In this document: positions 1-64,000 of the stretch, piece by piece | Numbering within the stretch: the stretch's first letter is position 1 | How the letters are laid out: the number at the start of each line of letters is the position of its first letter | Assembly: GCA_039583875.1 (NCBI GenBank) | Contig: CM077162.1 | Span: 113,738,589-113,802,588, forward strand | Reading direction: 5' to 3' | Length of the DNA stretch: 64,000 nt | From: Platanthera guangdongensis | Lineage: Eukaryota; Streptophyta; Magnoliopsida; Asparagales; Orchidaceae | The notes under the pieces: generated by a model | Told to the model about the DNA's origin: nothing | Databases searched by the model: none | What the model saw: the letters and a program-made list of their open reading frames with translations, nothing else | Position numbers and translations under genes: made by a program

Positions 1-2
1 GG

Positions 3-3000
3 AGTGTATAAACCTACATTGGACTTAGTACCTTTAGAAACTTGGCACGTACGGCAACTGCTCACAACTTTCCCAACCATCGCCTTTAGTTTAGGCCAAA
101 AGAATTTCTCCTCTACGAGCGTTATCGTTTTGTCTCTGCCAAAGTGGCCACTCAAGCCACCACTATGTAACTCCCAAATGATGTGGAGTCGCAAAGAGGA
201 GTGGGGGATACACAATTTTCCGTGTTTGAATAAGTATCCGTCTCTAAGTGAATAGGCCGTGATGGTCGCGGGAGAGCTATCCTGGGCAGATAAGTATGGC
301 TCCTGAAAATCAGGGCATGTGGCGTATTCATCCTTTATGCGCTCGAACCCTACCACGTGGACTTGCATGGAGGAAAGTAAGAGGGTGAGGCGGCTGAGTG
401 CATCGGCAACTCGATTGTCGGTCCCTTTAAGGTGCTTGAGAGTAAATGTGTATTCTTGCAAGAAGGATACCCATTTAGCGTGGCGCGGGATGATTTTGTG
501 CTGACCATTGATGAATCGCAACGCTTCATGATCAGAGAGGATCACGAACTCCTTATGAAGGAGGTAGTGCCTCCAATGATGCAAACATCTAATGACCGCA
601 TAAAACTCCCTATCGTAATTGGAATAATTTAATTTGGCACCCGCTAACTTCTCACTAAAATAACTAACCGGGTGACCCTCTTGACTCAAGACACCTCCAA
701 TCCCTACGCCAGATGCATCACAAGTAAGCTCGAAGACCTTGGTGAAGTCAGGGAGACGTAACACCGGTGCTTCGGTCATAAGCTCCTTAATACGATGGAA
801 TGCAAACGTGGCGGATTTGGACCATGTGAATTCTCCTTTCTTCATGCAGTCCGTAATGGGTGCCATAATGCTACTAAAATCACGTATGAAACGACGATAA
901 AAGGTAGCTAACCCGTGGAAACTACGCACCTCACGAAGGCTAGTGGGCTCGGGCCAGTCTCTAATCACTTGAACCTTTCCTGGGTCAACACGAATTCCTT
1001 CAGAGCCAACTATATAACCTAAGAATTCAACCTCCGAAACATAAAACGTGCATTTCTTTAGATTTAGATATAAGGTTTCAGTCCTTAAGGTGGAGAGGAC
1101 TACTTTGATGTGAGAGAGGTGTTCGGCGGGGGAGGTACTAAACACTAGGATGTCATCAAAATACACTACAACAAACTTCCCCATATATGGCCTAAAGATG
1201 TGCGTCATCATCCGGGAGAAGGTGCTGGGGGCATTGGATAGCCCAAAGGGCATCACAAGCCATTCATACAACCCGTCCTTAGACTTGAACGCCGTCTTCC
1301 ACTCATCCCCCTCTCGGATCCTGATTTGGTGGTAACCACTCCGTAAGTCCAGTTTTGAGAAGATAGTGGCACCTGATAGGACATCCAAGAGATCATCTAG
1401 TCGCGGAATTGGAAACCTATATTTTATAGTAATTTTGTTGAGAGCTCGGCTATCAACACACATGCGCCAGGTGCCATCCTTCTTAGGGGCAAGAAGAGCG
1501 GGGACAGCACATGGGCTCATACTCGTCCTAATAAATCCCTTATTTAACAACTCCTCTATCTGGGTTTGTAACTCTATGTGGGCAGTTGGATTAAGCCTAT
1601 AGTGTGGTTGGTTGGGTAAGGACGATCCGGGGATAAGGTCTATTGCGTGTTGTATATCTCTAAGCGGTGGTAACGACGAAGGCAACTCCTCCGGGTATAC
1701 ATCCCTAAACTCATCCAACAATACCCGTAGCTCTCGGGGTAAATCTTCCAACACGCCACCATCAGTTTTTTCACTCAGAAGTACAAGAGCGTACATTATT
1801 CCCCCAATAAAGGGATCCTTCACAAATTCCTTCCTACCAACTAAACTCAAGGCTTTCCTCTCAACTGGGATGGTGGTATCCTTAGCCAACACTACCGGCT
1901 CTTTTGGCACAGTCGGTCTCAAGGTGACGATCTTGCCATTGAATTTAAACTCATAAGTGTTGGCACGACCATAGTGCGTCACATCACGGTCATATAGCCA
2001 CGGGCGGCCTAATAACACATGACAAACGTCCATTGGTAGGACGTCGCACCAAACCTCATCCGTGTAGGATTTGAAAGACAGGGGGACTAGGCACCGTTGG
2101 GTAACCTTAATAGTAACCTTACTAATCCAAGCGACCTGGTAGGGGGTCGGGTGCGGCTCGACAGTCAAGGACATGCGCTTAACGGCATTCTCAGAAACGG
2201 CGTTTACGCAACTACCACCATCAATAACTAATTTGCAAAGTTTTTCTCCACTCTTAAAGATCAGGGAAAAGATGCTCGTCCTCTTCCAGTCGTCTACAGG
2301 ATGAGGAGTGGTCAAAATGCAACGCATCACCATAAGGCGGTGATCGTCCTCCAAGTCACTAGGGACTCCGTCAGGGTCGCTCTCCTCTTCGGCCTCATGG
2401 ACATAGTCGTCAGGGTCGGTAGTGGACTCTAGTAAGGCTATGGCCTTCGTCTTGGTGGGGCATTCATAGGCATAGTGGCCTTGAACACCGCATGAGTAAC
2501 AAGTTGTGTTAGCCTTGCTAACCTTTCCAACGGGGATACGCTCACTAGCGGGGTTCTTGGTATTTCTCGCGGTAATCACAACGGATTTCGACTCGGAGGA
2601 TCTAAATCTTCCTTTATCAGGAAAAGTGGAAGAAGATGCCCCAGCGGTGGACTTATTCTTTGCGTTAGAATAACGGGAGAGAGCTTTAGATGCTAGGTTC
2701 TTTTCAATGTCCAAGGCGGCATTGAAAGTCGTATTCAAGTCCGTGTGACCATAACGCAAGAGTTTCCGCTGAATGTCGGGGTGAAGTCCCTTTCGAAATC
2801 TAGATAAGGTTACTTCGGGGATCTCTCGAAGGTCACATCGTACCATACGGTCCTTAAGTTCTCCCATATATTCAGCAACGGACATTGAGCCTTGCCGAAG
2901 GGTGGCAAGCTCATCGAACATTTGCGTCCGATGGTACGCGGGAACGTACTGATCGGTTAGCAGGTTCTTCATAACAGCCCATCCAATAAGTGGGACCCCG

Positions 3001-3488
3001 TGCCCAGCTCCTAACCTACGTTCTTCATTCAGCCAATAGGTTTTGGCACGTCCCATTAATTTCATCTTGGCAACTTGAACCTTTTGGGGGTCCGTGAGGT
3101 TGTGCCATTCGAAATAGCACTCCATGTCTATAGCCCAATGGAGGAAGATCTGGGGATCTCCCATGCCATCATAGGTGGGGGCATCTATCTTGATAGCCCT
3201 CGTGATATCAAAGCCTCGCTCGGGGCGGGGTTCTCGAGGGGGCATACGGGGAGAGTTTCCCTCAGAATCCGAATCAAAGTTCGGTTGGTGCCGGTTGGGC
3301 TGCCCAGCATTAACGGGAGGTGGGGGTGGCCTTGCTTGATTTTGTAGGATCTGGGCTAAGGCGTTCCTAAGCTCTGTCATTTCGGCACGAAGACCTGCTA
3401 TAGCCTCGGTGTTGGGATCACCATGCTCATTCGCAGCCATCCTAGACGTAGACGGGGTTGCGTACTCCGTTCCTAGCCTAGTGCGCAT
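3..3488 (-). CDS. gag-pol: Gag-Pol polyprotein of element Z (partial at C terminus)
   Basis: An open frame of 1,162 codons runs on the minus strand from the ATG at 3488 to the window edge with no stop. A second in-frame ATG at 3440 may be the real start. Domains in order: gag; a CCHC zinc knuckle starting near residue 330 (CYSCGVQGHYAYEC); aspartic protease near residue 423 with DGGSC in place of the usual DTGA; reverse transcriptase from about residue 630, with active site YFDD at about 776; RNase H from about 920, with DAS, SDHE and VADALSR acidic positions present; then the approach to integrase. All catalytic residues I can see are kept, so this copy could be functional. The polyprotein would make virus-like particles, copy RNA to DNA and begin integration. 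The GGSC protease and the RT style fit CRM-like chromoviruses; integrase and any C-terminal targeting domain are outside the window. Confidence 0.88.
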   Translation of the reverse strand, partial: MRTRLGTEYATPSTSRMAANEHGDPNTEAIAGLRAEMTELRNALAQILQNQARPPPPPVNAGQPNRHQPNFDSDSEGNSPRMPPREPRPERGFDITRAIKIDAPTYDGMGDPQIFLHWAIDMECYFEWHNLTDPQKVQVAKMKLMGRAKTYWLNEERRLGAGHGVPLIGWAVMKNLLTDQYVPAYHRTQMFDELATLRQGSMSVAEYMGELKDRMVRCDLREIPEVTLSRFRKGLHPDIQRKLLRYGHTDLNTTFNAALDIEKNLASKALSRYSNAKNKSTAGASSSTFPDKGRFRSSESKSVVITARNTKNPASERIPVGKVSKANTTCYSCGVQGHYAYECPTKTKAIALLESTTDPDDYVHEAEEESDPDGVPSDLEDDHRLMVMRCILTTPHPVDDWKRTSIFSLIFKSGEKLCKLVIDGGSCVNAVSENAVKRMSLTVEPHPTPYQVAWISKVTIKVTQRCLVPLSFKSYTDEVWCDVLPMDVCHVLLGRPWLYDRDVTHYGRANTYEFKFNGKIVTLRPTVPKEPVVLAKDTTIPVERKALSLVGRKEFVKDPFIGGIMYALVLLSEKTDGGVLEDLPRELRVLLDEFRDVYPEELPSSLPPLRDIQHAIDLIPGSSLPNQPHYRLNPTAHIELQTQIEELLNKGFIRTSMSPCAVPALLAPKKDGTWRMCVDSRALNKITIKYRFPIPRLDDLLDVLSGATIFSKLDLRSGYHQIRIREGDEWKTAFKSKDGLYEWLVMPFGLSNAPSTFSRMMTHIFRPYMGKFVVVYFDDILVFSTSPAEHLSHIKVVLSTLRTETLYLNLKKCTFYVSEVEFLGYIVGSEGIRVDPGKVQVIRDWPEPTSLREVRSFHGLATFYRRFIRDFSSIMAPITDCMKKGEFTWSKSATFAFHRIKELMTEAPVLRLPDFTKVFELTCDASGVGIGGVLSQEGHPVSYFSEKLAGAKLNYSNYDREFYAVIRCLHHWRHYLLHKEFVILSDHEALRFINGQHKIIPRHAKWVSFLQEYTFTLKHLKGTDNRVADALSRLTLLLSSMQVHVVGFERIKDEYATCPDFQEPYLSAQDSSPATITAYSLRDGYLFKHGKLCIPHSSLRLHIIWELHSGGLSGHFGRDKTITLVEEKFFWPKLKAMVGKVVSSCRTCQVSKGTKSNVGLYT

Positions 3489-3745
3489 TCAGGTTTGGGA
3501 GGCCCCAGGCAAGATGAATTTTCCTAGGACGGACGCTATATTGAAAATAAGATATTTTTATATACTCCCGTTGTGAATAACACGTAGATCGTTAAAAAAT
3601 TTTTTTTTTGAAATTTTGCTGAAAAATAAAGATTTCAGCCCGCTATTTGCAGACCACAGAAAATAATTTTTTTTGAGTTCTAACGATCGGATCTCTAACA
3701 AGGAACGCAGAGAGGATGTTTGCAACGTGAAAGTTGAAACGACCT
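3489..3745 (-). other. Untranslated leader of element Z
   Basis: This lies between the PBS and the polyprotein ATG. It is AT-rich with a poly-T/A run near 3594-3610. The short minus-strand frame at 3558-3758 overlaps the PBS and shows no known motif, so I do not call it a gene. Confidence 0.6.
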
Positions 3746-3757
3746 CCTCTGATACCA
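3746..3757 (-). promoter_or_regulatory. Primer-binding site of element Z (initiator tRNA-Met type)
   Basis: On the minus strand this reads TGGTATCAGAGG, the usual complement of the 3' end of plant initiator tRNA-Met. It lies 3 nt inside the LTR end and marks the start of minus-strand DNA synthesis. Confidence 0.8.
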
Positions 3758-3760
3758 AAT

Positions 3761-4964
3761 TGGTGTAGGGATGTTTGTGAGATGGACGTGCTTACGTGAA
3801 CGGCGGATTACCCATCACAGAACATAGAAAAATAAGAGAGTGCTCCGACCAAAAGCGAACGAAAAGGGGTCGGTTGGCTCTCAAAAATACGGGACTCGAT
3901 ACAACGCCCTTAGGACCTACTCTCCAACAAGCACACAACTCGCGCCTAGCCGGACTCGATACCACGACCTTAGGACCTACCTCTCCAACAAGCACACATC
4001 TCACCGCACCTACACAAGCATCTATTCTTTTCACAATAAGCCGTCAATCGCAGCAAAAATATATTTAGGAGCGGCGGTAAACGATAAGGAGGGATCAAGA
4101 ACAAGTTGAGATTAACTCCCTTGTTAGCACCAAAGCGTGCCCAATCTTGGAGAACAAGTCAAGGTTTGGCCTAGTTTGTTCTCTAGCGGATCTTCCAATC
4201 CGAAAAACAAGAGGGTCAATAACAACGTTCGATTCAGATTTGCAAGCGAAAAACACTTTAAAATCGCGGAAAAGACGGATGAATAACCTCCACAAAATTC
4301 TCACAGCAAGAAACACAAAGATAGGGAAGAGATTACCCAACCAAGAAGAAGATCACACAATATTTGTGGGAGAATCACTCTCTCCACGGTTCCACCGATT
4401 TCACACCGAAGGGGCTGCTTCCTTCTTCCACGGATTCGCACCGAGAGACGCCACGCCGGAGTCGCACCGAACGGGGATGGAGGAGGCAAGGCTTGGCTTC
4501 ACACCAAAGGGGAGGAGGTGGCTATGGCTTCCACCATGGTGGCCGAAATTCCTCAAGGGGGGTTTCTTTAGGTTTCTTTTTCCAATGCATAACTCATCAT
4601 AATATCCTCCTTTAAATAGGAGTTACAAAAGAGATCCAACCATCCATGATGGAGATGAAATCTCATCCATCCGGGCGGTTACATACACACCAAGGGTTTA
4701 ATAGCACACCAACATGAAAATAAAAAATATTACAAGCCAAATGTTTTAAGCAATTAAAATAAAACTAAGTAGAATTATTAAGCAAGCTTTGCGCGCCGCG
4801 GACGGAGGTTGTATCGCAGCTTTCCGTTAGCGTCCGTGGCGTTGTCATGACGCCGTAAATCTTTAACTTGTTGCGCTGCAGCAACCGGGTCATCATCAGG
4901 AAGTGTTGGAGGGGCCGCAACAACCGGGTCATCATCAGGAAGTGTTGGAGGGGCCGCGCCATCA
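3761..4964 (-). repeat. 5' LTR of element Z
   Basis: The minus-strand LTR is about 1.2 kb, begins TGATGG at 4964 and ends near 3761 (ACACCA) or 3764 (CTACA), followed by the PBS. A TATA-like TATTTAAAGG lies on the minus strand at about 4610-4619, within a small palindrome. Short frames on both strands here have no recognisable product. Confidence 0.75.
4882..4957 (-). repeat. 39-bp tandem duplication at the LTR edge of Z
   Basis: Two near-identical units starting at 4882 and 4921 (beginning CAACCGGGTCATCATCAGG) lie end to end close to the 5' edge of the Z LTR, in its upstream (U3) part. Confidence 0.85.
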
Positions 4965-6174
4965 GGTTTCGTGAAGAATCATGCCCCCTTTGAGGGTGAA
5001 TAAGGGAGGAGGAATTTCTGGAGTGATTTTGGAAGATCTACTTGGAGAGGAAGATGAACCGATGTCGTTCATTCCTCTTTACGAAGCGTGCAGAATCTGT
5101 ATTCTGCGCGTAGTGATCTTCTTGGCCATTTTCAAGTAGTATATGGCCGGATCTGGGCTTTCAGCTAAACACTAAAGTTGAAGCCCCTGCAAATACCTTT
5201 CCAACGGGTGGTTGCACGTCTTCATGTGAAGTCTGTAGCCACGGGAAAGTCTGAACGAACATGACATCCGATAAATCCTGCATGCAGAAATTGTGTTTTG
5301 TACGCAGTTGACTTCAAGGCTGATTTCAAATAGGTTACACTCAAATCTGGGTTGTGGGCTGAATATGAAAGTTGTAACCCATGGAAAGACCTTTCCATCG
5401 AGTGGTTACACGTCTTCACCGGATCCCTTTAGCTTTGGGAATCTCCGGTCGACGTTGCTGTCCAGATTTATTTTGCACTTAAATTCTGGGGTTTATATAA
5501 TATGAATTTGAATTCGGTGGAATCGATGTTGCTAATTAACTCTGTATTTTGTTGAACTATTTTATGCTGACCACCGTAGTGCTATGAATGATAAATCTTA
5601 TTAATCGGATTTCATATAACTGAATTGTGAAGCAAGCTGAATTAAATGAAATGACTAGATACAAATTGGTAGATTATCATTTATGTGCATCATGCTTGAG
5701 ATATGTTGAAATCATTTGGAATGACAAATAGAGGGATAAGCTATGACCATGAGTATGCATGATGGTTAGAATAAAATTTAGTAGTCCAATACTTAGAGCG
5801 TAGTCTCCCTACAGGTAGTATTGTGAATGGATGTAAGTGTGGTGTTGACCGTCACTAGTTGGTTTGTGTTGAGATGTGGTATAGATGGATGGTTGGGCTA
5901 TGCCCTCGTGCTTACTTACAAGGCCCCCTCAATGCCACGGTGTTGTGGTATTTGCATGTGGTGTAAGTCGACACGCGGTGTCGTAATCATGTGTTAAGGA
6001 TAGTGTGGCAGGTCTACGGGCTCGCCGATCGTCACACCGACAGGAGTTGATGGTTAGACTTTGGGCGGTTGGGCTATGTCCTCGGTGTTCACGTCCCGAG
6101 GCCCATTCCGTGCCAAGTGAACGGTTGAGCTATGTCCTCGTGTCTTCTTTTGAGGCCCCTTTCGGGTCACACCA
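4965..6174 (+). repeat. 5' LTR of element A, left piece
   Basis: This aligns with 17833-19042 of the 3' LTR with scattered differences. It is cut on the left by Z and on the right by B, which inserted at CACCA (6170-6174). The piece is U5-type sequence with no convincing gene; the short frames in it are not conserved between copies. Confidence 0.88.
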
Positions 6175-6600
6175 TGTAACGCCCACGGTTTTTTTGGCAA
6201 TTGTGTAATTTTTGTTTGGCTTTACATTGGCGTATTTTTGGCCTTTGCCGTTGTTAGAGCGTGATCTTTGCTCTTTAGGCCTTTTAGTGGCTGGTTTGGT
6301 ATCCTGTTTGCAAGATTCCCTAGCAAGCCAGAGTCTGTTTTGGTGACTCGGTGGTGCCTCTTCGGGAATGCTTGTGTTTTGGCTTCGGACAAGGTTAACC
6401 CAAGTTTTGTTTGTCGGATGATGATTTCGACTTCGCCACTAGATTCGTAGCGTGGGTATTTAGCTACGGTGTGAATTTCGAGATAGTTTGCTCGAGCCCA
6501 GATCGTTTTGCTCGGGAATAGCATGGTTAAAAAGAAATTGTAACATATGAATATGAGGTTATAACATATTGGTTGTCGGTTTCCTACCTAGAAGCAAATT
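6175..6600 (+). repeat. 5' LTR stub of element B
   Basis: This matches 7893-8316 of the B 3' LTR, starting TGTAACGCCC. Similarity stops at about 6600, where sequence jumps directly into the zinc-binding part of integrase. Confidence 0.85.
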
Positions 6601-7781
6601 GTCTGGTGGACTGGGATGAAGGGAGATATAGCCATATTTGTGTCAGAATGCTATACTTGTAAGCATGTCAAGGCCGATCATGGAAGACCTGGTGGCAAGT
6701 TTACACCGTTGGAAATTCCAACTGGAAGTGGGAGAGCATTTCGATGGATTTTATTACAGGTCTACCGAGATCTCCGAGAGGATACGATTCAGTTTGGTTG
6801 ATCGTGGATAGATTAATGAAGTGTGCTCACTTCATACCATATAAGTTGAATTATCCAATGAAGAGGATAGCTGAACTGTATGTGAATGAGGTTATTCGAT
6901 TGCATGGTGTTCCAGTCAGCATCATTTCAGACCGAGACTCACGGTTTACATCTCGCTTCTGGAAGAGTTTATAAGAAGGTTTGGGTACGGATTTAAGATA
7001 TTCTACCACATACCACCCGCAGACCAATGGTCAGACAGAGCGAGTGAATCAGATCGTGGAAGATATGATTAGATGCTATATCCTAGAACATAGACGAGCC
7101 TGGGATGAACGTTTGCGACTTATGGAGTTTGCATATAATAACAGTTATCAAGAAATCTTGCAGGGGGCTCCTTTTGAGGCCCTGTATGGGAGACGTTGCA
7201 GAACTCCTCTCTTTTGGACTGAGGTTGGTGAGAGATCTTTGTTGGGTTCGGATGCTCTTGAAGAAATGGATGTTGTTGTTAAGCTTATTCGGCAAAAGCT
7301 TCGGATAGCTCAAGAACGTTATGAGAAGAACGTCAATCGTCGTAGATCAGATTTGGAGTTTGTTGTGGGGGACTTAATATTCCTTAAAGTTTCCCCAATG
7401 GTCGGCATAAAGAGATTTGGTAAAGATCGGAAGTTGGACCCAAGGTTTGTGGGACCGTTCAAAATTGTTGAGCGGGTTGGTGTATCCGCTTATAAGTTGG
7501 AATTGCCCGCAACCTTTCCTGGTGTTCACGATGTTTTTCATGTAATCCAACTCCGCAAGTGTGTGCGAAATGACAGGCAGGTTTTAGATTCTGTGCCTCA
7601 GTTAGAGCCAAATCTTTCTTATGTGGAGGTGCATGTCCGCATTTTGGATTCTCAGGATCGTGTGTTGTGACGAAAGAAGATCCCGATGGTGAAAGTGTTA
7701 TGGAGGAACCAAGACGTGGAAAGCGCGACTTGGGAATTAGAGTCGGCTATGAGGGAGGCTCACCCTCATCTGTTTCCTTAA
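6601..7781 (+). pseudogene. Integrase and chromodomain-like tail of element B (broken)
   Basis: This is a decayed 3' end of a chromoviral pol. In order it shows the end of the HHCC zinc-binding region ([10 protein letters not shown], 6655-6690), the core with SMDFITGLP and the downstream acidic positions, YHPQTNGQTERVN near 7010, and a C-terminal chromodomain-like segment (VKVLWRNQ...TWE, about 7690-7760). A one-base shift near 6718 breaks the frame. A TAA at 6972 and a TGA at 7668 (probably from CAA and CGA) add stops. The core fold motifs are otherwise well kept, so decay is moderate. In the live element this enzyme would insert the DNA copy, with the tail steering it to chromatin marks. 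The tail and motif style fit the Tekay/Del group. Confidence 0.87.
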
Positions 7782-8395
7782 GCTTATCTGGTATGGTTTC
7801 TTCCATATAATTCTTTGGTTGTTATGTTTCTTCTTTGGTAGAAGTGTTGTGCGTAAAGTTTTGAGGCAAAACTTTCTTTTAGGGGGAGTGACTGTAACGC
7901 CCCCGATTTTTTAGCAATTGTGTAATTTTTGTTTGGCGTTACGTTGGCATATTTTTGGCCTTTGCCGTTGTTAGAGCGCGATCTTCGCTCTTTAGGCCTT
8001 TTAGTGGCTGGTTTGGTAGCCTGTTTGCAAGATTCCCTAGCAAGCCGGAGTCTGTTTTGGTGACTCGGTGGTGCCTCTTCGGGAATGCTTGTGTTTTGGC
8101 TTCGGGCAAGGTTAGCCCAAGTTTTGTTTATCGGATGATGATTTCGACTTCGCCACTAGATCCTTAGCTTGGGTATTTAGCTACGGTGTGAATTTCGAGA
8201 TAGTTTGCTCGATCTCGGATCGTTTTGCTCGGGAATAACATGGTTAAAAAAAGTTGTAACATATGAATATGAGGTTATAACATATGGGTTGCTGGTTTCC
8301 CCCCTAGGTGCAAATTCATGGTTGCAATTTCTTGTAGAAGGGGAGAGTTGTAACATTTCAAATCCTGGAAATTTGCAAAATTTGAGTGATACGGC

Positions 8396-8840
8396 CTGGG
8401 ACACGGGCGTGTCCCAGTGCGTGTCCAGCTCGGGTTGAGCAGTTGGCCGTGTGGTCGACAAATTTCGGTCGATGAAATTTTTTGGGGGTGTCACGCACGG
8501 TGACACAGGCATGACAGGGGGCGTGTCGAGAGGTCGACGAACTGAGGTCGAAGAACTGAGCTCGACGAATTGAGGTCGACGATCGTCGAGATAAGGGGTA
8601 CACGGCATGTGACACAGACATGTCACAGGGTGTGTCCCGCTAGTCGACGAACTTCATTCGACGAAGTTCGCTCGACGAATGTCGAGTGTCGAGTTAAGGG
8701 GTTACACTCCCTGAGTCACGGGCATGACTGGGCCAACACGGGCGTGTCTCCTGGCGGTTTTAATTCTAGATAAGCCCGAATGGTCGGTTTGTGTACCGCT
8801 TAAGGTACACGCACGGTGACACGGGCGTGTCACAGGGCAT
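8396..8840 (+). repeat. Palindromic motif array in the B LTR
   Basis: Several copies of ACACGGGCGTGTC-like inverted motifs are mixed with many TCGACGA/TCGACGAA units, each nearly self-complementary around one central base. The array sits in the upstream part of the LTR. Confidence 0.75.
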
Positions 8841-9603
8841 GTCAGGGCCGAGTAGCGAGTTTTTCAGAAATTTTCAGCCGTTCAATTTCTTTATTTTTTC
8901 TTATCTACGGGACCCGACTTCTTTCCTAGGTAATAAGGCCGAAACTAAGTCTTTCTCCTTTTCATTCTTCTTCTTCTTCTTCGCATTCCCCTTTTCCAAG
9001 AGAGAGAGAGAGAGAGAGCAAGGGAAGGAAAGGAAAGAGGAACCAGTTGCTCTCGCCTAGATTTTCCTTCTTAGGTAAGATTTCCTTGCTCTTGGGCTTA
9101 GCTATGAGCTGTCAAATATCTCAGTTTTCCCTATTTTGTTCGCCTCAGGTTTGCGGTTTTATGGATAATTTTGCCTAGCTGTGCTAAATCTGAGATAGCG
9201 GCTGTTGTGCCTTGAAGGTTGAGGCAAGTGGTGGGTGTTCTTTGCCCTTTCCAAGTTTTCCTTTACTTTCATTACTTATGGCTAATTGTGTGGTAAATTT
9301 CCTGTAGATATTAGGGTTGCTGATTTGATTTTGTGTCCAAACGATGGCTGTAGCCGGGTAGAAATAGGAACGTAGGGAATTGTTTGTTGTAGCTCTATAT
9401 AGAAAACGTTGCTGCTTGCTTAGGACGGAATTTCAGGTTTGTGGTTAAAGCTTTTGACGTTGGGTGAGTATAAGATGGGGTATTTCGGGTTAATGGTGTT
9501 TCTCGGCTTGTTCTGACGGTCGAGTCGTGAATTATGGCAGGTGGTTTTGTTTGATAGCTCTGTGATGGGTGGTGTGGTGTAAAGCCTTGGTGGCCACCAT
9601 TTT

Positions 9604-9741
9604 GGTGTAGAGAGCACCTTTTGGCCCCGATTTGGGCTGGTTGTTTTATGGTGTAGAGAGCACCTTTTGGCCCCAATTTGGGTTGGTTGTTTTATGGTGT
9701 AGAGAACACCTTTTGGCCCCGATATGGGCTGTTTTATTTGG
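9604..9741 (+). repeat. 46-bp tandem repeat, three units
   Basis: Units start at 9604, 9650 and 9696 with GGTGTAGAGAGCACC or a one-base variant, followed by TTTTGGCCCC. The third unit is diverged at its end. Confidence 0.85.
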
Positions 9742-10792
9742 TGTGTTGCACCTTAGGGCTGCCACCGTTGAACCCTTGAGTATTATGGCTTTACCACTGC
9801 TAACATTCACAAGTTAGGACTGCTCGTTCCTTTGTTATTTTGGCATATGCTTGCCTTGTTGCTCCTGCAGATTTTAGCAGGATATGTTGATTATCTCTCA
9901 CACTTGGTGCATCTTGATCCTACCTTGGGCAGTGTGTTAACATTACTGTTCTATTCAGTTCCCTTTTGCTCATTTAATAACATTGGTTATAGGGTTGGTA
10001 AGCCCTCTTTTCTTTCTTATGGATCTAATGCTCTGTTTCTTTTCCTTATATACTTGCTGAGGTATTCTTTCTTTGAATGCCTCAGGTTTAGTTGATAGCC
10101 GATTGAACGGCTAGTGTTCTGTTTGGTGGAGCTTGTTTGTGGACTTCGGGGTAGCTGAGGTTGCTGTTCCTCGATTTGGCGAGATAGTTTTCTTCTTTTT
10201 GTTTAGACATACATACTCTCCAGTGGGTTCGTGTCAGGTTGTTGACGCCCACTGGTGGCTTAATTTTTATGCTTTAATATGAACTGAGTACTGCTAGTTT
10301 TGCCTTTTTGGCGGTTGTTTAATTGCTTCTGGGAATATTTTATGTTAGGTTGCATGTTAGGTATTTTAAACCCTAAACATCTTATTATATGTACCTCATG
10401 CATAGCATCTTTATAAAACTTAATCCTTACTATCCAAAATGGCATAAAAGCTATATTTTATACTACTATAAGTCTAGAGTCATGCTTTCCATAAGTTGTT
10501 CCTTGGGGACACTTATGCTCGTGTAGGATGTCAAATTAACTTAACCAAAGTATTTTCCGCTGCATATAAATATATATTTGTTTATAGTGGACTAGCTGAT
10601 CCACAGTGCCGAGGGATACGGCCATCGAACTTAACTGGTTTTTTCTTATTAAATTATGATTTAATTCAACGTACTAGAGTCTGGGTTTTACCTGAGCGCG
10701 TGCAGTTATCCCCTGCACGGCGTGGCATCATAACATGTATTTTCTCTTGCTCTGATATGATTTAAATGTTTGAGAAAATGTTGGTTGTGACA

Positions 10793-11867
10793 CACCAGGC
10801 TAGTTCGAGCTGTGTTCTCGGTGCATATCTACCCGAGACCCCGCTGGGCCATAGTACGCATGGGCTCCGCTGTTGTGTTCTTAGCGTTGAGGCGTACGGA
10901 GGCCTAGGTGAAGTGGTGTGGATACCAGCCTAGTAGTAGAGATGCCCGCTCTACTGTAACCGCCTGGCAACGACGGCTGATGCCTGAGAGGTTAGCTATC
11001 TGCTCGAAAAGTGGGAACTATAGACTGTGTCGTCATAGCAATTGCATGTGTATGATCATGGGTGAGTCATTGCATAGCATACATACCATTACATAGCATT
11101 GCACAAACAAAACTCTCATCGTATAAGTTTGTATGGGCAATATTATACAATGAGTTACTTTTATGTAACACGATCCTTAACTTATATGTTTGTATGGGCA
11201 TTCTTATAAGTTAAGTTACTTTCCTGTTGTAGTTACTTGTACGTCTTGATTTACTAACATTGTTATTCAAATAGAACTGCTAGTTTATAATATTGTTAAT
11301 CATGTACTATTTCCACCTACTTATATCTGCTTTACTATTTGTATTATACTTGTACCCTTGTTCCTTTCTCCGCCCGGTGCCGAGAAGTCGCCGGGGGAGC
11401 GGATGTGAAGCCACTTAGTCTTTCGACTAACGATTGCTACGTCTTCCTTTTTAGGAGGTCACCCCGCAGGGAGAGTAGCCGCAGACTTTACAGCAGGACA
11501 GCCAGGCCAGGACGACAGGGCCTGTTGTGACGGTGTCGTCGCTACCGTCGGTTACAGATGTGAGTGTTGTGAGATTCTATGTAGCCCGTTTGAGCAAATT
11601 TTATAGCTGTACTCTGATATTGTAGAAGCGTGTTTTAGCTTCTCTTATTTGATGTATTTGGACTCATATGCTTAGTGTGGATTTGACTTCTTCTTACTTA
11701 TATTATGGTTGGGTTGGCATGTATATATATTGATATTGGTTGTAGCCGGCGAAATAGGCGTCCTATGGTACATGTTAGCCATGCGCTAATGCTACCGCAA
11801 GGCGGCTGTTTCAGGCATAAGACCCCCCTTCGTGCCGTGTTTTGGGATCCGGGAGGGGGGTCTTACA
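10793..11867 (+). repeat. 5' LTR of element A, right piece
   Basis: This resumes A after element B (the first five bases are the duplicated CACCA) and aligns with 19038-20114 of the 3' LTR. It ends GGGGGGTCTTACA. It is the U5 end, followed by the PBS. Confidence 0.9.
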
Positions 11868-11869
11868 AA

Positions 11870-11884
11870 TGGTATCAGTTTGCC
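11870..11884 (+). promoter_or_regulatory. Primer-binding site of element A
   Basis: TGGTATCAG begins 2 nt after the LTR end. Only about nine bases match the initiator tRNA-Met complement before the sequence diverges, a short match that C shares. Confidence 0.7.
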
Positions 11885-12034
11885 ATGATCCTGAACTAAA
11901 GAAGTCATTCAACAATGATCCCACCCCCGTTCGATTAGTCAGTTTGCGGACAAACTGACTTAGCGGAAGCAGTGGTGTGCCCATATGTAATTCACATTAA
12001 GGTGTCCAACTTTGACTGCAAGATTAGCCAGCCT

Positions 12035-12061
12035 GACCATACATTTGTGTTTTACGTGTAG
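12035..12061 (+). other. Candidate 3' splice site just upstream of gag (element A)
   Basis: A branch-like CTGAC at about 12034 is followed by a T-rich stretch and ACGTGTAG ending at 12061. C has the same layout ending at 38585. Joining here to the GTGAGT donor of the LTR exon gives an in-frame N-terminal extension of Gag. This is inferred from sequence alone. Confidence 0.6.
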
Positions 12062-13162
12062 GTTCCAATGCACGTTGAGCCGATGGGGGGCACTCCTGCC
12101 CCTTCCATACCCACTCACTTTCAACAATCTGAGTTAGGGCAGACGCTCACCGCCATCCTGGATGCCTTTAGTGCACAGCAGACTCCAGTTCAACAACAGG
12201 CTCCGGGCTCTAACTGGCTGAGCACCTTTCGGGCTCTCTCCCCTCCCACCTACCTCGGGATGGAGTCGGTCGTACGCACGGAAGAATGGCTTGACACGGT
12301 CCAAGAGCTATTGGTGGGGATCCGTTGCCCGGCCAGCATAGCTGTATCGTTGGCGGTGTCCGTCCTGGATCTACATACTAAGAGGTGGTGGAAGTCACTC
12401 ATGGGCTCCACGTTCCAAGGACGTGTGTATACCGAGATAAGTTGGAGCGAGTTCTCGGGTGTCTTCTTGGAGCACTTCATTCCTACATCGGCTCGAGACG
12501 AGCTCGAGCAGAGGTTTATACTACTGAAGCAGGGATCAAAATCGGTTACAGAATACCAGCGTGAGTTCCAGTATCTCGCAAGGTTTGCAGACTCATATGA
12601 CCTGGATGATAGAGGATACGCCAAGCGTTTCTACAAAGGGCTGCGAGATCCCCTAAGGCAGGCCCTTTTGTTTATAGCGGATGCTAGTTTGGCGGAGATT
12701 ATTGATATGGCAAAGAGATTGGAGGCGGACCACTTGGGATGTGGCAAGGACCTGCAGAGGACGTGATGGAAGCTGGTCCAAGCAATAGGAGGAGACAGGA
12801 CTTCAGAGGAGGAAGAGGACATCAAAGAGGTTGAGGACGTTTCCACCGAGACTTTAGAGTGGAGCACCCAGTTCCGCAGCCGCCTGCGTTGCCTCCACCG
12901 CCTCAGCCTCATCAGTTTCAGCAACATGAAGGGCGACGTGGGCTGGTGTGTTTTGAATGCAACCAGCCGGGCCACATTCTACGTTTCTGCCCGCGGTTGT
13001 ATGGGAATGTCCCTCCTGCTCTCCCTCTGGCAGCTCCGCGGGGGCGTGGTTATATGCGTGGTTGAGGATGAGGACTGCGAGGAGGAAACCCCGGCCTTGC
13101 TCGGGATCAAGTGTACGTGCTGGACATGGCGCAAGAACGGAATCCCCAAGATGTGATTGCAG
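12062..13162 (+). pseudogene. gag: gag of element A (broken)
   Basis: This codes for a chromoviral capsid/nucleocapsid protein. The capsid-like part includes the EEWLDTV and RWWKSL motifs typical of retrotransposon gag (about 12280-12400). A single CCHC zinc knuckle, CFECNQPGHILRFC, lies at 12949-12990. The first internal ATG is at 12068, but the frame is open from 12062, the first base after the candidate splice acceptor. Compared with C, a one-base change in length near 12750 shifts the frame, and TGA at 13063 replaces CGA. The reading continues to 13162, where a candidate intron begins. The product would coat the element's RNA. The copy is dead as it stands. Confidence 0.85.
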
Positions 13163-13259
13163 GTATGATTTAATTGATTATCATGTTTTCATGGTCTAAC
13201 TTAAAGTTGCTTGAGACATACTAGACACCTAGCAATAAGTTTTGGTTATTGTTACTTAG
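13163..13259 (+). other. Candidate 97-nt intron between gag and pol (element A)
   Basis: The boundaries are CAG|GTATGA and TTACTTAG|GC, with a CTAAC branch-like site at 13196-13200. Unspliced, stops follow at once (GGT ATG ATT TAA). Removing it joins gag frame 1 to pol frame 2 through a GGC codon, giving the uninterrupted [20 protein letters not shown] has a 96-nt equivalent that also keeps the frame. This is an inference from sequence; RNA evidence is not available here. Confidence 0.72.
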
Positions 13260-16200
13260 GCACCGTGATAGTTGGCGGGAAGACGGCCTATGCGCTGTTC
13301 GATACCGGTGTCTCACACTCCTTTGTGTCTGAGGATTTCATTAAGGACATGGAGGGCATACAACACTTTACTGGTATAGCCCGACGAGTGCGCCTACTGG
13401 ACGGCTCGGAGATGATTGCAACCACTAAGTGCGAGTTCGAGATATTTATTGAAGGAAAGGCCTTTGATACGCCTACCACGGTCTTGAGAATGCCGGAGTT
13501 TGACATCATTTTAGGCATGACGTGGTTGGACTGGCACTTCACAAGGATTGACTGCACGGAAAAGCGAATCTATTTGAGACATGGAGACACCGACGACATC
13601 TTTCAAGGTATTAGCTTTGCACTACGTATGTTGTTGTCTTCAGTTCAGGCTGTAAAAGCCCATATGTCGGGGGATGAAATCTTCATGATCTGTTCCGAGT
13701 TGAAGGAGTTAGAGTTGGATATAAAAGACATATGGGTAGTGCGGGATTTCCCCGAGGTATTTCCTGAGAAACTTCCAGGATTACCCCCGCATCGAGAGGT
13801 TGACTTCCAGATTAATCTAGTACCAGGTGGTAAGCCGGTATCCAAGGCCACTTACCTAATGGCCCCGAAGGAACTCGCGGAGTTTAGAGTTCAACTACAA
13901 GAACTGGTGGAGACAGGGTTCGGTCGCCCCAGTTCGTCACCCTGGGGAGCCCCTGTATTGTTCGTGGAGAATAAGGATGGAACCCTGCATTTGTGCATAG
14001 ACTATCGGGATCTCAATCGGCTGACGGTGCGGAACACTTATCTGCTACCTCGGATCGACGAGCTGTTCGATAAACTAGTGGGAGCGCATTGGTTTTCTAA
14101 GCTGGACTTGCGCTCAGGGTATTATCAGTTGAGAATACAAGAAGGTGACATCCAGAAAACGGCCTTTAGTTCAATATATGGACTGTACGAGTTCACTGTA
14201 ATGCCGTTTGGGCTCACAAATGCCCCTTTGGCCTTCATGAGCCTGATGAACAAGGTGTTTGAACCTTATTTGGATGTCTTCGTCATTATTTTCATCGATG
14301 ACATCTTGGTCTATTCAAAGACGGAGGAGGAGCATGTTGAGCACTTGACCTTGGTATTGAAGAAATTAAAAGAGCACGCCTTGTTTGCCAAGTTCAGCAA
14401 GTGCGAATTCTGGCTTAAAGAGATTGCTTTCTTGGGGCATGTGATCAGTGGAGCAGGACTAGCGGTGGATCCGGCCAAGGTACAAGCTGTGAAGGAGTGG
14501 TCGCCCTTGAAGTCGGCGACCGATGTGAGGAGTTTCCTTGGACTTGCCAGGTACTACCACAAGTTCGTAAAAGGATTTTCAAAGACCGCTCTTCCTCTTA
14601 CTTCATTGACGAAGAAATGTGTGCCATTTGAGTGGACACCCCAATGTGGAGCGGCGTTCCAGGAGCTGAAGGACAGACTTACCTTCGCCCCCATCCTTGC
14701 ACTTCCGTTTGGGAAGGAAGGATTTCAAGTTTACACTGACGCATCATATTAAGGGATGGGAGCGGTGTTGATACAGCATGGACACGTGATCGTTTATACT
14801 TCAAGACAACTGAAGAAACATGAAATCAATTACCCGGTTCACGATTTGGAGCTTGGAGCAGTGGTGTTCACCTTAAAGGTTTGGAGGCACTATCTATACG
14901 GCGTCCACTGCGAGATTTTCTCAGACCATAAAAACTTGAAGTATGTTCATACTCAGAAGGAGTTGAACTTGAGACAACGGCGGTGGTTAGAATTTCTATG
15001 CAACTATGAGTTCACCATGAACTACCACCCCGGTAAGGCGAACTCGGTGGCCGACGCATTGAGTAGGAAGGTACCAGGCTCTAGCCCAGAAGCTCGATTG
15101 ATGAGTGTGGAGTTGGCTTGGATGATTGAGGAGATGGATATTACTTTGGTGTTTAAGGCTCCCTCGGCAGAGTATACGGAGTACTTGGCAAGCATGAGCA
15201 TAGTTTGTGATATCCGGGACCGAATTAGAGTGGAGAAAGGAGTGGATGCGACCTTGGCCCCAACAATCAAGTCAATCGAAGATGGGACTACGGAGGCGTA
15301 TACACTAAAAGACGGCCTCATTTATTTCCGTGGTCCGCTATACATTCCCAAGGGAGGTAGAATCCGGGAGGATATCTTGAGAGAGGCACATTGCTCTCAG
15401 TATTTGGTGCACTTGGGTATTGTCAAGATGTACGCCGGCTTGCGTAAGACCATGTGTTGTCCGGGGATGAAGAAGGATGTCTGATATTTTGTTACACACT
15501 GTGAAGCTTGTCAAAGAGTGAAGGCAGAATGCAAGAGCCCCGGTGGTTTGTTATAATCATTGCCCATCCCCGAATGGAAGTTCGAGGATATATCCATGGA
15601 CTTCGTCCATGGGTTACCTCGCTCTCGCTCCGAGACTGATTCAGTGTGGGTGATAGTTGATCACCTGATGAAAGTAGCCCGGTTCATCCCAATGAAGAAA
15701 GAAGCTCATGTAGATATCTTAGTACGCCTCTTTGTGGAGCAATTCGTACGGTATCATGGCGTGCCTAAGACGATCGTGTCTGATCGTGATGGCCGGTTTA
15801 CCTCCAATGAGTGGAAAGCAGTACAGGCGTATCTGGGCTCGTGCCTTACCTTCAGCACTGCGTTTCATCCTTAGACGGATGGTCAATCTGAAAGGACCAT
15901 CCGAACATTGGAAGATTTGTTGAGATTATGTGTGTTGGATAGAGGAGAGCCGTGGGAAAGACTCTTACCATTGGTAGAATTCTCCTACAACAACAGCCAC
16001 CAGGCTAGTATCGGCATGGCTCCTCATGAAGCTCTTTATGGAAGGAGGTGTAGAACCCCTTTGTCTTGGGTGCAAGATGAAGACCCGAAGGCTTTGGGCA
16101 TTGAATATATTGATGATACCGATGCGGCGGTTAGACTGATACGGGGTCGCATGTTGGAGGCTCAAAGTCGGTAGGCGAAGTATTATAATGCAAAGCACCG

Positions 16201-16642
16201 GATGGTGGAATTTCAAGTGGGTGATAAGGTGTTAGTAAAAATCCGACCAATGCATGGAGTGTCACATGTTCGTGGTGTGAAAAAGCTCAGCCCAAGGTAT
16301 GTTGGGCCTTATACTATATTGGAAAGGATTGGCCCACTGGCCTATCGGTTGGAGTTACCGCCCGAGCTAGAACACCTCCACGACGTGTTCCATGTGTCGT
16401 CGCTTCGGAAAGCGTTGTTGCGGCCCGATCAATACATACCCACAACTAATGGTGTTGTGGCGTCTGATAGGTCTGTGCGACTAGAGCCGGTGCAGATCGT
16501 AGATAGCTAGACAAGAAAGTTACGCCGCAAAAGTGTTCCCTTGGTGAAAGTGCTATGGTCCAATCATGGGAAGGAGGAATGTACATGGGAGCCGATGGAT
16601 GTGATGCAAAAACACTATCCGGAGTTTGTTTGCTCAAGGTAG
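13260..16642 (+). pseudogene. pol: pol of element A: protease, RT, RNase H, integrase, chromodomain-like tail
   Basis: Domains run in one frame. Protease has [13 protein letters not shown] (usual A replaced by V, about 13290-13330). RT has intact FIDDILVYS (about 14293-14320) and FGLTNAP. RNase H has FQVYTDAS, then the SDHKNL and VADALSR motifs. Integrase has the zinc region, SMDFVHGLPRS, the SDRDGRF segment and NNSHQ. A chromodomain-like tail VKVLWSNHG ends at 16642. There is no frameshift, but stops lie at 14750, 15482, 15554, 15872, 16172 and 16508. Several correspond to CAA, CAG or TGG codons in relative C, so deamination of methylated cytosine is a likely cause. The order PR-RT-RH-IN is that of Ty3/gypsy. 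The element could not make a full Pol now. Confidence 0.88.
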
Positions 16643-16878
16643 TTTTATTTAAAAGCATATTATATTCATGTTATGCTTTTCTCTCCATAGCCTAAGCCTG
16701 ATTTAGGGAACGAAATATTTTTTTTGTTTATTGGATTTGTAACATCCTGAATCGCACTAGGCCCCTTGTGTGTGTTTTTGATCCAGGAGAGCTGACTTGG
16801 GCTCAGGGGAGTGCTGACAACTGGGAAGCATGTAGCAGCCAAAAACTCTGGGATTGGCAAATTTTTGGGGGACACAGT

Positions 16879-17440
16879 CTGGGACACGGGCGTGTCCCAG
16901 GACGTGTCCTGCTCGGGTGCGTAGCAGTTGCGAGATCGACGAAAATGGGTTCAATGAAGTGTTCAGGCGAGACAGGCCCCGTGTCACGGGCGTGTCCCAT
17001 CCAACACGGGCGTGTCGGAGGGCGGGTGTTCCCTCTGGTCGATGACCAGCGCTCGACGATCGTTGAGTGTCAAGTATGGGACACACAGCCTGTGACACGG
17101 GCGTTTCACAGGGCGTGTCCCGCTCATCCTCGAGTAGTTCTCGTGTAAGTCGAAATATACTCGAGTAGGTGGAAAAGTACTCGAGTAAGAGGGGGTGACA
17201 CGGGCGTGTCATCCCTGTAACACGGGCGTGTCCTATCCGGGTACTCGAGTAGTTGGTTTTCTCTCGAGTAAGTCCTCTCGAGTAAGTCTCGAGAGGGTTA
17301 CATTCCCCTGTCACGGGCGTGACTGGGCCGACACGGGCGTGTCTCACCCGTGTGTCGTGTCAAGTATTGAACCTACGCATAAAAACCGTCGTAACGCTTC
17401 ACCTAAGCAGGATACGGGTAAGGACACGGGCGTTTCCCTA
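16879..17440 (+). repeat. CACGGGCGTG palindrome array in the A LTR
   Basis: About nine copies of ACACGGGCGTGTC or TCACGGGCGTGAC-type inverted motifs are spaced irregularly and mixed with CTCGAGTA units. All lie upstream of the TATA box, so they sit in U3. Confidence 0.8.
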
Positions 17441-17453
17441 CCCGTGACACTTT

Positions 17454-17463
17454 TATATAAAAA
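17454..17463 (+). promoter_or_regulatory. Probable TATA box of the A LTR
   Basis: TATATAAAAA lies about 140 bp upstream of the LTR ATG, at the border between the palindrome array and conserved leader. The equivalent spot in C holds a TA run. Confidence 0.7.
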
Positions 17464-17593
17464 GGGAAATGATAACCCTAGCCGTTTTCAATCCTCATTC
17501 CAGCCGTTTTTCTGAGAGGAGCTCCTGTTGAGAGAAGGAAGACGCTGGATCTAGTTCTAGAGGACAAGATCTGCCATCGCCGTGGAAAAGAAG

Positions 17594-17653
17594 ATGTCGC
17601 CGAGAAGAGTCATGAGATTCATGGCCGAAAATGGTGGAAACGCCGGAAGTGAG
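17594..17653 (+). CDS. LTR-encoded short exon with splice donor (A, 3' LTR copy)
   Basis: Twenty codons start MSPRR and end AGSE, followed immediately by the strong donor GAG|GTGAGT. C has the same exon with 19 codons (35720-35776 and 50564-50620), with substitutions and a single-codon indel, so the reading frame is kept. An in-frame TAG lies upstream of this ATG. In the 5' LTR this exon would be the first coding exon of Gag, joined in phase 0 to the acceptor before gag. The 5' LTR copy of this exon in A is beyond the window edge. No domain is recognisable in so short a peptide; it is rich in Arg and Gly. Confidence 0.6.
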
Positions 17654-20114
17654 GTGAGTTTCCTACCCTCTCCCTTGGTGCTAGATCTTTAGTTATTTTC
17701 ATAGGAGAGATATCGACTCAAGAGAGTTTTGATGGAGAGAAGGAGTTTTCAACGGACGGCCATGCTAGGACATGTGTTCTAGGTTTTAGATCTCTTCAAC
17801 CTCCCCTTTCTTCTATGTGATGATTGGTGGATGGTTTTGTGAAGAATCAAGGCCCCTTTGTGGGTGAATAAGGGAGGAGGAATTTCTAGAGTGATTTTGG
17901 AAGATCGACTTGAAGAGGAAGATGAACCGATGTCGTTCATTCCTCTTTACGAAGCGTGCAGAATCTGTATTCTGCGCGTAGCGATCTTCTTGGCCATTTT
18001 CAAGTAGGATATGGCCAGATCTAGGCTTTCAGCTAAACAAGAAAGTTGAAGCCCTTGAAAATACCTTTCCAACGGGTGGTTTCACGTCTTCATGTGAAGT
18101 CTGTAGCCACGGAAAAGTCTGAACGAACATGACGTCCGATAAATCCTGCATGCGGAAATTGTGTTCAGTACGCAGCGGACGTCAAGGCTGATTTCAAATA
18201 GGTTACACTCAAATCTGGGTTGTGGGCTGAATATGAAAGTTGTAACCCCTGGAAAGACCTTTCCATCGAGGTGTTACACGTCTTCACCAGATCCATTTAG
18301 CTTCGGGAATCTCCGGTCGAAGTTGCTGTCCAGATTTCTTTTTCACTTAAATTCTGGGGTTTATATAATATGAATTTGAATTCGGTGGAATCGATGTTAC
18401 TAATTAACTATGTATTTTGATGAACTATTTTATGCTGACCACCGTAGTGCTATGAATGATAAATCTTATTAATCGGATTTCATATAACTGAATTGTGAAG
18501 CAAGCTAACTTAAATGAAATGACTAGGTACAAATTGGTTGATTATCCTTTATGCGCATCATGCTTGAGAAATGTTGAAATCATTTGGAATGACAAATAGA
18601 GGGATAATCCATGGCCATGAGTATGTATGATGGTTAGAATAAAATATAGTAGTCCAATACTTAGAGCGTAGTCTCCCTACAGGTAGTATTGTGAATGGAT
18701 GTAAGTACGGTGTTGACCGTCACTAGTTGGTTTGTGTTGAGATGTGGTATAGATGGATGGTTGGGCTATGCCTTTGTGCTTACTTCTGAGGTCCCCTCCA
18801 TGCCACGATGTTGTAGAATTTGCATATGGTTAGAGTCGACATGCGGTGTTGTAATCCTGGGTTAAGGATAGTCTGGCAGGTCTATGGGCTCGCCGATCGT
18901 CACACCGACGGGAGTTGACGGTTAGACTTTGGGAGGTTGGGCTGTGTCCTCGGTGTTCACGTCCCGAGGCCCCTTCCGTGCCAAGTGAATGGTTGGGCTG
19001 TGTCCTCGTGTCTTCTTTCAAGGCCCCTTCCGGGTAACACCAGGCCAGTTCGGGTTGTGTTCTCGGTGCATATCTACCCGAGACCCCGCTGGGCCATAGT
19101 ACGCATGGGCTCCGCTGTTGTGTTCTTAGCGTTGAGGCATACAGAGGCCTAGGTGAAGTAGTGTGGATACCCACCTAGTAGTAGAGATGCCTGCTCTACT
19201 GTCACCGCCTGGCCACGGCGGCTGATGCCTGAGAGGTTAGCTACCTGGTCGAATAGTGGGAACTATAGTCTGTGTCAACATAGCAATTGCATGTGTGTGA
19301 TCATGGGTGAGTCATTGCATAGCATACATACCATTACATAGTATTACACAAACAAGACCCTCATAGTATAAGTTTGTATGGGCACTCTTATACGATGAGT
19401 TACTTTTATGTAACCCGATCCTTAACTTATAAGTTTGTATGGGCATTCTTATAAGTTAAGTTACTTTCCTGTTGTAGTTACTTGTACTTGTTGATTTACT
19501 AATATTGTTATTCAAGTAGAACTGCTAGTTTATAATGTTGTTAATCATGTACTATTTCCACCTGCTTGTACCTGCTTTACTACTTGTATTATACTTGTAC
19601 CCTTGTTCCTTTCTCCGCCCGGTGCCGAGGAGTCGTCGGGGGAGCGGATGTGAAGCCACTTAGTCTTTCGACTAACGGTTGCTACGTCTTCCTTTTTAGG
19701 AGGTCACCCTGCAGGGAGAGCAGCTGCAGACTTTGCAGCAGGACAGCTAGGCCAGGACGACAGGGCCTGATGTGATGATGTCGTCTCTACCGTCAGTTAC
19801 GGATGTGAGTGTTGTGAGATTCTGTGTAGCCCGTTTGGGCAAATTTTATAGCTGTACTCTGATATTGTAGAAGCGTGTTTTAGCTTCTCTTATTTGATGT
19901 ATTTGGACTCATATGCTTAATGTGGATTTGACTACTTCTTGCTTATATTATGGTTGGGTTGGCATGTATATATATTGATATTGGTTGTAGCCGGGGGAAT
20001 AGGCGTCATGTGGTACAGGTTAGCTGTGCGCTAATGCTACCGCAAGGCAGCTGTTTCGGGCATAAGACCCCCCCTTCGTGCCGTGTTTTGGGATCCGGGA
20101 GGGGGGGTCTTACA

Positions 20115-22041
20115 CATCAGTCACCACTACCACCTCATCTCATTGAAAAATTCCATCCACTTCATTTCATATATAATCCCCAATTCATCTGTAACCACCT
20201 TCATCTCCACTACTTTCATCTCCTCCTCATTTCTCTCTACTACACTCATCTCCACCACATTCAGCTCTACCCCATATATCTCCTCAAAACTCATCTATCC
20301 AGGAAATTATTCCAGATGACATTCCTCTTATAATCAACCCTTCCTCCATTCCTCAAGGTTTCTATCTCTGCTCAAACTGTGCAAACACTTCCATTCCCTC
20401 ATCTTCCATTCCATCCTCTGCATCTACTCAGGCTCCATCTGAGTTTATGTATGTGGATTTTTCATCCATTGTTGCTAATATTCTTGATTTCATTACCCCC
20501 ACACTCAAGAAATTATTGGATGAATCCTTAGGTCCTATTGTGGCCTCTATCTCTGAACTTTTCTTTGAATTGACTCTCCCCAAACTTTCCCTTCTTCTAG
20601 GGGCCTAGATCCAGGGGCCTTCTTCTAAGGGCCTAGATTCAGGTCTCCCTGGATCTAGGTAGGGGAAGATGTTTAATGAAGAAGCACCAGTTTCAGTTGA
20701 AGTTCAGTCACTGTTGTTACAGCAGCAGTAACAACAGTGGTTGATGTTATTCAGGATACAGAAATGATCAGTTCTGTTGAAGAAGCAGAAGTCGCAGCAC
20801 CAAAAATAATTACTATTGGTGATGTTTTTATTAATCCCACAGTTAACTTGCATTCTTTATTTTCCGTATTTGATTTTCCACCAAGTTATCTTCATGCTTT
20901 ACCAGTTTATGAAGAAGATCTCTCAAGAGAAGTAGTTTGCTATTATGCTCCCATTAATGCTTCAGTTTTAGAAGAGATTGGATTTAGTTTAAGGATTGTT
21001 TCAACTATTTTTTTCTCTAATTTCTCAGCCTGCAATAACTATTGATAATATAGTAGATGTTATAGAGCAAGTTTCTTCCCCTCCTACTTTTGGTTGGAAG
21101 GAAACTCCAATGCCCAACTTTGATGATCTTCTTAATGAAGATATGGATCAGGAAGAAGACATTGTAACCGTACATCCAGAAGTTCAGTTAGTTGACTATA
21201 CTAAGTTATGCAAACAGATAGATGAATTGTATGATCAGCCAGCAGAATAATCAGATGATGATACCGATTCTGATGAGTTAGAAGACTCCAGCTCTAAGAA
21301 AAGAAAAATTAAAAAAAGGCTCCTGTTAAGGTTGCTCTTCAACCTTCCTTAACTGCAGATGTTCCAAACTATATTCTGCATGGAATTCCTCTCACTCCAA
21401 ACATACCTCACTGGATGAGATTCTCCAAAAATGAAATTAAAAGGAGGAAGAAAATGAAGAGATATTCTTCACCTCCAAGGTCTAGGAGAGGACCTCCTCC
21501 TCCTCCAGCAGCAGGGTCATATAGTAATATTACTTCTTCTCAAAAACCTACTTCTCATAATTATTCAACATCTTCTCAGGACAGATAGGATAGACCTTCA
21601 AGGTTAGATTCTCATAGCAGCCAGCAATAACAATCAAGTCAAAGCAGTCAGCAACAACAATCAAGCCAAGAGAGGCCACCTTCACCAGTATATGATCCAG
21701 AGATGGATCCAGATTTTAGAATGGAAAGGTTTAAAGAGCTGTTTGCTCTTTCACAGATTAAGAAAGCTAGAGCAGAAGCCAAGGACACTTCACAGTTCAC
21801 CACCATGTCCTCATATAGGCAAAAGGAGCTTGGCAGATATTCAGTGAAAAGTTTATTCAATGTTGACATGTACATGAATCTGCATCCAGAGGCAATAGTT
21901 CCCAGAACCACCTCTCTGAAGACTATTTGCTGTCAGGATTTAAAGATGATCCAAAGGGAAGCTGAAGATCCAAACAAAAAGCTAGTCTTCACCAAATCAT
22001 CTTCAGATTCTCGCTCTGATGCTCCTAAGACAGACTCTTGA
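20115..22041 (+). pseudogene. Third ORF (env-like position) of element D, broken
   Basis: A coding-like stretch in several frames ends TDS* at 22041. It starts Ser/Pro/His-rich, then has an acidic region (about 20737-21250) and a basic cluster KKRKIKKK (about 21296-21320) resembling a nuclear localisation signal. A Ser/Gln-rich low-complexity part follows, then a charged helical C-terminal domain (MDPDFRMERFKELFAL, 21703 on). At least one frameshift near 21020 and stops near 20607, 21248 and 21588 break it. Its position matches the extra ORF of Sireviruses, whose function is unknown; the env-like label is positional. H carries a similar ORF, also with a basic cluster. I cannot assign a biochemical role. 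Confidence 0.6.
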
Positions 22042-22187
22042 TTTCTTATATATTTTTTAAACTATGTTATTGTTTTTGAACTCTCAAAGAACTTTCTATA
22101 TATCTGCTGAAAGTTTTATTTCTGCTAGATATTTTCTGTTGTTGTTTTTATACTTTAGATAGTATCGTCACCCAAATAGGGGGAGAT

Positions 22188-23523
22188 TGTTGGAACCCTA
22201 TTACTGATTTGGGATAGGATCACTATCATTTGTTTAGGATGATTGTTTTGACCAAATATGTATAGTCTAGGGTCATAGTTTTATTTCTAGGGTTGCTCAT
22301 TAAGAAGAATTCTCGAGAAGTCCAGATTCGACGAACTCAGAATTCTGGTCGACGAATGCTGAGCTCGGTTCGACAAATGTCGAACTCAGTTCGACGAACT
22401 CAGAGTTCTACCTCTGAGTAAAGCTCGACGAACTCTGGGCTCCATTCGACGAACGCTGATCACAACTTAGCAGCCCAACTCAATGAACTCCAGGCTCAGT
22501 TCGACGAACTCCAGGCTCCATTCGACGAACTCCAGGCTTTGCATGATGAACTTCTTGATGTTCGATGATTTCTTTGTAGTGTTCAGGCAGTTTTATATTC
22601 AAAGGCAGAATGATTTTAAATGGCTTAATTTCAGGCTGTTACACTATGATATTTAATGTTAAATATTCTTAATGAATATAGCCGTTTCAGGCAACATTAA
22701 ATAAGGATTTATCACAGAGTTATTAATCTAATTAATTACCAGGACAGTTACAAAATCTCAGAGATTCTTTAGACGTTTCGAAGAATCGTTTCAATTCAAA
22801 TATTTGAATTCTTCTCGAAGATTATATATTCAGAAGATTGCTGCTCAAATGGGTTACTGACTCAGAGTTTAAGGGATACATTCTTACAGATCAAGATATT
22901 TTTAACGGATCTTCTACTTCAATCTTTCAGTGCAAAATATTCAATTAATCAGCATCTTGAAGGCCTACACCATGAAGAAACGTTTCCCCTCCTAATCAAA
23001 AATCTCTACTCAAATCAGGGGGAGGTTTTTGCTTCAACAACATCCACTAAAGTCTTCTCAGAGATAGTTGACAGAGAAGACAACATTAACTTCTTATAGT
23101 TTATTTCTTAAATTGTGTCCAAGGTTATAACTCCCTTCAAAATTTAACCTCTTGGTTCATAAGTCAGCTGATCAAAACAATTAGCTTGGTTTTTGGGCAC
23201 CTGATCAAAAGCTCAAAGGATTGCAAGATATGCCTTAGAAATTAGATCTTCTAATGGCAGCGCACCTGATCAAAAACTTGTAGTGGATTCCTACCAGGGT
23301 GGTAGAAGAGTGGACTAACCAGATTTATTGGGGAGCCACTATAAAAATTCCTTGTATCGTCTGTGTTTGATGCTTTTATTTTTATTTGTGAGCTATGATT
23401 TTTTATCTGTCTATCTATAATATATATCACTTAATTTTCTAAACAGCTCTTAAATAAAATCAAATTTTTAATATACACTATTCACCCCCCTCTAGTGTAA
23501 AATAGATCTATCCCTCACTTTCA
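22188..23523 (+). repeat. 3' LTR of element D (1,336 bp)
   Basis: It begins TGTTGGAACCC directly after the polypurine tract and ends CTCACTTTCA. Near its 3' end it has CTATTCACCCCCC, common in copia LTRs. Palindromic GTTCGACGAAC-type motifs cluster at 22325-22560. It is the same family as the E LTR (25814-27208, opposite strand). Confidence 0.82.
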
Positions 23524-23635
23524 AACACCTTTGTCGAGTCCTCAATCAATATGTCCCGGAGTTTTATAAAAATGCCAAGCTCTGCCATGATGGGGCTGTG
23601 ATCAACACTAAAGTCAAGAACTTCATTTGGGTTAG
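23524..23635 (+). pseudogene. Fragment of a Sirevirus-type third ORF
   Basis: One frame reads LNQYVPEFYKNAKLCHDGAV and on, similar in style to the ORF3 region of H. It abuts the D LTR and is probably the target into which D inserted. It is only about 37 codons long. Confidence 0.4.
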
Positions 23636-24115
23636 GACTACTATTAGGATGTTAGTTTGACCCAACATGTATAGTCTAGGGTCATAGGATTACTTTCTGG
23701 GTTATTGTCTCAAAAGATTTCCACCAGAGAAGCAATTCGACGATAGCAGAATTTAGCTCGATGAAAGTAGAGCTGTGTTCGACGAATGGCGATATCAGTT
23801 CAACGAACTCAGAGTTTCAACTCCAAGTTTAGCTCGACAAACGAATTAAAATGAGTTCGTCGATCTGAGTTCGATGAATGGAAATGAGTTCATCGAACTC
23901 CGTTCACAGAAAAATATTGATTATGTTTTGTGTTCTACGTTCGTCGATCGCAGTTCGACGAATCAAATTATTTTTGTCGAGCGCCATTTGAATGATTATT
24001 ATATTCAAATTCTCTATTCATAGTTCTTCATTCACTGTTCGACGAAAATTGATTATTTCATCGAGCTCAGTTCGACGAATTATTTTGAACGTATTTTTTA
24101 TGAAAATTCTTATTT
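23636..24115 (+). repeat. LTR fragment related to D and E
   Basis: This aligns with the D LTR from about 22212 (GTATAGTCTAGGGTCATAG), then carries diverged GTTCGACGAAC-type palindromes. It stops at about 24115, where minus-strand gag of E begins. No termini or TSD are visible. Confidence 0.6.
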
Positions 24116-25694
24116 TGTTTAGGCTTTTGTGCAACTTCTATGGTTTTATCAAAGTCTTATAATTTTTCTTTAATTTTAGCAGAAACAAATTTTATAGGTG
24201 TAGATAATATATTTTTCTGTAAAGGAATAGGCTTACTAGATGAAGCCCCCAAGCACAGTTTGTCATTAAGCCTGGCATGAATTGTGTTTGTGATATCCAT
24301 CAGTTTGATGCTTCTCTCATTAAGCGATTCTTCAAACTTTTTAGCCTAATTTAACTTGTTTTCTAAAGAGTCTATTTGTTCATTAGCAAATTTTAAATTT
24401 TCTTTAAGTTTAAGGTTTTCTGAAGAAAGATTGTCTAATTCAGTTAATTTCTCTCTGAGAAGTTTTATTTCTTTATCAGATTTTATTAAATCTTTACATA
24501 GTAATTTGACATATAATTTAAACTGATCTGAAGTAAAATCAAGTGAAGCGATTACCAGATCTTCTTTAGATTCTGATTCAGCATCAAAGTTACTGCATGA
24601 TGCATTGATTGCCATCCAGCAGGCTTTCTTAGCCCTTGCTTCTTCTTTATCTTCACTTGAGCTGGATGTAGTTTCAGATTCTGTTTCACTCTATGTTTCA
24701 GCTATAAATCCCCTCTCCTTCTTTTTGTGTTTCCTGGAGGAGGGTTTGTTGGAGTGTTTCCTATAGTATTTTTCTTTCTTCTTATCTTTCTTCTGATTCT
24801 CAGGACATTCTGGGAGAATATGTCCTGGTTTACTACACCCATAACATTCAATTTCTTTAGTGGGAGTTTTATCAAACCTTGGTTTGTCATGGTATCTGGA
24901 AGATCTTTTTCTGAAGTCCTTTCTGGTCATCTTGTAAAATCTCTTGGCCAAGAGACATATAAGATCTTGATTCTGTGGAAGAACTTTTGCCTCTTTTGTT
25001 GCTTGGAAGGCTATGTTCTTCTCTTTCTTTACTACAGGTGGAGTCCTTTGCTAAGCTTTCCTTGTCTTAATGAGCTGCTCATAAGATTTGAGCATGCCCA
25101 ACAAGGTCTTAGTTGAAATTTCATTTAAACTTCTGGCTTCATTGATTGGTCAGATCCTTGAATCCCGTGTGCTAAGAAAATACATGAGGATCTTATCATT
25201 GACCACTGTCAATGTGATATCCTTTTCCAAAGTCTGTTGTTCATTAATGATTAGACTAAGCCTTATGTACATCTCAGCTACTGATTCAGATTCGCCCTTT
25301 TGAAGTTCTCATATTAGGAGATAAGGTGTGACCATCTATCTTTCCTTTCATTAGCAGATACAACAACCATTGTGTTAAGGGAATTCCAGATGTCCATTGC
25401 TGAAGAGCATTCATCAACCTTCTAGAAAATGTCATCTGACATTGTTTGGGCTAGAATGTTCATAGCCTTGACATCAATAATTTTTGCTTTCTTCTTGGTT
25501 TCTGTCCATTCAGGAGGTGGTACATCATTTGTACTTGTTGTTGCCACTGGTAAAGGTGGACCTATCAAGATGGAGTTGTATATATCTTCATCAATAGAGT
25601 TCATATACAGTCTAATCCTTGTCTTCCATAGTGGAAACTTATTTAGATTACACACCGGAGGTCTAGTGCTTGAATATTCCTTATTTTGTGCCAT
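24116..25694 (-). pseudogene. gag: gag of Sirevirus-like element E (broken, truncated)
   Basis: This minus-strand copia gag starts at the ATG at 25694. The N-terminal FPLWKTRIRLYM motif is typical of copia gag. A zinc knuckle CYGCSKPGHILPEC with a lysine-rich flank lies at about 24790-24860. A coiled-coil-like region rich in Leu, Glu and Lys lies at 24346-24615. Frameshifts and stops separate these blocks, and the sequence ends abruptly at 24115, so protease, integrase and RT are missing. The product would have packaged element RNA. Confidence 0.75.
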
Positions 25695-25775
25695 GATAGA
25701 TAATATAACCTATAGATACAATAAGATCTATCAGTATCTGTTGGTTCAGGTGTTAGCCTGTAAAACCAAAGAACC

Positions 25776-25812
25776 TCCTCTGATACTAATTTAAAGTGGC
25801 CTCTGATACTAA
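25776..25812 (-). promoter_or_regulatory. Duplicated primer-binding-site-like sequence of E
   Basis: On the minus strand TTAGTATCAGAGG occurs twice, at about 25801-25812 and 25776-25788, as a short tandem duplication beside the LTR end. It resembles the initiator tRNA-Met complement with mismatches. Confidence 0.55.
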
Positions 25813-25813
25813 T

Positions 25814-27208
25814 TGTAAGAGAGGGATAGATCTACTTTACATTAGAGGGGGTGGGGGGGTGAATAGGGTATTTGAAAAACTTTAATTTATTTTTATAACG
25901 GATTTAAAAACTAGTAATATATATATATATATATCTATATATATAGAATTAATCACAGGTCACAAATAAAGAGAATAACAATCACGGGCGACACAAGGAA
26001 ATTTATAGTGGTTCCCCAATAAAACTATGTACATCCACTCTTCGACCACCCTGGTAGGAATCCACTACAAGTTTTTGATCAGGTTCCCTACCACCACAAG
26101 TTTCTGCTCAGGTTCCCTGCCACCATAAGATCTATTTTTTAAGGGAGATCTAGCAACCCTTTGAGCTTTTGAGCAGGTGCCCAAAAACCAAACTAAGTCT
26201 TTTGATCAGGTGACTTAAGAACCAAGGGGATTAACTTTTGAAGGGAGTTATAACCTTGTACACATTTTATGAAAATAAACTAAAATTTGATAATATCTTC
26301 TCTTTCAAGATTCTCTGAGAAGACTGGTGGATTGATGTTGAAGCAAAAATGCTCCCACTAATTTGAGTAGAGTGTGTGATCAGGAGAGGGAGTCTTTTCT
26401 TCAGGGTGTAGGCCTTCTTGTATCTGAGAGACTTTGCACAAGCAGAGACTGAAGATCTAATTCTATAAGAATATGTGTTGATCTGCAAGTCTCTAAGTTA
26501 GTATCTCTAAGTCTGTAAGCTTGAGGAAACAATCTTCTATACATATATATAGAATGCTAAGAGGAATTCAAACATTTGAATTAATCGATACTGAAACATC
26601 CGAGGAATTCTCGAGAATGGTAACTGTCTTGGAAATTGATTAGCTTTAACCTCTGTGATATATCCATATTTAATGCTTCCTCTAAACGGCTATATTTGTT
26701 AGAATATTTTGCATTAAATATCAGAGTCATAGTTGTCTGCAATTAACCCTTTAAATTATCCCGCCTTCAGAATATATAACACCCTGAAATTAAACCTGAA
26801 ACTGCTCTACCTTCTATAAATAAAACTGCCTAAAATACTGCAAAACATTAGTCGAACTCAGCAAGCATTTCGTTGACCTGAGCCCGGAGTTCATTGAACT
26901 GAATCTTTTTATTTATCGACCTGAGCTTAGAGTTCGTAGAGCTAAGCTTGACTTTCATCGAGCTGAGTTTCTGAGTAGAGATCGGAGTTCGTCGACCGGA
27001 GCTCAACATTCGTCGAGCTAAACTTAAAAGTTAAGACTCCGATTCGTCGAACTGAGCATGTCGTTCCTCAAACGTAGCTCTGCTTTCATCGACCGTAGTT
27101 TTGCCTTTGTCGAACTGATTTTCTGCATTCGTCTAACTGATTTTTTGCTGGAGTTCTTCTAAGGCAATAACCATGGAAATAACCTATGACCCAAGACTAT
27201 ACAAGGTG
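25814..27208 (-). repeat. 5' LTR of element E (truncated at its start)
   Basis: This minus-strand LTR is homologous to the D LTR. It ends CTCTCTTACA next to the PBS, and TATTCACCCCCC lies near the end. Palindromic TCGACGAA/TTCGTCGA units are at about 26850-27150. Similarity to the D LTR stops at about 27208 before the expected TGTTGG start, so G or a deletion removed its first part. A TA run lies at 25917-25945. Confidence 0.75.
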
Positions 27209-28158
27209 GTACCCACCTTATTTGCATGTCTGCACCCCTCTTTTATGAGTTCACTATCTCTTTGGTCGAATTATCACCGGGCGATCTTCTCTCTCAGCTT
27301 CGTCTTCTCATCTCCCTCAAAAACAGTGGTTGGATACCTCTCGCCAACTCTAAACTCCAACATCTATACTTTGTCCTCAGCCAACAGGTCGTCAAAAGCG
27401 GGCTAGATAGCCCCTGATAGAGACTTGTTAATTTCATCAAGCATTTTCAAGTTATCAGAATTTTGGATCATCTCATCAGTAAAGAGATAAATTGTGGAAA
27501 CCGGCGTCTCACAGCCTAGAGCGGTAGTCTCAGGAGTAATAAAGCATGACTCAAGAGCCTCCTTATCTAGTGGTTGGAATTGCAAGCTTGATGCTCCAAC
27601 CCGGATAGAGACATTTGGATCCTTCATTGAGCGGAGTTTCTTTTGTACATGCTTTGCAACATAGGACTTATCCCTTTTTTCTTTTTATCTCAAAATTTCC
27701 TTATAGCCCCTTCTCCATTCTGTCCGCAATGGCCTGGATAATGATCCACAGTCCTTCAAAGTGTTGACAATCACCAGCACGCTAGAGAGTTTTTTCACAT
27801 ATGCCATGGGAGAAGTTATCTTTGTTAAAGAAGTCTCAGTCTCTGTGGACTTCCCCTACTAGATTCACCTGTAGCGCGAATAGGAGTTTTCGTCTTCTTG
27901 AGAATTTTCTTTATCTTAGTATGCACCTTTGCCTTGTTTTCCCTCGAAGAGACTTGGGTAAGAAGTCTTTCAATTCCATCCATTGCGGACTGGAAAATGT
28001 TAACCGCAAGATGTGAGTACTGACTCGTGGCGTTCAAAGTTTTCCAAAACTGTAGAGCTTTCAGATATATTTATAGCGCCAGTAGCATTAAAGGCAGTTG
28101 CGATTTCGGGGTTAATGGAATATTTTTGAAATTTCCTGAAATTTAAAAATATGCGGGG
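27209..28158 (-). pseudogene. Unidentified minus-strand coding region, possibly an antisense ORF of a Tat-lineage element
   Basis: A broken reading frame on the minus strand reads from about 28158 (FRKFQKYSINPEIATAFNA) through blocks at 27825-28037 (basic, KVHTKIKKILKKTKT), 27403-27800 and 27209-27400 (KKLREKIAR-like). It has roughly 300 codons in total, with at least one frameshift and several stops. No domain is recognised. It ends next to an LTR of opposite orientation (28163-28866). Tat-lineage gypsy elements are known to carry antisense ORFs between pol and the 3' LTR, so that is my best guess. A host-derived gene fragment is the main alternative. Confidence 0.4.
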
Positions 28159-28162
28159 ATCA

Positions 28163-28866
28163 TGTTAACCCCAGAGTACACAACTAGTTCTCAACATAGT
28201 AGCCAGGTCATCGCAGTCTCCTATCTAAGACTACACAGGCATCTAGCTCACGATCTCCAGGCCGCCTCTTAGCCTAGCAAGTAGCCTCCTAGTCTTGCGA
28301 ACTGTACGGGTCACCTTCATTAATGGCGTACAAATGGCCCAAGCTTCTCAGGTCGGCCATTTCCTAGATAGCATCTGATCGGATAAGAACTCAAGGTCGC
28401 AAGGTCCAGACCACCACCTTTGGGCGGACTGGAAGTTTGAATTTTTCTTTTCTTTTGTATCACATCACCTCTGCCTGGTTCGTCTGTACCCCGGGCGGGC
28501 AGTTATTTTAGCAATTCCTGTATGGGTAGTCCCCTTAGCCTATAAATAGGAAGAGCGGCATTCCCAAAGCATGCTAACTTGAACCCAGGAGCCCACCTAT
28601 TAAAGGCTACGGACTTAACTCTCAGGCTTTGCGGTATGCTGCTTGTACAACTCTCTTCTTTTTATAACTTCCCTATAACTACATCTTTTCTATCAAAGGA
28701 AGGCTCATCACAAGGGAGGCATTCGTCGTGATGGGGGAAGTCTTGTGTTGTTGCGACCTGTGGCTCTAGTTGTTTTCTTTCACTCGACCGCTAGTAATCA
28801 ACTACTTGTAGTTTTCTCTTCCCTCTTTTTCCCTAGGAGTCTTGAAGTGAATTTCAAGCACCAACA
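28163..28866 (+). repeat. Candidate 3' or solo LTR of element G (704 bp)
   Basis: TGTTAACCCC opens and CACCAACA closes this stretch. A purine-rich GCGGGGA lies just before it and a perfect TATAAATA at 28541-28548. Its right end coincides exactly with the abrupt break in the copia integrase of F at 28867, supporting a true terminus. No matching TSD is seen (GATCA left, TTAGC right), so the left side has been rearranged. Confidence 0.5.
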
Positions 28867-31800
28867 TTAGCAAATTGAGTCTGCTGAGGTCTTCCATTAT
28901 TTAAAAGTTAACATTTGCATCCAAAGATCCTGAAATATGAAATATTTGGTTTTTTTCCCTGTAAAAATTCATATAGAATTTTCGTATAGGACTTGTTGAT
29001 AGAGGCCATGTTTAGAACACAACAAGTTGTATTGATTGCCTCAACCAAAAAATACCTTAGCAGTGAGGAATCACTAAGCATTGTTTTGCTAACCTCTATT
29101 AAAGTCCCGTTCTTTCTCTCAGTCACTCCATTTTGTTGTGTATTTTGGGGAGAGGAGAAGTCCTGGGAGATACCTTGCTCTTGACAAAATTTTGTCATAG
29201 CCCTAGATTGAAATTTGATGCCATGGTCATTTTTTACTTTGACACAGAATATTTCATCTCATTGTGGACTGCGTTGACAAAAATAATAAAGACATCCATG
29301 GTATCTAATTTCCTCCTAAGGAGGAATACCCATGTAAACCAAGAGTGATCATCTATAATTACAAAGGAGTACAACTTCCCTCATAAACACTGAATGGAAT
29401 ATATCCAAATAGATCCATATATAATAGATAAAGACATCTTACAGAGTCTTTGGAGCCAATTCTCTTAAAGGTGTCCCTAGTTTGCTTGCCCATTTGGCAT
29501 GCAAAATTGGGGCCCTCTTTAATACATTTGAGATTAGGACTATCTCTAACTAAGTTTTCAGAAAAGAGTTTGTTAAATTTTTTGTAGTTAATTTGAGCGA
29601 GTCCCTTGTTGCCATTGAACACAAAAAGACTCTTTCTCATTAGCTACCAGACATACTGGAGTGGAAGAATTATGATAAATAAAATCTAAGCAATAGACAT
29701 TGCCACTCATAGTTCTTGAGAGAATAATCTCCAAGTCAACTAACTTTTTGATCAAACACTTGTCATTATGGAACTAAATGACATAGCCTAAGCCACATAG
29801 TTGAATTATACTTATGCAGTTTTATTGTAATCCCTCCATATATTCTACAATTGTAATTGAGACTATGATATTGAAAATTATACCATAGACTTTGGTGACT
29901 CCCCTATCAGAACCTCCAAAAATGACCTTAGGTCCAAGCTTTACAGGAGTGTAATCCTTGAGAAGACTTCTAATCCCAGTCATATGCCTAGAACACCCTT
30001 TGTCCAATACCAAATTTTCTTTAGGTTGGAAATTGAACTAACCTTCAAGATAGAATTCATTTTACCTTTGGATCCCAGCTGAATTTGGGTGCTAAATTAT
30101 TTTTTGCAGTAAAAACAACAATTTTGTTGGGAGAAATTATAGCAGGGAAGCTCTTTTTTTCCTGTGGCATAGATGGATTGTGCCAACATTTTATGGCAAA
30201 GTGTCTGACTTTATCATAACACCAACACTAAAATATGTTATACCTTCTCTTCTAAACATTCTTGGAAGATGATTGGGTATGAAAATATCCATTTATAGTA
30301 TAGAAAGAACATGCATTTTTCCTATCTCTATCAGTAATCTCCAGGTTGTGTGCTCAATGATAACTATTCTTACTCAGCGATATCGGCTTGATAGCAATAG
30401 ATGTCAGCTTGTTAGATGACATTGTGTTAATGACATATGATATTGCCTTTTGAGAGTGAGTTAATGTTTTACCAACAACCTGCTTCTTTACTAGAAAGGG
30501 TTGGGAAGATGCCACTTCTTTACCCTTGAGTGTAGGGTTACTCAACCTCATACCTTTTCTGCCTCCACAGTTAGGTGCACTATTGCCCTTACTATAGGAA
30601 TTTCCACTCTTTTAGTGACATTCATACTATTATGGTCATACATATTAGAAGGATGTAAAACCTTATGAAAGGTTGTTTGATGTTTATTATCAATTACCTT
30701 TCCGTTAGCCTTCGCTGTTACTGCTTCTACTGCCTTCCTATTGAAGCCCACTCCCCTCTTTATTCCTTGGGAAGTGAAAGAGTCAATAATGGGTAGCACA
30801 GACCATGGCTTTGAAAACCGACCCACTATCTTCCTCTCCTTGAGAAGATCATTCTCAAATTTATTAACGAGTCTTTCATTTTGAATTCTTATTTCAGTAT
30901 GCTTGTCAATGATCACATTGAACTCAAATGAATTAGAGGTCGTTTGATGGAAAAATCCATCTTTCCTCAAGCTCAACCTTAAGAGATCTGAGAAGTTTAA
31001 GCTCTTTAGCTTGCTTCTAAGCAAACTTCTTGCTTTTACCGAAGTCTTCAAGGAGGGCAACATACTTGTCAATCAATTGATTGACATTAAACTCAGAGTC
31101 TGATCCATCCTCATCACTAGATGGAGTGAATGTTTCAGATTCCAGGCCTATCTCATTATTAGATTCTTAAAAACACATGTTAAGAATTATTACATCATCA
31201 GGATCAGATTGGTTTTGATTGTCTTCATCTGTTATGGCTATCAAACTATAAATTTCTTCTTCTTCCTCATCTACACTATCTGAATGTGACAATGGAGCCC
31301 TGATGCCAATCCTTGCAGAAGGTGCATCCTCTTCTTCATCTCCAGTAAATAGCCTAATATAGTCTTTCTCTTCTTCTAACTCAAAATATGTTGAGTCACT
31401 TTGATTCCACCTCTTCTTCTTCTTGGCAAGGAAAGTATTTTTAGACTTATTTCCCTTGTACTGCTTCTTATCAGCAGAAGCAACTTTCTCTTTTCGTTTC
31501 ATAAGGCAATCAACTATAACATGCTCTGGTCTGCTGCAACAATAATAAACAATAATGGAGGAAACATGTTTACAAGGTTGAGAATTATACCTTCCCCCTT
31601 TGGGGTCCTTCCTGGTTCTATCAGATTTGTTGTAGTCCTTGTAATTGGAGGAAGAGGTGGTTTTCTCTTCCATTGCTTCCACTTCATCATATTCTTGAAT
31701 TTCCGAGGGAAGGTAGCAAACTCTCCATCTGACATTTCAACATTAGATGTGCTGGGCTCAGAAGATTCTGGCTCAATCCCTTTTCTGGGAGGAGAGGGGA

Positions 31801-32548
31801 TTCTCTCCTTATTTTTCTTTGAGCACTCAACCTTGAGGTCCATTGAATTCTCCCTCTGGTGTGACCTGGTGGCAGTATCCTCCTCTTTCCTTGCATTTAG
31901 TTACATCTCATAAGAGAGCATCTTCCAAAATAGAGTGTGTGGATGAATATTAGCCAGGTTGCCCATCTTCTTGATGACACAAATCTTGTGATCATAATCT
32001 CTAGTTAGATATCTAAGGAACTTTTCCTTAAGCTCATCATTAGTGAAGACCCTTCCATAGGTCTCCAAATTATTTATTGTTTTGAAGAACCTTTCATAGC
32101 ACTTAGCTGTGTTATCCTTGCTGCTCTGCATAAAGGCTTCATATTCTTAGTTGAGCATGAATTTTCCATCATCTCTAACTTCCTCAGTACCTTCTATATA
32201 CATAATAAGTGTATCCCACATCTCTTTTACTGTCTGGCAGTGGAACAAGTTTTAGAAGGTGGAATCATCAATTGCACCAACTATAATATTGTTTGCTCTC
32301 TTATCCATAGTAGTCAGTACAATCTCATCCCTTGTCATGTCAGCAAACTTCTTAGGGACTCAGAGATTTGGATCAATGGTGGAGGCCTTCATGGGGATGA
32401 AGGGCCCCTCCTCAACTATAATAAAGATCCAATGGTCTGATGCTTCCATGAAAATCTTTACCATTTACTTCTATATGCTAAAGTTATATTTTCTGCATAT
32501 GTGGAGCTTCATAGAGATCAACTCCTTATGGTTATCAGCTAAAGACAT
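28867..32548 (-). pseudogene. gag-pol: gag to integrase of copia element F (broken, truncated)
   Basis: This minus-strand Ty1/copia polyprotein remnant runs from the ATG at 32548. Gag lies at 31167-32548 with several stops. A degraded zinc knuckle (CCSRPEHVIVDC) is followed by Glu/Asp-rich sequence. A coiled, Lys-rich gag/linker region lies at 30354-31072. Protease has LDKGCSRHMTG at about 29960-30010 (usual LDSGC changed to LDKGC). The pre-integrase zinc region lies at 29359-29640, and the integrase core with QQNGVTERKNGTLIE at 28908-29198. It ends in integrase at 28867, directly against the G LTR. RT and RNase H are missing. Frameshifts and stops are frequent, so it is old. Confidence 0.82.
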
Positions 32549-32642
32549 GTTGGTAAGATAGACTAACCTTGTAGGATCTAGATTAGATTGGTAAGTATTA
32601 TTCTAACCAACCTTCATCTGATACCTCTTGAAATATTGATGA

Positions 32643-33972
32643 TGTTGGTAGACTATATCACTTAGAGGGTGGGGGAGTGAATAAGTTCACTTGCTATATA
32701 ATGACCTCTTTTTGGATCTATTAGATATATACAAATGTAAGAACCATAATCAGAATAACCACAACACACACCATTTTATAGTGGTTACCTAGAGTATGGG
32801 TACATTCATTCTCCCTCTACTCCTATTTATCAGTGTGTTAGACTCAATAAACTCCTCCAAAACTCAGATCCAAGTGCTTATAACTCAGACTCCTCAGAAT
32901 CTCTTAGTCTACTTCCAGACCCTACCTCAGGCTCACCAGCCCTAACTCAGGGTACTTCAACTCCTGCAGCTCAGAGACCCAACTGCTCTCCTACCTCATA
33001 TCTTCATAAAGATCCTACCTCATGCACACATGCCCTACCTCATGCAAAACTCCTATAACTCAGGAAAAAGCCTTACACAAGAGAGTAAATAATGATTATG
33101 ACTAAAGAATCTATAGATTTGACCTTCATATATATCAGAGTCTTTAGTTGGCTTTGTTATGGAATCAATATCTTAAAGTAACCCCTAACAAGATGATCTT
33201 CAGGTAGTACAGATTTAGGTCTCTTCTACTTGATATTCCTCTGTGACATTAAGAAGATCTAACTGGATTCTTGAAGCTTGACTCCTCCATGCCCTTTCTG
33301 AACTTCACCACAGAGAGCTTACTTAGTGAAAGTGTGCCGCTTCTTGTATGGTAGGATTGAGCAAGGTCAAAATTTTTGTTCCATTGCCTTAACTTTTCTT
33401 TAAATACCTTTAACATTTTAACGATCCTTAGATTAGAAAATGTCATGTCAAAGGATGGACAAGAGTAGAAAGATCTGACAAGACTTTCGGCGCCACCGCT
33501 ACTTTTGAAATACTGCCTCTGCGTGTGCTCAATGGTAAAAAAACCATGACAGCACGATATCATTAAAAAGATTCTTCCTTCTCGACGATATATACCTTAG
33601 CGCTGAATTCTGCCTCTTCCTTCGCCTTCTCCAAAATACCTACTCAAAGCTTTACACGAATACGCCGATGTCGGGGATAACCATATACATATCTCAACGA
33701 TATTACCCTTAGAGATTGATGTTTGTTCTGCTATTTCTTTGGGATGATACCATCTTGAGGGACTCCACGTTCAAGTTCATACCTTTGAGAATCCTTTATG
33801 TATCTCAACTATACAGCTCCATTTGCACTAACTCTTCTCTAAACCTATTTTAGAGATAATAGATAATACTTGCATAATCATAAAACATTTATGCTGTCAA
33901 ATACAATATGCTCTTATCATTCAATGTGATGCTTCTTCAAATCTTTGAATATAACGGGCAATATTCCCAACA
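32643..33972 (-). repeat. 5' LTR of element F (1,330 bp)
   Basis: On the minus strand it starts TGTTGGGAATATTG (33972) and ends CTACCAACA (32643), with terminal inverted repeats TGTTGG/CCAACA. ATTCACTCCCCCACCCTC lies near the end. Repeated CCTACCTCA/CCTAACTCA units occur at about 32920-33060. The downstream PBS-like AGGTATCAGATG is degenerate and offset. Confidence 0.82.
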
Positions 33973-34198
33973 CTCGACAACCTCTCAGGCGAACACTGTA
34001 TAGTATTCGTGGGCACCCCATGGGATTATTATTGTGATCGGCGCGGACAATCAGTAGGCGACCTTCAGCTAGATTCTCAGATTGCAGTTCGGAAAATCCG
34101 GTATATAGTACGTGCGGACGCTACAGCCAATCCCGCCTAAACATTTCTCCTTCGATCCAGCTCAAGCATCACCACGTGGTTTTGTGTAGTCCTGTGAA
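33973..34198. other. Unassigned spacer, 226 bp
   Basis: This stretch lies between the F LTR and the H LTR. It has higher GC than its neighbours, no open frame, and no similarity to any other part of the window that I can see. It may be older host DNA or a fragment of an unrecognised repeat. Confidence 0.5.
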
Positions 34199-34763
34199 TG
34201 TTTGTTTTAGGATTGAGAGTGACCTACAGGGGGGGTGAATAGGTCCAATTTTAAGCGTGGCTACTTTTTAGATTCAGAGATATACTTTCTTTATATCTAT
34301 TACGCAGTTAGATAAAACAAGATAAACAAAAATGTAACTTAAAACTATCACAGCACAGCAATCACAGCACAGTACACACAGTTTTATAGTGTTTTCCCAG
34401 TCTATGGGTACATCCACTTTCCCCCTTCGCCTATCTAGCAAAGAACTAGATTCGTCCAAACTCCTTTTTCTTCATTTACTCAGATCCACAGATCTTATAG
34501 CTCAGAACCCAGCTGTCTCTTATAATTCAGACTATACAAGTCTTATCACTCAGATCACCAAGATCCTACACCTCAAGTTCTTCCCAAGAACTCCACCTCA
34601 GAATTAATCCACACTCCTACTCTTGAGGAAAATCCTGTCCTACACCTCAGAACATACAGTTCCTACAACTCAGAGAAATTCCCACTTCTCCTACCTCAGG
34701 CAATTCCTACCCTACCTCAACCTTTAAAATACAGGCTAACAACTTAGAGAAAATGATTCCCAT
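34199..34763 (-). repeat. 3' LTR of Sirevirus H, left piece
   Basis: This is the end of the minus-strand H LTR (CACCCCCCCTGTAGGTCAC near the terminus, closing AAACAAACA at 34199). It is cut at CCCAT (34759-34763) by insertion of C and resumes at 53238/53243. It contains repeated CTACCTCA/CTCAGA-type words but no coding sequence. Confidence 0.75.
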
Positions 34764-34884
34764 TGTAATGTCCCAATTCGTGCTAGGCTCCCATGCGAGT
34801 TTTGAGTCAGGAGGGCAGGCTTGAGTTCAGGAAAGTGGAGGAAAAAGGGCGGCACTTGTGAATTGGAGAAGTTAGTCCAGAGCA

Positions 34885-35420
34885 GGTTACACGCCCTAGG
34901 TCACGGGCGTGACCCAGGGGCGTGATTGTAAGTACTCGAGTAGCTGCCGAGGTTACTTGAGTAGTTTTCAAAATACTCGGGTAAAATGGGTTACATGCCC
35001 TTGGTCACGGGCGTGACCCAGGGGCGTGACTGAAGGTACTCGAGTAGCTGTCGAGGTTACTCTAGTAGTTTTCAATATACTCTACTAAAATGGGTTACAC
35101 GCCCTAGGTCACGGGCGTGACCCAGGGGCGTGACTGAAGGTACTCGAGTAGCTGCCCAGGTTACTCGAGTAGTTTTCAAAGTACTCGAGTAAAGTGGGTT
35201 ACACGCCCTGGGTCAGGGGCGTGACACAGGGGCATGACATAAGGTACTCGAGTAGGTGACCAAGGTACTCGAGTAGGTGGTTGGTTCTCGAGTGAAAGGG
35301 TTACACACCCTATATCACGGGCGTGACCATGGGCGTGACCTCCGTTCAACGATTTTAAGTGAGTTCAACGAATTCTCGATAGTTGATTTCGACGATTTAG
35401 GTGTCACGCCCCATGTCACG
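34885..35420 (+). repeat. 104-bp tandem array of two palindromes (C 5' LTR)
   Basis: Four units start at 34885, 34989, 35093 and 35197 (GGTTACACGCCC or variant), plus a partial unit at 35299. Each contains GTCACGGGCGTGAC (inverted repeat with short centre) and several TACTCGAGTA (perfect palindrome). The 3' LTR holds the same array from about 43389. Confidence 0.9.
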
Positions 35421-35552
35421 GGCGTGACTTGACTGACACGGGCATGTACGTCCTATCCGCCATTATAGATCGAACCGACAACGTAACCGCCTGTAACGCT
35501 TCGCCCGAGCGGGACACGGGTAAGGACATGGGCGTGTCCCTACCCATGTCAC

Positions 35553-35554
<2 letters not shown>

Positions 35555-35587
<33 letters not shown>
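35555..35587 (+). promoter_or_regulatory. TA-repeat TATA region of the C 5' LTR
   Basis: A run of about 16 TA units sits where the A LTR has a simple TATA box. The 3' LTR copy (50418-50429) has only about six, so the repeat changed length after insertion. Confidence 0.7.
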
Positions 35588-35589
<2 letters not shown>

Positions 35590-35719
35590 AACAGTGGAAA
35601 AACCCTAGCCATTTCACTCTTCCTCCCAGCCGTATTTTTCTGAGAGAAGTCCTGTGGAGAAGGAGAGTTTACTGGAGGAAGATCTAGGAAGGAGATCGGC
35701 CATCGCCGTAGAGGAGAGG

Positions 35720-35776
35720 ATGTCGCCGCGAAGAATCACAAGGTCTATGGCCGGAAATGGAACCGCTGGAAGTGAG
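35720..35776 (+). CDS. LTR-encoded first exon of Gag (element C)
   Basis: Nineteen codons start MSPRRITRSM and end TAGSE, followed by the donor GAG|GTGAGT at 35777. The A copy has 20 codons with the same start and end. Splicing to the acceptor at 38585 (a 2,809-nt intron covering U5 and the PBS) would continue in phase 0 as VPVHVGPMGG, the start of gag. In C the ATG used as gag start in A is GTG, so initiation in the LTR exon would be the only way to reach that position in frame. The exon lies about 130 bp after the TA/TATA region, so it should be in the transcript. The splice is inferred, not observed. Confidence 0.6.
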
Positions 35777-38391
35777 GTGAGTTTCCTACCCTCTCCCTTG
35801 GTGCTAGATCTATAGTTATTTTCCCTAGGCGAGACATCGACACAAGAGAGTCTTGATGGAGAGGAGTTTTCTAGGAAAGACCATGCTAGGACTTGTGTCC
35901 TAGGTTTTAGATCTCTTCAACCACTCCCTTCTTCTATGTGATGATAGGGGATGGCTTCGTGAAGGGTATTGGCCTCTTGAGGTTGAATAATGGAGGAGGT
36001 TTTCTGGAATGACTTGGGAAGATCGCCTTGAGGAGGAAGATGAACCGATGCTGTTTATTCCGCCTTAGGATGCGTGGAGAATCTGTATTCTGCGTGCAGC
36101 GAACTTCGTGGCCATTTTTAGGTGTGATATGGCCAGATCTGGGCTTTCGGCTAAACACAAAAGTTGAATCCCTTGAAAATAACTTTCCAACGAATGGTTG
36201 CACGACTTCAGGCAAAGTCTGTAGCCACAGGAAAGCCTGGACGAAAATGACATCCGATAAATCCTGCATGCAGAATTGTGTTCTGTGCGCAACGGACTTT
36301 GAAGCCAAATTCAAAAAGGATACATTCAATTCTGGGTTGTGGGCTGAATATGAAAGTTGTAACCCATGAAAAGACCTTTCCATCGAGGGGTTACACGTCT
36401 TCGCCGGATTCGCGTAGCCTCAGGAATCTCTGGTTGAAGTTATTGTCCAGATTCAATCTACACTTAAAATTCTAGGTTTTTTTATATAATATGGATTTGG
36501 GTGCGGTGAAATCGATGTTGCAAATTAGCTTGAGGTTTTTGATGAAATATTTCATAATTAACCACCGTAATTCTATGAATGATGAATCTTGTTAATTAGA
36601 TTTCATACAACTAATTGTGAAGAAAGCTTTATTGAATGAATTGACTTGATAGAATTTGGTAAGTTGTTATAGATGCTTATCTTGTTATATCATGTTGGAA
36701 GCAGATTTCTTACAATCGAATTGCGATGCAAGATTACTTGAACGGAATGACTTGATTGAAATTTGTAGATTATTACATGCACATCATATATGTATTATGT
36801 TGGGATCATTTGGGATGTCTTATGGGATGATAAGTTATGGCCAAGTGTATGTTCGATTGATGAATGAAATTTAGTAGTCCAATACTTAGAGCGTCGGCTC
36901 CTTATGGGTAGTATTGAGAAGGGATGTAAGTGCGGTGTTGACCTTCGCAAGCTTGGATAGCTTGAGATGAGACAAACGAGCGGTTGGGCTTCGTCCTCGG
37001 TGTTCACGTCCCGGGGCTCCTTCCGTGCCAGGTGGATGGTTGGGCTTGGTCCTCGTGCCTTCATCTGAGGCTCCTTCCATGCCACGATGATGTGGAATTT
37101 GCATGTGGTTTGAGTCGACACGCGGTGTCGTAATCCTGGGTTAAGGATAGTGTGGCAGGTCTACGGGCTCGGCAGTCGTCACACCGCCTTGAGTCGACAG
37201 TTAGACTTTGGGCGGTTGGGCTTGGTCCTCGGTGTTCACGTCCCGGGGCTCCTTCTGTGCTAGGTGAACGGTTGGGCTTGGTCCTCGTGCTCACTCTGAA
37301 GCTCCTTCCGGGTCACACAAGGTCAGTTCTGAGCTTGGTCCTCGATGCACATCTACCCGAGGCTCCCACTAGGCCATAGTACGCGTGGGCTCCTATGTTG
37401 TGTTATTAGCGTTGAGGCGTACGGAGGCCTAGGTGAAGTAGTGTGGATACCCGCCTAGTAGTAGAGACGCCCGCTCTACTGTCATCGCCTGGCCACGGCG
37501 GCTGATGCCTGAGAGGTTAGCTACCTGCTCGAAAAGTGGGAACTAATGGTCTATGTCGACATAGCGGTTGCATGGGTGTGCATGGGTGAGTCATTGCATA
37601 GCATACATACCATTTCATATCATTGCACAACAAGATCCTCATCGTATAAGTTTGTATGGGCACTCTTATACGATGAGTTACTTTATGCACATCGAACCTT
37701 AACTTATAAGCTTGTATAGGCATCCTTTTAAGTTAAGTTACTTACCAGCTGTAGTTTTCTCTCACTTGTTAGTTTATCCATTGATAGCTCTTGTAGAACT
37801 GCTAGTTTATACATTGATACTCATGTACCTTGCCACCTGCTTGTACCTTTTATACTTATTATATATTGTACTATTGTTCCTTTTTCCCCGCCCGGTGTCG
37901 AGGAGTCGTCGGGAGAGCGGATGTGAAACCACTTAGTTGTTTCGACTAACGGTTGCTACTTCTTCCTTTTTAGGAGGCCACCCCGCAGGTAGAGCAGCAG
38001 CAGACATTGCAGCAGGACAGCCAGGCCAGGACGACAGGCCTGATGGGACGGTACCGTCGCTACCGTCGGTTACTGATGTTAGTATTTTAATACTCTGATG
38101 TAGCCCATTTGGGCAATGTTTTAGCTGTACTCTGATATTTTGTCGAAACATGTTTTAGCTTCTCCTTTATTGATGTATTTGGACTATATGCTTAGTGTGG
38201 ATTTGACTTCTCTTGCTTATTAGATTTGGTTGGGTTGGCATGTATTATTGGTATTGGTTGTAGCCGGCAGAATAGGCGTCTTGTGGTACAGGTTAGCCCA
38301 TGTGCTAATGCTACCGCAAGGCGGCTATTCCGGGCATAAGACTCCCCCTTCGTGCCGTGTTTTGGGATCCCGGGAGGGGGGGGGTCTTACA

Positions 38392-38585
38392 AATGGTATC
38401 AATTTACCACGATCCTCAACTAAGAAGTCATTCAACAATGGTGCCACCCCCGTTCGATTAGTCAGCTTGGGGACAAACTGACTTAGCGGAAGCAGTGGTG
38501 TTCCCATATGTAATTCACATTAAGTTTGTCCAACTTTGACCTTAAGTTTAGCCAACCTGACCACAAATTTGTCATGTACGTGTAG
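38392..38585 (+). other. PBS and intron end upstream of gag (element C)
   Basis: TGGTATCA (38394) starts 2 nt after the LTR, with only eight bases matching initiator tRNA-Met. The segment ends ACGTGTAG at 38585, the proposed 3' splice site, with CTGAC about 25 nt upstream, as in A. Confidence 0.65.
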
Positions 38586-39698
38586 GTTCCAGTGCATGTT
38601 GGGCCGATGGGGGGTACTCCTACCCCTCTCATACCCACTCAGTTCCAATAGTCTGAGTTGGGGCAGACGCTCACCGCCATTCTTGATGCTTTTAAGGCGC
38701 AACAGCCTCCGGTGCAATAATAGGCCCCGGGCTCTAACTGGCTGAGCACCTTCCGGGCTCTCTCCCCTCCCATCTACCTTGGGACGGAGTCAGCCGTATG
38801 TACGGAGGAATGGCTCGACACAGTAGAAGAGCTATTGGCTGGTATCCATTGTCCAGCCAACATGGCCGTGTCATTGGCGGTGTCCGCCTTGGAGTTACAT
38901 GCTAAGAGGTGGTGGAAATCCCTTATGGGCTCTACCTTCCATGGCCGAGTCTATACAGAGATAGTTGGAGTGAATTTTCGGGTGTTTTCTTGGAGCACTT
39001 CATTCCTACTTCGGCCCGAGATGAGCTTGAGTAGAGGTTTCTACTACTGAAGCAGGGATCAAAATCAGTTACGGAATACCGGCGGGAATTCCAACATCTC
39101 GCAAGGTTTGCGAACTCTTATAAGTTGGACGATAGAGGTTATGCCAAACGCTTCTACAAAGGGGTGCGAGATCCCCTAAGGCAGTCTCTTTTGTTTATAG
39201 CGGATGGGAGTTTGGCGGAGATTATTGACATGGCAAAGAGGTTGGAGGCGGATCACTTGAGTAGTGGCAAGAGGCCTGCAGAAGGCGTTATGGAGGCCGG
39301 TCCGAGCAATAGGAGGAGACCGGATCGTAGAGGAGGAGGGGGATATCAGAGGGGTGGAGGGCGTTTCCACCAAAACTATAGATTGGAGCACCCGGTCCAG
39401 CAGCCGACCGCGCTGCCTCCACCACCACAGCCTCAGCAATTCCGGCAACCTGAGGGGCGTCGTGGGTTGGTGTGTTTCGAGTGTAATCAACAGTGCCACA
39501 TTAGACGCTACTGCCCACAACTATATGGGAACGTCCCTCCTGCTCTCCCTCCTGCTCCCCCTCCAGCAGCCCCACGAGGACGGGGATATATTCGTGGTCG
39601 AGGACGAGGACCGCCAAGAGGAAACCCCAGCCCGGTCCGGGATCAGGTGTATGCGCTGGACATGGCGCAAGAGCGGAATCCTCAGAATGTTATAGCTA
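38586..39698 (+). pseudogene. gag: gag of element C (broken)
   Basis: This is homologous to the A gag. The capsid-like region has EEWLDTV and RWWKSL. A one-base deletion near 38960 shifts the frame, and stops occur near 38649 and 38718. The second half (39125-39698) is open and carries an Arg/Gly-rich stretch and a CCHC knuckle (CFECNQQCHIRRYC, about 39475-39516, with the usual Gly before His changed to Cys). A GRGRG-rich tail follows. The frame is open back to 38586 although there is no ATG at the position used in A. The gene is followed by a candidate intron. Confidence 0.82.
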
Positions 39699-39794
39699 GT
39701 ATGTGCAGTTAACCTTCTCAATTTTCGTCATTTAATTTAAACTGTTTAAGACATACTAGATACCTAGTGGTTGAGTTTAGTTATTAGTACTTAG
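39699..39794 (+). other. Candidate 96-nt intron between gag and pol (element C)
   Basis: The boundaries are GCTA|GTATGT and GTACTTAG|GC. GTATGT fits the plant donor consensus. Reading through meets TAA within a few codons. Splicing joins gag and protease in frame (AGC codon, then TVVIGGKTAY). It matches the A intron in position and phase, while most of its internal sequence has drifted. Confidence 0.7.
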
Positions 39795-42700
39795 GCACCG
39801 TGGTAATCGGTGGGAAGACGGCCTATGCGCTGTTCGATATCGGTGCCTCACACTCATTCATGTCCGAAGATTTCATTAAAGGTATGGAGGGCATACAATA
39901 ATTTTCTGGAATAGCCCGACGAGTGCGCCTCCCGGATGGCTCGGAGATGATCGCTACCGCCAAGTGCGAATTTGAGATATTTATTGAAGGAAGGGCTTTC
40001 GATACGTAGGCCACAGTTCTGAAGATGCTGGAGTTCGACATCATTTTGGGCATGGCGTAGTTGAATTGGCACTTCGCGAGGATCGACTGCGCGGAGAAGA
40101 AGATCTATTTGAGACATGGGGACACCGACAATATCTTCCAAGGTATTAATTTTGCACCTTGTATGCTCTTATCTTCAGTTCAGGCTGTAAAGACCCATAT
40201 GAAAGGGGATGAGGTCTTCATGATCTGGTTTGAGTTGAAGGAGGTAGCATTGGAGGTAAAAGATGTTCGGGTAGTGCGGGACTTCCTCGAGGTGTTTTAA
40301 GAGAAACTACCAGGGTTACCCCCTCATAGAGAAGTCGATTTCCGGATTAATCTAGTACCGGGTGCCAAGCCTGTATCCAAGGCCCCTTACCGAATGGCCC
40401 CAAAGGAACTCGCGGAATTTAGAGTTCAATTGCAAGAATTGGTGGAGTCAGGGTTCGTTTGCCCCAGTTCGTCACCCTGGGGAGCCCCTGTATTGTTTGT
40501 GAAGAAGAAGTATGGAACCCTGCGCTTGTGTATAGACTATCAGGAACTCAACCAGCTGACGGTGCGGAACACGTATCCGCTACCTCGGATCGACGAGTTG
40601 TTCGATCAACTAGTGGGAGCACATTGGTTTTATAAGCTGGACTTGCGCTCAGGATACTATCAATTGAGGATACAGGAGGAGGACATCCAGAAGACAGCCT
40701 TCAGTTCAAGATATGGGTTGTATGAGTTCACGGTAATGTCGTTTGGGCTTACAAATGCCCCTTCGGCTTTCATGAGCCTGATGAACAAGGTATTCGAACC
40801 CTATTTGGACGTCTTCGTCATCGTCTTCATCGACAATATACTGTTCTACTCAAATACGGAGGAGGAGCATACCGAGCACCTGGCTTTGGTTCTGAAGAAA
40901 TTAAAAGAGCACGCTTTGTTCGCCAAGTTCAACAAATGCGAATTTTGGCTCAAAGAGGTTGCCTTCTTAGGCCATGTAATCAGTGGAGCTGGACTGGCGG
41001 TGGATCCGGCCAAGGTGCGTGCCCTGAAGTAATGGTCGCCCTTGAAATCGGCATCCGATGTACGGAGTTTCTTGGACTTGCCGGGTAATACCGCAAGTTC
41101 GTAAAAGGGTTCTCCAAGATTTCCCTTCCTCTTACCTCCTTGACGAAGAAGGGTGCGCCATTTGAGTGGACACCTCAATGTGAAGCGGCATTTCAGGAGT
41201 TGAAGGATAGACTTACCTCCGCCCCCATCCTTGCACTTCCATTTGGGAAGGAAGGATTTCAAGTTTACAAGGACGCGACATATCAAGGGATGGGAGCGGT
41301 ATTGATGCAGCACGGGCATGTGATTGTTTATGCTTCAAGGCAACTGAAGAAGCATGAAATCAATTACCTGGTTCACGATTTGGAGTTGGGAGCGGTGGTG
41401 TTCGCCTTGAAGGTTTGGAGGCACTATCTATACGGCTTTCACTGCGAGATCTTTTCGGATCATAAAAACTTGAAGTATGTTCATACACAGGAGTTGAACA
41501 TGAGGCAACGGCGGTGGTTAGAATTTCTACACGACTATGAGTTTACCATGAACTACCACCCCGGAAAGGCGAACTCGGTGGCTGATGCGTTGAGTATAAA
41601 AGTGTCAGGCTCTAGCCCAGAATCTCGGTTGATGAGCATGGAGTTGGCTCGGATGATCGAAGTGATGGATATTACCTTGATATTCAAGGCTCCATCGGCA
41701 GAGTATACAAAATTTTTGGCAAGCATGAGCATAATTTGTGATATTCGGGACCAGATTCGGGTGGAGCAAGGAATGGATGCGGCTTTGGCCCCGATAATTA
41801 AATTAATAGAAGAACGAACTACCGATGAGTATACACTCAAAGACGGCCTCATTTACTTTCGCGACCGGCTCTACATTCCCAAGGGCGGTAAAATCCGGGA
41901 GGATATCTTGAGAGAGGCACATAGCTCTCAATATTCAGTGCACCCGGGTATTGCTAAGATGTACGCCGGTTTGCGGAAGACCATGTGTTGGCCGGGAATG
42001 AAGAAGGATGTCTGGTATTATGTTACTCATTATGAAGCCTGTCAAAGAGTGAAGGCTGAATGCAGGAGTCCCGGTGGTTTGTTGCAGTCATTGCCCATTC
42101 CCGAATGGAAGTTCGACGATATCTCCATGGACTTTGTCCATAGGCTACCTCGCTCATGCTCCGGGAATGATTCGGTGTGGGTTATTGTTCATCGGCTGAC
42201 AAAAGTAGCCCGATTCATTCCCATGAAGAAAGAGGCTCACGTGGACGTCTTGGTGCGCCTCTTCGTGGAGCAGTTTGTACGATATCACGACGTGCCTAAG
42301 ACGATCATTTCTAACCGTGATGGTCGCTTTACTTCCAAGGAGTGGAAGGCGGTACAGGCGTATTTGGGCTCACGCCTTACCTTCAGCACCGCATTTCATC
42401 CTCAGATGGACGGGCAGTCTGAAAGGACCATCAGGACATTGGAGGATCTGCTGAGATTATGTGTGTTGGATAGGGGTGAGCCATGGGAAAGACTCATACC
42501 ACTGGTGGAATTCTCCTACAACAACAGTCATCAGGCGAGCATCGGTATGGCACCTCATGAAGCGCTTTATGGTAGAAGGTGTAGAACCCCCTTGTCTTGG
42601 GTGCAAGATGAAGACCCGAAGACCTTGGGTATTGAGTATATTAATGATACCGATGCAGTGGTTAGGCTGATACGAGATCGTATGTTGGAGGCCAAAGTCG

Positions 42701-43181
42701 ACAAGCGAAGTATTATAATGCAAAGCACCGAATGGTGGAGTTTCAAGTGGGAGATAAGGTGTTTCTGAAGATCCGGCCGATGCATGGAGTGTCACGGGTT
42801 CGTGGTGTGAAAAGGCTCAGCCCAAGATATGTTGGACCTTATACTATTTTGGAAAGGATTGGCTCGTTGGCCTATCGGTTGGAGTTACCACCAGAACTAC
42901 AGAATCTCCACGACGTGTTCCATGTGTCGTCGCTTCGAAAGGCGTTGTTGTGGCCCGATCAATATATTCCCACTACTGATGGTGCAGTGGCGTCGGACAG
43001 GTATGTGCGACTAGAGCCGGTGCGGATTGTTGACAACGAGACAAGAACATTACGTCGCAAAAGCGTTCCCTTGGTGAAGGTACAATGGTCCAATCATGGG
43101 AAGGAGGAGTTTACCTGGGAGCCGGTGGACTTGATGCAAAAACGCTACCCGGGATTATTTCCTCCAGGTAATTTTGTTTAA
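39795..43181 (+). pseudogene. pol: pol of element C: protease, RT, RNase H, integrase, chromodomain-like tail
   Basis: The domain order is as in A. Protease has FDIGASHSF (catalytic DTG changed to DIG). RT active site is FIDNIL instead of FIDDIL, so the second catalytic Asp is lost. RNase H starts VYKDAT instead of VYTDAS, losing the first Asp. Stops are at 39899, 40007, 40058, 40298 and 41030, with one-base shifts near 41067 and near 42695. RNase H to integrase is open for 542 codons (41140-42768), and the tail VKVQWSNHGKEEFTWEP ends at 43181. Integrase looks best kept (SMDFVHRLPRS, NRDGRF with the usual SDRD Asp changed to Asn). The copy is not autonomous. Confidence 0.88.
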
Positions 43182-43267
43182 AGGCATATTTATTTTCTGT
43201 ATGCTTGTCTTCCCCATAGCCCTAGTTTGATTTCGGGAACAAAATCTTTTATTTTGTTTATAGGATT

Positions 43268-43834
43268 TGTAACGTCCTGATTCGCGCTAGGCCCCCATGC
43301 GAGTTCTGAGTCAGGAGGGCAGGCTTGAGTTCAGGAAAGTGGAGGAAAAAGGGCGGCACTTGTGAACTGGAGAAGTTAGTCCAGAGCAGGTTACACGGCC
43401 TGGGTCACGGGCGTGACCCAGGGGCGTGACTGCAGGTACTCGAGTAGCTGTCGAGGTTACTCGAGTAGTTTTCAAAATACTCGAGTAAAATGGGTTACAT
43501 GCCCTAGGTCACGGGCGTGACCCAGGGGCGTGACTGAAGGTACTCGAGTAGCTGTCGAGGTTACTCGAGTAGTTTTCAATATACTTTAGTAAAATGGGTT
43601 ACACGCCCTAGGTCACGGGCGTGACCCAGGGGCGTGACTGAAGGTACTCGAGTAGCTGCCGAGGTTACTCGAGTAGTTTTCAAAGTACTCGAGTAAAGTG
43701 GGTTACACACCCTGGGTCATGGGCGTGACACAGGGGCGTGACTTAAGGTACTCGAGTAGGTGCCCAAGGTACTCGAGTAGGTGGTTGGTTCTCGAGTGAG
43801 AGGGTTACACACCCTATGTCACGGGCATGATCAT
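43268..43834 (+). repeat. 3' LTR of element C, left piece
   Basis: It starts TGTAACGTCC and contains the 104-bp palindrome array (from about 43389). It is cut at ATCAT (43830-43834) by J and matches the 5' LTR 34764-35318. Confidence 0.9.
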
Positions 43835-45403
43835 TGATGAGTTCACTTTATATACCTATTTTCAGACTCATCTGGGCTAGTTTTCACGCGTTTGCATTTC
43901 ACTTTTAGTTCTTTATCGTTTCTATTTCTTCTGATCGTTATTTCCATAGGAAGTGCACATTTATGCCCGTAGTTGTGTATTTTGTTATTTTTATAGTTTG
44001 TACTCCCTTTTGTGATTGTCCGGAATGTCTGCACAGATTAGTGATTGGTTTTTCCTTTCGGTACAGGGGTCGTGTGCGTCTTCCGGGATGGTTGTGAAAT
44101 AGGAATACTGTGCACGATCATGGGATCTAATGCGCACGACAACTGGTCATGCGCCCCTGATCGTGCGCTTTACTCTATGTTTTCCAGAATCAGCCTGGGG
44201 TAAGCGCACGACCACTGGACATACTGCGCACGACCACCGGTCGTACGCCACTGATCGTGTGCATTGATTCCTCTTTTCTAGAGTCCTGTCTAGATAATCG
44301 CACGATCATTGGACTTAGTGCACACGACCACTGGTCGTGCGCTACTTCTCGTGCGCATTATCCCAGTTCTTCTTCCTGATATTCCATGCTAGTGCGCACG
44401 AGCACAGGACATAGTGCGCACGACCACTGGTCGTGCGCCTGTGATCGTGCGACTTGTTCATTTCTGCTTTTGTATAAATAGTGCAGGTTCCGCCCTAATC
44501 CGGAGATCGCTCATTTCCTCCGCCGTTTTCATCTCCGAGGAGGGATTCCGCCGTCCTCCTTCATCTTCCACCCTAGGGAGGTGCTCCGGGCAAGCTTTCA
44601 CCGCCAAATCCGAGCCGGAGCTTCCTCTCGGCCTTCTCCTTCATCCATGAGCTTCAAGTAGGGTTTGACGCCATAGCCATCAAGCAAAGGAAAGCTAGCA
44701 AACTTCGTTCGCTATCGTGAGACGAAGAAGACGGGCTATTGGAAGGTGGTGACAGCCCTTCTCTATCCCGGAAGCAGTTGAGGACCGAGCTTGGACGCGG
44801 AATGACAACCCGACGATTCCAACCGTGAATCCTCAGCAAGACTTCGGATTCGGTCGATCTCTTGACTTGTTCTTGCTTTCTTGTTGAATATTGGTGTTTA
44901 ACTTTATTTATATTGATGAAGTATGCTTAGTTTGTAAACGTTGTGTACAATTATGTCTATGTGATTGTATGTTTTCGTTATATTTACTTGAGTTGCGTCA
45001 TATTCCATCCACCATCCATCCACCCTTGTCGCACTAGCAACTGCTAGTGGCGTGCGTAGCAAAGAGGTGCTTACGACCCTCATTCCGCCGTTCTAACCAC
45101 CTCATCCGCTAGCCTTCTCGTCCATCTGCCTAGTGATTCGGTGCATAGCGGCCCGACTAGTCTTCCATCCTGCCTGGCGAAGCATCGCATAGCGGCATTG
45201 CATAGGAGTAGTTGATAGTGTTTTATTTTCTTTGTCTGCAACATCAAAACCCCCCTTAGTTAGCTCCGACCTGAGGACTTCAATCTCAAGTCCTCCTCGA
45301 AATTAACTCCACCTTATTGTGTTCCTTGTGAGATCGATACTTGGGAAAACCCCCATTTTATATTACTTGTGCGACCGGTTCACTGCCGTGATCTATAGCA
45401 TCA
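43835..45403 (+). repeat. 5' LTR of element J (1,569 bp)
   Basis: It starts TGATGAGTTCAC and ends TAGCATCA. The upstream part has the GCGCACGACCA palindrome array (44105-44455), then TATAAATA at 44473-44480. A short ATG frame (MSFK*, 44647) is present in both LTRs with minor change. Confidence 0.93.
44105..44455 (+). repeat. Long palindrome array in the J LTR
   Basis: The array repeats variants of GCGCACGACCA followed by its inverted form TGGTCGTGCGC. The best copy (about 44416-44438) is a 23-bp palindrome with a single central mismatch. About four to five units end shortly before the TATA box. The 3' LTR repeats this at 48890-49240. Confidence 0.85.
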
Positions 45404-45409
45404 AGTTTT

Positions 45410-45427
45410 TGGCGCCGTTGCCGGGGA
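45410..45427 (+). promoter_or_regulatory. Primer-binding site of element J (tRNA-Asp type)
   Basis: TGGCGCCGTTGCCGGGGA, an 18-base complement to the 3' end of plant tRNA-Asp, is the PBS usual in Athila/Tat elements. It lies six bases after the LTR end. Confidence 0.88.
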
Positions 45428-45703
45428 ACACAGTCGTGTGAGTTTGAGGAGAGGGAGATAATAGATTGAAGCCCATTTTCCATTTGTGCATATCATTTTT
45501 TTTTATTTGCTTTGGTTTTTAGAATTTTTATTTTGCATATTTCTTTTTGCCCTTTTCTGATTTTTGATTTAGATAGCAGATCCGTGCTACTGTTATTTTA
45601 GCTATGTAGCACTTTTCAGCAATTATTTTTGTTCGTGGTGGATCCTGATGCTGAGTGCCGTGTCCTTGACACTTTGCGTCGATCCATCGATGCCATTGCT
45701 GTT

Positions 45704-46861
45704 ATGAATGCCGAGCATTGCATTCGGTGTTTGTTATGTCAAGGTGTGGGCCACATGTTGAAGGATTGCCCTCATTTGTGCAACCCTTCTCCCTCTGAGG
45801 GCGTGTGCACAACAACCTCCCGTTCGCGGAAGACTGTTGTGGACAGGCCTACCAGGGTGTTGCTTGGCCCATACACTGACATAACGCACTTTGCTCATTC
45901 TTTACCCGTTGAGATTACTGAAGAATCTCTGGCCGCATACAGCTCTTTCATGGGTCCCTCGATCCCTTTTTACGAGCTTTCCTTGAGTGATGATGATCAC
46001 TATGTTGTTAGCCAACAAAAAGAGGAGCAGGAACTCATGAACGCTCCTGTATGGGACGATGAGATTGTTCCGGTCGTCGACGGGGTGGCGTCTGCGAATG
46101 ATTTTGCGATGGGGCCTGCTCATTCAGTGCTTGATTTTGAGAGCAGCCTAGCCCCTCTGCAATTTTTGTCGGATTGTGCTACTCCATTTTTGTGTGAGTC
46201 GGTTGATGATGTCGTGATTGTGGATGATTCGGTGCCCGAGGTTACGCCGAAGTGGGATGATGATTCCTCTATCTCCGACGGAGAAGGTGGATCTTCGGAA
46301 CATTTTTACGCACCCCGGTGGGATGAGGAATACCCTCTTTCCGATGCGGAGGTTTGCACCTCCTTATTGGATGAGGTCGTTCCTCTTACCACCGCGGACC
46401 TTGAGTTCTCGGATTCCCCTCATTACGACTCGTATGATACCGACGATGATCTCTGCTTGGATCCTGCTGAGAGTGACACCGGGATCACTCTCCCATTTTC
46501 TGATTATTTTAGTTCTTCGTCTCCTTTATTTCTTGATCCCCCTTCTCTATCTGAGCCTGTGCAGGCTGAGTCTCCACGGGTATGCTGGGATGATGATGAG
46601 CCTGGTGTTCTTGTCGTTGCCATCACATCCTGCACACCTGTGGTTGACGATGCCTTGCTAGGCGAGGATAATTTTTGTGATACGATGAGGGAGGACCAGG
46701 CCTCCTCCTCATCCTATTTCCTATTCCCTCTGCCTGCGAGGAGCAGGTATGATTATTTAGGCAGAGGGGTAACTGCTCTATCACCGTATCGGTACCCGTT
46801 ACCGAAACGGATATTGGAACAGTTACCTGTGCACTTTTTATTTCATAGGCCCATTAGCTAG
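45704..46861 (+). CDS. Acidic zinc-knuckle protein of element J
   Basis: Starting at the first ATG, 45704, the product has 385 residues; the same frame is open without ATG from 45602. Near the N terminus is a single CCHC knuckle, CLLCQGVGHMLKDC, as in retroviral nucleocapsid. The rest is strongly acidic and Ser-rich, with a recurring Trp-acid motif (VWDDE, KWDDD, RWDEE, CWDDD) four times and no protease or polymerase motif. The frame is uninterrupted, unlike the old pol genes around it. A role in binding the element's RNA is plausible from the knuckle; the acidic part has no function I can name. After the stop, a T-rich stretch ending TTTTTGCAG (about 46995) looks like a 3' splice site and is followed by a short open frame to 47105, so the true C terminus may differ. 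Confidence 0.7.
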   Translation: MNAEHCIRCLLCQGVGHMLKDCPHLCNPSPSEGVCTTTSRSRKTVVDRPTRVLLGPYTDITHFAHSLPVEITEESLAAYSSFMGPSIPFYELSLSDDDHYVVSQQKEEQELMNAPVWDDEIVPVVDGVASANDFAMGPAHSVLDFESSLAPLQFLSDCATPFLCESVDDVVIVDDSVPEVTPKWDDDSSISDGEGGSSEHFYAPRWDEEYPLSDAEVCTSLLDEVVPLTTADLEFSDSPHYDSYDTDDDLCLDPAESDTGITLPFSDYFSSSSPLFLDPPSLSEPVQAESPRVCWDDDEPGVLVVAITSCTPVVDDALLGEDNFCDTMREDQASSSSYFLFPLPARSRYDYLGRGVTALSPYRYPLPKRILEQLPVHFLFHRPIS

Positions 46862-48619
46862 AACTGTTTAGAATTTAATAAGTCGTGCTGGGATGACAAT
46901 AACCCCAGTACTTATCTTTTATTTCCTGCATTTTTATTTTCATGTCTATTTTATTTTAGCATTTGTTTTTGTATATTTTTCTTTTGTTTTTGCAGAGCTC
47001 ACCCCTGCAGGTATTCATAGCAAATCGCATTGGCGGGGTTGTGATTCTTCGTATGGCGGGCCTGCTTCAGGTTTCCACGCGTCTTCTGGTATGCTCACTA
47101 ACTGAGCATGGGGTAAACTCTTCCGTTAGCTCTTTATGATTTTAATTTCTCTATATTATGCTTTTTTGCTTAGTATAAGTCTGGGGGAGAGATCTGTTAC
47201 CTATTGCACGTACACATCTCATGTGCATACTAGAAGCTTTTATTATTATATTTTGATTAGTTCATTGCATCACACACCACTACACCCACATGAGCGCGTG
47301 CTTAGCTGTTAGTGTGCCACGAGTTAAACTCATTTCTTCGTTAGATTTGGGAAAATTATGATGCTGACATAGGATTGTGAGACAGAGTAAAATGTTGGTC
47401 TTGTTGTGTTTCTAGTCAACTGCTCTTGTCTCGTGTAGAAATTCGAGTAGATTTAATTTTTCTGTATGCTTATAGTTTTATATCTTTCTATTTGCGTAAA
47501 TACTTTTTATTCTACTCAAAAGTTGGTGAATCCGGTGTGAATCCGACGGTAGCTTAGGGATGTGTGTAGACGGTCGTTAGGTTTGTATTGCTAGAGTCGG
47601 GAGGATGGATAGTCTTTCTCGTTGGCTAAGAACTTGCCCCAAGCTATTCTTGAAGCATGGGTATAGGTTAGTCATGCATGAGCGTGATGTAGGCCATCAT
47701 TTTGGTCCGGCTGAGCTTTGTACCATTCCTAACGTCTTATCCTCGCTAGCCCCGTTGTGCCTACCCATTCTTTTGATCCAGCTCCACCTTTATTTCACCA
47801 AAGCCTCAAAGCCAATCTTAGTCGCACACCCAAGTTGAGCTTTAGTGTTTACATTTTAATGTTGGGGTGTGATGTGGTGTTACTACATGTGAAAATGTGG
47901 ATGTGCTCCAATGTTATATTCGCTGAAATTGCAAAAATAAAAAGATGATTTGAATAAAGAAAAAAAAGAGAGAAAATATTTTTTTTAAAAAAAAGTGAAA
48001 AGTAAAAGTAAAATTGAAAATCATTTTGGGAAATGTGATTATATTTGGAGTAGGCGGTGCACACACCCATATGTTAAAAGTTAAGTTTGGGGGCGTGGTG
48101 TACCCGCGTGTATTTTGCTTAGTAGAGGGATTCATTTTTTTACTAGCTCATTTGGGTTAGGTGCATAGCCTTCTTGTTTATCCTTGTTTACCTCACCGAA
48201 ACCCAAGCCCCATCTCTTCACCTATAGTCCTACTGATTCATGTGTCACCCAAACCAGTGTCGTGGAGAGAATGTGAAAGGGCAAGCATATGGTCACCGAC
48301 ATTGGTGGATTCCTTTGGAGGTTATCCGGAGCCCCGATCTTTGGCAATGCTCGCCTAGTGATTAGTCTACTTTCTCCCTACGCGTGACCGGATGATTCAC
48401 CGTGATTCCATTTTTGAGTAATAATAAAATTTTGATACGCCTTGTGAAAAGTATAAACTATTTTGTATACTTAGAAATTTCTTCTATTATATTTTTACGC
48501 GCGCGAGCATGCGACTTCGCATGGTACTTCGTATCGCAATTTCTTTGTTAACTAGTATTTTTCCCTATCTGCTTAGATTCTGTTTGCTCGGGACGCGCAA
48601 ACAGTTAAGTCTGGGGGTG
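46862..48619 (+). other. Non-coding region of element J with several polypurine-like tracts
   Basis: There is no convincing long frame. The functional polypurine tract should be AAGTCTGGGGGTG at about 48606-48618, right before the 3' LTR. Similar tracts recur at about 47176-47190 (TAAGTCTGGGGGAGAG), 47858-47873 (TGTTGGGGTGTGATG) and 48081-48100 (TTAAGTTTGGGGGCG). An A-rich stretch lies at about 47930-48010. Confidence 0.6.
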
Positions 48620-50188
48620 TGATGAGTCCACTTTATATACCTATTTTCGGACTCATCTGGGCTAGTTTTCACGCGTTTGCACTTCACTTTTAGTTCTTTA
48701 TCGTTTCTATTTCTTCTGATCGTTATTTCCATAGGAAGTGCACATTTATGCCCGTGGTTGTGTATTTTGTTATTTTTATAGTTTGTACTCCCTTTTGTGA
48801 TTGTCTGGAATGTCTGCACAGATTAGTGATTGGTTTTTCCTTTCGGTACAGGGGTCGTGTGCGTGTTCCGGGATGGTTGTGAAACAGGAATACTGCGCAC
48901 GATCATGGGATCTAATGCGCACGACCACTGGTCATGCGCCCCTGATCGTGCGCACTACTCTACATTTTCCAGAATCAGCCTGGGGTAAGCGCACGACCAC
49001 TGGACATACTACGCACGACCATCGGCCGTGCGCCACTGATCGTGTGCATTGATTCCTCTTTTCTGGAGTCCTGTCTGGGTAATCGCACGATCATTGGACT
49101 TAGTGCACATGACCACTGGTCGTGCGCCACTTCTCGTGCGCATTATCCCAGTTCTTCTTCCTGATATTCCATGCCAGTGCGCACGAGCACAGTACATAGC
49201 GCGCACGACCACTGGTCGTGCGCCTGTGATCGTGCGCCTTGTTCATTTCTGCTTTTGTATAAATAGTGCAGGTTCCGCCCTAATCCGGAGATCGCTCATT
49301 TCCTCTGCTGTTTTCATCTCCGAGGAGGGATTCCGCCGTCCTCCTTCATCTTCCACCCTAGGGAGGTGCTCCGGGCAAGCTTTCACCGCCAAATCCGAGC
49401 CGGAGCTTCCTCTCGGCCTTCTCCTTCATCCATGAGCTTCATGTAGGGTTTGACGCCATAGCCATCAAGCAAAGGAAAGCTAGCAAACTTCGTCCGCTAT
49501 TGTGAGACAAAGAAGACGAGCCATTGGAAGGTGGTGACAGCCCTTCTCTATCCCGAAAGCAGTTGAGGACTGAGCTTGGACGCGGAATGACAACCCGACG
49601 ATTCCAACCGTGAATCCTCAGCAAGACTTCGGATTCGGTCGATCTCTTGACTTGTTCTTGCTTTCTTGTTGAATATTGGTGTTTAACTTTATTTATATTG
49701 ATGAAGTATGCTTAGTTTGTAAACGTTGTGTACAATTATGTCTATTTGATTGTATGTTTTCATTATATTTACTTGAGTTGCGCCATATTCCATCCACCAT
49801 CCATCCACCCTTGCCGCACTAGCAACTGCTAGTGGCGTGCGTAGCGAAGAGGTGCTTACGACCCTCATTCCGCCGTTCTAACCACCTCATCCGCTAGCCT
49901 TCTCGTCCATCCGCCTAGTGATTCAGTGCATAGCGGCCCGACTAGTCTTCCATCCCGCCTGGCGAAGCATCGCATAGCGGCGTTGCATAGGAGTAGTTGA
50001 TAGTGTTTTATTTTCTTTGTCCGCAACATCAAAACCCCCCTTAGTTAGCTCTGACCTGAGGACTTCAATCTCAAGTCCTCCTCGAAATTAACTCCACCTT
50101 ACTGTGTTCCTTATGAGATCGATACTTGGGAAAACCCCCATTTTATATTACTTGTGTGACTGGTTCACTGTCGTGATCTATAGCATCA
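48620..50188 (+). repeat. 3' LTR of element J (1,569 bp)
   Basis: It has the same length as the 5' LTR, with TATAAATA at the same offset (49258-49265) and the palindrome array at 48890-49240. It ends TAGCATCA before ATCAT. Confidence 0.93.
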
Positions 50189-53100
50189 ATCATGGGCGTG
50201 ACCTCCGTTCGACGATTTTATGTGAGTTCGACGAATTCTCGATAGTTGAGTTCGACGATTTAGGTGTCAGGCCCCATGTCACGGGCGTGACTTGACTGAC
50301 ACGGGCGTGTACGTCCTATCCGCCATTATAGATCGAGCCGACAACGTAACCACCTGTAACGCTTCGCCCAAGCGGGCCACGGGTAAGGACACGGGCGTGT
50401 ACCTACCTGTGTCACATTATATATATATAAGGAACAGTGGAAAAACCCTAGCCATTTCACTCTTCCTCCCAGCCGTATTTTTCTGAGAGAAGTCCTGTGG
50501 AGAAGGAGAGTTTACTAGAGGAAGATCTAGGGAAGGAGATCCGCCATCGCCGTAGAGGAGAGGATGCCGCCGCGAAGAATCACAAGGTCTCTGGCCGGAA
50601 ATGGAACCGCTGGAAGTGAGGTGAGTTTCCTACCCTCTCCCTTGATGCTAGATCTATAGTTATTTTCCCTAGGCGAGACATCGACTCAAGAGTGTCTTGA
50701 TGGAGAGGAGGAGTTTTCTTGGAAAGGCCATGCTAGGACTTGTGTCCTAGGTTTTAGATCTCTTCAACCACTCCCTTGTTCTATGTGATGATAGGGGATG
50801 GTTTCGTGAAGGGTATTGGCCTCTTGAGGTTGAATAAGGGAGGAGGTTTTCTGGAATGACTTGGGAAGATTGCCTTGAGGAGGAAGATGAACCAATGTCG
50901 TTCATTCCGCCTTAGGATGCGTGCAGAATCTGTATTCTGCGTGCAGCGAATGTCATGGCCATTTTTAGGTGTGATATGGCCAGATCTGGGCTTTCGTCTA
51001 AACACGAAAGATGAAGCCCTTGAAAATACCTTTCCAACGAATGGTTGCACAACTTCAGGTGAAGTCTGTAGCCACGGGAAAGCCTGGACGAAAATGACAT
51101 CCGATAAATCCTGCATGCAGAATTGTGTTTTGTGCGCAGCGGACTTTGAAGCCAAATTCAAATAGGATACATTCAAATCTGGGTTGTGGGCTGAATATGA
51201 AAGTTGTAACCCATGCAAAGACCTTTCCATCGAGGGGTTACACTTCTTTGCCGGATTCACGTAGCCTCAGGAATCTCCGGTTGAAGTTGCTGTCCAGATT
51301 CAATATACACTTAAAATTCTGGGTTTTTTTATATAATATGGATTTGGGTGCGGTGAAATCGATGTTGCAAATTAGCTTGAGGTTTTTGATGAAATATTTC
51401 ATAATTAACCACCGTAATGCTATGAATGATGAATCTTGTTAATTAGATTTCATATAACTAATTATGAAGCAAGCTTTATTGAATGAATTGACTTGATAGA
51501 ATTTGGTAAGTTGTTATAGATGCATATCTTGTTATATCATGTTGGAAGCAGATTTCTTACAATCGAATTGCGATGCAAGATTACTTGAACGAAACGACTT
51601 GATAGAAATTTGTAGATTATTACATGCACATCATATATGTATTATGTTGGGATCATTTGGGATGTCTTATGGGATGATAGGTTATGGCCAGGTATATGTT
51701 CGATTGATGAATGAAATTTAGTAGTACAATACTTAGAGCGTCGGCTCCCTATGGGTAGTATTGGGAAGGGATGTAAGTGCAGTGTTGACCGTCGCAAGCT
51801 TGGATAGCTTGAGATAAGACAAACAGACGGTTGGGCTTGGTCCTCGGTGTTCACGTCCCGGGGCTCCTTCCGTGCCAGGTGGATGGTTGGGCTTGATCCT
51901 CATGCCTTCATACGAGCCTCCTTCCATGCCACGATGATGTGGAATTTGCATGTGGTGTGAGTCGACACGCGGTGTCGTAATCCTGGGTTAAGGATAGTGT
52001 AGCAGGTCTACGGGCTCGCCAGTCGTCACACCGACGGGAGTCAACAGTTAGACTTTGGGCGGTTTGTCTTGGTCCTCGGTGTTCACGTCTCGGGGCTCCT
52101 TCCGTGCCAGGTGAACGGTTGGGCTTGGTCCTCGTGCTCACTCTGAGGCTCCTTCCGGGTCACACAAGGTCAGTTCGGGGCTTGGTCCTCGGTGCACATC
52201 TACCCGAGGCTACCGCTGGGCCATAGTACGCATGGGCTCCGCTGTTGTGTTCTTAGCGTTGAGGCGTACGGAGGCCTAGGTGAAGTAAGGTGGATACCCG
52301 CCTAGTAGTAGAGACGCCCGCTCTAGTGTAACCGTCTGGCCACGACGGCTGATGCCTGAGAGGTTAGCTACCTGCTCGAAAAGTGGGAACTAATGGTCTA
52401 TGCCGACATAGTGGTTGCATGGGTGTGCATGGGTGAGTCATTGCATAGCATACATACCATTTCATATTATTGCACAACAAGATCCTCATCGTATAAATTT
52501 GTATGGGCACTCTTATACGATGAGTTACTTTATGCACATCGACCCTTAACTTATAAGCTTGTATGGGCATCCTTATAAGTTAAGTTACCTGTTGTAGTTT
52601 TCTCTCAATTATTAGTTTATACATTGATAGCTCTTGTAGAACTGCTAGTTTATACATTGATACTCATGTACCTTGTCACCTGCTTGTACCTTTTATACTT
52701 ATTATATATTATACTATTGTTCATTTTTCCCCGCCCGGTGCCGAGGAGTCGCCGGGGAAGCGGATGTGAAACCACTTAGTCATTTCGACTAACGGTTGCT
52801 ATGTCTTCCTTTTTAGGAGGCCACCCCGCAGGTAGAGCAGCAGCAGGCATTGCAGCAGGACGGCTAGTCCAAGACGACAGGGCCTGAGGGGATGGTACCG
52901 TCGCTACCGTCGGTTACTGATGTTAGTATTTTGATACTCTGATGTAGCCCGTTTGGGCAATGTTTTTGCTGTACTCTGATATTTTGTAGGAGCATGTTTT
53001 AGCTTCTCATTTATTGATGTATTTGGACTATATACTTAGTATGGATTTGACTTCTCTTGCTTATTATATTTGGTTGTGTTGGCATGCATTATTAGTATTG

Positions 53101-53237
53101 GCTGTAGCCAATAGAATATGCGTCTTGTGGTACAGGTTAGCCCATGCGCTAATGCTACCGCAAGGCGGCTGTTCCGGGCATAAGACTCCCCCTTCGTGCC
53201 GTGTTTTGGGATCCCGGGAGGGGGGGGGGGTCTTACA
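50189..53237 (+). repeat. 3' LTR of element C, right piece
   Basis: This resumes the C LTR after J and matches 35319-38391. It contains the shorter TA run (50418-50429), the LTR exon copy with donor GTGAGT (ATG 50564, donor 50621) and the U5 end GGGGTCTTACA before CCCAT. Confidence 0.9.
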
Positions 53238-53242
53238 CCCAT

Positions 53243-54334
53243 ACACTCAGATCTACAAGTAGATCTTACAACATTAATAATAGTGAAAAGAAATTAATTC
53301 AAAATTAGTCACCAAACAAGAGAGAAATGGGTGACTTCTTCTTGATCTAATCTTGATGTGTAAGCTTCCCTTGATCCTTGTTGTAATGGATTTGATCCAA
53401 CCCTTCCCAGTTTTTCAAAGCTTCTAGAAGTTGAAGTTAGGGTAGATCTAGGATGGATAATGTTGAAGATGATTCTTGATCTGGCTTCTCTCCCCCTTCT
53501 GAATTCTAGCTGATTTCTTCTTAGAACTAGCTTTGCCAATTTTTCTTCTCTTATATTTTTCTGTAAAGTTAATCCCTTTATATTGGCTCTGTCAAAGGTA
53601 ACCGGCTGATCCAGTTAATAACTGATATCTGACAGTTCTGACATTTGTCTGAACCTCAGGATTTATTTCTATACTTAGGAAATAATTTTGCTTGAAGTGT
53701 TGAAACTTGACTGTTGGATGTGTTGACACTACTCCTGGGTGTCGACACTACTCTTTTAGTGATGTCGACATACTTTTGAATGTGTCAACACAACCTAAAC
53801 CTTGTCTCAACACAACGGATGTAAAATGTGTCGACACAACAAATGTAGAATGTGTCGACACTAGTACTGAGTGTAGATACAGTTGTATTCAGTCTCGACA
53901 TTGCTTGTATAGAGTATGTCGACACTTGTACTTACTGTCGACACAGTTGTATTCAGTCTCGACACAACTTATGTCATGTGTGTTGACACTAGTCCTGAGT
54001 GTCGATACAGTTACATTCTTGTATCATAGTGTCTACACAACTTTCTCCTTGACTCATCACTTCTTGTTTAAGTGTGTCGACACTAGTACTGAGTGTCAAC
54101 AGAACTACTTGTCTAAGTGTGTCGACACTAGTCCTAAGTGTCGACACAACTACTTCTTGTCTCAGCACATCTTTGACAAAGGTGTCGACACTTGCCTAAT
54201 ATCTCGACACTTTTTCACTTTGCTTTATTTGCCTGCACACATGAACTTAACTTTCATCAAATACAACTATGTGTATATCATTGAGCTAAAGGGAATTCTT
54301 CAAATCAAATACATTGTGACCAATGTACCCAACA
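53243..54334 (-). repeat. 3' LTR of Sirevirus H, right piece
   Basis: On the minus strand the LTR starts TGTTGGGTACATTG at 54334, right after the polypurine tract AATAGGGGGAGAT, and continues leftwards until C interrupts it. It contains the GTGTCGACAC array (53715-54215) and a TATAAAGG on the minus strand at 53575-53582. The remainder is 34199-34763, giving a full LTR of about 1.65 kb. Confidence 0.82.
53715..54215 (-). repeat. GTGTCGACAC palindrome array in the H LTR
   Basis: More than a dozen copies of GTGTCGACAC or one-mismatch forms lie upstream (in element sense) of the LTR TATA-like box. The motif is a perfect 10-bp palindrome with a SalI-type core. Confidence 0.85.
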
Positions 54335-54649
54335 ATCTCCCCCTATTTAGAGAAGTCATAATCTCAATTCAATGAAATACAACATGATACCAAAAATATT
54401 ATGATTAAGACATTAAGATTTCAGTGATGTAAAATAACATAGAAAAAAACACATTTATCATTAGTCATTAACATCAATAATGTTGAACAAAAAGTAAAGC
54501 AAATAATTTCAATCTTGAATAATAGCACAAGAAATGGTATGCAAACCAAAATTTTCACTAATTATTTGTCAACAGGTTTACAACTATAAACTTTGGTTAT
54601 TCAAAATTTATAGAACAAATTGAAAATAAGATTCAACACTAAGAACATC

Positions 54650-57334
54650 CTATGGCAGCTCTGGTTCTTTGATGAATATGCCTTTTTTAGATTGTATCTT
54701 TGCTTTCACCTTAGGCACCTTGTCATCAGAAACCTTCTTCCCTTTGTCATCCTTAGCTTTTGCAATTACTTCCTCTTTCAGCTTTTTTCTTTCAAAATAA
54801 CGATACGACTTGGGGAAATATTTTCTGGGCTCAACAAAATTAGCAAGAATCTTTCCTTTCTTCAAATCTTGACTGACCTTCTGGACAACCTCTTGTTGCT
54901 TCAAATATTTAGCCCATTCTTGCTCTTGATACCATTTACCACTATCTGTAGCATTTGCATTGACTGTCTTCCATGCAGTGAGAATTATTGACCTGGAGGT
55001 TGGACTCCACTGCTCAAAATCTTGTCTAGCCTAAGCTTGTTCTTTAAATCTTTTCTTGGAAAGCTGAGTTTCTTTTTCTTTAATAAAGATAGATTCAGAC
55101 ATCTCCACCTCTTTACATATAACAGTTTGAACTGATGGTGGAGGACTGTACATGTGTTTGACAGCTACTTGGATAGCCTCAAATATAACTTGTGCTCCAG
55201 GATTGTATATGGTTTGCTCATCAACATGAGTTCTAGTAGCATGAGGTGCTTCAAGTTGAGCTGGTTGACAACCAGACTAAGCAGTCTGATCTCCATCATA
55301 CCATAGGAGAAGGATAGCCTAAAGTGTCTCTGATATTATTTCATATCCAGGTAGCATGTTTAGAACTTGCCCTTTTCATTACCCTCTTCCCCTTTATGAC
55401 TTCATTTTCTACATGATCTCTCAGATCATTTTCATGATACCAGACTTGTCCATCTAAGTAATTTATTCCTGAAGTTATAGTGTTCTTTACTTTCAGTAAA
55501 TTCTTCTCCAAATCTCCATCAGAATCTTTAATATATTTAAGTAGTGAGGCTGAATGTGTGGTCAGTTGAGTTTCAAAATCTTTTGTAGCAGCATCTAGTT
55601 TGTTTTCTATCTCGGTAGACTGCTCAGTCAGCTTAACCATTATTTCAGTATGCAAAGTAGTCATATTTTTATCCAAATTTTTTGTACTTTCAAGGATAGC
55701 CTTATTTGACAACCATTTCATCTACAATTGTTTTTGCTTCTTGCTATTGTTTAGCAATATAAACTACAGCATTAGCTCCTTTCTCAAAAAAATTAGTCAT
55801 GTCTGTTTTCAGGATATTTACATCAAATCTGATTGAATTTATATCTTGAGCTAGCTGAAACTGCATCTCTTTATTTATTTCATCTACATACCTCTCTAGA
55901 TTCTTCCTTTGCTTATCCAGCATTATCTGAATTTTTATTATCAGAGAGCTAGTATCTCCTGTAGGAGCAGCTGGTGTCCCAGATTGTAAATACTGTTTGT
56001 ATCTCTTGCTTCTCTTCTTAATTTCAGATAACTTTCTTTTCTTCAGCTGAGACTCAACTTCTTCTTCGAATTCAGAACAACATACCTCATCAACTGGTGG
56101 TGTCTCCTTGGTTTTGTCAGTATCTGGGGCCAACTCCCCCTTAACTCTTGTACCTTCCTCATTTATGTGGATACTTTCTAAGTTAACATCTACATGCTGA
56201 ATTTCATCATCAAGAACTTCAATCTGGTGAATTTCATCTATCTCCTCATGCATGTTAGTTTCTTTAGAAAGAAGAATTTCTTCTTCAGTCTCCTTTGGAT
56301 TTTAATCATCCATCTCTTTCTCAGATATTTCTTGTTCAAGAACCTTTGATTATTCATGTTCTTCTACAACATCCATTATTATAGTAGTAGTTGTATCCAT
56401 TGGCAATTCAGTGATGTTCACCCCCTCAATTTGATCTATCTTTTGCAAATTCTCCCCCTGCACCTGAACACTTGTTCCAGGTGAGAGTCTTGGAAATCTT
56501 CTTGGGTCTTCTTCAGCATCTTTATCTGAATTGAACTCCACTTGTTCCTCAGAATCACTTGAGGACTCAACTTCCTCGAGCACTACTTTTTGCCTTTTAC
56601 CTCGTGCCTCTTCTTGGGTTCTGGATTTTCCTTAGACAAGACCCTGTCCCATTATGACAAAATTCTCAGGTTCATTCTCCTCATGTGGTTGATCTTTATT
56701 CCAGCTTTCTGGTTGATATTATCTGGAAGTTTCTTAACCAGATACAGACTAATAATTCTGCCCATATTGGGCTTCTGAATCCCTTCTGCATTTTTTTCAA
56801 ACACAACCCGGTTCCAATCAGTCTTGTTTCTGAAAATAATCCTTGTCATCAGGCTAAACATAAATGTTGAAATCTTGTCATGTGCTCCAGTCTTGTAGAG
56901 GAGCACCTTTCCTACTACTTCAGTCAAAAATTTGCCCTGGGAATTCATTCCCTTCCTGTTTAGTGAACTAACAAACCTAGTGGTTGGAGCCAGCCCACAT
57001 CACTCTAAGGCCTCTGCAATCTTGCTTGAATCCAGTTCATCTTCATGTGCAGTTCTTGGAATCTGAAATACTTTAGCCAGTCTTTTGGTTGTGACCTTTA
57101 CTCTTGCTCCATTTACACTGGATTTTATCTTGGCTGTATTAGGGTTTAGTGAAGCATTGGATTAGAACTCAGATACTTCTCACTTCCATATCTTAGTTAG
57201 TTCTGAAAGAAGATTTTCAAAACCTGCCTTATTGACAAGGTCAATCACATTCTTTATCTCTTCTAGTGCGGAGATGAATGTGTTTCACACAGTACGTAAC
57301 CCTCGTTGATGTTGTCGTCCATCTTGGGTGTCAT
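54650..57334 (-). pseudogene. Third ORF (env-like position) of Sirevirus H, broken
   Basis: This reads on the minus strand from the ATG at 57334 (or the in-frame ATG at 57322) to the stop at 54650, about 890 codons including breaks. The N-terminal domain has RVKVTTKRLAKVFQIPRTAH and the stretch at 56652-56948 (KFLTEVVGKVLLYKTG...MGRIISLYLVKKLP), a pattern seen in uncharacterised plant-retrotransposon proteins. An acidic middle follows (56350-56583), then a region with basic cluster KKRKLSEIKKRSKRYK (about 56000-56050) and a coiled-coil-like segment (55341-55900). The tail is Lys-rich. D has a counterpart. I see no signal peptide or convincing membrane span, so the env-like label is positional only; the basic cluster suggests a nuclear or nucleic-acid-binding role. 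Confidence 0.6.
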
Positions 57335-57355
57335 TCTAGTTGAGAGAGCTTGAGA

Positions 57356-57790
57356 TTGAGAAGTGTCGACTAAGGAATTTTAGGTCTCGACACTCAGTGA
57401 AGAGTCTCAAGTTTTCTAGTAAGCATAGTCGACAACTCTTTACACCACCTAGTAACGATCTGGTGAAGATGAGAAGGCGCAATGCATTTATTAATTTTAT
57501 AAATATTGGGAAATATTTAGTGTCGACATGGAAAACCTACTCTGTCAAGATGTGTCGACTTAAGTCGACACAAGGTTCATGTTTCTCGACACAGACCTCA
57601 AGGTTTGGACAACCTTAAGTCTCGACACTAAATTTTAATGTCTCGACGCAGTGTCACTAATCAGTGACGACAGACTATCAGGTGTCTCGACACATGACTA
57701 CTTATTGTGTTGACACATATTCTGATGTCTCGACAAAATATTGTCTATAGTGTCGACGCACACTGTGATTTCTCGACACAATTTTTTTAC
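57356..57790 (-). repeat. Second TCGACAC palindrome array, upstream of the H third ORF
   Basis: The spacer between RNase H and the third ORF (57335-57923) carries GTGTCGACAC-type motifs like those in the H LTR. A TATA-like TATTTATAAAA lies on the minus strand at 57495-57505, about 160 bp before the ORF3 ATG. The layout resembles the LTR promoter of the same element. Confidence 0.65.
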
Positions 57791-57923
57791 TTAGACAAAA
57801 TTTGTGTTCTAAATATAACTGCTTGGCTTATATTAAGTCATTCTTCGTTATTTAGATTTGTTGACCTGGTTAGTCATCTTGTGTAAGTTGTACAAAACTT
57901 ATGTTGCTACTAATTGAAAATAT

Positions 57924-59500
57924 TTATTCAATGTTCAACATGTCTAGTTCAAATTTAAAGTAATTGAACTTGCTTTCATCTAGGGGTTTTGTAAAGATGT
58001 CAGCAACTAGTCTTTTTGTTGGAGTATACTGTAACATAATATTTTCTTTTTCAACATTCTCTCTGAGAAAGTTATATCTAATTTCTATATGTTTAGTTCT
58101 ACTGTGTGAAACATGATTATTAGCAATAGAAATTACACTAGTAGAATCACAAAACATAACAGATTTAATTAGATGTACACTGTAGTACAGTAGTTGATGT
58201 TGAATCCACAGCAACTGTGCACAGCAGCTTCCATCTGATATATACTCAGATTTTACTATAGAAATTTCAACACTTGTTTGCTTCTTGCTACTCCAACTTA
58301 TGAGTCTTTTCCATAGAAACTGGCAAGTTCTAGAAGTACTCTTTCTGTCTTCTTTACACCCTACAAAATCTGCATCTGTGTACCCTGAGAGTTCAAAATC
58401 ACTATCCTTAGGATACCAAAATCCAAGATTGGGTGTGCCCTTAAGATATCTCAGTATTTTCTTTATAGTAGTGTGATGAGACTCTTTGGGGCATGCTTGG
58501 TACCTTGCACAGACACATGTTCAGAACATAATATCTGTCCTACTAGTAGTCAAAAACAGAAGTGATCCAATGATACCTCTATACATGGTTTCATCAACTG
58601 TTTTTCCAGATTCATCCGTGTATAATGACACAGAATAGCCCATTGGAGTTCTCATGGTAGAAGAATTCTCCATACCATACCTCTTAATCAACTCCTTAGT
58701 GAAGTTAGACTGTGAGATGGTTATACCATCAACAGATTATTTAACTTGGAATCCCAAGAAGAACTTTAGCTTACCCTTGTTGTTTATTTCAAACTTGTCT
58801 TGCATAAGCCTGACAAATTTTCCACAAAGCTTCTCATTAGTAGGCCCAAAATTATGTCATCTACATATATTTGGACTAGTATGCTTGAACCTTTGATGTC
58901 CCTAAGGAATAATGTCATGTCTATCTTTCCTCTAGAGAACTTGTTCTCTATAAAAAAAAGGTAGACAAGGTCTCATACCAGGCTCTAGGTGCCTGTTTTA
59001 ACCCATACAAAGCTGGTGCAATTTGAAGACATGGGAGATGTGTTTAGGGTTAACAAAACCTGGTGGTTGCACTACATAGACTTCTTCCTTCAGCGTATCA
59101 TTGAGGATTGCTGACTTTACATCCATCTGGTAGACCTTGTATCCTTTGTATGCTGCATGAGCTAAAAACAACCTTATGACTTCTAACCTAGCTACAGAAT
59201 CAAAGGTTTGGTCAAAGTCTATCCCTTCCTCTTGTCTATATCCTTTAGCTACCAATCTAGCTTTGTTCATAACTATAACCCCATACTCATCTAGTTTATT
59301 CCTATAAATCCACTTAGTGCCTATAACATTGTGTTCACTAGGTCTAGGAACTAGACTCCAGACTTTGCATCTCTCAAATTGATTGAGCTCTTCTTGCATA
59401 GCCATAATCTAGTTGCGGTCTGAATTGGCTTCCTCAAACTTTTTAGGTTCTACCTGAGAGAGAAAGCTAGATTATAAAACCTCATTGTGATGTCTACTCT
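57924..59500 (-). pseudogene. pol: RT and RNase H of Sirevirus H (broken)
   Basis: The copia RT begins around 59405 ([39 protein letters not shown]) and retains YVDD (near 58860-58872, reading IYVDDII). RNase H ends with FCDSTSVISIANN, HSRTKHIEIRYNFLRE and ADIFTKPLD, closing at 57924. Frameshifts and stops separate the blocks (for example at 58998). It would synthesise and degrade strands during reverse transcription in a live copy. The motif set is standard Ty1/copia. Confidence 0.85.
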
Positions 59501-59768
59501 TAGTAGTCACTCCTAGCCTCACATCACCTAATATTTGATCAACAAGATGATCTCTAAGATTTCTAACTACTACTGGCAGGTGCCTACCATCACCTAGATC
59601 TACAGGAAGATTAGGATGATTCTCTTCCTCCCCCTGGGCAGTTATTGTATCTTCTATAGGAATTTCTACATTGTTTCTATTGTGTAACTCTTGATTGGGT
59701 GAATACCCATATTTAACTTTTCCATCTTAGAGTATACATCACCTAGACTAGAGTTGTTAGAAATCTCA

Positions 59769-61080
59769 TTATTTATGAGCAAAAGTTTCATCAAAAACTA
59801 CATTAATTGATTCCTCTACAACTTGATGTTTCAAGTTGTAGATCCTATATGCTTTGCTATTTATATTATACTGTACAAAGATTCTTTCATAGGATTTCTT
59901 TGATAACTTAGTTAGATAAGTTTTCCCATTGTCCAATACATAGCATTTACTACCAAAAATTTTGAAGTAGGACAGATTTGATTTTCTGCCTTTCACTAGT
60001 TCATAGGGAGTCTGATTATGATTCTTGTTGATCAAAGCCCTATTTTGAACATAGCATGTTGTGTTCACAGCCTCAGCCCAGAAATATTCTAGGAGAGATG
60101 TATCACTCAGCATTGTTCTAGCTACCTCAATGAGAGTTCTATTTTTTCTCTCAGGAACTCCATTTTGTTGTGGTGTTCTTGGATAGGAGAACTCCTGTAT
60201 GATCCCTAGTTCCTTACAAAAATTTGTCATCTTTTCAGATTGAAATTTTATACCATGGTCACTTCTAAGTTTGACCACAGAACATTCCATCTTATTCTAA
60301 ACTTCTCTGACAAAATCAATAAGGATGTCTAGAGTTTCAGACTTTCTCCTTAGGAAGAATACCCAAGCAAACATAGAGTGATCATCCACAATCACATAGG
60401 TATAGGACTTCATACCCAAACTAAAAACTTGTATAGGACCAAATAGAACCATATGAAGTAAGTACAAACACCTATCACTGTCTTTCAACTGAATGCTCTT
60501 AAAAGACACTTTTGTCTGTTTGCATTTTTGACATGCTCGACATAAGCCTTCTTTGGAGCATTTGAGATGTGTACTGTTTCTAACTAAATCCATTGAGAAT
60601 AGCTTCCTCGTAGCCTTATAGTTTAATTAAGCTAGCCTCATGTGCCATTGCACAGACAATGAGTCTTTCTTACTACCTACTAGGCATACAGGTGATTTTT
60701 CATTTACACTTAAGAAATTTAGAAAATAAATGTTCCGACTCCTAGTGCCTGACAAGATGATCTCTTTGTCATCTGGATTCCTTATCAGACACTTGTCATT
60801 GTGGAAAATAATTTCATAACCTATATCACAAAGCTGACTTATGCTTATCAGATTGTGGTTCAATCCTTTCACATAAGCCACTTTAGTGATGGTGATTAGG
60901 CCATTAGAATTGTTACCATATCCCTTGGTGAGTCATTTCTCTGACCCTCCAAAGATGACTTTTGCTCCATTTCTAACTAGAGTGTAATCTCTTAGTAGAC
61001 TTATTGTTCTAGTCATGTGCCCGGAACAGCCATTATCCAAGTACCATATTGGTCTTCCCGTGGTACTTGGTTTCACTTAC
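59769..61080 (-). pseudogene. pol: Protease and integrase of Sirevirus H (broken)
   Basis: Protease-region motif YLDNGCSGHMT (usual LDSGC) is near 61000-61050. A linker (60627-60881) with NLISISQLCD follows, then the pre-integrase zinc region (CRACQKCKQTKVSF, 60297-60593). The integrase core at 59769-60290 has KLRSDHG, TPQQNGVPERKNRTLIE and EYFWAEAVNT, with its acidic residues visible. Several stops interrupt the region. The stretch 59501-59768 between integrase and RT is degraded linker with no clear motif. Confidence 0.83.
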
Positions 61081-61087
61081 AAACACA

Positions 61088-62358
61088 GAATTAATTCACC
61101 TTAGGCACCCAAATAGTTTTGGGGCCTTGATTCTTATTAGGCTTTGCTGTGTGAAATACAATAGGCTTTCTAAACAAAATTGGTTGAGTCTTATATGAAG
61201 GTGTTGTTGGATTATACGAACAATTTAGGGCAAAATGCCAAACCTTCCCACAACACCAACACTCAAATCGGTTGTATCTTTTCTTTGTTTGCACATTTGA
61301 AGTTGTTCTTTTGTGCAACTTAGACTTGTAATCTAGCTTCCAAGGTAATGGCGCAAAATTTACACCCTTAACTTTCAAGTTTTGGTGTGGTGCACTGGGA
61401 CCAGTGCCAAGAATTCCATGGCTTCTTGGATTGAGCACCCTTTTTGGTGGTTTTTAGCCTTTAGTGCCTTTAGATGTCTGTCCCTCCCAGCAAGGCACTT
61501 TATTGACATTACTGGTAGTGCACTCAAAACTTATGTGTCCAGAAACACATGATCCATTGCATATGTTAGAAGTCAGATGCTTGGGAGGTAGCTCAACTGG
61601 ACCCATTGGGGCTTTACCCATAGGATCAGACTTCTTAATAACCTTTTTATTTTTCCATAACCTACACCACTTCTAAATATTTGCATAAAATGTATCTATG
61701 ATAGGTAGCACTGACTTGGGTTTTGAGAACTGAGTCAGGAGCTGTCTTTCCTGGGTAAGCTTTGTTTCTAGGTCCTTGATAGTCTTGACCTGTTCTACTA
61801 TTACTTCTGCCTGGCTATCTATCTTGTTAGTTAGTTCTATAAGCTTCAGTTTTTGTATGTCTAACTTTATGTTGGCACTTTCCAACTAAAAAGATACTGC
61901 TCTCAAAGATTCTAATTCACTGGCCTGATCTTTAGCAAGCTATTTGCTTGCAATCAACACCTTTAATAACTTCCCATATCTATTTATAAGGGTGTTGAAA
62001 TCAACTTCAGTATCTAAATCATGTTCTCTATTATTAGAGGAGTGTGAACATGATTCATTTTCTGATGCAGAAAAAGAATCTGAAGCAAAATTAGGATAGA
62101 TTAGTTTTACCTTAGCAGGACTTGAACAGTCCTGTTCTCCTTCTCCTGATTAGGTCTCCTCAATAGCCATTAAGTCCATGAGAGCCTCCTCCTCTTCTGA
62201 CTCTGATGAATCAGACTCACTATCAGATAGTGTAGACTGTTTCTTTGCCAAGAGGCTTTTGTCAGCCCTCTTGTGCTGTCCAGTCTTCAAGTTTTCTGAC
62301 TTTTTCTCCTTTCATTTTGTTGGGCAATCAGCTATGACCTGCTCTTACCTGTTGCAAC
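61088..62358 (-). pseudogene. gag: gag of Sirevirus H (C-terminal part, interrupted)
   Basis: At the right edge is part of a first zinc knuckle (CNR..EQVIADCPTK), cut on its 5' side by element I at 62358. Then come a Ser/Asp/Glu-rich segment, a coiled-coil-like block (61673-61885, with KIDSQAEVIVEQVKTIKDLE), and a second CCHC knuckle CWCCGKVWHFALNC in 61091-61438. The gag region ends KTIWVPKVN before protease. Two knuckles plus a coiled coil make a long gag, as expected for Sireviruses. At least five stops are present. Confidence 0.8.
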
Positions 62359-64000
62359 TGTTGGATCTTGTGCCCAACCTTAGAGGGGCGGGGGGGGGGG
62401 GGGGGTGAATATGGTTTGCAGCGTAGTTTGAAATTCAAAAAATATTTCGCTCCAGGAAATCGAGTCTGATATCTACCGCAGGGCGTTAGGTATCTAACGC
62501 GCGGCGGTACGTCCGTGGACTCATTTTCCTGTGCAAGTTCGTTCGAAAGCCACACAACACAAACACTTACTTGACACAACTAGAATAATCACATAATCAG
62601 ATAAGGAAGTAATAGGAATTCTATTGCATGAATTAAAATGATAATTGTTCTAATTGATTACAAGAACGTGATCTCCGTGACGCCGGAGATCAAAGGCGAT
62701 GGAATATAAAAACAGTTTTGGTTTCTATACCGATCCGCTCGACGGACTGGTTGGCTATCTCCTTTTCCCTCCAAGAAAAGTCTTCGAGCCGGCTCTTCAC
62801 CTCCTCACAAGGAAGGTTCTTAGAGCCCCGCTAGATCCTCCCGATCTAGACGTCCTTATCCCCATGATGATTTCCCACGGTATCCTTCCCCGGATTCCGA
62901 CGACCCTTACCGGTCGATTTTCCTCTCCTCAAGATTTAGAAAAGACAAAAGATTAAAAAAGTAAGAGATATAAATATTCAAAAGATGAAGTTCTCCCTCT
63001 TTAAGACTACTTTGTAGAGCAATCCGCGGTCGGTGCTTAAGATCTCTGTTTGTTGGTAACTAGTCTGCTCTTTGTATTCGTTGTAGATCTTGGATCTTCG
63101 GAGTCTTTTGATCACGAGCGGGAGGGAGACGACTATCTTCTTCTTTGACGGAGACTTGTGGAATGAAGTACAAGAAGGCGGCCGAACCCTAGAATTCACG
63201 AACACTCGTCCTTTCTTTTTCTTCAGGTCATCAGGCACATAAACAAGGCGGTTGATGAAGATTTTATAGTTTTAAAAATAATTTCAAACTAAAATATTGA
63301 AATAGGCAAGTGTACCTATCAAAATATAGTATAGAAATTATCGCATTAGACTCGGGGCCTGTTGAGTACTTCTACTCATGCAAATTAATATTATTTTATC
63401 TAATAATAATTTAGAGGTAAATTAAAACTAAATGAAGAAAAATGAAAATAAACCAAACACTTGATCAAGACTCCCTTTGAACTCAAGTAAACTTCTATAA
63501 AATGAAAACTTTTAATTATCTACTTCGACCATGGAGGTTCCCAAAGTACGAAAGCGTCTCTCTCAAGATCATGTTGTTGACTAACCTTAGGGTGATCGAT
63601 TAAGACCTCTCGGCCAATCGAAACCCCTAAGCTTGCTTTTGGCAGTGAACCCAGCTATTGGATTTGATTCCAATCCGGAAGATCCATATCATCCTCTCTC
63701 GAGGAGTGCATGCAACTCCTTCTACCTTTGATTGATCTACTCGTATCTACAATCTCTCGGTCATTAAAAATACGGATCTAGGATCGAAGAACATATCCGT
63801 GAAATATGAATTTGACACAAAATAATTCAAAGATAAATCAAAGTAGAAATAAAGATAGTTTATAAAGAAAAGAAATTTATTTATTTTTAAAGGTTGTCGT
63901 GTTCAAGTGCAAATGGGATTAGCTACATGACATGATTAAACAAAATACATAAAGATATAAAGAGAGAGACATTCTTACAATGAAAGAGTACTTGAATTGT
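62359..64000 (-). repeat. LTR of copia element I, running off the window
   Basis: The left edge begins TGTTGGATCTTG; read on the minus strand this is an LTR end (CCTCTAAGGTTGGGC... then ATCCAACA) with CACCCCCC-type sequence, here a run of 16 C on that strand (plus-strand G run 62390-62405). It inserted in the gag of H. The start of the LTR is not visible by 64000, so the right part (about 63300-64000, AT-rich, no frame) may be LTR or something beyond. The few short frames (62699-62956, 62978-63238) show no known domain. Confidence 0.55.

Follow-up and report, generated by a model that had tools for sequence, protein, structure and literature searches.

The central result of this study is that an abundant Ty3/gypsy lineage of the orchid Platanthera guangdongensis probably translates Gag from a spliced RNA of three exons, the first two lying inside the LTR, and that this RNA would lack the primer-binding site (PBS), with unspliced RNA serving as the genome. 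For LTR elements, it has long been asked how a single transcript can act both as genome and as message, and the anatomy described here may answer this: a single act of splicing would supply the start codon of Gag and remove the primer site.

The window, that is, the whole stretch of 64,000 nucleotides analysed, contains two elements of this lineage, designated C and A, with the following parts.

34764..38391, + strand: 5' LTR of C, TG...CA; its CCCAT flank recurs at the distal end of the 3' LTR
35720..35776, + strand: exon 1 in the 5' LTR of C, 57 nt, 19 codons, MSPRRITRSMAGNGTAGSE, donor GAG/GTGAGT
35777..37973, + strand: putative intron 1 of C, 2197 nt, entirely within the LTR
37638..37677, + strand: 13-bp hairpin in intron 1 of C, within a block in which subfamily copies agree at 98-100%
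37974..38077, + strand: exon 2 in the 5' LTR of C, 104 nt (1-nt deletion), acceptor TTTTTAG/GAG, donor GAT/GTTAGT
38078..38585, + strand: putative intron 2 of C, spanning the LTR end, PBS and leader
38394..38401, + strand: start of the PBS of C, TGGTATCA, which we take to be of the initiator tRNA-Met type
38461..38482, + strand: hairpin after the PBS of C, within intron 2
38586..39698, + strand: exon 3 (gag) of C, carrying stops through decay and beginning immediately after the acceptor
39699..39794, + strand: candidate intron 3 of C, between gag and protease, 96 nt; the unspliced reading stops inside it
43268..43834, + strand: 3' LTR of C, part 1
50191..53237, + strand: 3' LTR of C, part 2
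50564..50620, + strand: exon 1 in the 3' LTR of C, MPPRRITRSLAGNGTAGSE
52817..52921, + strand: exon 2 in the 3' LTR of C, 105 nt, one stop
11455..11559, + strand: exon 2 in the 5' LTR of A, 105 nt, one TAG
11560..12061, + strand: putative intron 2 of A, with the LTR end at 11867 and the PBS from 11870
12062..12766, + strand: exon 3 of A, the frame of gag, coding for the Retrotrans_gag domain
13163..13259, + strand: candidate intron 3 of A, between gag and protease, 97 nt
16738..20114, + strand: 3' LTR of A
17594..17653, + strand: exon 1 in the 3' LTR of A, 60 nt, 20 codons, MSPRRVMRFMAENGGNAGSE, ending GAG/GTGAGT
19700..19804, + strand: exon 2 in the 3' LTR of A, 105 nt, one stop

Both elements are decayed, as seen in the shortened 5' exon 2 of C (the other three window copies measure 105 nt), the stops in its gag and the TAG in the 5' exon 2 of A. 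Exon 1 of A sits in the 3' LTR; the 5' LTR, being broken, does not extend to its position. The copy in the 3' LTR of C is a third one in the window, unmentioned in an earlier account drawn from the letters alone (hereafter the sequence-only reading). Pfam domains comprise Retrotrans_gag, RVP_2 followed by RVT_1 in one shared frame, RT_RNaseH and Integrase_H2C2. The rve match in C is below the cut-off. So is that to the chromodomain (PF00385) which a plant chromovirus would carry at the end of its integrase: in the C frame 42666-43181 it covers residues 117-162, with E 0.0018 and a score of 18.6 bits where the cut-off is 25.1.

Exon 1 is under codon-specific selection between subfamilies. Its pN/pS in that comparison is 0.28 in frame against 1.14 and 1.29 out of frame, and among 28 diverse copies it is 0.33 against 0.82 and 1.26 in the wrong frames; two non-coding stretches are also low in frame 0 (0.30 at the start of intron 1, 0.48 at the end of intron 2). 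The frame is open in all 51 aligned copies, 50 of which have the ATG, with indels of 3 and 9 nt only. Exon lengths fall into four classes (60, 57, 51 and 42 nt) and are divisible by three in 97 of the 100 matches listed, the genome holding 6020 matches. The donor reads GTGAGY in 51 of 51 copies, and the exon 1 AUG is the first one after TATA+32 in 36 of 46. These results bear out the sequence-only reading, which had placed the short ATG frames exactly at 35720 and 17594, both ending in the same donor, had described the copies as differing by substitutions and a whole-codon indel only, and had proposed dN/dS and frame-preserving indels as a check on the family. Its spacing of about 130-140 bp from the TATA region to the ATG measures 140 nt in A; those C copies that have a TATA show 139-147 nt. 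Chance or shared ancestry, with short open frames and functionless splice-like sites, is an extremely unlikely account: exon 1 is short and the copies sampled are biased towards well-kept ones, but a chance frame is rejected by the wrong-frame controls and the four in-frame length classes.

Read without splicing, exon 1 continues to a stop 12 codons beyond the donor in 47 of the 51 copies, 41 of which share the identical tail VSFLPSPLVLDL before the stop. Exon 1 might then belong to a leader ORF of 29 to 32 codons, from which ribosomes would shunt to a non-AUG gag start, in the way that rice tungro bacilliform virus starts its first ORF. Differences in the tail between subfamilies are synonymous, the start of intron 1 is better conserved than exon 1, and plant pararetroviruses are known for shunting and non-AUG starts, according to the sections of PMC5902531 cited here. 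We nevertheless consider a complete lack of splicing improbable, as it leaves unexplained exon 2, the contrast of T-poor exons with T-rich introns (16% T in exon 1, 32% in intron 1, 12.5% in exon 2 and 34% in intron 2), the phases of the three blocks, and the gene models and probable junction loci described below. Use of the leader ORF and splicing may coexist.

The three-exon arrangement includes a second in-phase LTR exon (37974-38077 in C), overlooked in the earlier two-exon proposal. It is 105 nt long in 95 of the 100 matches listed, its acceptor has AG in 46 of 48 copies and its donor GT in 47 of 48. Its peptide occurs with identical ends in three annotated orchid proteins (P0001, P0003 and P0004), and the exon is included in the gene model of a cytochrome b-c1 subunit; in P0004, the host exons lie about 29 kb from the exon 2 copy, on the same strand. 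Exon 1 is absent from all three models, and in none of them is exon 2 joined to the gag acceptor described here. Residues 56-226 of P0001, matched in one piece, had been considered as a spliced copy and were dropped, the added stretch being only about 20% identical.

Probable traces of splicing were also found in the genome. Two loci on C7 (269831276-269831341 and 269859126-269859191) match the exon 1-exon 2 junction, two patterns hitting the same bases in what is a pattern match only; they are probably retrocopied junctions, the footprint of a spliced RNA. For the young subfamily D, 30-31-nt probes for the junctions of exons 1 and 2, 2 and 3, and 1 and 3 (at most 3 mismatches) gave 0 matches each, against 4921 for an unspliced control. 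The lack of exon 2-exon 3 retrocopies is expected, since spliced RNA would lose the PBS with intron 2; the missing intron 1-spliced retrocopies are a real negative for subfamily D.

The codon signal of exon 2 is weak. Its frame is open in only 22 of 48 copies, pN/pS is 0.62 against 0.99 and 0.76 in the other frames, site differences by codon position are 4/4/5, and among its 8 distinct indels 6 have lengths other than a multiple of three, each confined to one copy. This signal and the many decay stops favour splicing of exon 1 straight to gag (35776^38586), as the sequence-only reading had it, with exon 2 skipped always or partly. Exon 2 being a multiple of three, skipping keeps the frame, and the direct junction is in phase 0 in both A and C, by arithmetic from their exon 1 lengths. 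That exon 2 is passed over in this way is nonetheless unlikely in view of its kept length and splice signals, the identical peptide ends in three gene models and the two probable loci that connect it to exon 1; the exon 1-exon 3 probe in subfamily D also found nothing, as did its exon 1-exon 2 counterpart. What stands of the earlier claim is a Gag start in an LTR exon, a reading in phase across U5 and PBS, and separate RNAs for message and genome; the direct junction, disfavoured against three exons, would be an in-frame, exon 2-skipped form of the three-exon transcript.

The gag frame begins right after the last acceptor, whose in-frame TAG immediately precedes it in 10 of 10 copies checked. 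The AG is present where it had been reported, at 38585 in C and 12061 in A, and in 24 of 27 copies overall. Unspliced RNA carries 58-73 AUGs upstream of gag, so that it would be genome rather than message. A second promoter downstream could give a short-leader RNA with gag read from its own ATG, the LTR frames being relics; BARE has two described promoters (PMC3735527, in the part cited), and each of the six copies examined from A, C and D has a gag ATG, at codon 3 or 8. This is very unlikely, given the codon-specific selection on exon 1 and two subfamily E copies (L053 and L054) in which no gag ATG occurs within 74 readable codons. The latter rule out gag's own ATG as a general start for subfamily E and make the argument for an upstream start strong. 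The earlier remark that gag codon 3 is GTG in C and ATG in A is true; alone it is a weak argument, since the copies examined from A, C and D all have an ATG at codon 8.

We infer splicing itself from the sequence, the gene models with exon 2 and the two probable retrocopied junctions. Transcription would start about 30 nt past the TATA box of the 5' LTR, and the first AUG, in most copies that of exon 1, would open an exon of 14 to 20 codons giving the Gag N terminus M-P/S-P-R-R... Putative intron 1 takes up about 2.1 kb of the LTR; putative intron 2, about 0.5 kb long, begins within the LTR and runs past its end through PBS and leader. With both removed, exon 2 (35 codons) and then gag would be read in frame. 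The spliced RNA would make Gag and, without a PBS, could not be primed; unspliced RNA would keep the PBS and act as genome, not message. Gag and protease are separated by candidate intron 3, about 96 nt long, which would yield Gag when kept and Gag-Pol when removed; its coordinates in C derive from an open frame ending at 39712. The idea that gag and pol share one frame (two 1501-codon open frames among 150 rows) was withdrawn, as a candidate intron of 95-97 nt has a stop at the gag end.

The division of roles between the RNAs, and packaging of the unspliced one, we likewise infer. We lean somewhat towards a broader view in which the retroviral rule is reversed: full-length RNA would make no Gag; Gag and, with one more splicing step, Gag-Pol would come only from spliced, PBS-less RNA, which would make message and genome mutually exclusive molecules; and conserved intron segments (the start of intron 1, its 13-bp hairpin and the one that follows the PBS) would single out the genome RNA for packaging. 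RNA structure is not claimed as proof of a packaging signal: 2 of the 37 predicted pairs show change on both sides, and the covariation term is 0.03.

The lineage is abundant in this 4.2-Gb genome, with 111,068 first-look gag candidates, 150 of them scored. True N termini can be overlooked when gag is sought only downstream of the PBS, and host gene models can take up an LTR exon, as that of the cytochrome b-c1 subunit has with exon 2.

Some retroviruses carry splice donors within the LTR. No description of a plant Ty3/gypsy element whose LTR holds a coding exon was found in the portions of the literature searched by phrase, a search that can miss one. In retroviruses such as MMTV and HIV-1 (compare PMC8096270, PMC4974535), the leader has a splice donor and unspliced RNA is the genome, as proposed for the orchid element; there, however, Gag and Gag-Pol are also translated from it, which would not be possible with the orchid unspliced RNA. 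BARE1 (PMC3735527) and EVADE (PMC8892269, PMC12786077) also divide RNA roles by splicing, Gag being favoured on spliced RNA, but the passages cited describe Ty1/copia elements with introns that lie where gag ends or further downstream, and splicing there yields Gag only. The orchid elements have Ty3/gypsy domains and putative introns before gag that would supply its start, and in them removal of candidate intron 3 would lead into protease, while retention gives a stop. That intron would act like the one of Ogre, a plant Ty3/gypsy element in which an intron has to be removed from a subset of RNA for the whole polyprotein to be read (PMC6317226). The Ogre intron lies between GAG-PROT and RT, whereas protease and RT share a single open frame in A (13205-14752), and the part of that source cited describes no counterpart of the orchid LTR exons. 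A similar design is seen in the P4 RNA of rice tungro bacilliform virus, in which, as the cited portion of PMC5902531 relates, a short leader ORF likewise gives the start codon and is joined by splicing to a long ORF far downstream; a Met-tRNA primer site, too, lies in that leader. In that pararetrovirus without LTRs the fused frame is ORF IV, whereas in the orchid element it would be gag, with two start exons in the LTR.

Gag of the A/C chromovirus had been proposed, in a sequence-only reading, to begin in a short exon inside the LTR that is spliced across the PBS to gag. On re-reading, the coordinates of this exon (exon 1) and of the gag acceptor in elements A and C, two related Ty3/gypsy copies, were all correct; element A's exon 1 sits in the 3' LTR because its 5' LTR copy stops short of that region. 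Our analysis adds a second candidate LTR exon (exon 2), absent from that reading, 2.2 kb past exon 1; gag is referred to as exon 3. LTR limits come from self-comparison and reading of the ends. Genome searches covered a 4.25-Gb assembly, in which the window occupies C16:113738589-113802588.

Features of elements A and C in the window
4965-6174 and 10791-11867: element A 5' LTR, broken
11455-11559: exon 2, element A 5' LTR
16738-20114: element A 3' LTR
19700-19804: exon 2, element A 3' LTR
34764-38391: element C 5' LTR
37974-38077: exon 2, element C 5' LTR
43268-43834 and 50191-53237: element C 3' LTR, split by a nested LTR element (43835-50189)
52817-52921: exon 2, element C 3' LTR

Ty3/gypsy domains were identified in these elements with Pfam, a chromodomain match scoring under the cut-off, and CCCAT is present at both outer flanks of element C. 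The nested element has LTRs of 1570 bp with 96.7% identity (self-comparison) and a 419-codon frame (45602-46861) with no Pfam match. The insertion in the A 5' LTR (6175-10790) contains direct repeats (6175-6600 and 7893-8316, 93% by self-comparison) and a frame (6975-7670) resembling, by eye, the end of an integrase. Minus-strand frames at 57924-60296 resemble, again by eye, Ty1/copia RNase H and integrase.

The window copies were aligned with 38 stretches at 38 of the 40 best DNA matches to exon 1 (the remaining two being the window's C copies), six stretches (one of subfamily A, five of D) from 150 scored gag matches, and six of subfamily E from another 150. The resulting alignments (51 copies for exon 1, 48 for exon 2 and 27 for the gag start) are biased to well-kept copies. 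The subfamily names are our own.

Coding signals by region, given in the order: distinct indels whose length is not a multiple of 3; pN/pS between subfamilies for frames 0/1/2; distinct sites at which subfamilies show a near-fixed difference, counted per codon position
Exon 1: 0 of 2; 0.28/1.14/1.29; 5/3/12 (P 0.013)
Exon 2: 6 of 8 (each of the six limited to a single copy); 0.62/0.99/0.76; 4/4/5 (P 0.45)
Gag start: 10 of 14; 0.32/0.98/2.23; 10/2/24 (P 4e-5)
Leader: 3 of 5; 0.74/1.22/0.70
Intron 1 start: 4 of 4; 0.30/0.61/0.96
Intron 1 end: 4 of 6; 0.76/0.77/1.19
Intron 2 start: 14 of 17
Intron 2 end: pN/pS 0.48/0.88/1.11
Non-coding stretches, differences by codon position: 13/10/10, 1/1/3, 1/1/2, 5/5/3 and 6/6/7

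Exon 1 is open in all 51 aligned copies, with an ATG in 50. That copies differ in it by substitutions and whole-codon indels, as previously claimed for elements A and C, held for the aligned copies: its distinct indels are all divisible by 3 and its pN/pS is 0.28; the intron 1 start stands at 0.30 and the intron 2 end at 0.48, and two of the four controls (leader, intron 1 start, intron 1 end, intron 2 end) are therefore low in frame 0 too. Among 28 diverse exon 1 copies, one with a stop and one without the ATG, the ratio was 0.33 in frame versus 0.82 and 1.26. A genome search from ATGYCGCC to the donor gave 6020 matches; among the 100 listed, lengths were 60 nt (85), 57 (4), 51 (2), 42 (6) and 59 (3), that is, divisible by 3 in 97. 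This pattern and that used for exon 2 require intact ends, and the matches listed come only from the first part of contig C1.

Exon 2 is preceded by CTTCCTTTTTAG, reads GAGG...GAT and is followed by GTTAGT or GTGAGT; in three of the window's four copies it measures 105 nt and runs from phase 0 to phase 0. The exon 2 pattern gave 6521 matches, and among the 100 listed the length was 105 nt in 95 and 108, 102, 96, 112 and 104 once each, giving 98 divisible by 3. It is open and in frame in 22 of 48 copies (A 0/3, C 14/35, D 5/5, E 3/5), and the gag start in 12 of 27. TAG makes up 29 of the 31 stops in exon 2, an excess that fits C-to-T decay of old copies.

The splice signals are GTGAGY at donor 1 (51/51), AG at acceptor 2 (46/48), GT at donor 2 (47/48) and AG at acceptor 3 (24/27). 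In the 5' copy of element C, T content is 16% in exon 1, 32% in intron 1, 12.5% in exon 2, 34% in intron 2 and 24% at the gag start. Of 51 copies examined, a TATA was located in 46, and in 36 of these the first AUG past TATA+32 is that of exon 1. AUG counts for the stretch from exon 1 to gag, made in six copies, range from 58 to 73. The codon preceding gag is an in-frame TAG, belonging to the acceptor, in 10 of 10 copies checked. All six A, C and D copies checked have an ATG at gag codon 3 or 8; of the E copies checked, two (L053 and L054) lack an ATG over 74 readable codons and two (L056 and L058) hit a stop first.

Genome-wide, spliced-junction probes for subfamily D gave 0 matches versus 4921 for the unspliced control. 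A subfamily-neutral pattern of exon 1 joined to exon 2 (at most one mismatch) gave two, at C7:269831318-269831341 and C7:269859168-269859191, and a second pattern (exon 1 start 38-68 nt ahead of exon 2 start) found only the same places with the same end bases; reversed controls gave 0 matches. Rough arithmetic predicts about 1-2 chance matches for each pattern alone, and about one in a thousand for both at the same base. By the second pattern both places would hold 51 nt of exon 1, one of the length classes given above; they are 27.85 kb apart on the same strand. If RNA lost intron 1 alone, it would retain the PBS, be copyable and could give rise to an element with two LTRs lacking intron 1; spacing and strand suit two such LTRs, and would also suit a duplication. 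The C7 places are probably a footprint of spliced RNA with exon 1 joined to exon 2.

The exon 2 peptide (E-x-TPQ...PSVTD) occurs with identical ends in three annotated proteins. In one P. zijinensis model (P0001) gag comes next, entered at a later position, and in another (P0003) the flanks of the peptide are unrelated. The third, P0004, is annotated in P. guangdongensis as cytochrome b-c1 subunit 7 and has LTR exon 2 placed between host exons: the host exons map to C9:118264043-118264406, with the copy of exon 2 about 29 kb further on the same strand (C9:118264043-118293387 in all). Either the LTR exon has been exonised here or the annotation is at fault; the genome paper describes gene prediction by MAKER, which drew on de novo models, homology and RNA-seq (PMC9023349). 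Exon 1 and this family's gag acceptor are absent from all three models.

In the proposed mechanism, exon 1 would supply the start of Gag, whose message would require two splices, the second taking out the PBS; the role of genome would fall to unspliced RNA. Intron 1 begins with 42 nt (35777-35818 in the C 5' LTR, and equivalents) that are nearly invariant across subfamilies. Unspliced, this start yields VSFLPSPLVLDL and a stop in 41 of 51 copies, and the stop is reached 12 codons beyond donor 1 in 47 of 51; exon 1 may therefore double as a leader peptide, and the invariance may reflect this peptide, an RNA signal or both. A perfect 13-bp hairpin (37638-37677 in the C 5' LTR) lies within a stretch of LTR that is 98-100% alike when subfamily copies are compared; the hairpin's right arm recurs at 19387 and 52512, in the 3' LTRs of A and C, with one mismatch each. 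Another hairpin follows the PBS, inside intron 2. The intron 1 start and both hairpins, intron parts conserved between subfamilies, are candidates for signals that mark the genome RNA; this role is a guess.

A further candidate, intron 3, lies between gag and protease. In ten copies from subfamilies A and C, among them those of the window, GTATGT, GTATGA or GTACGT follows ...VIAG at the gag end; four further copies examined lack this motif. A matching ACTTA(G/C) lies 95-97 nt downstream in nine of the ten (at 96 nt in seven), and the protease frame continues from it in the correct phase; one of the nine acceptors reads ACTTAC, and L025 lacks an acceptor. Unspliced reading stops inside the candidate intron in all ten, within five codons of the donor in nine. 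Retention would give Gag, and removal Gag-Pol. The commonest gag frames among the first set of 150 scored gag matches, 378 and 374 codons, fit a stop in candidate intron 3. At two of the other 150 gag matches (the set from which the subfamily E copies were taken), outside the window (contig C5:163932705-163933148 and C18:78645866-78646309), there are 1501-codon open frames, possibly copies without this intron.

According to the text available from a review, plant LTR retrotransposons are generally intron-less, with Ogre and EVADE as exceptions (PMC12786077); excerpts of other studies add BARE1, Bagy2 and CRR as spliced cases (PMC3735527) and report CRM elements as a single frame (PMC3059260). 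A comparable arrangement was not found in the portions available of an orchid gypsy study (PMC9289625) or a Retand study (PMC11963269). The nearest mechanism is that of RTBV, where, as described in an extract of PMC5902531, a uORF in the leader is fused by splicing with a long ORF.
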